DNA of 43,790 nucleotides from an uncultured bacterium (lineage in GTDB: Bacteria; Bacillota_I; Bacilli_A; RFN20; CAG-826): the NCBI GenBank assembly GCA_949299335.1, contig CASGAD010000007.1:1-43790 (forward strand). Reading direction: 5' to 3'. Each line of letters opens with the position of its first letter. The stretch's first letter is position 1. The position numbers were made by a program, and so were the translations under genes. Under the pieces are notes generated by a model. The model ran no database searches. It had not been told where the DNA came from and saw nothing but the letters and a program-made list of their open reading frames with translations. Positions 1 to 43,790 of the stretch are shown here, piece by piece.

Positions 1-374
1 TCTTGATATGGCACTTTCTATATCATATTTCATTCTTGTATAACCTTTCTTTTTATAAGTTTATACAATATTGAAATTTAGTTACCAATATTGGCGTATT
101 TAAATTCCTCATTATGGTTATTTTTATTTTCCTCTTTCCAAAAGTGCACTTGTTTTAAAAATAACTATGTTGAAATAAGATTTCAAACTAGGTAATTGAA
201 GTTAGTATTAATCAATAAGCTTATAGTTTTGTTAATAATTTTTATTCAATTAGTATTATTGATTTTTATTAGATTTTATATTTCTGTTCAATCAAATTTT
301 ATTGATGTAATCAAACTATTTTGTATTACTTAGGTTATTTATATTTGATAAAATAAAGCATAAAGAGGTTAATT
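1..374. other. gene-free left edge with a weak promoter
   Basis: I see no coding sequence in either strand here. The DNA is very AT-rich. Just before the first gene there is an extended -10-like element (TG-A-TAAAAT, 346-354), with a poor -35 candidate about 17 bases upstream. An AAAGAGG ribosome-binding site follows at about 361-367. The promoter reading is weak because AT-rich DNA throws up such hexamers by chance. Confidence 0.35.
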
Positions 375-1076
375 ATGTTTAATAAATTAATAGAAGAATT
401 AAGTGCTTTCGAAGAAGTAGAAAGTATTGCTTTAGGTGGATCTAGAGCAGGAGAAGTTTATGATAATAAGTCTGACTATGATGTATATTTATATGTGACT
501 AGACCAATACCTGATGAAAAGAGATTAGAAGTACTAACAAAATATTGTTCAAAAATAGAATTAGGCAATCATTTTTGGGAATATGAAGATAATTGCGTTT
601 TAAATAACGGTATAGATATTGATATTTTATATCGTAATCTAGATGATTTTTCTAAAGAGATATCTTCAGTTGTTGATAGTCATATTGCCCATAATTCTTA
701 TACTACTTGTATGTGGCATAATTTAAAGAATTCTAAAATCCTTTTTGACCGTAATGGTAAGTTAAAGGAATTACAATCAAAGTATGATTGCCCTTATCCT
801 AAGAAATTAAAAAATAATATTATTAAGAGAAATATGAGATTACTTCATGGAGCTTTGCCTTCTTACGATAGGCAAATATTAAAAGCTAGCGAAAGAAAAG
901 ACTACAACAGTGTCAATCATCGTGTGAGTGAATTCATAGCTTCTTATTTTGATATTATATTTGCTTTAAATGAATTAACTCATCCTGGTGAAAAGCGTTT
1001 AGTCTCTTTATCTATTAAGGAATGTAAAATTTTACCTAATAATTTTGAAGAAAATATAAATAAATTGTTTAATTAA
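375..1076 (+). CDS. DUF4037-type nucleotidyltransferase-fold protein
   Basis: This 233-residue soluble protein has the polymerase-beta-like nucleotidyltransferase signature: GGSR at residues 21-24, then the SDYD pair with D34 and D36, and a third acidic strand (DIDILY, D81/D83). That is the arrangement of the DUF4037/KNTase group, which transfers nucleotides to small molecules or proteins. The substrate cannot be read from sequence. The C-terminal half is helical and basic. The start is supported by AAAGAGG eight bases upstream. The reading frame ends at TAA 1074-1076, but the same frame immediately resumes with ATG at 1077 for 24 codons that look like the natural C-terminal helix of this protein, so the gene may be truncated by a nonsense mutation. 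It lies alone on the edge of an accessory region. No partner toxin or antitoxin gene is adjacent. Confidence 0.75.
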   Translation: MFNKLIEELSAFEEVESIALGGSRAGEVYDNKSDYDVYLYVTRPIPDEKRLEVLTKYCSKIELGNHFWEYEDNCVLNNGIDIDILYRNLDDFSKEISSVVDSHIAHNSYTTCMWHNLKNSKILFDRNGKLKELQSKYDCPYPKKLKNNIIKRNMRLLHGALPSYDRQILKASERKDYNSVNHRVSEFIASYFDIIFALNELTHPGEKRLVSLSIKECKILPNNFEENINKLFN

Positions 1077-1151
1077 ATGTTTAATGATTCTAAATCGGTA
1101 AAAGAGACATTAGATAATATGATTATAGAGTTAACTAAGGTTATTAATTAA
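1077..1151 (+). pseudogene. in-frame continuation of the DUF4037 gene behind a TAA stop
   Basis: Directly after the TAA at 1074-1076 the same frame continues ATG TTT AAT GAT and runs to TAA at 1149-1151. It encodes a 24-residue amphipathic, acidic helix (begins MFNDSKSV, ends LTKVIN). The tail reads naturally as the C-terminal helix of the upstream protein. There is no ribosome-binding site in the overlap. Either the stop is a recent nonsense mutation that removed the tail, or the tail is made by readthrough or restart at the abutting ATG. A sequencing error is also possible. Confidence 0.5.
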
Positions 1152-1199
1152 CTTTTATTTTCTTATTTACAATATTAATTATGTTAAGCATTAATTCAA

Positions 1200-1256
1200 A
1201 TTACTTCACTACATAATGAAGTAGATAGTGAAGTGATAGTGAAGTAATACTTCACT
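1200..1256. repeat. GAAGT-repeat cluster with overlapping inverted repeats
   Basis: A 12-base arm (1200-1211, ATTACTTCACTA) is the exact reverse complement of 1237-1248. The right arm is also the left half of a second near-perfect palindrome: AGTGAAGTA (1238-1246), one central A, TACTTCACT (1248-1256). Between the arms the unit GAAGT-GATAGT is repeated in tandem. Overlapping palindromes and direct repeats of this kind are typical of protein-binding or recombination sites. Alternatively it is a regulatory hairpin or an old mobile-element end. A recombinase-like remnant lies about 300 bases downstream. Confidence 0.5.
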
Positions 1257-1552
1257 TTAACTTCATTTTCTAGCTTTTTAAGCAATTTAATAATTAGACG
1301 ATAGAATTTTGTAATCAAAAAATCAGTAGGCTTGATTTTATCTAACTAAAAATTTCAAAAGCTTTTATATTTGTTAAAAATAAATATACAGGAATTTGTC
1401 ACCATTATTTAAATGCTTTATAAATCAATTAAACAGAAAAATGCTTGATTTTTGCGGCGATTTGGAATTCTTTATCAGCTTATAAAAATATGTCTAATAA
1501 ATAAAAAAGTATATTAGTCAAAAATGTTTGCTTGCATTTAATAATCAAATGA
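1257..1552. other. gene-free spacer
   Basis: No open reading frame with plausible coding character is visible. The only structure is a small hairpin at 1319-1339 (AAAATCA, 7-base loop, TGATTTT), too weak to call a terminator. Composition is like the rest of the accessory region. Confidence 0.4.
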
Positions 1553-1750
1553 TATTTTTTTAAAAAGAAGATAACTAAGGATTTACATATTGTAGATGTA
1601 TATACTTTAGTCAATCATAAGGATATAACTACAACTCAACACGCTAATAGTGCCTTAGATTATGTTTTTAAACATCCTCTTAATCATAATGCTATTAGTT
1701 TACCTAATAGTGTAGCTTGTAGTAAAAAGATAAAATATGAATTAGGTTAG
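1553..1750 (+). pseudogene. decayed fragment resembling a tyrosine recombinase C-terminus
   Basis: The frame opens after a TGA at 1550-1552, has no start codon and runs to TAG at 1748-1750. Its middle reads VYTLVNHKDITTTQHA, close to the LGHKDIxTTQ-Y box around the second catalytic histidine of tyrosine recombinases (XerC/D and phage integrases). The usual LGH is VNH here, and the catalytic tyrosine position has become H or been lost. What follows does not look like an integrase. I read it as the eroded tail of an integrase, consistent with an accessory region. The match is short, so chance resemblance is possible. Confidence 0.35.
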
Positions 1751-1868
1751 ACTAATAAGCGATTAAGGTTTAATCTAAAAGTGAAGATATATTCGATAAT
1801 TTTATGAAATTGAAATGTTCATTAAATTAACGAAAAACTATTAAGTGAAGGAGAGTGAGTGCAGAGTT

Positions 1869-2522
1869 ATGGTTAATAAAAATAATTTAATTCAAATATC
1901 GTTCTTATTTTTCATACTTGTTTTAAATCTAATATTTCTATTTTATGGTTTTCAACCAATTTGTGAATATTTTAATAACATTACTAGCTTTAGTTACACT
2001 AGTTTTAACTGGCCACTAGTTTTTTCTTGGTTTATTGAATTAATTATTACTTGCTCTTTAATAGGGTTTACAGCCTTTAGTATTTTTAAAATGAAAGTGA
2101 ATAAACTTGAATATAACTCATTACTAATGACTTATCTATTTATTTATGTAGTTACTAAATTAATTGAAAATTTAGTTTATTTTATTAATTTATCTTCGTT
2201 AGTAGAAGTAAGTTTTTTTAGTGTATTAAGTCCAGGAAGTATAATTAACATTGCTATTTCATTAGCCATACTATTAACTTTTTTAATTTTATTAATTAAG
2301 AAAAATAATAAATTAAAAGTATATATAGTAAGTAGTGAACTTCTTTTATTAGTGTTATTAAATTTAATTTTTCCTTTTTATTATAGCCAATTTCAAGAGG
2401 GCCAATTTATCATAGATATCGTATTTATTCTATTTATAGTTTTTTCTTTAGTAATGAATTACTTAGAGTACTATAAAACTAAAGCTAATAAGCTTAAAGA
2501 GAAAAACGCATATGAAAAATAA
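1869..2522 (+). CDS. six-helix membrane protein, unknown function
   Basis: This 217-residue protein is almost entirely hydrophobic, with about six membrane helices separated by short loops and a lysine-rich C-terminus (KTKANKLKEKNAYEK). I do not recognise a family. The frame is open from GTG 1845, but the AAGGAG at 1848-1853 lies after that codon, so I prefer ATG 1869. The spacing is long (15 bases), so the start is not certain. It overlaps the next gene by 11 bases (ATG 2512, stop 2520-2522), implying translational coupling and a joint role with that lipoprotein at the membrane. A small permease-like or sensory anchor protein is possible, but nothing in the sequence decides it. Confidence 0.6.
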   Translation: MVNKNNLIQISFLFFILVLNLIFLFYGFQPICEYFNNITSFSYTSFNWPLVFSWFIELIITCSLIGFTAFSIFKMKVNKLEYNSLLMTYLFIYVVTKLIENLVYFINLSSLVEVSFFSVLSPGSIINIAISLAILLTFLILLIKKNNKLKVYIVSSELLLLVLLNLIFPFYYSQFQEGQFIIDIVFILFIVFSLVMNYLEYYKTKANKLKEKNAYEK

Positions 2523-3135
2523 AAAGATTAAAATGACTTTAATAGTGACTTCAGTTTTTATGATAGTAAGTTGCTCAGCTAATATTAATTCATATATAGT
2601 TAATCTTACTCATTTTACTAATAAAAAGTTTTCATTATTTATAAAGTCATCGCAATTTTATACTCCTGATGAAGTTTTCTTTAATATTGATGATGATTCT
2701 ACCATTATAGATATATTTAAAAATAATAACTTGGACTATAAAGAAGTGAATTTAACTAACGAACACTTCTATATGTTTTCATTTACTCAAAATGGCCTAG
2801 ATTATAATTTTGAATTAAAAAGTATGGCTGATGAACCTTTTAAGTATTATATTAAGCCTAACATAATGGAAGTAAAAGTTGATTCTACTCAAGACACTAT
2901 ACTTGCATCCTTCCCTTATTATTTAGTAAATTCGTATTATAGAATTTTAAAGGAAGAAGAGGATAGAAGTGTTATATTTGAAACTAGTAATCCATATAGT
3001 TCTTTTAAAGAGTTTTATTTAGATTGTGCTGAAAATATTTATACTTTTAATGACAATGAAAATACTATTTTAATTGGTGATAAGTACTCTATTAAAATCG
3101 AAAATAATAAAGGTTATTTTGAAAAAATATCTTAG
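2512..3135 (+). CDS. small lipoprotein, unknown function
   Basis: The 207-residue product starts with a basic, hydrophobic signal peptide ending in a lipobox (MIVSC, lipidated Cys21), so it should be processed by signal peptidase II and anchored on the outer face of the membrane. The mature part is rich in Phe, Tyr, Asp and Asn and looks like a beta-rich single domain. No family is recognised. Its start codon lies inside the end of the upstream six-helix protein gene in another frame, so the two form a coupled pair. No hairpin terminator is obvious after it. Confidence 0.65.
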   Translation: MKNKKIKMTLIVTSVFMIVSCSANINSYIVNLTHFTNKKFSLFIKSSQFYTPDEVFFNIDDDSTIIDIFKNNNLDYKEVNLTNEHFYMFSFTQNGLDYNFELKSMADEPFKYYIKPNIMEVKVDSTQDTILASFPYYLVNSYYRILKEEEDRSVIFETSNPYSSFKEFYLDCAENIYTFNDNENTILIGDKYSIKIENNKGYFEKIS

Positions 3136-3241
3136 TTTTGTAGAGTTTTTAATTGTAATTTATTTAAAATAAGAAGTAATTTTACCTAATTATTTTTATA
3201 AAGAATATATAACTAAAGTAAAATATAGTATATTTTTAAAT

Positions 3242-4414
3242 ATGAATAGAAAAATAAAATCTTTTAAAAAAGTTAAGCGCTTAGATAATTCTTTAATTTA
3301 CCATATCTCATTAGGATCTAAAGAATTATTTCATTCAAATTTTTGGGAATACTTAATAAAAAATGATCATCAATTTATTAAGGTGTTTTTTAATGATTTT
3401 GATTTTAATAAGTATATAGATGAAAAGATTAAAGTATATCGAGAAAAATCAAATAGAGACTTAGTCATTAATTTAGTATCACGTGAAGGAATAAAAGAAC
3501 ATCTTGTCATTGAAAATAAAATTAAGTCTCTTCCTAGTATAGAGCAATTAGAGAGTTATTCAAAAAATTTAGAAGGATATAAATTCATCCAAGGTGTATT
3601 AACTGGAATAGGAGAAAATATTTTAGATTTTTCTAAAAGTAATACATTAAATGGAAAATGGAACTATATAGATTATTCATTAATATCAAAAAGAATAAAA
3701 TTAATCGCTAGAAGGAGTAAAGTTAAAAGCATTAAAGACAATTTAAAAATAATTAATGAATATTGTGAAGTAGTGAATTTAATCAATTCTTTACTTAATT
3801 TTTATTTATTTAATTCTATAAATAAATTAGATTATAGTTGTGATTATGGAGATGAAAAACTAAGTAGTTTGAGACTTGATGATATCTATAAAAAATTAAA
3901 AGCTTCTAATTTTTTAAGCTATATTAAAAAGAATCTAACTTATGAAAATGAAAATATGGAAAATAGTCTTTTAACTTATCACTTAAATAATTATGAACTA
4001 ATAATAAGACAAGGCTTTTCTCATAAAAATCCAATTGTTGATATTTATTTTTCTAATGTTGATCATAAAATAATTGATGATATAGGTATTCAATTACAAG
4101 GTTCGCAATTTAGAATAGTTGTTTCTAAAGATGTAAAAGAAATTAAAGAAGCAGATACTTTATACGCTAAATATAAAAATACTTGGTTTGATGATTCTTT
4201 TGATAGTGAGTTAAGTAGAGCAATTTATGGCTATAAAACATCCATGAAGCCTAAGAATAATAAAAAGTACGACTCTTTTAGTAAAGACTATATCTTTATC
4301 TATCAATACTTTAATATTGATAAAAGCAATTATTCATACGAAAAACTATTAAATTTAATTAAGGAATTTATAAATAAAGCTAGTGAAGTAATTAAAGAAA
4401 ATTCTTTAGTTTGA
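3242..4414 (+). CDS. PD-(D/E)XK nuclease family protein
   Basis: The N-terminal 120 residues of this 390-residue protein carry the nuclease core: an N-terminal helix with E28 and E36, then D73 (RDLVINL), the catalytic strand LVIENKI with E91 and K93, and QLxxY (102-106). This pattern fits the PDDEXK_4 group of the PD-(D/E)XK superfamily, metal-dependent DNA-cutting enzymes that are usually orphans in accessory regions and linked to DNA repair or phage defence. The rest (120-390) is Lys/Asn-rich and of unknown fold, probably substrate recognition. No methyltransferase or other restriction partner is nearby. There is no Shine-Dalgarno. A TATATT element (3229-3234) ends seven bases before the ATG, suggesting leaderless expression. 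The gene stops with TGA, which establishes TGA as stop here. Confidence 0.75.
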   Translation: MNRKIKSFKKVKRLDNSLIYHISLGSKELFHSNFWEYLIKNDHQFIKVFFNDFDFNKYIDEKIKVYREKSNRDLVINLVSREGIKEHLVIENKIKSLPSIEQLESYSKNLEGYKFIQGVLTGIGENILDFSKSNTLNGKWNYIDYSLISKRIKLIARRSKVKSIKDNLKIINEYCEVVNLINSLLNFYLFNSINKLDYSCDYGDEKLSSLRLDDIYKKLKASNFLSYIKKNLTYENENMENSLLTYHLNNYELIIRQGFSHKNPIVDIYFSNVDHKIIDDIGIQLQGSQFRIVVSKDVKEIKEADTLYAKYKNTWFDDSFDSELSRAIYGYKTSMKPKNNKKYDSFSKDYIFIYQYFNIDKSNYSYEKLLNLIKEFINKASEVIKENSLV

Positions 4415-4428
4415 AACGCACCAAAAAA

Positions 4429-4460
4429 ACTTAATTAAGTTTACTTAAGTTACTTTAATT
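4429..4460. terminator. overlapping palindromes between convergent genes, possible bidirectional terminator
   Basis: ACTTAATTAAGT (4429-4440) is a perfect palindrome. It overlaps TTAAGT-TT-ACTTAA (4435-4448), and the outer flanks TTAATTAA and CTTTAATTAA can also pair. An A-run precedes it. It sits between the nuclease gene (+) and the small membrane protein gene (-), where a shared terminator is expected. The inner 14-base palindrome recurs within the longer palindrome at 5114-5135 near the lipoprotein operon promoter, so a protein-binding role is an alternative. Confidence 0.4.
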
Positions 4461-4535
4461 AAATAGTCAAATTATATCGATGTTTTTTAGTACTATTGAT
4501 TTAATTAGTAATTTAAATAAGTTAAATGAAATTAA

Positions 4536-4760
4536 TTATTTAGCTAAGAATAAATGATTGAATAATAAAATCCAAATTAAGTCAACCCAACCATAAATAA
4601 CAGGAATAAAAACACCAAATACTAAACCTATAAGATGCTTTAGGTTTGGCTTTTCTAAAAACGCAGTGACTCTAACAAAAATTTCTACGACCCAGTTAAC
4701 TCCAGGAATAAGTAAAAGAATTATTTGAATTAAACGTGATTGCTTATTAAACCATTTCAT
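4536..4760 (-). CDS. small two-to-three-helix membrane protein
   Basis: This is a real small gene: 74 residues, with a strong ribosome-binding site (AAAGGAGA) about ten bases upstream of the ATG on the minus strand. It starts MKWFNKQSRLIQ, then a hydrophobic segment with a Pro-Gly-Val-Asn-Trp turn (IPGVNWVVEIFVR), and a second, longer hydrophobic hairpin from about residue 43 to the end. Proteins of this size and pattern are common in Firmicutes as uncharacterised small membrane proteins. The function is unknown. It is transcribed away from the lipoprotein operon, across an intergenic region of almost 490 bases. Confidence 0.7.
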   Translation of the reverse strand: MKWFNKQSRLIQIILLLIPGVNWVVEIFVRVTAFLEKPNLKHLIGLVFGVFIPVIYGWVDLIWILLFNHLFLAK

Positions 4761-5248
4761 AATAAAATGTCTCCTTTTTTATATTTTATAACAATTATAA
4801 AAAATAGGGTAATTTTACTTGACTAAGCATTTATTAAATTTTCGGATTCGATAAGTTAATTAGTGCATTCTTTAATACTCGTTACCTAATTAAAAGATAA
4901 ACTTTATTAACTATTTAAGTTTATTTTAAAATTAACAATAATATATAACAATTTAAATATTTGTATTTTTTAACTGATAACATTATTTTAAGTAATTTTT
5001 GCAGTGTTTTTTAATAAAATAATCAAAAATCAATATTTTTCACTATATGTTTTTTCTGCTTTTATAACAAAAAACATTAAAAAAAGATCGATTTTTAGTT
5101 ATACTTGTATAATTAATTTAAGTTTACTTAAATTAGTCTCAAAATTTTTATATTAAAATAGTATTAAGATTATTTAGTTACTATTAATTAATTTATTCTT
5201 AACAAATATATTTAATATGTTTTGTAAAAAAAGAGAAAGGGAGAAAAT
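4761..5248. other. 488-base divergent intergenic region
   Basis: No coding sequence is visible. The region separates the minus-strand small membrane protein from the start of the lipoprotein operon, so promoters for both should lie here. It contains the TATAAT and palindrome at 5108-5135, listed separately, which would leave a leader of about 130 bases before ATG 5249. A degenerate relative of the palindrome found at 13712 and 23072 may lie around 5207-5224, but with a 2-base insertion and mismatches. Confidence 0.5.
5108..5135 (+). promoter_or_regulatory. candidate -10 box followed by a 10-base-arm palindrome (operator candidate)
   Basis: TATAAT lies at 5108-5113. Starting at the next base, 5114-5123 is the exact reverse complement of 5126-5135 around a TT centre (core AAGT-TT-ACTT), so the palindrome would cover the transcription start. 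That is where a repressor would bind. The -35 is poor (AGATCG at 17 bases), which would fit an activator-dependent or weak promoter. Part of the same palindrome occurs at 4435-4448. Confidence 0.4.
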
Positions 5249-7153
5249 ATGGAAAGAAGAAAAATTCAACCTTTAACATTACTTTGCTTTAGTTTAGCAA
5301 CTGTCTGTTTGGCTGCATGTAGTTCTCAAACTAATGATGGTTCAATTAAAGAACTTAAGTATGTTGACGGAAGTTTAACTAAGACAACTTACAAAGTTGG
5401 AGAAACACTTGACTTAACAGGTTTAAAGGTTAAATTGTTTACTACTACTGATGGAGTTACTGATGAAGGTGTATTTTATACCAATTTCGAAACGTCTGTT
5501 CAAAATGGTTATGTATTCACTGAAAATGATGTGACAAGTGATAGTAAATATTTTGTCGTTACAATTGATGCTAAAGATGATGGAATCGCTTCTACAAGTG
5601 TTAATTTGACAGTTGAAGAAGAAAATAAAGATGTAGTTAGAAAATATATTGACTATACAAAAGATACATCATTTAAGACAACATATGAGGTTGGTGAAAG
5701 TTTAGATTTAACTGGGTTAGAAATAAAACTTTTTACTGAAACTAATGGTGTTGTTGATGAAGGCGTTACATATACCGATTTTACAACAAATCCTGAAGAA
5801 GGATACACTTTCGTTGAGGAAGATATTAGTAATGAGGCAGAACCTTTCAATTTGATTGTTATTCCTTCAGATTCATCAATCACTTCTTTAACAATTGAGT
5901 TAACAGTAAACGAAGCTGAAGTGGAATTTGTTCCTGTTGAAACAACACCTGCTGAATTTATTGTTGCTTTAAAAGAACAAATGACTTATCAATACGATAA
6001 TGAATTATATAGTGGAAAAGTCACTCCTAATGCAAACTATTTTGAGTTCAAAACTTTAGAGAGTGCCTCTTATGGATATGCCCAAAATTCTAGCGAAATA
6101 ATTCGTTATTCAATTCAAAGAGGTGGAATTAAAAAAGATCAATCGTTTAGTAGAAGCCAATATGCATCCATGTATGACACAGCTTTTATTAAAGAAATTT
6201 GTAATCCTGATGTAATGCCAAATTCAACAGCTTATACATTCCCTGAATCTAGCATTGAATATCTTGCTACTTTAACTTGTATTGAAGGAACAAACGATTA
6301 TGCAATTGATATTAAAAAAGCTCATGATGTTATTGCTTTAATAGCTCCTACTCAAGTTCCAAACGATCCATATCTAGATTTAAGTTATGGAAGTGATGCA
6401 AGAATTAAATTAACAATGCTCACTGAAACATCAATGAGAATATCAGTTAATAATGCTGATTCGATGGTTTCTATGCCAGTTGATACAACTATTACATTAG
6501 ATAAAAATGTATCAATTCCTGAAATTAAAGATTTCCTCAATAACTATGAAAGTAACGAAGGTGCAGAAGTATTAGAAAAGATTAAAACTAAATTAAGTGC
6601 TAATAATTATACTTCTAAAATTACTATTGATGGTACAACCTATACAACAATTTCTACTAGTGATTATTACTATACTGATAATCCAAATGCGACTTATACT
6701 AACGATGTTAAAATCGGAGAAAATAGTATCGAGAAGGCAGAAGGAAATTATAACTTTACAATCGAAAATGGCACATTTAAATTAGGCGAACAATATGTAA
6801 ATTCAGAAGAGACACCATATCAAACAAGAATGATTAGTGCTACAGCTATTGTATCTGGATTTACTAAGAATTTTCTTTATGATGCTGAAGGAGATTTATA
6901 TTTCTACGAATTAGATGAATACGATACAAATTATTACAATGCAGCTCCATTATTCTATGCACTTATTACAGGCAATGCTAAACCTTATAAAGTCACAGAA
7001 ATGTCCTGCACTTATGTATTGAAAAATGAAGATGTTGAATCCATCGTTTTAGATTTCTATGATGGAGAAAAGTTAATGGCATCAGCAACAGTTAATGATT
7101 TTGGTACATCAAAAGTTGATGCTATTGATAGTTATTTAGCTTCGATTAAGTAA
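5249..7153 (+). CDS. surface lipoprotein with two tandem Ig-like (Big_3-type) domains
   Basis: This 634-residue lipoprotein has a lipobox LAAC (Cys24). It then carries two obvious tandem repeats (about 36-123 and 132-221), each opening with the TYKVGETLDLTGL pattern typical of bacterial Ig-like group 3 domains. The two copies are roughly half identical. The rest consists of two larger modules of unknown fold beginning near residues 237 and 445. Each starts with an amphipathic helix, and the second continues into an NYT strand and a YYY-containing strand, a layout shared with four neighbouring lipoproteins. The start has a good ribosome-binding site (GGGAG). It is the first gene of a five-gene operon running to 13625. 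An extracellular binding role is likely, but the ligand is unknown. Confidence 0.75.
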   Translation: MERRKIQPLTLLCFSLATVCLAACSSQTNDGSIKELKYVDGSLTKTTYKVGETLDLTGLKVKLFTTTDGVTDEGVFYTNFETSVQNGYVFTENDVTSDSKYFVVTIDAKDDGIASTSVNLTVEEENKDVVRKYIDYTKDTSFKTTYEVGESLDLTGLEIKLFTETNGVVDEGVTYTDFTTNPEEGYTFVEEDISNEAEPFNLIVIPSDSSITSLTIELTVNEAEVEFVPVETTPAEFIVALKEQMTYQYDNELYSGKVTPNANYFEFKTLESASYGYAQNSSEIIRYSIQRGGIKKDQSFSRSQYASMYDTAFIKEICNPDVMPNSTAYTFPESSIEYLATLTCIEGTNDYAIDIKKAHDVIALIAPTQVPNDPYLDLSYGSDARIKLTMLTETSMRISVNNADSMVSMPVDTTITLDKNVSIPEIKDFLNNYESNEGAEVLEKIKTKLSANNYTSKITIDGTTYTTISTSDYYYTDNPNATYTNDVKIGENSIEKAEGNYNFTIENGTFKLGEQYVNSEETPYQTRMISATAIVSGFTKNFLYDAEGDLYFYELDEYDTNYYNAAPLFYALITGNAKPYKVTEMSCTYVLKNEDVESIVLDFYDGEKLMASATVNDFGTSKVDAIDSYLASIK

Positions 7154-7172
7154 GCTATATAGGGAGGAAAAT

Positions 7173-8612
7173 ATGAAGAAACAAATACTTGCAATTTCTT
7201 TATTAGGTTTAGTTTCCATTACAAGTTGTAGTGGAGACTTAACTGATGGAACAAGTGGTTCATCAGTTAAATTTAATGATATTGTTTCTAAGATGCAAAA
7301 AGGCTTTACTGCAAGTGGAACAATTCAATCAAAAACTATTTATTATACAGACAGCAATTTTAATACAGTAAATGAATCTAGAGATGCTGAAATAGTAAAT
7401 TACACATTCTCATTTACTTATGAAAATTCTGAAAATTACATAGGAATGGATCGTAAGATCTATTCTTTTGATGAAAAAGGAAACACACACTTAGTAGTTG
7501 ATGAAAATATTACTAATGATAATGATAAAGTTAAGTTAAATTATTTGTCATATGGCAATGAAGTTTTAAGCGATTACGCTTACGATTCAAGTTATATCAA
7601 TACTATTTCTTATGGCGCTTCTGGTTTAAATAACCCATTCTTATCAATCGATAAAAATGACTTTAATTTAGTAAGCGATATAAGTTGTACACTTGATAAT
7701 TCAAAAGTTTCATTGATGCTTTACAATATGTTCAGTATTATCGACTCACAAGCATTCAATTTACCAGCAAGTAGAAACATCATTTCAATTAATGAAAATG
7801 GTGACTTAGACAAAATGATTATTGATACTGACGAAGCAAAATATTCAGCTACTGATACAAGTTATGTTAATCAATATGTTGGCATGACTTATAAAGTTAG
7901 TTTAGAGTTCTCAAATCAAGGTGAAGCTTCAGCAAAAGACTTAATGGTTCCAGAGGCTGAAAAAGAAGAAAATAAATCATTACAAGAAGTTTTTGACAAA
8001 ATGGAAGGTCAAAACTTAATGATTAAACGTGTTTTGCACGCTTATTATGATGGAGTCGAGGAAGAACTTAACGAAACAGTTAGATTATATTTTGATGGAG
8101 AAAAGATTTTCTATCAATCATATTACTATGATGATGAAGCATCTATTACAGGTGTTACAGATTCCGATTTCTTATTAATGAGACAAGATCCAGAAGAAAA
8201 CGCTTTATCTGCTTATACTCGTAATTCAAGTGGAAAATGGTCTGTTTCAAGTGGTTATTCTGGCGTAACAGGTTATCCATATGAAGCTTATTTACCAGTA
8301 ATTGGCGATATTAATGCAAATATATTTGAATATGATGCTGAAAATGATGTTTATTATCTTCCTGAATCTTTAAGTGTTTATTGGCTTTTAGATGGATGTA
8401 TGCTTCCTACAATGGCAGTAAGCCAAGCTTATTTCTTTGACTATTTAAATAGAGTTGAAATTAAGTTAAAAGAAAACGGGGACATTGAATACATGAAAAC
8501 ATCATTCTATAGAGATGCTGGAATGTATATTATCGAGGGCACATATGATATTACATATGAATATGGACCAAGTGTTCAAATGCCATATAACATTGATTCG
8601 GAGGTAAAATAA
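7173..8612 (+). CDS. two-module surface lipoprotein, unknown function (paralogue A)
   Basis: This 479-residue protein has a short signal peptide and lipobox (ITSC, Cys19). It lacks the Ig-like domains and consists only of the two modules seen in its neighbours, beginning near residues 35 (FNDIVSKMQKGFTASGT) and 269 (SLQEVFDKMEGQNLMIKR). It is clearly paralogous to the next gene: both have a YYTD/FYTD strand followed by FNTV/FSTV and later a SYGASGLNNPF/MHGAGFNNPF motif. A strong AGGGAGGA site precedes the ATG, and only 19 bases separate it from the gene before. No catalytic motif is visible. A peptide- or lipid-binding lipoprotein is a guess from context. Confidence 0.7.
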   Translation: MKKQILAISLLGLVSITSCSGDLTDGTSGSSVKFNDIVSKMQKGFTASGTIQSKTIYYTDSNFNTVNESRDAEIVNYTFSFTYENSENYIGMDRKIYSFDEKGNTHLVVDENITNDNDKVKLNYLSYGNEVLSDYAYDSSYINTISYGASGLNNPFLSIDKNDFNLVSDISCTLDNSKVSLMLYNMFSIIDSQAFNLPASRNIISINENGDLDKMIIDTDEAKYSATDTSYVNQYVGMTYKVSLEFSNQGEASAKDLMVPEAEKEENKSLQEVFDKMEGQNLMIKRVLHAYYDGVEEELNETVRLYFDGEKIFYQSYYYDDEASITGVTDSDFLLMRQDPEENALSAYTRNSSGKWSVSSGYSGVTGYPYEAYLPVIGDINANIFEYDAENDVYYLPESLSVYWLLDGCMLPTMAVSQAYFFDYLNRVEIKLKENGDIEYMKTSFYRDAGMYIIEGTYDITYEYGPSVQMPYNIDSEVK

Positions 8613-8613
8613 C

Positions 8614-10068
8614 GTGAAAAATATATTAAAAAGTATTTTATTGCTTTCTTCCTTGACTTTAGCAAGTTGTGCAAACACACCTGAATCTCCTGTCGAAGAA
8701 GAACTTTCCCCTTTAGCTAAATCACTTGAAAAAATTAAAAAAAGCTTTACTTTTGAGGGAAATTTAATCCAAACTAGACAATTTTATACTGATGAAACTT
8801 TTTCAACAGTTGATAATAGCGGATACGAAGAATCTGATTTAAGAAGTGAATCTAATTTAACTTTTTACTTTGCTGAAGATGGATTTAGAAGATCAGTAAC
8901 TATTAAAGACGCAGCTACTAATCAAGATATTCCATATTTAGATGAAACATATTTTGCAGATGAAAACGATTATGCATATGAAGAATATTTATCTTTTGAA
9001 AATACAATTGGAAGAGATTATTTGACTGATACATACAATTATGTTTCTATGCATGGAGCTGGATTTAATAATCCATTTGAATATATTTACGAATCTGATT
9101 TTACAAAAAATGAAGATGATACATATTCATTTAGTTTAAGTAAAGCTAGTGAAATGTTCTTTAAGTTATGTTACTTCTTTGCAACTGGAGCTGAAAATGC
9201 TGGCGGATCAGCAACTGCAACAATAAACGCAAATGGAGAAGTTACATCAATTTCATATTCTCCTATAACTCGTTATGTTATTGAAAGTGATACATATACT
9301 CAACAAACCTTATATTATTCTATTGAACAAACTTTTACTTTCTATGTAATTGACGCTGGTTCTACAGAATTAGAACATATTTCATTAGAAGAAAAGAAAG
9401 ATAACACAAATTTAAGTGCTGCCTTTAATAAATTTAATGTAAGTAATTCAACTATTTCTATTACTAATATTGAAGAAGGTTTCACCGAAGATATTTACGA
9501 ATATAATAAGATTTATCTTGATGGCTCAAGTGCTTACGTAAAATATTATGAAGATAGTAGCAGTGGTATTGGTTCATCAACAGAATTAAATGCTAAATAT
9601 GATTATTTATTAACTGAAAATGAAAATATGCCAGGAAGATACGAAGCTAGAGGTTATAACACCGAAGCAAAAGTACGGTTACCTTCTAATACAACTAGAT
9701 TTGGAAATCTACATCAAGATACTTATTCATATACTGATTTTGTACCAACATTAAAAGGTTTATCTAGTGACTTATTTACTTACGATAGTGAAACTAATGA
9801 GTATATTTGTGAAAATGGTGCTGCAAGTGATGTTGCAATTAATGCATTATTACCAAATGCGAGTGAATTACGTGTATCTTCTGCTTCAAATGCAAATAAA
9901 ATTGCTATTCAATTAAATACTGACAATACTATAAAACTTGTCACTATCTATTATTCATATTTAGATTTCTCTAGTGAAACACTTACAACACAAGGAAGAA
10001 TTGTTATTAGATACCAAAATATTGGTAGTACAGAGATTCCTTTTAACGCATTAGATAATTTAGGATAA
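8614..10068 (+). CDS. two-module surface lipoprotein, unknown function (paralogue B)
   Basis: This 484-residue lipoprotein (lipobox LASC, Cys19) is a tandem paralogue of the gene before it, with the same two modules beginning near residues 37 and 266. It starts with GTG one base after the upstream stop codon. The ribosome-binding site (GGAGG) lies inside the end of the upstream gene, so the pair should be translated together. The mature protein is acidic and rich in Tyr, Ser, Thr and Asn, with predicted beta structure. No enzyme motif is visible. Divergence between the two copies is high, so the duplication is old. Confidence 0.7.
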   Translation: MKNILKSILLLSSLTLASCANTPESPVEEELSPLAKSLEKIKKSFTFEGNLIQTRQFYTDETFSTVDNSGYEESDLRSESNLTFYFAEDGFRRSVTIKDAATNQDIPYLDETYFADENDYAYEEYLSFENTIGRDYLTDTYNYVSMHGAGFNNPFEYIYESDFTKNEDDTYSFSLSKASEMFFKLCYFFATGAENAGGSATATINANGEVTSISYSPITRYVIESDTYTQQTLYYSIEQTFTFYVIDAGSTELEHISLEEKKDNTNLSAAFNKFNVSNSTISITNIEEGFTEDIYEYNKIYLDGSSAYVKYYEDSSSGIGSSTELNAKYDYLLTENENMPGRYEARGYNTEAKVRLPSNTTRFGNLHQDTYSYTDFVPTLKGLSSDLFTYDSETNEYICENGAASDVAINALLPNASELRVSSASNANKIAIQLNTDNTIKLVTIYYSYLDFSSETLTTQGRIVIRYQNIGSTEIPFNALDNLG

Positions 10069-10086
10069 TAAGGAGATCAAGATTAT

Positions 10087-11802
10087 ATGAAAAAAGCAAA
10101 ATTTTTATTAATTAATACACTTATATTTGGAACATTTGCTGGTAGTAGTTTAACTTCTTGTTCTTCAGAAGTAGTAACTAGTTATCAAGCTACAGTTAAT
10201 TTTGAATATGATTCAGACATTGTTACTGTCGAAATTAAAAACGCAAAGGAAAGCTATTCCGAAGGAGATGTTATTTCTTTAAATTTAACATTTGATGAAG
10301 GATATGCTTTAAGTTTTGCAACTTTAAACGGAAACGAAATCGAAGATGTTAATTCTGTTACATTAGAAGCAGGCACAAATTTTATTAAAATTTATGCTAA
10401 AACAACTGGAAGTTTATCTGGAAGTACAAACATTAGAGATTTTACTTTCCAAGCAGTTTCTGCTACTGAATATGGAATTACTTCTTATGTTCCAACTGGT
10501 ATTTATCCAGAAGTAGTTGAGATTCCTGAAACTTACTTGGGCAAAAATGTTACAACAATTGCAGCAAATGCTTTTGTATCTGCAGGTGGAATCAGTTACA
10601 TTAAAATTTCTAAAAATATTACTAACATTCAAGATGGTGCTTTTAAGAGTTTATCTACATTAAAAGGTTTTGAAGTTGATGAAGCAAATACTGCTTACGC
10701 TTCAGTAGATGGCAATTTATACGATAAAAATAAGACTTTATTTATCGCTTATGCTCAAGCTAATCCAATTGAAGTTAGTTTACCAAGCACAGTTAAAACA
10801 ATTAAAGGTAGTGCTTTCTATGGAGCAAATAGACTTGAAGCGATAACACTTAATGAAGGTCTTGAAACAATTAGCGCTAATGCTTTTTATGGTTGCCAAT
10901 CATTAAAATCTATTGTTATTCCTAACACAGTAACAACAATAGGTGAATACGCATTTAAGGGTTGTTCAGCTCTTAAAACAGTTACTTTGTCAACAAACTT
11001 AACAGGTATTAACGATTATACATTTATGCAATGCCTCGATTTAACTGATTTAGAAATTCCTGGTAGCGTTAAATATATTGGTGCAGGTGTTTTCTTAAGT
11101 TGTTACGATTTAAAAACAATCAAATTAAATGAAGGTTTAGAAGAATTAAGAGATGATTCTTTATCATATAGTGGAATCGTTGAATTAAAAACACCAAATA
11201 GTTTAAGAAAAGTTGGCAAAAATACATTTGCTGGATGTGATAATTTAACAAAGGTTACATTCAACGAAGGTTTAGAAGAATTAGGTGATTATACTTTTAA
11301 CATTACTAAATTATTAAGTTATGTAAATATTCCTTCTACAGTTACAAAAATTGGAAAAGCAGCATTTACAGCTTGTTTATCATTAAAGGAATTTGATGTA
11401 AGCGCTGATAATACTGCTTATAAAGCTGTTGATGGAGTCTTATTTACTAAAGATGGTAAAACATTAATTGCTTATCCTAACTCAAAAGACGCTAAATCAT
11501 ATACTATTCCAGAAGGAACTGAAACATTAGATTTTAGATCATTTGCTTATATTTCTAACAATCCATATAGTGAATCAAGTTCATATTACAGCTTAGAAGA
11601 ATTAACTATTCCTACTAGTGTTACAACAATTAAGAATTCATTCTATGGTGGAAAACTTAAAAAGATTACATATTTAGGTACAGTTGCTCAATTTAATAAA
11701 ATTGCTTCAAAAACACATATTGACGAAACTACTGAATATAGTTGGAATGATGGAGCAAGTATCGAAACTGTTGAATGCAGTGATGGTACTTGGAGCAACT
11801 AA
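10087..11802 (+). CDS. BspA-type leucine-rich-repeat surface lipoprotein
   Basis: A 571-residue lipoprotein (lipobox LTSC, Cys25). Residues 34-107 form a small beta domain with the pattern GYxLxxxxLNG then LEAGTNxIKI, which recurs in the two proteases of this block. From about 120 to 560 there are leucine-rich repeats of the BspA/LRR_5 kind, with recurring units such as LPSTVKTIKGSAFYGANRLE and IPNTVTTIGEYAFKGCSALK. Such repeats form curved adhesive surfaces, and in Treponema, Bacteroides and Trichomonas relatives they mediate binding to host proteins or other bacteria. Two inserts (ANTAYASVDGNLYDKNKTLF and a similar one later) are also typical of this family. A GGAG-type site precedes the ATG. 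It is fourth in the operon, just ahead of the metalloprotease. Confidence 0.85.
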   Translation: MKKAKFLLINTLIFGTFAGSSLTSCSSEVVTSYQATVNFEYDSDIVTVEIKNAKESYSEGDVISLNLTFDEGYALSFATLNGNEIEDVNSVTLEAGTNFIKIYAKTTGSLSGSTNIRDFTFQAVSATEYGITSYVPTGIYPEVVEIPETYLGKNVTTIAANAFVSAGGISYIKISKNITNIQDGAFKSLSTLKGFEVDEANTAYASVDGNLYDKNKTLFIAYAQANPIEVSLPSTVKTIKGSAFYGANRLEAITLNEGLETISANAFYGCQSLKSIVIPNTVTTIGEYAFKGCSALKTVTLSTNLTGINDYTFMQCLDLTDLEIPGSVKYIGAGVFLSCYDLKTIKLNEGLEELRDDSLSYSGIVELKTPNSLRKVGKNTFAGCDNLTKVTFNEGLEELGDYTFNITKLLSYVNIPSTVTKIGKAAFTACLSLKEFDVSADNTAYKAVDGVLFTKDGKTLIAYPNSKDAKSYTIPEGTETLDFRSFAYISNNPYSESSSYYSLEELTIPTSVTTIKNSFYGGKLKKITYLGTVAQFNKIASKTHIDETTEYSWNDGASIETVECSDGTWSN

Positions 11803-11804
11803 TT

Positions 11805-13625
11805 ATGTTTAAAAAAAGAAAAGTACTTTTAAGTGTATTATCGCTTTCTTTGCTTGCTATTAGTGTTTCCTGCAGTAATGGCAATAATGATGACGATGAT
11901 AACATTAATCAAAATGAAAATAAATTTACAATTAAGTGGAACTATGATGAAGATGCTTTAAGCATCTCATCTAATAGTTCTATTGATGATTTAGTCGTTG
12001 GAGATATTTACAGATTTAAAATCGAAATAAATACTAATTATTATTTAGAATCTGTCGAAGCTAATGGTTCAAAACTCTTTGAGGGTGCAAGTAGTTATTA
12101 TAATTTTATTATCAAAGAAGGTGAAAATGTTGTAACTATTACTACTGGTTCTTATAGTGAGTATGAAGTTGAAAAGATTGAAAAGAATTCTAAAAACACT
12201 TATAACACTTTATGGAATAATTGGGGCTATCCTCATTTGAATTCTGTAGGTGAACAAAAACTATTAGTTATCCCTGTTATTGTCAAAGATTACACCGAAG
12301 CAGTAACTGATAAAACTTTAGAAGATTTAAATAAGGTTTTCTTTGGAAGCAGCGATGATGTTGATTATGAGTCTGTTAGCTCATATTATGAAAAATCTAG
12401 TTATGGAAGATTTAAACTTAGTGGTGAAGTAACTCCATGGTTTGATTGTGGATATACATCTAAAGAAATTGCTACTTATAAAGATCCTGAATTAACTAAT
12501 TCAAGTATTGTCGATTATGGCACATATAGAATATTAGAAGAAGCTCTTGAATGGGTAAAAGAAACGCAAAAGTCCATTGATTTAACTGATTATGACACAA
12601 ATAACGATGGTTTTGTTGATTCAGTTTACTTAGTTTACAGTGCAGAAACATTTTTAGGAGATAATTCTTTAGCACAATATGGTACAGCTTTTTGGAACTT
12701 TACTTTCTATGATGTAACTAACGAAGGAAAAGGTAATGTTGAATCTCCTGTAGGGATGACTTACTCTTGGTCTAGTGTACAAACAATGTATGCAGGTCCA
12801 TATAGTGCTAAACCAGATGCTCATACTTATATTCATGAATTTGGTCATGCTTTAGGATTATCTGATTATTATGACACTCAAGCTAATGCTAATAGTGGTT
12901 TGTCATATACTTCACCAATGGGAGGTCTTGATATGATGGACTTCAATATTGGAGATCATAGTGCATTTTCTAAGTATGCCTTAGGATGGCTTGAACCAAC
13001 AAGAGTTTATGGTGATTATGGAGAAGTTGAATTAACCCTTAGACCTTCAAATGAAAGTGGGGATGCAATCATTCTTACTTCAAGTGATTTTAATGGAACA
13101 CCATTTGATGAATATTTCATGATTGAATATTTAAATGTTGAAAATAGTGAAGATAACTTAAATTACTATGACTCAGTAAATGGATATCCATCAACAATTT
13201 CTCTAGGTAAAAAAGATTATTTTTATAAAAAGAGCGGAATAAGAATTACTCACGTTGATGCTAGAGCAATTGATGAAACTATTACTTATCAAGATGATAT
13301 AGATAACATGAAATTGACTAAGTTCTCAAATACTGGAACTACTCAAAAGGTTGGTTATTATGATCCAACAAATAATAATCCTTATTTGCTTCAATCATTA
13401 GTGAGCGCAAATATTTCAAGAAATGTCTTAGGAGTTTATTTTACAGCTGATTCTTCTGACTTATTCTTGGAAGGAGATATAGCTACATTTGAAACTGGTG
13501 ATGAAAATAATAGAAATTCTATGATCCCTTCTCAAAGCAATTTCTTTGATGATGGAACTGAATTTAAATTTAAAATTGAGATTAAAGAGTTTTCAGAAAC
13601 TAGTGCGACTATTAGAATTTACTAA
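11805..13625 (+). CDS. M6-family (immune inhibitor A-like) metalloprotease, lipoprotein
   Basis: A zinc metalloprotease of 606 residues with a lipid anchor at Cys23 (SVSC), followed by an Asp/Asn linker and the small GYxxxxVxxNG-type beta domain (about 40-113). The catalytic domain shows features of the M6 family: LLVIPVIVKDY, SVSSYYEKSSYGRFKLSGEV, DYDTNNDGFVD (possible calcium site), the zinc site HEFGHALGLSD (H344, E345, H348, D354), the SPMGGLDMMD turn and SAFSKYALGWLEP. It should cut proteins just outside the membrane. An upstream in-frame ATG exists at 11790, but GGAG at about 11792 with nine-base spacing selects ATG 11805, two bases after the LRR gene stop. The catalytic residues are intact. 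Confidence 0.88.
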   Translation: MFKKRKVLLSVLSLSLLAISVSCSNGNNDDDDNINQNENKFTIKWNYDEDALSISSNSSIDDLVVGDIYRFKIEINTNYYLESVEANGSKLFEGASSYYNFIIKEGENVVTITTGSYSEYEVEKIEKNSKNTYNTLWNNWGYPHLNSVGEQKLLVIPVIVKDYTEAVTDKTLEDLNKVFFGSSDDVDYESVSSYYEKSSYGRFKLSGEVTPWFDCGYTSKEIATYKDPELTNSSIVDYGTYRILEEALEWVKETQKSIDLTDYDTNNDGFVDSVYLVYSAETFLGDNSLAQYGTAFWNFTFYDVTNEGKGNVESPVGMTYSWSSVQTMYAGPYSAKPDAHTYIHEFGHALGLSDYYDTQANANSGLSYTSPMGGLDMMDFNIGDHSAFSKYALGWLEPTRVYGDYGEVELTLRPSNESGDAIILTSSDFNGTPFDEYFMIEYLNVENSEDNLNYYDSVNGYPSTISLGKKDYFYKKSGIRITHVDARAIDETITYQDDIDNMKLTKFSNTGTTQKVGYYDPTNNNPYLLQSLVSANISRNVLGVYFTADSSDLFLEGDIATFETGDENNRNSMIPSQSNFFDDGTEFKFKIEIKEFSETSATIRIY

Positions 13626-13652
13626 ACGACAGTTAACCAAAAACTGTCGTTT
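13624..13652 (+). terminator. hairpin at the end of the first lipoprotein operon
   Basis: AAACGACAGTT (13624-13634) pairs perfectly with AACTGTCGTTT (13642-13652) around a 7-base loop, and overlaps the stop codon of the metalloprotease. The T-run is short. The loop AACCAAA (13635-13641) can alternatively pair with TTTGGTT (13650-13656), giving a second, mutually exclusive stem. Confidence 0.6.
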
Positions 13653-13697
13653 GGTTCACTGATAAGCGTTGTCTTATTATTAAAATAATATTAATAA

Positions 13698-13730
13698 TTT
13701 ACATATATATTTTATATATATTATATGTAT
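13698..13730 (+). promoter_or_regulatory. promoter with imperfect palindrome shared with the oppA promoter
   Basis: TTTACA (13698-13703) is a good -35 candidate, with TTATAT at 17 bases or TATTAT at 15 bases as the -10. The -10 lies in ATATATTATATGTATG (13716-13731), a 16-base string identical to one in front of oppA (23076-23091). There the sequence forms a perfect 9-base-arm palindrome. Here the left arm has two mismatches. Confidence 0.5.
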
Positions 13731-13760
13731 GTTATATGGTATTTCGATGGAGGAGAATTT

Positions 13761-15908
13761 ATGAAAGGAAAATATTTAAAAGCGATTGCCTTATGTTCTC
13801 TCGTTAGTTTAGGAACTGTAGGTTTATACGGATGTGCTTCTACTACATCAAGTAAAATGGAAATTTTACCTACAACTGGTGAATTAAACGAAAACGGACA
13901 ATTCGATGCTAAAGTCAATATGACTTATACATTCAAAGCAGTTTTAGACCTTGATGATACAGAAAGTAGTGCTGTAACATGGTCAAGTGATTCATTGGCA
14001 GATGTTCAAATCGTTAAAATTGATGATTTAACATGTGAAGCTACATTTAAATCAGCAGGTGTATTTACAATTGCTGCTTCATTAACTAGCGATGAATCAA
14101 TTAGTGCCAGCCTTCAAGTAAATGTTGCTAAAGGTCAAGAATCATATAAACTTGAAATCGATACAGCAACAGCCAAAATTACTTATGTTCAAGGCGATAA
14201 ATTTTCAAGCGAAGGGTTAGTTGTTAGCCGTATATTATTTGTTGATGATGTTGCTACATCAGTTTCAACTACTTTAACTGAAGAAGACTATACTTTATCA
14301 ATTAATGGTAAAGAACTTAAAGATGGTGATATTTTAGAGACAGCTGATTCATTTACTGTTGATGTTGATGCAAATGGCATTACTGGAAGTTATGCAATTA
14401 GAGTTGTTGCTAGTGAAATTTACCCATTTGTTAAAGCAGTTCGTAGTTTAGCAAATGATAATTATACAATTGGCTATGCAAGTGGAGATTATTTGTATTC
14501 AGATAGACTCATATCTAACGATTATGTCGTCAATTATAATTTAAGCGAAGTTTATTATAATACTAGTAATGGAGTTAAAAAATATACTGTTCAATCTAGC
14601 GAAGATGAAACTCAAACATTGTCTGATTCTGGATATTTCTATAAAGATTTTGTAGAGCCATGCACTGATGTAAGCGAAGTTAATTCACTTCAAGGTTATG
14701 TACCAGCAAGTACTTATTCTGAATCATGGTTGACAGAAGAACATGTTGGCTATTATGAACAAGATAATCTTGTAGGATACGCAATTGATCAAATTATTGC
14801 TGAATTCTTCTTAAATATTTCAGGATATAGATTTGCAACTGTTAACTTAGATATCCAAGGCGGATTATTTATGATTAGTCAATTTGGTGATGGTAGCGAA
14901 TTCTATGAAATTTATGTCTTTGGCACAGATGGTACTGGCGAAACACAAACTATACCTGTTTACATCTTAGCAGTTGGTACATCATTCGATGAAACAATTG
15001 AAAATATGGTTAGTGAATGTAGTACTAAAACAGCAGTTGATGGCGTATTAAAGAGTGGAACTGACGCTATTGGAAGTGGTAACTTCAAAGTTAGAACACA
15101 ACCTTTGCAAGATGATTTAAAAGTTTATTCATATAGTGAAGTTACATTTACTGATGATTACTACTATCAAGCTTACTATAATGCTAGAAAATCTGATTTA
15201 AGTGATAGTGAACTTGATGAATCATACGCACTTTGTAACATTAATGTAAATCCAGATGATCCTGAAAATCTTAATGTTTATGACTTATCATATAGCGAAG
15301 AGACAGAAGGTGAATTTGTCTTTGGCGAAGAACCATTAGCAGCAGGAAGTACCTTATTTACTAACTATAAGACAATTGCTTATCGTGATAGTTATAATGA
15401 GTATGTAGGTACAGATTATAGTTACACAATCGATCCTACTCACTGGGTTGGATTTGCATTACCTGGATCATATGATGGAACTGAATTAGAAGAATACTTC
15501 AAAAATGGTTTCTATGATTATTGGAATGTTGAATACTATGAATACGAAGTATCTGGCGAAGATGTTGTAATTAGCTCAGTAACATATGCAATGTATGGCG
15601 AATATGCTGCTTTAGATGTAATGTTTGGAATATTCGGTATGCCATATGCATATTTACAATATGGATTAGGTGCTACATATCATTCAGTTACTTTAACAGT
15701 TAATTTTGACTTAGAGAGCGGCGCACCAACCGAATATATATATTCAGTCAGAATTACAATGCCTGCATCAGGAAATACAGCGATGTATAAAGGATTGCCA
15801 CTTAACTGGGATTATGCAACTTTAGTTGCTACAGGCGATGCTGCTAGAGATACAACAGTTGATGCTAAGATTGCTGAATTTGAAGCAAGTTTAGGAGTCA
15901 CAGCTTAA
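13761..15908 (+). CDS. surface lipoprotein with two Ig-like domains and two modules
   Basis: A 715-residue lipoprotein. I start it at ATG 13761, preceded by GGAGGAG and followed by a clean signal peptide with lipobox LYGC (Cys25). The longer frame from 13725 adds 12 residues that spoil the signal. Residues 30-125 look like a Big_2-type Ig domain (VTWSSDSLADV), and 130-215 a Big_3-like one (ITYVQGDKFSSEGLVV). Two modules like those in the neighbours follow, near 222 (PFVKAVRSLANDNYT) and 423. It stands alone between a hairpin before it and a strong terminator after it, and has its own promoter, which shares a palindrome with oppA. Role inferred from context: binding of extracellular protein or peptide. 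Confidence 0.72.
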   Translation: MKGKYLKAIALCSLVSLGTVGLYGCASTTSSKMEILPTTGELNENGQFDAKVNMTYTFKAVLDLDDTESSAVTWSSDSLADVQIVKIDDLTCEATFKSAGVFTIAASLTSDESISASLQVNVAKGQESYKLEIDTATAKITYVQGDKFSSEGLVVSRILFVDDVATSVSTTLTEEDYTLSINGKELKDGDILETADSFTVDVDANGITGSYAIRVVASEIYPFVKAVRSLANDNYTIGYASGDYLYSDRLISNDYVVNYNLSEVYYNTSNGVKKYTVQSSEDETQTLSDSGYFYKDFVEPCTDVSEVNSLQGYVPASTYSESWLTEEHVGYYEQDNLVGYAIDQIIAEFFLNISGYRFATVNLDIQGGLFMISQFGDGSEFYEIYVFGTDGTGETQTIPVYILAVGTSFDETIENMVSECSTKTAVDGVLKSGTDAIGSGNFKVRTQPLQDDLKVYSYSEVTFTDDYYYQAYYNARKSDLSDSELDESYALCNINVNPDDPENLNVYDLSYSEETEGEFVFGEEPLAAGSTLFTNYKTIAYRDSYNEYVGTDYSYTIDPTHWVGFALPGSYDGTELEEYFKNGFYDYWNVEYYEYEVSGEDVVISSVTYAMYGEYAALDVMFGIFGMPYAYLQYGLGATYHSVTLTVNFDLESGAPTEYIYSVRITMPASGNTAMYKGLPLNWDYATLVATGDAARDTTVDAKIAEFEASLGVTA

Positions 15909-15928
15909 TAAAATATATACGTTATAAT

Positions 15929-15956
15929 AAAAGAACCGTTTCACAACGGTTCTTTT
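15929..15956 (+). terminator. strong Rho-independent terminator
   Basis: AAAAGAACCGTT (15929-15940), a TCAC loop, and AACGGTTCTTTT (15945-15956) give a 12-base perfect stem ending in a T-run. TATAAT lies immediately before it (15923-15928) without a -35. The next gene starts only 36 bases later with no clear promoter, so partial readthrough may feed it. Confidence 0.85.
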
Positions 15957-15991
15957 ATAGCCAATATAGGAAAGAAAACAAGGAGAAATAA

Positions 15992-18238
15992 ATGAGAAAA
16001 AGTAGAAAAAGCACATGCGTTATCGCTTTAGCCTCTCTTATTATGCTTGGCACAAGTATAATGACTTTAAGTTCATGTTCAAATTCCGATACTACAAGTA
16101 CTTCCGAAGCCAAGGTAGTTATTACTGGTGGAAAGAATGGATATGTAGGGGATTCTATTCAACTTACAGCTCAAGTATTTGGTTTAGATAATAAGGAAGT
16201 TTCTTGGACAAGTAGTGATACAGGATTAGCAACTGTTGATAGTACTGGTTTAGTGAAACTTGTTGGAGCAGGAAGTGTTAAAATCGTCGCAACTTCAGTT
16301 GCAAACACAAATGTTAAATCATCTGCATTGACTATTAATATTTTTTCAACAGAAGGTGGTACAAAACAACTTGAAGTTACATCTTTACCATCAAAAACAT
16401 CTTATAAAGTTGGTGATGCATTTAGCTTAGAAGGTATTCAAGTTACTGGTTACTCATATTTAAATGGAATTAGAGTTGACAACACTGGTGTTAATATTGA
16501 ATTAGCAGATTTAACTTTCTCAATTAAAGAAGGAACTACTTTAAGTACAACTGGTACTATAACAGTAGAAATTACAAAAGAAGGTTATAGCAAAGCTTCA
16601 TTCAAAATTGAAGTTAATACCAAACTTGTTGAAAAGTATCTTTATATTTCAAAATTGCCTACAAAATGTGAGTATTTAATTGGAGAAGATGCTACTCAAG
16701 AAGAGCAATCATTTGATCCAACTGGCATTGAAGTAAGAGAAGTTACTTATGAAGATGGTGTTAAAAAGAGTGAAATCAGAACTACAGACTACGATTTAAG
16801 CGTTAGTAAAGGCGAAAAATTTATTGTTGAAGGAAATCATGAGATTACTGTTTCAAAAGATGGATTTGATAGTGCTTCATTCACAGTTATGGTTTATACC
16901 AAAGATATGACTGTTTATAACACAATTAAAACACTTCAAACAGCTAAGAACTTCCAAATTGAAGTATTAAATAACGTTGGTACAACTCGTGATAGTTATG
17001 GTTTCCACTATTTAAGAACTTATACAGAAAATTATTATGATGAGATTGAGTACCAAAATACATACAATAGTGAAACTCAACAAATTGAATTCACAACAGA
17101 TAAGATAAAATCTCATACAGGTTTTGCTTCATATAAAACAGGCAATGAATATGGTGTCTTACAATATGGTGAAAATAGTATTGGTAGACTTCAATTCATG
17201 TCTTATGTTTCAGAAGGTATGAATTCTTGGTGGGAGAGAGCAAGCACATTAGCTTCATTATTTACAGTATTTAATTTAAATCAAATTCCTGTAAAAACAT
17301 TAAATAGTAGATATGTAGTCATTACTGTTGAACAAGTTGATGGTGATGATGATATGGGTACTAAAACTATTGCTAATTATCCATTAATTGAATCATTCCT
17401 TTCATATTGTGGATGGTCATCTTCCTTAATTACTATTATGGATAGATTTACTGTTTCAATAAACGATGATGGTCAATTATCGATGCTTGCTTCGTTTGGT
17501 TATTATGGTTCAACTGAACTTAAAGTACTTCAAATTGGTGGAGCAAGCAATGAAGCTGTTGAAAAAATCTTAAATGGTACTGGCTTTACTCCAACTAAGA
17601 CTGTTTTAACAGAAGTTGAAGATATTAAAAATAAATTTAAAGCAAATAACTATAAGAGATTTGAATATGGATCAAACGGAATTACATCAACTGTAACCGA
17701 TGTCTATAATGAAAAATACTATTATAGTGTTACTTCTAGAACTGGAATTATCCAATTAGGTACTGAGTTATATAATTTCACTGGAAAGCGTAATGGAAGT
17801 ACTTATGAAGTAGTATTAGGAGATAAGATTGTATCTGATGCTGCTTCTGTAGCAGACTATATGGCAACTTCAAATACAGCTCTTCCATATGTCTATTCAG
17901 GATTAAGCACAATCTTTGGTGGAGATAATGATAGTGGAAGATTATATACATTCTCAGAATTTAGCAGTTTCTCAACTGATTTAGAGGTTTGCTATCAATC
18001 ATTTGACACATCAGTTATTAACAATCTTACCGAATATTTTGGTCAAGAAGTTACAGATGCTAGAGCTTGGTTCTTAGCTTCTTATACTGATGCTAATCGT
18101 TCACCAGATTCATTAAAGAATGTTGAAATTTGGAATATTTCATTCACAGGTAGTGGCGGAAGCGGTTTCGTTGGTGCTTATGGTGACTTTGGAAATGGAA
18201 GCTTAGATTGGATCAATAGCTTCTTAGAAAGTAATTAA
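15992..18238 (+). CDS. surface lipoprotein with three Ig-like domains and two modules
   Basis: A 748-residue lipoprotein (lipobox LSSC, Cys29). Residues 36-122 are a clear Big_2-type Ig domain: GYVGDSIQLTAQV, VSWTSSDTGLATVDSTGLV and a closing VKIVATS strand. Two Big_3-like domains follow (about 127-210 and 215-305), each opening with the P-x-K-x-x-Y-x-x-G pattern. Two larger modules begin near 309 (YNTIKTLQTAKNFQIEV) and 543 (VEDIKNKFKANNYKRFEY). A good AAGGAG site precedes the ATG. It is followed 22 bases later by the subtilisin-like protease, so they are co-transcribed. No enzymatic motif is visible. It may dock substrates for the protease. Confidence 0.75.
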   Translation: MRKSRKSTCVIALASLIMLGTSIMTLSSCSNSDTTSTSEAKVVITGGKNGYVGDSIQLTAQVFGLDNKEVSWTSSDTGLATVDSTGLVKLVGAGSVKIVATSVANTNVKSSALTINIFSTEGGTKQLEVTSLPSKTSYKVGDAFSLEGIQVTGYSYLNGIRVDNTGVNIELADLTFSIKEGTTLSTTGTITVEITKEGYSKASFKIEVNTKLVEKYLYISKLPTKCEYLIGEDATQEEQSFDPTGIEVREVTYEDGVKKSEIRTTDYDLSVSKGEKFIVEGNHEITVSKDGFDSASFTVMVYTKDMTVYNTIKTLQTAKNFQIEVLNNVGTTRDSYGFHYLRTYTENYYDEIEYQNTYNSETQQIEFTTDKIKSHTGFASYKTGNEYGVLQYGENSIGRLQFMSYVSEGMNSWWERASTLASLFTVFNLNQIPVKTLNSRYVVITVEQVDGDDDMGTKTIANYPLIESFLSYCGWSSSLITIMDRFTVSINDDGQLSMLASFGYYGSTELKVLQIGGASNEAVEKILNGTGFTPTKTVLTEVEDIKNKFKANNYKRFEYGSNGITSTVTDVYNEKYYYSVTSRTGIIQLGTELYNFTGKRNGSTYEVVLGDKIVSDAASVADYMATSNTALPYVYSGLSTIFGGDNDSGRLYTFSEFSSFSTDLEVCYQSFDTSVINNLTEYFGQEVTDARAWFLASYTDANRSPDSLKNVEIWNISFTGSGGSGFVGAYGDFGNGSLDWINSFLESN

Positions 18239-18260
18239 TTAGAGAGTAGGAGGAAAAACT

Positions 18261-21200
18261 ATGAAAAAGAATAAAATTGGTTTATTTGTATTAGCCATAG
18301 GTTCAGTTGGTTTTATCACCTGCTGCTCTAATGGAAATACAAATGGCAACTTAGGAGGTAATACTTTAGCTAAAGATACAACCTTCTTAGTTAGCTTAAA
18401 TGGTTCAGCTTTAAGTATGGATGATGCTGAACTTAAAGATATTCAAAATACCTTTATTAATTCTTTAAGATCTACAATTGGTTATGATTTTAAAGTTGAA
18501 ACAACATATAACGCTATTAATACTTTAAAAATCCGTGCAAATTCCGCATATGAAAGTGTAATTTCATCAATGCCTGGAGTTAGCAAGGTTGCTATTAATC
18601 AATCATATAGATTTAGTGAAGTATATAATGGCGAAAGAACCGCTGATGAAATTCAAGAAGGGTACATTCCTTTAACAAATTCAGCGATGAGTGAATTAAG
18701 CGAAACAGTTGATGACGAAAATCAATCAGCCCAATCAATGATGGTTCCTGAAACATCTAATGGTGGAGCTGGTTCATTTGTAGCAATTCTTGATACTGGT
18801 TTTTATCTTGAACACCATGCTTTTCAAGATTTTGCTCCAAACACAGAAGCAAGAGCTAAAGCAGAAGAAAGATTCAATTATGATGATTTAACTGCAGTTA
18901 CTAACGATTTAGTTGCTAGTCGTGATTTAAGTGCTGAGGCTGGTGAAGAAGGAAGCTTATATTATAACTTAAAGATTCCATTCTATTATGATTACGGCGG
19001 AAGCAATTTAAGTGCTACAAATGGATATGACGTCTATTCACAAACTAGTGAACATGGAAACCACGTTGCTTCAATTACTGGCGCTAATGGTACTTATGAA
19101 GGTATCGCTCCAAATTGTCAACTTGCATTAATGAAAGTTTTCTATGAAGAAATACCAACTGATAAAACTGGTGTTGCTTCTAGCTATGCAATGGATGATG
19201 ATATTCTTGAAGCATTAAACGATTGTGTTACATTAGGAGTTGATGCTTTAAATATGTCACTTGGTAGTGATCTTGATGACTTTAGTGATAAGTCAGCAAG
19301 TATGGACGTTATTAATAAACTTTATAATAACGGAGTTAGTGTCAACATTGCTGCTGGTAATGGTGGTAAAGATATGTTCTCACCAATGTATCTTTATAAA
19401 GATTGGGCTACTGATCAAGTCGATTTAGGTATATTAGGAAGCTATTCGAATAGTGATAGCGCTACAATCGTTGCTAGTAGTACAAACGAAAAACAATATT
19501 ACGAAAAAGCAATTCAATTTGGTGAAACTGTTATTGGTTATGATGATCAAGTTGATTATACTGATGGTAGTGATGGCATCAGCAAAGATAAAGAAAGATT
19601 ATTTAGTAGTTTAGTTACTTCAAGTACAGAAACACTTGAAGCAGTCTTAATTACTGATAAAGGAAATACTAATCACTATGGTACAAGCAGCGATTATACT
19701 GATATGAGTAACGCAGTTGGCGATCCTAATTTCTTCGAAGGAAAAGTTGCTATTGTTGATAGAGGTTCAAACTCTTTCGTTGATAAAGCAAATGCCGCTG
19801 AAGAAGCTGGATGTTCAGCATTAATTGTTATTAATAATGACCCAACCGCTATCGAATTTACATTCGGTATGTCATGGTCAAGTGGTGAAAGTTATGATAT
19901 TCCAGAAATTCCTGTCGTCTTTGTTTTAATGAGAGACAGAGATAGTATCATAAATTCATTAAGTGCATATCAAAATGGTGATAGCACATATTCAAATGTT
20001 CAAGTCGGTACATTTAATGTTTTGGAAGAAACTGTTTCTACTAACCCTGATAAATTCAAATTAAGTGATTTTAGTAGTGATGGTGCAACAACAAAATTAA
20101 CAATGGGGCCAACTATTACTGCTCCAGGTTCATCAATTAAAGGTGCTATTTTAGGTGAAGCAGATTCTCAAGGTTTAGTTCCTAAGGAAGATGCTGATCC
20201 AGATAAATATGGCTATTTAAATGGTACTTCTATGGCAACTCCAAACTATTGTGGTGCTGTTGCATTACTTATTGGAGAACAAGAGTTTGCTAGTGAAGAA
20301 GAGAGAAGAGAGTACATTAGATCCATAAATATGAGAACAATGTCAACTGCTCAAATCTATTCTAAAGAAGTTACAACTTATGGTTCTATCGACGAAGAAA
20401 AAGCGATGACTACCCCAGCTGCTAACGAGGAACCTGAAGAAGTTACTATTTACGTTCCAAACGAAGATGAAACCACTGTTGAAACATTACCATACTCACC
20501 TCGTAAACAAGGTGCAGGCGTTGTTGATGTTACTAAAGCTTTAAATTCTAAAGTTTACATTGAAGGACTTGATGTTAAGAGCGATGGAACATTCGCTAAA
20601 GACGATAACGGAAATTATGTTGGCATTAATTATGGTAAAGTTGAACTTAAGAACAATAATTTAATTGCTAATGGAATTGTAAATCCTGGATTTAGAATTC
20701 ATAACGAAACTGGTTTATCAGGTATTAGTTATAAAGTTAAAATGCAATTAATGGCTCCTCAAGTAACTTCATACCATAACCATGATAATGAGCTTGCTAA
20801 CTATGTTGGTAAAGATGCTCAATATGAAGGCGCTCAAGTTCAAACAACAGGTGAACAAGAAATTGCTAATGTCGAATTAGGAACAATCACTCTTAATGGC
20901 GAAACTACCCAAGATTTTACAAATCTTAAATATGAATTATCTGCTGCTCAAAAAGATAAATTAAATAGTCAATTTGAAAACGGCACATATTTAGAAGGTT
21001 ATATCTATCTTGAACCAGTTGGTGTAAGTAGTGAAGATTCAGAAACTAGTGGAATTACAGAATTAAGCTTCCCATTTATGGGATTCTATGATGATTTTGC
21101 ACAAGCAGATGCTGTCGAACCATTTACATTCGAGAAGAAACCTGATTACGATAGAGTAAACGGTGTTACTGATGGAAAATTATATGGTAGTGATTTAGTT

Positions 21201-22559
21201 AATTATTTAGCTATTAATTCATATGGATTATCCGAAGCTAATGTCGAAAGTATGATTGGTGCAACAAGTTTTGACTACTATCAACAAAATAGTAAACGTG
21301 GAGATATTTTAACTAACGTTGATAATATCGCTAACTTTGCAACATTGCCAGTCACTCAAGAAAGTGATGGAACATACACCATCTATGCTGGTGGTAAAGA
21401 TACTGATGTCTTATATATTCAACAATTTGTCTATAGATCAATTGATATTGCTACAGTTCAAGTTATTGATAATAGAGGAAATGTTGTAGCATCAAAATAC
21501 ATTACAGATATGATTACAAATGGTAGTGGATTATTTAAATCTCACGTCGTTTCTGGATATATTAGTAGTGGTATATTAGTCCATAGAGCTTATGCTGAAT
21601 TACCATTATATAGAGAAAATGGTGGTAAATTACCAAATGGAACATATACATTAAAGTTCACATATAACTTACTCTATGGTTCAACTCAAACAAAACAATA
21701 TAACTTGGTTATTGACTACGATTCACCAGAATTAACTTCTAAAACAATCGTAGAAAAGAACGGACAAAAAGTCTTAAGACTTAAGTTCAATGAAATTTAT
21801 TTACCAAGTGAAACTAGAATCCACGTTAATGGTGACCAAACAACATTTACTTTAACTAAAGTAAGTGATGGATTCGTTATTGATATTGTTCTTGATGATG
21901 CATTCTTAAATGGAAAATTATACGTTTACATTGAAGATGGTGCATATAACTATGGAACATATATGATTAATGAAACAGCTGTTAATACTGGTTTATTTAT
22001 TAGAAGTGATGCTTTAACTCTTGGTTCTAACTATACTTACACTGTCACAAGCAATGCTTCAAGTGATCAAAATATCAATGATACATTCGAAGTTAACGCT
22101 ACTGACTATGCTGGTAAGAGCTTGAACCTTGGTACATATAGTGCTTATGTCACTTATGATAGAAAAGTTAATTCATCAGTCGTTGTATATGGAGTTAATG
22201 CTGATGGCTCTACAACAAGAATTAGAGATGTTACATTACTTAACAATACAACATTAATTGTTAACACAAATTACACCAAGTTTATGGTTGTTGATAGTGG
22301 ACTTCCAAACGAATCAATTTCTAAAGAAGATAACGCTACAGTTAGCGTTTCTACCCCAACTAATGGACAAGTATTTGTCGATAAGATGAGTGGTATCGCT
22401 GGAGAATCCATTGTTATTTATGCAATTCCAAATTCAGGATATACTGTTGATACAGTAACTGTTAATGGAAAATCAGCAACAAAAGATAATAATGGCAACT
22501 ATCAATGGATCCTTGAACAAGGTGAAAATAACGTTGTAGTTACATTTAAAACAAAATAA
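18261..22559 (+). CDS. lipid-anchored subtilisin-like S8 protease (lactocepin/C5a-peptidase type)
   Basis: This 1432-residue protease has an intact catalytic triad: D178 (VAILDTG), H265 (HGNHVAS) and S657 (GTSMATP), with oxyanion N367 (AAGNGG). Order of parts: signal peptide with a lipobox at Cys21/Cys22; an I9-like propeptide (about 40-120); the catalytic domain, split by a protease-associated (PA) domain (about 450-590, KVAIVDRGSNSFVDKANAAE); Fn3-like domains of the C5a-peptidase kind from about 770; and a final small beta domain (about 1360-1432) shared with the LRR and M6 proteins. Relatives in lactic acid bacteria and streptococci cut casein or host proteins and are anchored at the C-terminus by LPXTG. 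This one has no such signal and is tethered by lipid at the N-terminus. The RBS is AGGAGG. Confidence 0.93.
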   Translation: MKKNKIGLFVLAIGSVGFITCCSNGNTNGNLGGNTLAKDTTFLVSLNGSALSMDDAELKDIQNTFINSLRSTIGYDFKVETTYNAINTLKIRANSAYESVISSMPGVSKVAINQSYRFSEVYNGERTADEIQEGYIPLTNSAMSELSETVDDENQSAQSMMVPETSNGGAGSFVAILDTGFYLEHHAFQDFAPNTEARAKAEERFNYDDLTAVTNDLVASRDLSAEAGEEGSLYYNLKIPFYYDYGGSNLSATNGYDVYSQTSEHGNHVASITGANGTYEGIAPNCQLALMKVFYEEIPTDKTGVASSYAMDDDILEALNDCVTLGVDALNMSLGSDLDDFSDKSASMDVINKLYNNGVSVNIAAGNGGKDMFSPMYLYKDWATDQVDLGILGSYSNSDSATIVASSTNEKQYYEKAIQFGETVIGYDDQVDYTDGSDGISKDKERLFSSLVTSSTETLEAVLITDKGNTNHYGTSSDYTDMSNAVGDPNFFEGKVAIVDRGSNSFVDKANAAEEAGCSALIVINNDPTAIEFTFGMSWSSGESYDIPEIPVVFVLMRDRDSIINSLSAYQNGDSTYSNVQVGTFNVLEETVSTNPDKFKLSDFSSDGATTKLTMGPTITAPGSSIKGAILGEADSQGLVPKEDADPDKYGYLNGTSMATPNYCGAVALLIGEQEFASEEERREYIRSINMRTMSTAQIYSKEVTTYGSIDEEKAMTTPAANEEPEEVTIYVPNEDETTVETLPYSPRKQGAGVVDVTKALNSKVYIEGLDVKSDGTFAKDDNGNYVGINYGKVELKNNNLIANGIVNPGFRIHNETGLSGISYKVKMQLMAPQVTSYHNHDNELANYVGKDAQYEGAQVQTTGEQEIANVELGTITLNGETTQDFTNLKYELSAAQKDKLNSQFENGTYLEGYIYLEPVGVSSEDSETSGITELSFPFMGFYDDFAQADAVEPFTFEKKPDYDRVNGVTDGKLYGSDLVNYLAINSYGLSEANVESMIGATSFDYYQQNSKRGDILTNVDNIANFATLPVTQESDGTYTIYAGGKDTDVLYIQQFVYRSIDIATVQVIDNRGNVVASKYITDMITNGSGLFKSHVVSGYISSGILVHRAYAELPLYRENGGKLPNGTYTLKFTYNLLYGSTQTKQYNLVIDYDSPELTSKTIVEKNGQKVLRLKFNEIYLPSETRIHVNGDQTTFTLTKVSDGFVIDIVLDDAFLNGKLYVYIEDGAYNYGTYMINETAVNTGLFIRSDALTLGSNYTYTVTSNASSDQNINDTFEVNATDYAGKSLNLGTYSAYVTYDRKVNSSVVVYGVNADGSTTRIRDVTLLNNTTLIVNTNYTKFMVVDSGLPNESISKEDNATVSVSTPTNGQVFVDKMSGIAGESIVIYAIPNSGYTVDTVTVNGKSATKDNNGNYQWILEQGENNVVVTFKTK

Positions 22560-22563
22560 AAAT

Positions 22564-22597
22564 GTTTGGTTTGCTAGCTTTGTCTAGCAAACCAAAC
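22564..22597 (+). terminator. 14-base-pair hairpin without a T-run
   Basis: The arms 22564-22577 and 22584-22597 (core TTTGCTAG/CTAGCAAA) pair perfectly around CTTTGT. No T-run follows, so it is a poor intrinsic terminator and may instead protect or separate the protease mRNA from the DUF3899 gene, whose ATG lies 18 bases later. Confidence 0.55.
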
Positions 22598-22614
22598 CAT
22601 GAATTACGTATAAG

Positions 22615-23049
22615 ATGAAGAAAAAAGAAAATTTAGAAAACAAGTACTTGAATTATAAATTAAAGGAATTTTTCTTTAAGTATGGTTTAAGGTTCATAAT
22701 TATTACTTTAATTGGCGTTATAGTATTTATATCTTACGCCTGGATTAAATCATTTAGTCTAATTTCGTTTGTAGATGGACTATTTGTTGCCGGACTAATT
22801 GGAGTACTTGTTAGTGGATGTTCTTTTGTTACAAACCATGGTTTTTTCGATATTTTTGCGTATAATGCCATTCGATTTGTGAATTTTGTAAAGCAATATA
22901 AAGAAAAAAACTACTATGGAACTTACGAGTACACTAAAGCCAAGGAGTCAAAAAGAAAAGAAACTAGATTAATTCCTTTAAGTTATTTAATAAGTGGATG
23001 TTTCTTTTTATTGGTAAGTTTAATTATTTATTTAGTATTGTTTTTTTAA
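22615..23049 (+). CDS. DUF3899-like membrane protein
   Basis: This 144-residue protein has three membrane segments: about 24-46, 50-72 (FVDGLFVAGLIGVLVSGCSF) and 124-144. The central pattern DGLFVAGLIGxLVSG followed by FVTNHGFFDIF is what I associate with the DUF3899 family of small Firmicutes membrane proteins, function unknown. A charged loop (about 92-118) lies on one side. There is no Shine-Dalgarno before the ATG, and a hairpin ends 18 bases upstream, so expression may be low or coupled to the protease transcript. Family assignment rests on memory of the motif. Confidence 0.6.
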   Translation: MKKKENLENKYLNYKLKEFFFKYGLRFIIITLIGVIVFISYAWIKSFSLISFVDGLFVAGLIGVLVSGCSFVTNHGFFDIFAYNAIRFVNFVKQYKEKNYYGTYEYTKAKESKRKETRLIPLSYLISGCFFLLVSLIIYLVLFF

Positions 23050-23056
23050 TTTTCTT

Positions 23057-23090
23057 TTGAAAAAAATAAATATACATATATTATATGTAT
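23057..23090 (+). promoter_or_regulatory. oppA promoter with 19-base palindrome over the -10
   Basis: TTGAAA (23057-23062) and TATTAT (23079-23084) are separated by 16 bases. The -10 sits in the centre of a perfect palindrome, ATACATATA-T-TATATGTAT (23072-23090). A dimeric regulator binding there would block RNA polymerase. The right-hand 16 bases recur exactly at 13716-13731. Confidence 0.6.
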
Positions 23091-23132
23091 GATTAAGGAT
23101 TTATTACTTAATGTTTATAGGAGGGAAACTAT

Positions 23133-26126
23133 ATGAAGAAAGGAAAAAAGAGATTATTATTCGCGGTAAGCGCATTACTCTTATGCGGCTCACCTCTAAT
23201 TTTAACTAGCTGTGGCGATGGTAGTAATGGTCCAATTGATGTTGATCCAAATGACCCAAGTAAAGTAGTTAGTGAATTCAGTGTTTCATTATCAAATAGT
23301 AAAGGCGAAGTATCAATTGGTGATACAATTACAATCACTCCAAAGGTAGTCACTCCAACAACAGCAACTGGTCAATTTACATATGCTGTAAAATCAGGCA
23401 GTGAAACTTTTATTAGTGTTAATTTGAATGGTGTTGTAACTGGTCTTGCTGAAGGTGAAGGAACAGTTATTGTCACTTGTACAAATGGTGCAGAAGATTT
23501 AAAACCTCAAGAAGTTACAATTAAAGTTTTAGGTGAAGCAACAAATGCCGTCGGTGCATATAACTATGTCGCTGAATCATACGAAGAGAAATTAAATATT
23601 TTAGGAAAAATGGAAGAATATGCTGTTGATAACCATTTAACAGGTATCACTCTTTTCCAAAATGGTGGATATGTTATGTATAAATCTCGTATCGAAAAAG
23701 GTACAAATACATACATTCCAGGTTATGGTTTTGGTATTTTAAGTGAAGGTAAAATTACTGAACCTTTAGCAGGTGAAACAAATGCAAATTATAAGATGTA
23801 CTACCATTCATATGCTGGTACAACTAATAAACAAAAATATAACTACTTAGATGACCAAGGCAGTGAATCTGCTGATTTATATGGATATGTTTCTAGTACA
23901 TACTATGGAACAAAAATGAATAGTTCTAAAGATGGTTATGAATATTACCCAATTTTAGCTAAAAAAGCTCCTGAAAGTGCTATTGCAGAGTACGGCTTAA
24001 CAGAAACACAAGCTAATAGACCAATCGCTTTAAATAAAGATGAAGCAACTGGATTAGCTACAAAATATAAAGTCTATGTTAATACAGGTAAAGATGGCTT
24101 GAAGTATAGTACATTAAGTACTAAATATAGTTCATTCGATGGCAGAGAAGTTCAACTAGAAGACTATGCTACACCATATATGCTTTTATTAAATCAAAAG
24201 ATTGGTTTAGCTCGTAGTGCTGATATGATTTCTGATTCAAATAATGGTACATTAAAAGGTGCTAGAGCTTACTATAACGCAACTAAGAATAATTCAAATA
24301 TTGAGGAAACAGCTCAATTATTCTACGATATGGTTGGTTTAGAGTTAAATACAGAAGAAAATAGTATTACTTTTACATTTAATACTCCAGTAACAGAATT
24401 TGTTGCTATGACTAACTTATCAAGTACATTAACTTCGCCAATTCCTAAGGAATTTGTTAAGGCAATCGCACCTGATCAAAGTGATGAAAATGTCTATCAA
24501 TCTGGTATGAAAAATGCTTATGGTACTGCTTGTACTCAAACAAATACAACCCCAGTTGATAACTTACTTAGCTTAGCTCCATATGAACTTGAATATAGTG
24601 ATTCATTAACAGCTGTTTATAAGAGAAATCCTGATTGGATTGAGTTTAAGAGCACTGATATGTCTATTTCCAGTAGATATAGTATTGAAGGCGTTGTCTT
24701 AGTTTACTTACAAGGGGCTTCCTCAGATGTTAACTTAGCATTCAACACTTATTTACAAGACAAGTTAGATGCTGTCTCTATTCCTCAAGACTATCTTGAT
24801 CAATATAAGAACAATGCTGAAACAACACAAACTCAAGGTGATTCAACATTTAAACTTAATATCAACTCAACAACTCCAGATGAATGGGATTCAATCTTTG
24901 GCAAAAATGGTAGTAATCCAAATGGTGGTACAACATATAATGTTAAGCCATTAATGAGTAATGATGATTTTGTTAACGCATTATCATTCTCTATTGATAG
25001 AAAAACATTTGCTGATGCTAGAGGAAATATTCCATCACAATCTTATTTTGCTCCAGCATACTTATGGGAACCAGAACAAGGTTTATCATATGATGAAACA
25101 GAACAACATAAGGCTGCTATAGCTGACTACTCACCAGAAACATATGGTTACAATGTTGACGTTGCTGTTCAATTATTTGATAGAGCAATTACTGAAGAAA
25201 TCAATAAAGGTAATTACACTGGATATAATGACAGTGAAACAATTGAAATTAGTTGGATGAATACCACAGACCCTAAAGAATATGGTAATGAAATCTTAGG
25301 CTATTTCAATGCAGCATTCCAAAGAACAGAGGCTTACAAAAAAGGATTTAGAATTAACTTTACTCAAGATGAAGGTTCAACAGATTATCAAGCTGTTTAT
25401 ACCAAGATGAAGAAAGGTTTATTTGATTTAGGCTTTGGTTCTATTAGTGGTATGCAACTTGATCCACTTGGCTTCTTAGAAGTTTTAAAGACAAACAATG
25501 AAACAGGATTTACTCTTAATTATGGTATTGATACATCAGTAATTCACGAAGATGAAGAAAACGGATATATCGTTTACGATAATAAGAAGTGGAGTTTTGA
25601 TTCCTTATGGGAAGCAGCTAATAAAGGCGCTATTGTTGGAACTGATACAAAAGTTGTTGAAGAACCATTAGCAGTTAAACAAGCAGGTACAGGTACTGAA
25701 CGAACAACTATTGAAATTGGTGGTAAGAGTGTTAAAGCTAGATGGCTCTCACTTACTTATAAGAAAGATTTGCAAGCTGCATCTACAGCTATGAAATTTA
25801 GAACTGGTGATGAAGAAAGCCTTGTTCTTTCAATTACTTATAAGAACACCGAGAAAGAAATTGTTTCAACTTCATTCAGCATTCCATACGGAAATCAATT
25901 TGTTATTGAAGATGAAAATGAAGATTATACAATTTCTAATGATACAGCCTACATTAACATTTATATCCCTGAAGAGATAACTAATGCTACAACAGATGGA
26001 CAAATTCCAACTGATGAAGGATTTAAATATACAGACATTCAATCAATTTCTGTAAACCTTAATTACTACATCACAATTAATGGCGTTACAACATCTCAAA
26101 CCTTGACAATTAGTGTTACACTCTAA
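23133..26126 (+). CDS. oppA: oligopeptide ABC transporter substrate-binding lipoprotein with N-terminal Ig-like domain
   Basis: The 997-residue product has a signal peptide with lipobox LTSC (Cys27). A Big_2-type Ig domain follows at about 46-132 (SIGDTITITPKV, ISVNLNGVVTGLAEGEGTVIV). Then comes a long region fitting the family 5 substrate-binding fold, including the marker segment FVNALSFSIDRKTFADARG and a later lobe with YxxxYTKMKKGLFDLGFGSISG. The last 140 residues are another beta-rich stretch. Ordinary OppA proteins are about 500-650 residues, so this is much enlarged at both ends. It should capture peptides outside the membrane and hand them to OppBC. RBS AGGAGGG. A strong terminator follows it, so it can be made in excess over the permease genes, a common Opp arrangement. 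Confidence 0.85.
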   Translation: MKKGKKRLLFAVSALLLCGSPLILTSCGDGSNGPIDVDPNDPSKVVSEFSVSLSNSKGEVSIGDTITITPKVVTPTTATGQFTYAVKSGSETFISVNLNGVVTGLAEGEGTVIVTCTNGAEDLKPQEVTIKVLGEATNAVGAYNYVAESYEEKLNILGKMEEYAVDNHLTGITLFQNGGYVMYKSRIEKGTNTYIPGYGFGILSEGKITEPLAGETNANYKMYYHSYAGTTNKQKYNYLDDQGSESADLYGYVSSTYYGTKMNSSKDGYEYYPILAKKAPESAIAEYGLTETQANRPIALNKDEATGLATKYKVYVNTGKDGLKYSTLSTKYSSFDGREVQLEDYATPYMLLLNQKIGLARSADMISDSNNGTLKGARAYYNATKNNSNIEETAQLFYDMVGLELNTEENSITFTFNTPVTEFVAMTNLSSTLTSPIPKEFVKAIAPDQSDENVYQSGMKNAYGTACTQTNTTPVDNLLSLAPYELEYSDSLTAVYKRNPDWIEFKSTDMSISSRYSIEGVVLVYLQGASSDVNLAFNTYLQDKLDAVSIPQDYLDQYKNNAETTQTQGDSTFKLNINSTTPDEWDSIFGKNGSNPNGGTTYNVKPLMSNDDFVNALSFSIDRKTFADARGNIPSQSYFAPAYLWEPEQGLSYDETEQHKAAIADYSPETYGYNVDVAVQLFDRAITEEINKGNYTGYNDSETIEISWMNTTDPKEYGNEILGYFNAAFQRTEAYKKGFRINFTQDEGSTDYQAVYTKMKKGLFDLGFGSISGMQLDPLGFLEVLKTNNETGFTLNYGIDTSVIHEDEENGYIVYDNKKWSFDSLWEAANKGAIVGTDTKVVEEPLAVKQAGTGTERTTIEIGGKSVKARWLSLTYKKDLQAASTAMKFRTGDEESLVLSITYKNTEKEIVSTSFSIPYGNQFVIEDENEDYTISNDTAYINIYIPEEITNATTDGQIPTDEGFKYTDIQSISVNLNYYITINGVTTSQTLTISVTL

Positions 26127-26150
26127 TCGTTAAGTAAAAGGTAAAATATA

Positions 26151-26178
26151 TAAAAATGGCATGCAAATGCCATTTTTA
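26151..26178 (+). terminator. Rho-independent terminator after oppA
   Basis: AAAAATGGCAT (26152-26162), a GCAA tetraloop and ATGCCATTTTT (26167-26177), extended by one T-A pair, give a 12-base stem with a T-run. It separates oppA from oppB and probably sets the ratio of binding protein to permease. Confidence 0.9.
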
Positions 26179-26292
26179 TATTAAAAAACCCGCAATTTTT
26201 GAGTATTTTTTAGAAAAATAGAAAGAACATATTCGAAAAAAATATTTTATTAAAAATTACTGAATTTTTTTAAAACTTAATTTATTTTGCTT

Positions 26293-26327
26293 TATAATAA
26301 AAAGTCATTTTTATATTTATAAAAATG
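26293..26327 (+). promoter_or_regulatory. oppB promoter candidate with inverted repeat
   Basis: TATAAT at 26293-26298 has a weak -35 (TTAAAA, 17 bases upstream). Downstream, CATTTTTATA (26306-26315) and TATAAAAATG (26318-26327) form a 10-base perfect inverted repeat around TT, starting near the expected transcription start. It could be an operator or a 5' RNA stem. The gene's ribosome-binding site (AAGGAGAGG) lies about 30 bases further on. Confidence 0.45.
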
Positions 26328-26368
26328 TCCATAAATGTTAAAATTTTTAACGTGCAAAGGAGAGGAAT

Positions 26369-27424
26369 ATGCGGAAGTACGTTTTAAAAAGAATCGGACT
26401 TGCTCTTATTACTTGCTTTATAATTTTAAGTATTACTTTCTTGTTAATGAAGATTCTTCCTTTTCAAGAACCAATAGGGCAAGCAATCGATAAGTTTAGA
26501 TACTATAACGATCAATACACACAAGGTTACGTCATTCGTTCAGAAGTCGAATTAGAAGGGTTTGGAGATTATTTGTTTACTACATATGGAACAAATATTT
26601 TTGATGACGGGACTGTTTATTACTATTATCTTAGACCAGTTTTTGAGCAATATTTTGTTTGGCTCGTTAACATATTGACTAAGTGGGATTGGGGTGTTTC
26701 AACTTCTATTCAAGTTAATGTTGATGCTATGACAATTATCGGTTCAAGATTACCTACAACAATTTCAATTAATATTTGGGCTAGTTTAATTAGCGTTCCA
26801 ACTGGAATATTATTAGGTATTTGGGCTGCTTTAAAGAAAAATAAACCAACAGATCATATTATTTCAACAATCATTATGGTCTTTATTAGCGTTCCAAGTT
26901 TTATTATTATTTCACTTTTAATTAAATTTTTAGCTTACGATACTGGATGGTTACCATCAAGTTGGCCTACAGCTGGTGATACATTAAGCAATAAAGTAGC
27001 AGGTTATGTTATTCCAGTTATGTCTTTATGTTTTGGTTCAATTTGTGGTTATTGTAGATTTACAAGAGCTGAACTTTGTGAAGTCATGAGTAGTGATTAT
27101 CTTTTACTTGCTAGAACAAAAGGCTTAACCAAGACTCAATGTATTACTCGTCACGCTTTAAGAAATGCAATGGTTCCAATTGTTCCTTCAATTTTAGCTG
27201 AGTTTATTGCAGTTTTAAGTGGCTCAATGATTTTGGAGAACTTATATAACATTCCTGGAATCGGTACATTATTTGTTAACGCATTAAATTCAAGAGACTA
27301 TAGTGTCTTACTCGTTGATATGGCTGTTTTTACAACAATTAGTTTATTAGCTGCTGTTGTATTGGATATATCTTATGGATTTATTGATCCTAGAATCAGA
27401 ATGGGAGCTAAGAACAATGGATAA
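26369..27424 (+). CDS. oppB: oligopeptide ABC transporter permease
   Basis: OppB/DppB-type permease of 351 residues with six membrane helices. The first helix (10-30) leads into an extracellular loop of about 70 residues that is larger than usual and Tyr-rich. The signature WDWGVSTSIQVNV-IIGSRLPTT precedes helix 2. The cytoplasmic EAA coupling loop is present as YLLLARTKGL-x8-RHALRNAMVP, which contacts the ATPase. The C-terminal IDPRIRMG is typical. AAGGAGAGG precedes the ATG. The last eight bases overlap the start of oppC, so the two subunits are translationally coupled. Confidence 0.93.
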   Translation: MRKYVLKRIGLALITCFIILSITFLLMKILPFQEPIGQAIDKFRYYNDQYTQGYVIRSEVELEGFGDYLFTTYGTNIFDDGTVYYYYLRPVFEQYFVWLVNILTKWDWGVSTSIQVNVDAMTIIGSRLPTTISINIWASLISVPTGILLGIWAALKKNKPTDHIISTIIMVFISVPSFIIISLLIKFLAYDTGWLPSSWPTAGDTLSNKVAGYVIPVMSLCFGSICGYCRFTRAELCEVMSSDYLLLARTKGLTKTQCITRHALRNAMVPIVPSILAEFIAVLSGSMILENLYNIPGIGTLFVNALNSRDYSVLLVDMAVFTTISLLAAVVLDISYGFIDPRIRMGAKNNG

Positions 27425-29507
27425 AAAAGAATATACATACTTTGATAGTTCTAATGTTGAACATTGTGTTGAAATTTCTAAAGAAGATTTCACTCCTAAA
27501 CAACAAGATAAAAGTATTCACGATCAAAAATTTAAAACTAAACCTACAACATTCTTTAAAGATGCTTTAAAACGTTTTGCTAAAAATAAAAGTAGTGTTG
27601 CTGGTGCGATTATTTTAGGAACTTTGTTAGTTCTTTCTGTCTTAATTCCTATTGTTGACTTTAGTGATGTAGATTCAGATCATCCTCAAGAATTAAAACT
27701 TGAACCAAAACTATTTGATGCCGGAACAGGTTTTTGGGATGGTACAAAAAGATTGACAGATATTCCTTGCGATACAAGTTTATCTTATACAGATGAAAAT
27801 GGTAATGTTTACTACTATCCTTCCGCATCTGAGTATCCTACTAGAGCTGTTAGCAATTTATCTTTACCTAGAGAAAATAATGAAATTAATAGTGCTTCAC
27901 CATTAGTTACTGGTGGTTATGTCAATATTATCTGCGATAAAGAAGTATACACTAACGATATGGAAGATAGAATGGACTATAAGGCTACATATTCTAGTGC
28001 TACTTATAACTTCAATATTAATGAAACTTATGGAGTTGAAGTCGTCTTTTATGAAGGCGAACCAGAAGAATATACTTTAGGAAATTATAGAATTTATTTA
28101 AGTTATACAATCGAAGGTTATGAAGATACAACTTTTGAAACTGTATTAAGAGACTTTGATGAAGACGATATAGATATCGACTATTCAACATATAAAAACG
28201 AAGATTTAATGGCTGAAGTCAAATCAAGCTTAGCTGCTTTAAAAGAAGAAGAGGACAGTCCTTTAGATACTGACTTTGATCCTGAAACAGCAACTTTAAA
28301 AAATGTTCAACTTTATTTTGATGTTTTGCCTATTAAAGATGATGTTGCTGACTTATTAATTAAAACTGTTACATTTACTACTGAATCAACTAGTAGTAAA
28401 GAACAAGATATGATGGAAACAATATCTATCAGTGAAGCAAATAAAACTTTATTATTAGGCGTTAGTGATGCAGGTTATTGGAAATCAAATAATGCAACAG
28501 TTTCTTTATATCATGGTACTAGCTATGTTTGTGATTTTACATTTGATACATATGAAGCAGTTTATGGTAATGTTGAAGAAGTTGTTCCTGTAACTGATTT
28601 TAGTGATTATGTCACTAATGGCTGGATTAGTGCTGTACCTGATTTTGAAAGCGCAAGCGCTAGTGCAACTCCAAATGATTACTTTGAAGCTGTAAAAAAT
28701 GAAAACACAGACTCTTACTGTCCTGTAATTTCTATCAATAAAGTCACAAAAACTAGTGTTGTTGGAATTGTTACTTATACTGTTACTTGTACAGTTAGTA
28801 AATATAAAATTTTAGGTTATACATCAATGCCAAGATTTTTATGGGGAACCGATAATAAAGGTAAAGACTTATTAAAAATTACCTTTATTGGGTTAAGAAA
28901 TTCACTTGGTTTAGGTTTATTAACATTTGCAATTTGTTTCTCATTTGGTTTAATTTGGGGTTCAATTTGTGGATACTTTGGTGGAACAGTTGACTTACTC
29001 TTAGAAAGATTTACTGATTTATTAAGTGGTATCCCATGGATTGTCATTATGACTTTATGTATCCTCAATTTAGGCAGTAACTTTGGTACATTCGTTTTGG
29101 CTATGTGTCTTACTGGATGGATTGGCACAGCAGCTATTACAAGAACCCAATTCTATAGATTTAGAGATAGAGAATATACGTTAGCTTGTAGAACATTAGG
29201 TGCTGGTAATTCTAGATTAATCTTTAGACATATTTTACCTAACGCTATGGGAACTATTATTACATCAAGCGTATTAATGATTCCTAGTGTTATCTTTACA
29301 GAGGCAACAATTTCATACTTAGGTTTAGGATTTAAAGATATGCAATCTCTTGGTGTTATTTTGTCAGATAACCAACAATATTTAACAACATATCCTTACT
29401 TAATTTTATTCCCAAGTATTCTTATGGCATTAATTATGATATCGTTCAACTTATTTGGTAACGGCTTGCGTGATGCGTTTAATCCAAGCTTAAAGGGGAG
29501 TGAATAG
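27417..29507 (+). CDS. oppC: oligopeptide ABC transporter permease with large extracellular insertion
   Basis: The OppC/DppC permease core is complete: first helix at about 62-81, then after a huge gap FLWGTDNKGKDLL (DPP-type signature), helices from about 496, the EAA loop YTLACRTLGAGNSRLIFRHILPNA (about 587-610) and TISYLGLGF. Ordinary OppC is about 300 residues and this is 696. The extra part is about 390 residues (84-470) between helix 1 and helix 2, which places it outside the cell next to OppA. It is acidic, beta-rich and Tyr/Thr/Asp-rich, like the lipoproteins upstream. The start is ATG 27417, overlapping oppB. The longer frame from 27357 only reads through oppB in another frame. Confidence 0.92.
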   Translation: MDKKEYTYFDSSNVEHCVEISKEDFTPKQQDKSIHDQKFKTKPTTFFKDALKRFAKNKSSVAGAIILGTLLVLSVLIPIVDFSDVDSDHPQELKLEPKLFDAGTGFWDGTKRLTDIPCDTSLSYTDENGNVYYYPSASEYPTRAVSNLSLPRENNEINSASPLVTGGYVNIICDKEVYTNDMEDRMDYKATYSSATYNFNINETYGVEVVFYEGEPEEYTLGNYRIYLSYTIEGYEDTTFETVLRDFDEDDIDIDYSTYKNEDLMAEVKSSLAALKEEEDSPLDTDFDPETATLKNVQLYFDVLPIKDDVADLLIKTVTFTTESTSSKEQDMMETISISEANKTLLLGVSDAGYWKSNNATVSLYHGTSYVCDFTFDTYEAVYGNVEEVVPVTDFSDYVTNGWISAVPDFESASASATPNDYFEAVKNENTDSYCPVISINKVTKTSVVGIVTYTVTCTVSKYKILGYTSMPRFLWGTDNKGKDLLKITFIGLRNSLGLGLLTFAICFSFGLIWGSICGYFGGTVDLLLERFTDLLSGIPWIVIMTLCILNLGSNFGTFVLAMCLTGWIGTAAITRTQFYRFRDREYTLACRTLGAGNSRLIFRHILPNAMGTIITSSVLMIPSVIFTEATISYLGLGFKDMQSLGVILSDNQQYLTTYPYLILFPSILMALIMISFNLFGNGLRDAFNPSLKGSE

Positions 29508-29509
29508 TT

Positions 29510-32500
29510 ATGAGTACAAATACATTAGAAAAAATTGATTACAAAAGCACTCCTAAAGTTTTGCAAGTAAAAAACTTAAGAGTTAATTTTAAAAGCGATA
29601 GTGGACTTGTTTATGCAGTTAGAGGAGTTTCCTTTGACTTATATAAAGGTGAAACTTTATGTATTGTTGGCGAAAGTGGTAGTGGTAAATCTGTCACTAG
29701 TAAAACAATCATGGGTATTTTAGCTAATAACGCTGTCGTTGAAAGTGGCCAAATACTTTATGAAGGCGAAGATTTAGTAAGAATCAGTGAAGAAGAATTC
29801 CATCGTATTAGAGGTAATAAGATTGGAATGATTTTCCAAGATCCTTTATCTTCATTAAACCCTATTTGTAGAGTTGGTAAACAAATTACTGAAGCTACAC
29901 TTATTAATAGAAACATTCTTAAAAAACATTTCTATGATTTAATAGCTAAGGAATTAGTTGCATATAGAAACGCTCAAGCTAATGCTTTTTATGAAGTAAA
30001 CAAGAATAAAGAAGAAATTGCTACTATTGATAAATATTTAAAAGCACTTAATGACAAAAAGAATGAAAATGTTGAAGAAACTATTGATGATATTAATGAA
30101 TATGTCGCTTTAACTAAGAAAAATACTGGTGATGAAATCGATACTTTAAAATATAAAATTGAACATCTCCAAAATAAGGAAGTTACCTCAAATGAATATT
30201 TTGAAGAAGATATTAAATCAGTAAGATTAGGATTTAGACAAAAAAGATTAGAAAAATATGTTGAGTTCAATGATAAAATTTCAAGTTATGGTGAACTTAG
30301 CGCATTCTTAAACGCTAGAAAAACTCTTTTAAAAGATTTAACTAACTTATTCTTAGAAGAACAAAAGCACTTAAAGCCTTTATTAAAAAGAGCATTAAAT
30401 AAACGTAAGTCAATTGCTAAAGTTGAAAATAAAGAATACGCTAATAAGCTTAAAGAAGAGCACGAAAAGAAATTAAATGAACTTAATGATTCTTTAGTTG
30501 AAAAAAGAAAAGAACTTGAATATCATTTGCAAGATTTAAATAGTGAAGAACTAAGTAGATACTATGCAATGATTGAAGATAAAAAGACAAAAAAACACCT
30601 TTTTAGCAAAGAAAATCAAGAAGAAATTAATATTTCTAAGTTAACTAAAAAGGAAGAAAAAATCGATCATACAGGTAATGAAATTTTTGATAAAGTCTTC
30701 TATGAAATTAAGGATATCATAAAAGCTGTCGATGAAGAAAATGATCGTTACATTAATTCTACTAAGATAACTAATAAAGAAGCTAAAAAGATGGCTATTA
30801 ACGTTATGAAAGAAGTTGGTATCCCACTTCCTGAAAAACGTTTTAAGCAATATCCATTTGAATTCTCAGGTGGTATGCGTCAAAGAATAGTTATCGCTAT
30901 TGCATTAACAGCTAATCCAGATATCTTAATTTGTGATGAGCCAACAACTGCATTAGATGTTACTATTCAAGCTCAAATTCTTGAATTAATTAATAAACTT
31001 AAAAGAGAAAGAGGACTCTCTTGTATCTTTATTACTCATGACCTTGGTGTTGTTGCTAATATGGCTGATAGAGTCGCTGTCATGTATGCTGGTAAGATTG
31101 TTGAATATGGAACAAGTTATGAAATATTCTTTAATCCAAAACATCCATATACTTGGGCCTTATTATCATCTATTCCAGATTTAGATAGTAAAGAAAAACT
31201 TGATGCAATTCCTGGAACACCTCCAGATATGAGATTCCCTCCTAAAGGAGATGCCTTTGCGTTAAGAAGTAGATATGCTCTTGACATTGACTTTAAATAT
31301 GAACCACCATTTTTTAAAGTCAGTGATACTCATTATGCTGCAACTTGGTTACTTCATGAAGATGCTCCAAAAATGGAAATGCCACGTATTGTTAAAACAC
31401 GTATTGCAAATTCATTAAAAGCTTATGAAGAAGATAAGTTAACTGATAATGAAGAATTAAAACAAGTTGTTCCTGAAGAATCATTTGATTTTATTAATTC
31501 TTTAGGAAAAGAGAGTGAAAAACAAGCCTTACTTAGTGCAAGTTTAAAAGCTTATCAAAATTATGAAGATGGTAATGCTTTAGTTGACAAAGAAACTAGA
31601 AAATTATCTATTGATGATGAAAAAAGTGCACTTAGTAAAAACGAACTTGAAAACATTAAAGATGAAGATATTGAAGGAGAAATCCAAAATATTAAATCTA
31701 AATGTAAATACAAAGAAGAATATGTTAAAAATAACATTATCTTAAGTGTTAACCATTTAAAACAATATTTCTTCTTTGGAAAAGGAATTAATAAATTCAA
31801 GTTAAAAGCAGTTCACGATGTTAATTTCCAAATTAAAGAGGGTGAATGTTTTGGTATAGTTGGTGAATCTGGTTGTGGTAAAACTACAACTGGCAGAAGT
31901 ATTATTCGTTTATATCATATTACTAGTGGTTCAATTTATTATAAAGGTTATAGAATTGGTGCTGGTACGAGATGGAACGATAAAGAAATTAAATATACTA
32001 ACATTAGATACCATCAAAAAGTTAAAGAATTAAAGCAAATGCTTAGTGAAGGCACTATTACCGATGAAGAGTTTAATAAAGAGTTAGAAAAAGCTAAACT
32101 TCATAGAAACGGTGTTATTAAAGTTCAAAGTGCAAAAATTGCTCAAATTAAAAAAGATGATAAAAACGCTAGAAAGATTGGTGTTAATGACCATTTAATT
32201 GCATCAGCTAAAGCTCAACTTACAGTCGCTAAAGAAGCTAACGACACTCCAACTATCGAAAAGCTTGAGGCTAAATTGAACGAACTTAAAGCAACTAACC
32301 ATCGTTTAATGAGTGAAATTCAAATGATTTTCCAAGACCCTATTGATTCTCTTGATCCTAGAATGACTGTTGAAGATATTATTCAAGAAGGATTAATTAT
32401 TCAAGGTCATAGAAATAAGGTTGAAAACCATCAAAAAGTTGTTAACATTTTAGAAAAAGTTGGTCTTATTGCAGACTATTGTAACCGTTATCCACATGAA

Positions 32501-33436
32501 TTTAGTGGTGGTCAACGTCAAAGAATTGGTATTGCTCGTGCACTTATTATGAATCCAAAATTACTTATTTGTGATGAACCTATTAGTGCACTTGACGTTT
32601 CTATTAGAGCTCAAATTATTAACTTACTTAACGATTTAAAAGAAGAAATGGGCTTAACAATTATGTTTATTGCTCATGACTTATCAGTTGTTAAATATTT
32701 CTGTGATAGAATTGCTGTTATGTATTTTGGAGAAATTGTTGAACTTGCAACAAGTGATGAATTATTTAAACATCCATTACATCCATATACCAAGAGTTTA
32801 TTAAGTGCAATTCCTAAGCCAAACCCATTAACAGAAAAAGCTAGAAAGAGAATTCCATATAATCCTCGTGAAATGCATGATTATTCTGTTAATAAGCCAC
32901 GTTTTGTTGAAATTCTTCCTGGACACTTTGTATTAGCTAATGATGAAGAAATTGCTAAATATAAAGAAGAAATTGAAAGATTAGATGCTCAAGAATTTAA
33001 TAACGACTCAACAATTAATAATGAGCCAAATGTAAATGATGAAACTTCTAATCCAACTCAAGAAGGTAATGTAAATGAAAAAAATAGTGTAGAAGCTAAT
33101 GCTAATGATGTTATTAAAGAAACTTCTATAACCAATGAAGAACCTAAAGAAGAAAATACTTTAGATTCAATAAATGGCGAAGAAACTGTAACTAAAGAAA
33201 AAGAGTCAATTAGTGAAACATTATTGAGACAAAGAAATGGCGAAATTAAAAAGGTTTATCATCTTAAAAAAGTAGATGGTAAATGGGAATTAATGCTTAA
33301 AGAAGGTAGAAAAGTAATTAAATCATTTAAGACAAAAGAAGAAGCCTTAGAATACTCTAAAGCTTTAGTAAAATCTCAAAATGGTACATTACTTGTTCAT
33401 GCTTCAAAAGGCAAAAATAAAGGAAAATTTGAATAA
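29510..33436 (+). CDS. oppDF: fused OppD-OppF ATPase with coiled-coil insertions and C-terminal DUF2188-like domain
   Basis: One 1308-residue polypeptide carries both transporter ATPases. OppD half: Walker A GESGSGKS (54-61), Q-loop FQDPLSSLNP (109-118), signature FSGGMRQR (452-459), Walker B ILICDEP (472-478) and H510, with the AmiE-like tail GTPPDMRFPPKGDAF. OppF half: Walker A GESGCGKT (785-792), Q-loop FQDP (941-944), signature FSGGQRQR (998-1005), Walker B LLICDEP (1018-1024) and H1056, then the AmiF-like VEILPGHFVLAN. Charged helical insertions interrupt both halves: about 145-425 between Q-loop and signature in D, and about 822-930 before the Q-loop in F. After an acidic Asn-rich linker, about 1250-1308 resembles DUF2188 (YHLKKVDGKWELMLKEG, KTKEEALEYSKALV). 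It starts two bases after the oppC stop. Confidence 0.92.
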   Translation: MSTNTLEKIDYKSTPKVLQVKNLRVNFKSDSGLVYAVRGVSFDLYKGETLCIVGESGSGKSVTSKTIMGILANNAVVESGQILYEGEDLVRISEEEFHRIRGNKIGMIFQDPLSSLNPICRVGKQITEATLINRNILKKHFYDLIAKELVAYRNAQANAFYEVNKNKEEIATIDKYLKALNDKKNENVEETIDDINEYVALTKKNTGDEIDTLKYKIEHLQNKEVTSNEYFEEDIKSVRLGFRQKRLEKYVEFNDKISSYGELSAFLNARKTLLKDLTNLFLEEQKHLKPLLKRALNKRKSIAKVENKEYANKLKEEHEKKLNELNDSLVEKRKELEYHLQDLNSEELSRYYAMIEDKKTKKHLFSKENQEEINISKLTKKEEKIDHTGNEIFDKVFYEIKDIIKAVDEENDRYINSTKITNKEAKKMAINVMKEVGIPLPEKRFKQYPFEFSGGMRQRIVIAIALTANPDILICDEPTTALDVTIQAQILELINKLKRERGLSCIFITHDLGVVANMADRVAVMYAGKIVEYGTSYEIFFNPKHPYTWALLSSIPDLDSKEKLDAIPGTPPDMRFPPKGDAFALRSRYALDIDFKYEPPFFKVSDTHYAATWLLHEDAPKMEMPRIVKTRIANSLKAYEEDKLTDNEELKQVVPEESFDFINSLGKESEKQALLSASLKAYQNYEDGNALVDKETRKLSIDDEKSALSKNELENIKDEDIEGEIQNIKSKCKYKEEYVKNNIILSVNHLKQYFFFGKGINKFKLKAVHDVNFQIKEGECFGIVGESGCGKTTTGRSIIRLYHITSGSIYYKGYRIGAGTRWNDKEIKYTNIRYHQKVKELKQMLSEGTITDEEFNKELEKAKLHRNGVIKVQSAKIAQIKKDDKNARKIGVNDHLIASAKAQLTVAKEANDTPTIEKLEAKLNELKATNHRLMSEIQMIFQDPIDSLDPRMTVEDIIQEGLIIQGHRNKVENHQKVVNILEKVGLIADYCNRYPHEFSGGQRQRIGIARALIMNPKLLICDEPISALDVSIRAQIINLLNDLKEEMGLTIMFIAHDLSVVKYFCDRIAVMYFGEIVELATSDELFKHPLHPYTKSLLSAIPKPNPLTEKARKRIPYNPREMHDYSVNKPRFVEILPGHFVLANDEEIAKYKEEIERLDAQEFNNDSTINNEPNVNDETSNPTQEGNVNEKNSVEANANDVIKETSITNEEPKEENTLDSINGEETVTKEKESISETLLRQRNGEIKKVYHLKKVDGKWELMLKEGRKVIKSFKTKEEALEYSKALVKSQNGTLLVHASKGKNKGKFE

Positions 33437-33439
33437 GAA

Positions 33440-33476
33440 AAAAGGTGATTAGAATTTGAAATTCTAATCACCTTTT
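33440..33476. terminator. bidirectional terminator between oppDF and the ATPase gene
   Basis: A 17-base perfect stem (arms 33440-33456 and 33460-33476, core GGTGATTAGAATT) closes on a TGA loop and is flanked by A- and T-runs, so it works in both directions. It ends the opp operon and the minus-strand ATPase gene. Confidence 0.92.
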
Positions 33477-33483
33477 AATATGC

Positions 33484-34839
33484 TTATAAACAAATTACCA
33501 TGTATGGAGGAATAGCGATTTTATCGCTAGTTTTCATTAAGTTTCCAACATACACTAAATATGAATTTTTGATAATTGATTGATGAGCTTCGTTAAATCT
33601 ATCAAGTGATAAATTTGATAGTCTAGTTAATGAAGTAACTTTTATTGGTGTCAATTTTTTATCGCTGTTATCGTTATTTTCTAATAAAAATTCAAGTTCC
33701 ATGTCGTAACGATGCTTAATATTATTATAGTGAGTATAGAAGTAAAGATTGTGGTTATTTGCTGAAAGCATTTGAGCAACAATATTTTCTAAAAACATTC
33801 CTCTATTAGTAGTAAATAAATTAAAGTTTGCTCCTAATAATTCATCGCTTTCAATTGCATCTTTACTTTTAGCTAAAGCATATAATAATCCAGTGTCATT
33901 CAAATAACATTTAACGTAAGTTCTAGTTTCGTTAATTGTGATACCGTTAGTAATATTTGTACACGAAAAACATTCATTAGCTAACATAGCGTTTTCAATC
34001 CATTTTAAAGGATAACGATATTGTTCAGAGAATGATCCTTCTAAGATTTGTTTAAAGATAACTCGTTTATCTTTACTAGAAAGTAAAGTAGGCATTTGGT
34101 CAAATATAAGGTCTACTTTTTCTTTATAACAATATTGAATTTTATTAACTTCATTTTGATAAGCGTTCAATATTTCAAATTTAACCTTATCACATTTATC
34201 AATAGAGTTAGTTTCTAAATATGTAACGACAACTTCAGGCATTCCACCAACTAACATATAAACTTTAAGCAAGTGCATTGCTTTTTGATGAAGTTCAGGC
34301 TTTAAAGGAGTTAAAGAAGTAAAAGCTTCTTTAATTTGATTAATCATCATTCCTTCATTAATTGCGTTTAAGAATTCTTCAAAATCTAAAGGATGAAGTT
34401 TTAAAAATTTTAAATTTAATAAACTAGACTCATCGATATTATCTTTAACGGTAATATTTTTTCTTAAGCCAATAAATGAATAATTACTATTTAAAGCTAC
34501 AAGTTTACTAATTAAAGGTAAGACGAGCTTAGAATTATCAGTATCGATTTCGTCAAAGACAATTAAGCTATTTTCTTTAATTCCTTTAATTTTTAAACTA
34601 GTCAAGAGTAATTCATTAAATTCAATTAAAGAAAAAGTAGGAGACTTCAAAAGTCTTTCTAATTTTCTAACTTCTTTAGTTGCGTCAATAAAACTTACTG
34701 ACTCAAATTCGTTTTTAGCGAATTCTTTGACTAAGGTAGTTTTACCTACTTGAACGGCACCATTAATAATTAAACCTTCTTTTGTGCTAGCTTTTTTCCA
34801 TTCAACTAGACTTTTGTATAATTTTCTTTTTAGTAGCAT
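33484..34839 (-). CDS. AAA ATPase with DUF4143-type C-terminus
   Basis: A soluble 451-residue ATPase. Walker A is GAVQVGKT (27-34) and Walker B SLIVFDEID (91-99). The C-terminal half has the DUF4143 features VGGMPEVV and, near the end, the nuclease-like strand MELEFLLE followed by PIKVTS, a PD-(D/E)XK-like remnant seen in this family. These proteins are frequent in gut bacteria and archaea and their physiological role is unresolved. I chose ATG 34839 because AGAGGG lies eight bases upstream on this strand. The open frame extends 19 codons further without support. It is monocistronic, converging on oppDF. Confidence 0.8.
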   Translation of the reverse strand: MLLKRKLYKSLVEWKKASTKEGLIINGAVQVGKTTLVKEFAKNEFESVSFIDATKEVRKLERLLKSPTFSLIEFNELLLTSLKIKGIKENSLIVFDEIDTDNSKLVLPLISKLVALNSNYSFIGLRKNITVKDNIDESSLLNLKFLKLHPLDFEEFLNAINEGMMINQIKEAFTSLTPLKPELHQKAMHLLKVYMLVGGMPEVVVTYLETNSIDKCDKVKFEILNAYQNEVNKIQYCYKEKVDLIFDQMPTLLSSKDKRVIFKQILEGSFSEQYRYPLKWIENAMLANECFSCTNITNGITINETRTYVKCYLNDTGLLYALAKSKDAIESDELLGANFNLFTTNRGMFLENIVAQMLSANNHNLYFYTHYNNIKHRYDMELEFLLENNDNSDKKLTPIKVTSLTRLSNLSLDRFNEAHQSIIKNSYLVYVGNLMKTSDKIAIPPYMVICL

Positions 34840-34955
34840 CTTGTTCCCTCTACATAAAACATTAGTATTATACATTTTTTTAAAATTATGCGCCATTAGA
34901 GAAATTAAATTTATTTACTATATAAAATAAATTCTATTTCTAGTAAAATTTAGAC

Positions 34956-35285
34956 ATGGATAAATTAGATTACTTAAAAAAAGAAATTGATAAATTTGTT
35001 AAAGAAAGAGATTGGGAAAAATTCCATACTCCTGAGAACCTAGCTAAAAGTATTTCTATTGAAGCTAACGAGTTATTAGAGTGCTTTCAATGGGACAATG
35101 AAAAGTTTGATTTAAAAGCAGTAAAAGAAGAGTTAGCTGATGTTTTAAATTATTGTATACAAATGGCTAATGTTTTAAATTTAGATATTAGTCAAATTGT
35201 TTTAGATAAAATGGAATTGAATAAGAAAAAGTATCCTATTAGTAAAGCTAAAGGAAACGCTATTAAATACAATAAATTTGATTAA
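34956..35285 (+). CDS. MazG-like nucleotide pyrophosphohydrolase
   Basis: This 109-residue all-alpha NTP pyrophosphohydrolase has the metal-binding helices expected for the MazG/RS21-C6 group: ANELLE (E39, E42) and EELADVL (E59, D62), with FQW between them. Such short forms hydrolyse non-canonical or excess (d)NTPs, often dCTP analogues, to the monophosphate and pyrophosphate. There is no Shine-Dalgarno. TAAAAT (34944-34949) ends exactly six bases before the ATG, so the mRNA probably begins at the start codon. It is divergent from the ATPase gene and convergent with the transporter gene. Confidence 0.85.
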   Translation: MDKLDYLKKEIDKFVKERDWEKFHTPENLAKSISIEANELLECFQWDNEKFDLKAVKEELADVLNYCIQMANVLNLDISQIVLDKMELNKKKYPISKAKGNAIKYNKFD

Positions 35286-35306
35286 TAAGTCTACAAAACC
35301 TTATTA
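35283..35306. terminator. weak hairpin overlapping two convergent stop codons
   Basis: TAATAAG (35283-35289) pairs with CTTATTA (35300-35306) around a 10-base loop. It overlaps the stops of the MazG-like gene and the minus-strand transporter gene. The stem is short and AT-rich, so it is a weak candidate for a shared terminator. Confidence 0.35.
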
Positions 35307-36605
35307 AATTATACAAATTAAGCCTAAACCAATTAGTAATAAAATGATACCTAAAGGTGCATATTTTAAATAAGTTAAATAACTTATTTTCTCGCCGTTT
35401 TCCTTACATATTCTCATAAACATTAAGCTAGATAAAGCACCACAAGGTGTTATTAAAGCACATACATTACTAGCTAATATACAAGCGTATACATTATTTA
35501 AATTAGTGGTGTTAGAAGCTTTTAAGATATCACTAAATAATAAAGCCATAGGGACATTATTTACTAAGTTAGCGCTTAAAGCACTAGTGATCCCATAAGT
35601 AAAAACTTGAAGATTTTCGTTTTCGATATGACTAAATAAATTGCCAATTTCAGTCAATAAAGGTGTTTCGTTTAAAGCAGAGATAATAATAAACATAGAA
35701 GTTAAAAAAGGGATAAATTCATATGGTAATGTTTTTAATGGTTTAGTGATATAAATTTGATCCTTCTTTTTAATTAAGCAATAACTAGTAGCAATCACTA
35801 AATCAAATAAAGCGAAGCCTAAAGTTATTAAATACATCTCAATATTAATTACATTACTTAAAATTAATAATAAAGTAGTACCACCTAAAGCAACTAAGCC
35901 AATAATTAGTAAAAATTTATCTTTAATTGGCTCTTTATTAACATTAGGGGTGATTTTAACCTTTAGATCTTTATAAAATACCAAGATTAATAAAAAATAA
36001 AGGATAACCATGAGAATTAAAGTTACAGGAGTTAACTTTTTAAAATAATCAAAGTAAGTAATATTGTAAAATGAGCCTAAATATAAGTTAGATACATTAG
36101 TGGTTAAAAAAGTAGTAGAAAGTGTATTTAAAACAAAACACACCATCATCAAATAAGGCAAGGCTTTAGCTTTACAAGCTCTAGCAAAGTAAATAATGAT
36201 TGGTGTGACAATAATGATGATGTCGTTATTAGTAGCAATTGTTAAAAAGGAAATTAAAAAATAAAAAACAGTAAATAAAATAAATTGATTACCTTTTCCA
36301 ATCGCACTAACTCTAGTTGCTAGATAATCAAATAAACCAACAGCATCTAAAAATTTAGATATAAAAGTTAAAGATAAAAATAAGGCAATAATCTTTAAAG
36401 GATTGGTACTATTATTTTCAATAAATAACTTTAAAATGGTGGCATCTTCATTAAAGTGAGTTAATAGGATTAATATAGCCCCAAGTAAAGTAATCATCCA
36501 ATACGTGTCGAATTTCTTATTTTTGATTTTAATTTGAGGAAATAAGAAAAACGATAAAGTCATTAATAAAATAGTTAAAGCACTAATGATAAAAGTAGAT
36601 ATCAT
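35304..36605 (-). CDS. ArsB/NhaD/CitM-type ion transporter
   Basis: An integral membrane protein of 433 residues with about 11-12 helices and the two-fold repeat of the ion transporter (IT) superfamily. The first re-entrant segment reads TIATNNDIIIIVTPIII and the second LSANLVNNVPMALLFS, the Asn-Asn/Pro hairpins typical of ArsB, NhaD and CitMHS. A further marker is ITPCGALSSLMF near the end. Possible substrates are arsenite, sodium/protons or an organic anion. No arsR or arsC is nearby, so arsenic resistance is not supported. TACAAT on this strand (36616-36621) ends ten bases before the ATG with no Shine-Dalgarno, giving at most a very short leader. Confidence 0.82.
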   Translation of the reverse strand: MISTFIISALTILLMTLSFFLFPQIKIKNKKFDTYWMITLLGAILILLTHFNEDATILKLFIENNSTNPLKIIALFLSLTFISKFLDAVGLFDYLATRVSAIGKGNQFILFTVFYFLISFLTIATNNDIIIIVTPIIIYFARACKAKALPYLMMVCFVLNTLSTTFLTTNVSNLYLGSFYNITYFDYFKKLTPVTLILMVILYFLLILVFYKDLKVKITPNVNKEPIKDKFLLIIGLVALGGTTLLLILSNVINIEMYLITLGFALFDLVIATSYCLIKKKDQIYITKPLKTLPYEFIPFLTSMFIIISALNETPLLTEIGNLFSHIENENLQVFTYGITSALSANLVNNVPMALLFSDILKASNTTNLNNVYACILASNVCALITPCGALSSLMFMRICKENGEKISYLTYLKYAPLGIILLLIGLGLICII

Positions 36606-36670
36606 ACGAATAAAGATTGTACTACTTTTAATTTAAAATAGTGAGTATTAATTACTAACTTATTTATTAA

Positions 36671-37381
36671 TTATTCTTCTAGAGAAGTTTCTTTATTAAT
36701 TTCTTCTTTTTGAGTCTCTTCATTAGGATTTCTAGTGTCCGTTTTTTTATCGCATCTACATCTAGCGAAGCACTTAGTTAAGTCAGTATTATATGTTAAG
36801 GCTTGAAGTAATCCACTAAAAACAAAGAAATATAAGAAGAAATATAAAGGGATAGTATAAGAAGTAAGTCCTATTGAACAAATAAGTAAATATATAAATA
36901 AAAATAGATAACCTAAACTAGAGAATACTTTATTTTGCTTTTCATTAAATTTATTAGAAAGAATCAAGATAAAAAAGATCATCCCACATAAAGTTGTGAT
37001 AAATGTAGTAACAGAAGTAGCGGTTTCAGGAAAATAACCTAAACGTAAACTATATTCAATCATACTTATAGTCCAGCTAACGACACATAATGCTAGAAAT
37101 GATCCAGCAAATAAATAATTTAACTTAATTAATTTTTTCTCTTCGACTTCTTGATTAGAAAATATTTTCTTTAAGGTAGAAATAGCAAAAACTAAAATAG
37201 TAATGTAAAGAGCAACTCTTAGTATCCAATTAATGATGTTAGTTGCATATACAGAATAGTGATCAACATAAAGAGAAATAATTGACATAAATGTGCCTAC
37301 GCAACTAATTAATCCAGCAATAAAAGTTGCAACCGAAATAATTAAAAAAGCGGTGTTTATTCTTTTTGAGACTTTATTCAT
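36671..37381 (-). CDS. six-helix membrane protein with Cys-rich tail, unknown function
   Basis: This 236-residue protein has about six membrane helices (roughly 11-33, 45-65, 84-106, 120-142, 154-173 and 178-196). The C-terminal tail begins CFARCRCDKK and ends in a run of Glu and Lys. The CxxxCxC cluster could bind a metal or be modified, but no family is recognised. The start is secure: AGGAGGG lies eight bases upstream of the ATG. It lies 65 bases upstream of the ArsB-like gene on the same strand, though that gene seems to have its own promoter. Confidence 0.65.
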   Translation of the reverse strand: MNKVSKRINTAFLIISVATFIAGLISCVGTFMSIISLYVDHYSVYATNIINWILRVALYITILVFAISTLKKIFSNQEVEEKKLIKLNYLFAGSFLALCVVSWTISMIEYSLRLGYFPETATSVTTFITTLCGMIFFILILSNKFNEKQNKVFSSLGYLFLFIYLLICSIGLTSYTIPLYFFLYFFVFSGLLQALTYNTDLTKCFARCRCDKKTDTRNPNEETQKEEINKETSLEE

Positions 37382-37503
37382 ATGTTTGTCCCTCCTAATA
37401 ATTTAATAATATCATAGCTAAACACTTTTAAACAATTAACCCTAGTTAAGAAAATAAAAAAATATGCCTATTTATTCAACTTTTTATGATATTTAGTTTA
37501 CTT

Positions 37504-37514
37504 TGGTATAAAAT
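37504..37514 (+). promoter_or_regulatory. extended -10 promoter placing the start at the ATG
   Basis: TTGGTATAAAAT contains TG-G-TATAAA, an extended -10. The alternative register TAAAAT (37509-37514) ends six bases before ATG 37521. No clear -35 and no Shine-Dalgarno are present, so the esterase mRNA is likely leaderless or nearly so. Confidence 0.5.
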
Positions 37515-37520
37515 GAAAAT

Positions 37521-38834
37521 ATGGAAAAGATAATAAAACTAAATAATACTCAATTTAAGGGTTATGAAAATAATGGCTGCTATGAATTTAAAGGGATAAG
37601 ATATGCGACAAGTCATCGTTTTGATGTGCCTCATCCTTACTCTTATAGTGAAGGAATGGTTGATTTAACTGAACCTAGTCCAATTTGCTATCAAGGTAAA
37701 TCTCAAATTGAAAGTTTTATAACAGGCAATAATTATAGTAAGTTTACTCAAGTAGAAGATCCTCAATTTCTTTCTATAACAATTCCAATAGATGTTAAAG
37801 AAAACGAAAAATTACCAGTCATGATTTTTATTCATGGAGGAACTTTCCGCCATGGAGGATGTGACTCAATTAGTTACAATAGAACATATTTATCTAAAGA
37901 AAATAGACTAATTTTAGTTGGTATAAATTATAGACTAGGAGCTTTTGGATTCTCCGTTAATTTAAATAGAAAGCCTGCAAATCTAGGCTTACTTGATATA
38001 ATTGAAGGCTTAAAATGGGTTAAAAATAATATAGGAAGTTTCTATGGAGATGCTAATAATATTACTATTTTTGGACAATCTTCCGGAGGAGAAGCAGTTA
38101 AAGCTATTCTTCTATCTAAAGGAACTGAAGACTTATATAATAGGGCAATTATTCAAAGTGCGCCAAGTGGATCGATGCATAATAGAAAAGAAGTTAATGA
38201 GTATATAACTAGTAATATTAATGATTTACCAATATATGTTTCGGCTGTTAAAGTTTTAAAAGTTCAAGAAGAGTTAAATGAAAACTTTAAAGGAAACGGG
38301 AATGCTAAGTACTTAGTTTACGGGCCTCATTATGGAGTTTTTCCTTTAGTTAAAGAAGAAGAAATTGATATTAAGATCAATGAAGTAAGTAAAACTCATG
38401 ATTTATTAATTGGCTACAATTCTAGAGAAGTAGCAGTTTATTTAAAAAATTCTAAAACAATTAAGAATTTATCAAAGCACTTAATAACAAAGCGAATTGT
38501 TGAAAGAGGAATTAAAATTAAAAGCGATCAACTATTTGCGAAAGACGCTAATGATTTTTATAAAAAGTTCCATGAAAATAATACTCATTCTTATTTATAT
38601 GAGTTATATCGGCAAGATAAAACAGAATTTTTAGGTGGATGTCATGGCATAGAATTTTTACTTCTTTTTGGTGCTACAGACTCAGCAAATGAGGAACTTA
38701 TGCATAATTACACTATTGAAGATATTATAGAAATAGGTAAACCATTAAGAAAATTATGGGGTGATTTTGCTAAAACTGGAAAAGTTGAAGTTGATGAAGT
38801 CCCTAATATTTTAAAAATTGTTAAGGGTAGGTAA
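37521..38834 (+). CDS. type B carboxylesterase
   Basis: An alpha/beta-hydrolase of the carboxylesterase type B family, 437 residues. The oxyanion hole is FIHGGTF (103-109), followed by NYRLGAFGF and NLGLLDI. The nucleophile elbow is GQSSGG with S187 (usually GESAGG), a glutamate follows in GYNSREVA, and the catalytic His candidate is CHGIEFLLLFG. Members usually have about 490-550 residues, so the lid regions are trimmed. There is no signal peptide, so it acts in the cytoplasm on esters of unknown origin. It begins a run of plus-strand genes (HAD phosphatase, MFS transporter, phosphodiesterase). Confidence 0.88.
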   Translation: MEKIIKLNNTQFKGYENNGCYEFKGIRYATSHRFDVPHPYSYSEGMVDLTEPSPICYQGKSQIESFITGNNYSKFTQVEDPQFLSITIPIDVKENEKLPVMIFIHGGTFRHGGCDSISYNRTYLSKENRLILVGINYRLGAFGFSVNLNRKPANLGLLDIIEGLKWVKNNIGSFYGDANNITIFGQSSGGEAVKAILLSKGTEDLYNRAIIQSAPSGSMHNRKEVNEYITSNINDLPIYVSAVKVLKVQEELNENFKGNGNAKYLVYGPHYGVFPLVKEEEIDIKINEVSKTHDLLIGYNSREVAVYLKNSKTIKNLSKHLITKRIVERGIKIKSDQLFAKDANDFYKKFHENNTHSYLYELYRQDKTEFLGGCHGIEFLLLFGATDSANEELMHNYTIEDIIEIGKPLRKLWGDFAKTGKVEVDEVPNILKIVKGR

Positions 38835-38851
38835 ATTTTATCTCGAGTTTA

Positions 38852-38880
38852 TTGATTAAGGTAGATACATAAATTAAGAT
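38852..38880 (+). promoter_or_regulatory. promoter for the HAD phosphatase gene, leaderless geometry
   Basis: TTGATT (38852-38857), a 17-base spacer and TAAGAT (38875-38880) form a consensus-like promoter. The -10 ends six bases before ATG 38887, so the transcript should start at the initiation codon. There is no Shine-Dalgarno close to the ATG. Confidence 0.55.
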
Positions 38881-38886
38881 AAATAT

Positions 38887-39519
38887 ATGAATAGAGCGAT
38901 ATTTTTTGATTTAGATGGAACTTTATGGGATGCTTTAGAGCCTATTACTAAAAGTTGGAATAATTCAATGGAAATTAATAATCTAAAGTATAGATTTTCT
39001 AAAGAAGACATTAAATCTGTAATGGGTTTAACTCCTTTAGAAACAGTTGATAAGCTCTTTAACGATGTTGAACCTAAGCTCGGTTATAAATATTTTGATA
39101 TTTGTGTAAGAGGAGAAATTGCCTATTTAGCCTTAAATCCTGGAAAACTATATCCTCACGAAAAAGAAGTATTAGCTAAATTAAAAAAAGAATACAATTT
39201 ATATATCGTTTCTAATAGTGATAAAGGTTATATTGAAAATTATTTAAATGCTTGTAACACTAAAGATTTCTTTAAAGGACATCTATGCGCAGGAGATACC
39301 TCATTAGATAAGGGGCAAAATATTAGAATATTAATGGAAATAGAAGGGATAGATGAAGTGATTTATGTTGGAGACACTTTTAAAGATTATTTAGAATGTC
39401 AAAAAGCTAATGTTCATTTTGTCCACGCTTCTTATGGATTTGGAAAAATAGATAATTGTGTTAATAAAATAGACTCACTTGATGAGTTAATTAGTTTAGT
39501 TCATAAAATTTTTAAATAG
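38887..39519 (+). CDS. HAD-superfamily phosphatase, phosphoglycolate phosphatase-like
   Basis: All HAD motifs are present in this 210-residue protein: motif I FFDLDGTLWD (D8, D10), motif II IVSNSD, a conserved lysine region (SLDKGQN) and motif IV YVGDTFKDYLEC. The helical C1 cap lies between about 20 and 90. It resembles Gph/PgmB-like phosphatases that remove phosphate from small sugar phosphates or phosphoglycolate. The substrate is not readable. It stands 16 bases before the MFS transporter gene, so the two may form an operon with the downstream phosphodiesterase, suggesting work on an imported carbon source. Confidence 0.85.
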   Translation: MNRAIFFDLDGTLWDALEPITKSWNNSMEINNLKYRFSKEDIKSVMGLTPLETVDKLFNDVEPKLGYKYFDICVRGEIAYLALNPGKLYPHEKEVLAKLKKEYNLYIVSNSDKGYIENYLNACNTKDFFKGHLCAGDTSLDKGQNIRILMEIEGIDEVIYVGDTFKDYLECQKANVHFVHASYGFGKIDNCVNKIDSLDELISLVHKIFK

Positions 39520-39535
39520 ATAAAGGAGAAAAATT

Positions 39536-40981
39536 ATGAAGACTAAAGCAGATAGTTCAAATAATGCAATGCCTTTAAAACTCAATTATAAGAGAACTTT
39601 TATTATTGGTTTTGCATTTTTTGGCATTTTACTATTGTGGCAAGTTTATGATTCTTGGTGCCCTACGTTTTTAACTGAGCTTTTTAAAGAAGCCTTAGGA
39701 GCTGCAACTATTGAAGAAGTTCAATATTTAGTTGGTATAATGATGGCTATTGATAATTTAGCAGCCTTAATTATGCTTCCTATTTTTGGAAACTTGAGTG
39801 ATAAAACCCATACTAAACTTGGCAAAAGAATGCCTTATATTTTAGTTGGTACGTTTTGTTGTGCAGTTGCTTTCCCATTTGTTCCGGTCTTTTTCCATTA
39901 TCATAATTTAGGTGGAACAATTGTGATGATGGCAATAGTTGTATTCTTTGCAATGATGTATAGAAATCCTGCTGTTGCTTTAATGCCTGATATTACTCCT
40001 AAACCATTAAGAAGTAAGGCTAATGGTATTATCAATATTATGGGTTATATAGGCGGAGCATTTGCTACAATTGTTGGTATTGTCTTTGTCTTAAGTAGTT
40101 ATTTAGGTGTTGATAGTGTTAATTGGATTAACAAAACAGCTAATATATGGCTAATTGAAGCACCATTTTTAGTTGCTAGTGTTTTGATGGTTATTAGTGC
40201 TTTAGTTTTATTTTTCTTTATTAATGAGAACAAAATCGAAGAAGAAGTTAGACCTGAGATGGAACTTGGTGAGAAACTCGCTCAGGTTGAAAATAGTGTG
40301 GCTAATGATGATGAAAAGCCAATGTCTAAAGCCAATAAAATAATGCTAATTTTAATTTTGGTAGCAGAATTTTTATGGTTCATGGCTGATAATGGAATTA
40401 GCACATTTATGGGAAACTATACTCTTTATTACTTACATTGTGAGACAAGTAGTAATATGATTAACACCATTGTTGGTGGAGTTGGTAGCGTCCTTGGATT
40501 TTTAATTGGTGGCATTCTTGCGGGGAAAATTGGCAGAAAGTGGACAATTTTAAGTGGATTAGGATTGACGGTTGCTTCTTTATTAATATGGTTAATTTTG
40601 TCTTTAGCAATCCCTGTTATAGTACCTGAAGATGGTTATAATACTTTCCCTATTTATCTTTATTTTATTTGGGCAATTAAAGGATTTGGTATGAGCTTAG
40701 TTCATGTTAATTCTTACCCAATGGTAGTTGAACTTTGTTCTAGTAAAAAGGTTGGAAAATTCACTGGGTATTACTACGCTTCATCAATGGCAGCTCAAAC
40801 AATTACTCCAATTTGTTTAGGCTCCTTACTTTTATTAGATTCGTTCTCTTTCCAACTTTTGCCAGTTTACGCTTTATCATTAACCTTTGTTTCTTTCATC
40901 ACTTTCTTCTTTGTTAAAAATATTAAAGTTAAAAAAGAAAACATTAAAAAAGGTTTAGAAGCACTTGATGTCGATGATTAG
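39536..40981 (+). CDS. SLC45/GPH-like MFS sugar transporter
   Basis: A 12-helix major facilitator of 481 residues. The loop between helices 2 and 3 reads GNLSDKTHTKLGKRMPYILVG, which matches the SDRTRSxWGRRRPFI box of SLC45 and GPH (glycoside-pentoside-hexuronide) symporters. A second RxGRKW motif occurs in the second half (GKIGRKWTILSG). The central loop (about 225-265) is acidic. Relatives import disaccharides or glycosides with protons or sodium. AAAGGAG lies before the ATG. The next gene starts three bases after its stop, indicating co-expression with the phosphodiesterase. Confidence 0.85.
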   Translation: MKTKADSSNNAMPLKLNYKRTFIIGFAFFGILLLWQVYDSWCPTFLTELFKEALGAATIEEVQYLVGIMMAIDNLAALIMLPIFGNLSDKTHTKLGKRMPYILVGTFCCAVAFPFVPVFFHYHNLGGTIVMMAIVVFFAMMYRNPAVALMPDITPKPLRSKANGIINIMGYIGGAFATIVGIVFVLSSYLGVDSVNWINKTANIWLIEAPFLVASVLMVISALVLFFFINENKIEEEVRPEMELGEKLAQVENSVANDDEKPMSKANKIMLILILVAEFLWFMADNGISTFMGNYTLYYLHCETSSNMINTIVGGVGSVLGFLIGGILAGKIGRKWTILSGLGLTVASLLIWLILSLAIPVIVPEDGYNTFPIYLYFIWAIKGFGMSLVHVNSYPMVVELCSSKKVGKFTGYYYASSMAAQTITPICLGSLLLLDSFSFQLLPVYALSLTFVSFITFFFVKNIKVKKENIKKGLEALDVDD

Positions 40982-40983
40982 TT

Positions 40984-41706
40984 ATGAATAAAAAGAAGTT
41001 TATTTCAAGAGTAAATCCGTTATTTTTAAAAGGAATTGCTCATCGAGGATTACATAATGAAGAATTTAGCGAAAATGGACTAAAAGCCTTTGAAAACGCA
41101 ATTAAAAATAATGTTGCTTTTGAATTAGATGTTCACCTTTCTAAAGATGGAGTATTAATTGTTGCTCATGATGATGATTTATTTAGAGTTACTGGGAATC
41201 ACGGCATAATTGAAGAGCTAACTTTAGAAGAAATTAAAAATAATTACACTCTATTAGATGGAGAAAAGGTCCCTACTTTACAAGAGGTTTTAGAGCTAAA
41301 TAAAGAAAAAGTTCCTTTAGTAATTGAATTAAAAGTTAGAAATGCGAATTATAAGCCTTTAGCGAAACGCTTAATTAATGAACTTAAAGACATTAAAGAT
41401 ACTAAAAATTTCCATTTAATTTCTTTTGATCCTAGAGCTCTATTAGCTACTAAGAAAACTAAAATTACTAACGCTTTATTAGTTTGCAAAGAACATTATT
41501 GGACTTTTAAACTTAGATATTTATTTAATGGATTAGACATCGAAGATAACTTAGTTAACCTTAAAGAAGTTAAAAAATATCAAAAGCGACACTTTGTAAA
41601 TGTATGGACAATTGAAACTTTAAAGAGTTTAGATGATGTGAAAGGCAAAGTTGATACTATAACTTTCCAACATTTAGATCCTAAGTTAATCGAAAAAAGT
41701 TTATAA
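40984..41706 (+). CDS. glycerophosphodiester phosphodiesterase
   Basis: The GDPD catalytic pattern is intact in this 240-residue TIM-barrel enzyme: AHRG with H19-R20 region, ENGLKAFENAI, FELDVHLSKDG (E47, D49), H62 in VAHDDDL, and PLVIELKV further on. It hydrolyses glycerophosphodiesters, such as those from phospholipid turnover, to glycerol-3-phosphate and an alcohol. No signal peptide is present, so it is cytoplasmic and would act on imported or internally produced substrate. The start is two bases after the transporter stop, which suggests that the transporter could bring in a glycerol-linked glycoside or diester. Confidence 0.9.
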   Translation: MNKKKFISRVNPLFLKGIAHRGLHNEEFSENGLKAFENAIKNNVAFELDVHLSKDGVLIVAHDDDLFRVTGNHGIIEELTLEEIKNNYTLLDGEKVPTLQEVLELNKEKVPLVIELKVRNANYKPLAKRLINELKDIKDTKNFHLISFDPRALLATKKTKITNALLVCKEHYWTFKLRYLFNGLDIEDNLVNLKEVKKYQKRHFVNVWTIETLKSLDDVKGKVDTITFQHLDPKLIEKSL

Positions 41707-41709
41707 ATA

Positions 41710-41746
41710 AAATGCTCTAGAGGAATTCAATACCTCTAGAGCATTT
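41710..41746. terminator. bidirectional terminator
   Basis: A 14-base perfect stem (AAATGCTCTAGAGG 41710-41723 with 41733-41746) and a 9-base loop lie between the phosphodiesterase (+) and the AraC regulator (-) genes. An A-rich left flank and a T-rich right flank make it usable from both sides. Confidence 0.88.
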
Positions 41747-41749
41747 ATT

Positions 41750-42517
41750 TTACTTTTTTTCGTCTGTAATCTTTTTATATTGCCTATAGAAAGTAGAATA
41801 ATCTTTAAATCCTAATTCTTGAGCGACAACATTTTTCTTAACACCACTTTTAATCAATGATTCTGCGACAAATATTTTTTTATGTCTCACATAATCAATT
41901 AATGATATTTTCATGTATTTTTTAAATTGATTACATAAGTGAGATTTAGAAAAATTCAAGTTTTTAGAAAGATCCTCTAAAGTAATATCTTCATAGATAT
42001 GGCGATCAATATAACTAATTATTTGTTGAATAAAGTCGTTATATTGAGTTTTAGAAGCAGTGAAGGTTTGATTATTAGTTGAAGCTAAAACGATTAACTT
42101 AATTAATTCACAACTAAATAAAAGAAAAGCACTTTCTTTATCTTCAATTAAAGCGTATTCATCGAAGTTTTGTAAACTTTCAGTAATTAACTTATTTGAA
42201 GAAATAAAAATTGGTAATTTTTTAAATTTTTCCATTACGCTTTGAGGCATAAATGTATCTGGAAACTTAAATACATATCTTTCGTAGGCTTCATCGCTAT
42301 TGAAGTCTAAAAAGTGAAATTTACCAGCAGGAATAACAACAATATCTCCAGGTTCTAGAGTGTGTGTTACATTTTCCACAGTATAATTTAAATTTCCGGA
42401 AATATAGAATAATATTTCATTAAAGTGGTGTGCATGTTTAGAATAATCACTAACTTTAACAGGAACTAAATCTAATTTGTGTGAAAAATCAACGTCTTTA
42501 TATACAAAATTAAACAT
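41750..42517 (-). CDS. AraC-family transcriptional regulator with cupin sensor domain
   Basis: A 255-residue regulator. The N-terminal half is a cupin sensor (HHFNEILFYISGNLNYTVEN, LEPGDIVVIPAGKFHFLDF). The C-terminal 100 residues hold the two helix-turn-helix motifs of AraC/XylS proteins (EDITLEDLSKNLNFSKSHLCNQFKKY, then VAQELGFKDYSTFYRQYKK). Cupin-AraC proteins usually sense a sugar or related metabolite and activate a neighbouring catabolic operon. The gene converges on the MFS transporter-phosphodiesterase genes and is divergent from corA. AAAGGAGG precedes the ATG. Its target is not certain. Confidence 0.92.
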   Translation of the reverse strand: MFNFVYKDVDFSHKLDLVPVKVSDYSKHAHHFNEILFYISGNLNYTVENVTHTLEPGDIVVIPAGKFHFLDFNSDEAYERYVFKFPDTFMPQSVMEKFKKLPIFISSNKLITESLQNFDEYALIEDKESAFLLFSCELIKLIVLASTNNQTFTASKTQYNDFIQQIISYIDRHIYEDITLEDLSKNLNFSKSHLCNQFKKYMKISLIDYVRHKKIFVAESLIKSGVKKNVVAQELGFKDYSTFYRQYKKITDEKK

Positions 42518-42554
42518 AAATTTCCTCCTTTAATGCACTATCTTACTTAAATTA

Positions 42555-42660
42555 ATAAACGAATTGCAAGATTTCCTTATAAATTATTACATTATATATA
42601 AAAAAATTAAAGTATTTTGATTCGTTTTATAATGAAATCATTTTTTTCAGGTGATACAAT
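42555..42660. promoter_or_regulatory. divergent araC-type/corA control region
   Basis: AAACGAAT (42557-42564) and ATTCGTTT (42620-42627) are inverted half-sites about 55 bases apart in the region between the regulator and corA. TATAAT lies at 42628-42633, and TG-A-TACAAT (42652-42660) ends six bases before the corA ATG. An AraC protein could bind such half-sites for autoregulation. They are short enough to be chance. Confidence 0.3.
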
Positions 42661-42666
42661 TTTTTT

Positions 42667-43623
42667 ATGGTAATAATTTATAAAGAAGAAGATAAAAAAT
42701 TGACTAAGACTGAATTTAATGATGACGACGACTTTCCTGTTGAACCTGGAGCATGGATTCATTTAACAAGCCCTAGTCAACAATTAATAGAAAAAGTAGC
42801 AACTTTAACCTCCATCTCTAAAGATATGTTAAAGTGCGCCTTAGATGAAGAAGAAAGCGCCCGTGTAGACAATGATGATGGAGACACTCTTATAGTTTTA
42901 GATACTCCTTATTTGGTAGATAAGGAAAATTCTATTTTTTCAACTGCTCCTTTTTTGATTGCCTATAATCGTAGTTATTATGTAACAATTCAAAGACATA
43001 ATTTTGAATTAATGGATGAATTATTTAAAAGAGTTAAGATAATTGAACCTCATAAACATGTTAGATTAACTTTAAACTTAATATATAGATTATCTACTTT
43101 ATTTATTACATATTTAAAAAAGATTAATTCGCATACTGAAACTTTAGAAAATTCTTTACGTACATCAACTAAAAATCAAGAAGTCTTACAACTTATGGAT
43201 ACAAATAAGTCCTTGATTTATTTTTCTACAGCTTTAAATGCGAATAATGGGGTTTTAACTAAATTGATTAAAAATAGAAATTATAAAAAGTTTGAAGATG
43301 ATTTTGATTTAATGGAAGATGCTCAAGTTGAAATGAGCCAAGCTATTGAGATGTGTTCTATTTCTAGAAATGTTTTAACTTCCATGATGGATGCATTTGC
43401 TTCAATCATTAATAATAATTTAAATGTTGTCATGAAAACATTAGCTATTGTGACAATTGTTTTATCTATCCCAACTTTAATTGCTTCATTTTTTGGAATG
43501 AACTTTAAGAATATTCCATTAATGAATACGGATTATGGATTTTGGATTTTAGTAGTTGTTTCGTGCTTACTAAGCGTCTTAGGAGCCATAGCCTTAATCT
43601 TTATTGGTCGACAAAAAAAGTAA
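42667..43623 (+). CDS. corA: CorA-type magnesium/divalent metal channel
   Basis: A CorA protein of 318 residues. The soluble N-terminal domain (1-250) is mixed alpha/beta, then a long stalk helix leads to two membrane helices at the C-terminus (about 255-275 and 292-314). The signature GMN is present in SFFGMNFKNIPLMN between the helices. The usual MPEL-type loop is FKNIPLMN here. It forms pentamers that import Mg2+ or related divalent ions. No good Shine-Dalgarno is placed at the usual distance (AGGTGA is 12 bases upstream), while an extended -10 ends six bases before the ATG, so the mRNA may be leaderless. Confidence 0.92.
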   Translation: MVIIYKEEDKKLTKTEFNDDDDFPVEPGAWIHLTSPSQQLIEKVATLTSISKDMLKCALDEEESARVDNDDGDTLIVLDTPYLVDKENSIFSTAPFLIAYNRSYYVTIQRHNFELMDELFKRVKIIEPHKHVRLTLNLIYRLSTLFITYLKKINSHTETLENSLRTSTKNQEVLQLMDTNKSLIYFSTALNANNGVLTKLIKNRNYKKFEDDFDLMEDAQVEMSQAIEMCSISRNVLTSMMDAFASIINNNLNVVMKTLAIVTIVLSIPTLIASFFGMNFKNIPLMNTDYGFWILVVVSCLLSVLGAIALIFIGRQKK

Positions 43624-43648
43624 ATTTCGCGTAAAATTTACTTTTTTT
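43613..43648 (+). terminator. Rho-independent terminator of corA
   Basis: A 15-base stem (43613-43627 with 43634-43648, core AGTAAATTT/AAATTTACT) closes on CGCGTA and ends in seven Ts. It overlaps the corA stop codon. Confidence 0.9.
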
Positions 43649-43666
43649 ATTAAACGCCAACTGACA

Positions 43667-43746
43667 AACTAAATGCAGGTTCATAAGCAAATGCGCAGTT
43701 TGCCAGACCAAATGCAGTTTTTTGCATTTCAAAACTGCGTTTAGTT
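43667..43746. repeat. structured repeat element, three-way-junction-like fold
   Basis: AACTAAATGCAG (43667-43678) pairs with CTGCGTTTAGTT (43735-43746), with one T-G wobble. Inside the stem are two hairpins: GCAAA/TTTGC (43687-43691 with 43699-43703) and AAATGCA/TGCATTT (43710-43716 with 43723-43729). The word AAATGC occurs four times. It lies just after the corA terminator in a GC-richer patch. It could be a small RNA, a repeat element or an old mobile-element end. No coding sequence is seen here. Confidence 0.4.
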
Positions 43747-43790
43747 CATTAATGATATTTAAATAAGTCATTTTAAAAGAAAATTAAACA

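Follow-up and report, generated by a model that had tools for sequence, protein, structure and literature searches.

Members of the LolA/LppX/LprG superfamily show very low sequence similarity to each other. The closest described counterparts of the proteins studied here are LprG, LprF and LppX, the mycobacterial lipid-binding lipoproteins, which are likewise lipid-anchored and extracytoplasmic and gave the best structural matches to both of our predicted models. While these proteins have a single domain, the proteins of the module family described below carry two to four modules, often on Ig stalks, and the two groups share 4-13% identity in structural alignments, with no Pfam or NCBIfam match. 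LolA, LolB and RseB have the same half-barrel with helices and were matched by the modules of one of our lipoproteins, B, in Foldseek and VIA-align. They act in the diderm periplasm, whereas the module proteins are surface lipoproteins of Bacilli, a monoderm class in which an outer membrane is not expected. In wall-less relatives of the same class, the Mycoplasma MIB-MIP system has a surface lipoprotein encoded beside a protease. Its likeness to our locus, a lipoprotein gene by a protease gene, is an analogy only, and our locus encodes proteases of the M6 and S8 families. Csa1A (DUF576) and SAOUHSC_02783 are Gram-positive lipoproteins too and match B structurally (Z 6.0-6.6), but they have one domain per protein, unlike the tandem modules here. 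The DUF576 staphylococcal tandem lipoproteins lie in paralogous clusters (PMC5020093). Hydrophobic ligand binding is described as the unifying feature of the fold, although VioE and RseB put the fold to other, non-lipid uses (PMC6363788). On tandem LolA-like lipoproteins of Gram-positive bacteria, we found nothing on point in the literature.

The locus analysed here lies in a window of 43,790 nucleotides, by which we mean the whole stretch of DNA that was analysed. The source genome, that of an uncultured gut bacterium, comprises 1.4 Mb in 37 contigs and is 98% complete. All genes from lipoprotein A (starting at 5249) to the Opp ATPase (ending at 33436) run in one direction, on the forward strand: A, B, C, a BspA-type leucine-rich-repeat (LRR) lipoprotein, an M6 metalloprotease, D, E, an S8 subtilase, a DUF3899 gene, an OppA-like lipoprotein, and the Opp permeases with their ATPase. 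According to their translations, A, B, C, D and E all have an N-terminal signal peptide with a lipobox cysteine.

Tandem modules in five lipoproteins

The original prediction placed two module starts, about 200-235 residues apart, in each of the five lipoproteins, near residues 237/445 in A, 35/269 in B, 37/266 in C, 222/423 in D and 309/543 in E. The profile limits for A and E, the helices in the B model, the alignment of C with B, and the orthologues of D all agree with these positions. Lipoprotein A (5249..7153) has two Big_3 Ig-like domains followed by module 1 (5951..6541, residues 235-431; iterated profile E 2.6e-24) and module 2 (6572..7141, residues 442-631). Lipoprotein E (15992..18238), whose orthologues show 41-47% and 80% identity to it, has one Big_2 and two Big_3 domains followed by module 1 (16916..17575, residues 309-528; iterated profile E 1.5e-32) and module 2 (17615..18229, residues 542-746; E 2.5e-27). 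The Ig-like domains of A and E pass the Pfam cut-offs; B and C contain no such domain. The modules of B (7173..8612) span 7269..7958 (about residues 33-262) and 7959..8573 (about residues 263-467), with starting helices at residues 34-43 and 265-277 in the AlphaFold2 model. Lipoprotein C (8614..10068) is a homologue of B over its full length. Its module 1 (8716..9399, about residues 35-262) aligned with B module 1 at P 4e-23 in hhalign, and its module 2 (9403..10062, about residues 264-483) aligned with the module profile over nearly its full length (probability 90, P 1.6e-6).

Lipoprotein D (13761..15908) has an Ig-like N-terminal part and two divergent modules. Module 1 (14418..15020, about residues 220-420) aligned in register with the profile, while the alignment of module 2 (15027..15878, about residues 423-706) was weak but also in register. 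Orthologues of D gave module limits of 222-421 (L093) and 428-670 (L101, iE 0.033). The Ig-like domains of D are putative, drawn from the similarity of this part to the N-terminal part of E. The original prediction had zero to three Ig-like domains before the modules; A has two and E three. Its N-Y-T strand was confirmed in A, D, E and the wider family and was missing from B and C.

The only full-length BLAST link among the five proteins joined B and C (BLASTP about 1e-18), while A, D and E were joined only via their leaders and Ig parts, so that by BLAST alone the modules would have looked unrelated. Likewise, single-query genome searches with the module pair of A or D found almost no relatives, and profiles were therefore needed. 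The first profile consisted of 25 modules from collected relatives, cut by eye. Because seeds score themselves, each family was left out of the profile in turn. Without A, module 2 of A was still matched at 1.8e-6. Without the E family, its orthologues L051 and L053 were matched at 5.6e-11 and 1.1e-4, and the window's own E at only 0.06 and 0.66. The C-family protein of L043 was matched at 9e-6. Among the shuffled decoys, one reached 0.0012 and all others stayed above 0.009. Overall, the leave-family-out profiles recovered most of the tested modules, with D as the weakest case. Iterating the profile search retrieved a large family: 100 modules in 51 proteins from the genus and its relatives, in most cases as C-terminal runs of two or three, with no decoy passing.

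Profile-profile alignment by hhalign extended the comparison to B and C. The module profile aligned with B/C module 2 at P 2.3e-6 over 175 columns, and B/C modules 1 and 2 aligned with each other at P 3.3e-5; column-shuffled profiles and neighbouring families gave P 0.5-0.9. A composite profile of both modules from 27 proteins aligned along its whole length with B/C as well as D, at P 1.7e-5 for B/C and, for D, at 1.6e-6 (8e-4 once D was realigned); shuffled or reversed controls gave 0.5-1.0 and other gene families 0.01-0.8. Module 1 of the D orthologue L093 was matched directly at 2e-6 by a profile without the D row. The membership of B and C thus follows from profile-profile alignment together with structure, and that of D from the profile alignments and the L093 match. 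Taken together, two tandem modules of a single family are well supported in each of A to E, strongly so for A and E; D belongs as well, but with less certainty than the others. One expanded family with variable stalks, as originally predicted, is also what the module tree described below indicates.

Predicted fold of the modules

We predicted the structure of A module 2 by AlphaFold2 with 86 modules in the alignment (pLDDT 74.6, pTM 0.76). The top PDB match in Foldseek was a LolA (E 0.018), and a structural aligner ranked LprG first (Z 8.2), followed by LprF (7.9), LppX (6.9) and then mostly LolA. Lipoprotein B was modelled with 50 B/C sequences and both modules together (pLDDT 89.1, pTM 0.82), and the order helix-strands-helix-strands appeared twice. 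In VIA-align, B module 1 gave LprF and LprG rows with Z 9.7-10.4 (at best 10.4 for LprF and 10.3 for LprG) and LppX at 7.4, with the first unrelated row at 7.7; B module 2 gave SAOUHSC_02783 (Z 6.5), LolA 4mxt (6.0) and RseB (5.8). Foldseek matched B to LolA at probability 1.00. Both models showed the half-barrel, a curved antiparallel sheet with plugging helices, in their order of strands and helices and in their best matches, LprF, LprG, LppX and LolA. Porins and lipocalins also occurred in the Foldseek and VIA-align lists; they ranked below the LprG and LolA rows, and we took them as generic barrels.

These models predict that the modules of A and B fold as LolA/LppX/LprG-type half-barrels. 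The models cover A module 2 and B; the fold would follow for C from B, for E from having a profile in common with A, and for D from the profile alignment only. We also considered that the modules merely resemble this fold through convergence on a generic curved antiparallel sheet. Models that have no clear match typically reach a best score close to the Z of 8.2 seen for A module 2, and the best Foldseek E for this module is 0.018. Nevertheless, the LprF and LprG scores of B lie above every unrelated row in a model of high confidence that also matches LolA in Foldseek, and two models built from separate alignments agree, making convergence quite improbable.

By contrast with the fold, the sequence family is new to the databases. 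There was no significant Pfam or NCBIfam match for the 86 modules, no significant Pfam match for the 50 B/C proteins, and no significant match in a profile search of PDB sequences with the modules. Sequence homology with the mycobacterial LppX and LprG was likewise not found in the Pfam scans or the PDB-sequence profile search. Since similarity within the superfamily is very low, a missing match to a curated family limits membership of a family, not of the fold. The module family is therefore undescribed by sequence databases, while its fold superfamily is already known. The original label of an unknown fold no longer holds; the accompanying guess of a LolA/LppX-like fold was largely right, given the best matches of both models, and structure prediction, which had been suggested as a check, gave LolA/LppX/LprG-like rather than unrelated folds for A module 2 and B. 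As a separate candidate, DUF576 was not supported by sequence: this family is absent from the Pfam matches, despite the structural match of Csa1A to B.

Neighbouring genes and a possible role

The BspA-type LRR lipoprotein gene (10087..11802; LRR_5 1.5e-67) adjoins C in other genera too, and is followed in the window by the M6-family metalloprotease lipoprotein (11805..13625; Peptidase_M6 9e-12, M6dom 4.8e-27). The S8 subtilase with a PA domain (18261..22559; Peptidase_S8 1.2e-29) adjoins E in every relative whose contig extends far enough. Further downstream lies a large lipoprotein (23133..26126) with only Big_2 in Pfam, whose role as an OppA-like binding protein is suggested by its position before the Opp-type ABC permeases and fused ATPase (26369..33436; BPD_transp_1, OppC_N, ABC_tran, oligo_HPY). 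In relatives, OppA-like genes follow as well. An M6, S8 or LRR gene was found within three same-strand genes for 65 of the 72 module or B/C genes and for 55 of the 287 other genes at the same loci, a statistic that counts orthologues many times. Three arrangements recurred: (A)-B-C-LRR; D-E-S8-DUF3899-OppA; and two M6 genes ahead of genes for proteins of ~560 aa, ~670 aa (with three modules) and ~950 aa (a Big_2 lipoprotein). The window joins the first two. Promoter-like sites were no commoner than in shuffles, and we built no operon claim on them.

Our main reading, to which we assign a probability of roughly 0.45, is that the tandem modules are clamps that catch hydrophobic cargo, lipids or hydrophobic peptides, at the cell surface. 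Like the described members of the fold, each module would bind a hydrophobic ligand in its curved sheet. With the Ig-like domains of A, D and E as spacers, the stalk would keep the module pair off the membrane. The cargo could be acyl lipids, or hydrophobic or lipidated peptides released by the co-encoded M6 and S8 proteases. Once captured, it might be kept at the surface for uptake by Opp or insertion into the membrane. The non-lipid roles of VioE and RseB count against this reading.

The same neighbourhood would also fit partners of the proteases, that is, adaptors, chaperones or inhibitors binding either the protease or a protein substrate, like RseB with RseA or MIB presenting its target to MIP. 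Besides the adjacency of E and the S8 gene in relatives, the pair of ~560 and ~670 aa proteins follows two M6 genes in seven genomes, and RseB is among the structural matches. In the loci fetched from other genera, however, B-C mostly has the LRR gene beside it and no protease, and the likeness to MIB is one of analogy. On balance we regard such a partnership as rather unlikely.

For an organism that synthesises no fatty acids itself, capturing hydrophobic cargo would make sense. The FabF model was positive in 13 of 14 control genomes but gave no match in any of the genus's 26 genomes. The bacterium may thus lack fatty-acid synthesis, although the absence of FabF alone is no proof of its loss. 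In genomes of the genus without detectable modules, a FabF match was likewise not found, which means that the modules are not required for living without FabF. The source genome has four DegV/FakB-like genes, and proteins of the FakB type are carriers of exogenous fatty acids. As to the cargo, the missing FabF points to lipids and the proteases and Opp to peptides, both indirectly.

A more specific version of cargo capture, which we consider doubtful, is that these proteins are surface receptors of uncultured gut Bacilli without fatty-acid synthesis, whose Ig-stalked tandem LolA-type clamps work with co-encoded secreted proteases and take acyl lipids or lipopeptides from the feed, the host or cells nearby. 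If true, this would be a lipid-scavenging system in a lineage with none known. More generally, a large, order-wide family absent from databases gains a predicted fold, a history of its evolution and a function open to testing. Such a function would link nutrient capture by reduced Bacilli of gut and rumen, as yet uncultured, with the lipid-carrier fold of LolA and LprG, and there is a concrete reason to examine lipid or peptide dependence when culturing such Bacilli.

Distribution and history of the family

Modules were found in 98 of the 279 genomes of the order, spread over four families. A search of 392 sampled genomes of the phylum gave matches in just two beyond the order, both from the same class. 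The B-C family occurs in 65 of the 279 genomes, often as an adjacent pair. Additional members, among them a three-module protein, are encoded on a different contig of the source genome.

The identity of B between genera is only 26-29%. Such fast divergence might point to adhesins or variable surface antigens, with the fold as a scaffold whose outer surface rather than cavity is selected, as in the staphylococcal tandem lipoproteins (Lpl, Csa1). The Ig stalks, the BspA LRR neighbours, the many paralogues and the structural match of Csa1A to B (Z 6.0) would fit this picture. Yet four families of the order have kept the B-C gene pair, and both modules contain invariant residues. This pattern resembles a fixed function more than antigenic variation, and we consider a role in adhesion or antigenic variation unlikely.

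A tree of 83 modules mostly placed first modules together and second modules together. Two-module proteins required 5 position changes; over all labels there were 12, compared with a mean of 42.8 after shuffling. Orthologues inflate this signal, and the backbone of the tree is weak. No pair within a protein stood out as a recent duplicate, except for a doubtful long-branch join in L054. From the grouping by position and the lack of recent duplicates within proteins, the tandem duplication appears to predate most of the gene copies, with the whole gene then copied and diversified. Relatives found among the named genomes were mostly labelled uncultured Bacilli, and one was from roe deer omasum.

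Lipoproteins ahead of B-C-LRR in relatives

In five loci of relatives, the place of lipoprotein A ahead of the conserved B-C gene pair and the BspA-type LRR lipoprotein gene is occupied by another lipoprotein (L043 12000-14867, L045 12663-16439, L046 5347-9129, L047 7029-8501 and L048 6934-9234). No modules, the predicted LolA/LppX/LprG-like domains, were found in these A-position lipoproteins. InlB-B-type repeats apparently run along their full length. The same operon looks as if it were decaying in the genome of a relative, G085, where its C, LRR and M6 metalloprotease lipoprotein genes are either split or truncated (L051 5449-6805 and 9066-10339).

Further module proteins

A second cluster of module lipoproteins was observed on contig C11 of the window's own genome (L058, L059). 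One of its lipoproteins carries three modules, and LRR lipoproteins and one Big_2 lipoprotein are interspersed among them. The two-module profile, a composite of both modules, aligned weakly (P 0.011) with the C-terminal part of a Big_2 lipoprotein family of about 950 aa (L095 12574-15456 and orthologues), where remote modules may be present.

Fatty-acid genes and the 3' part of the window

At an E-value threshold of 0.001, FabF matched in none of the 26 genomes of the window's genus; most of these genomes contain three to five DegV/FakB-like genes. Immediately 3' of the subtilase gene lies a hairpin of 14 pairs (22564-22597), the top terminator-like stem in the region, its T run being scored on the minus strand. 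Further on, OppD and OppF look fused into a single 1308-aa Opp ATPase ORF (29510-33436), in which both the ABC ATPase part and the oligo_HPY tail occur twice.
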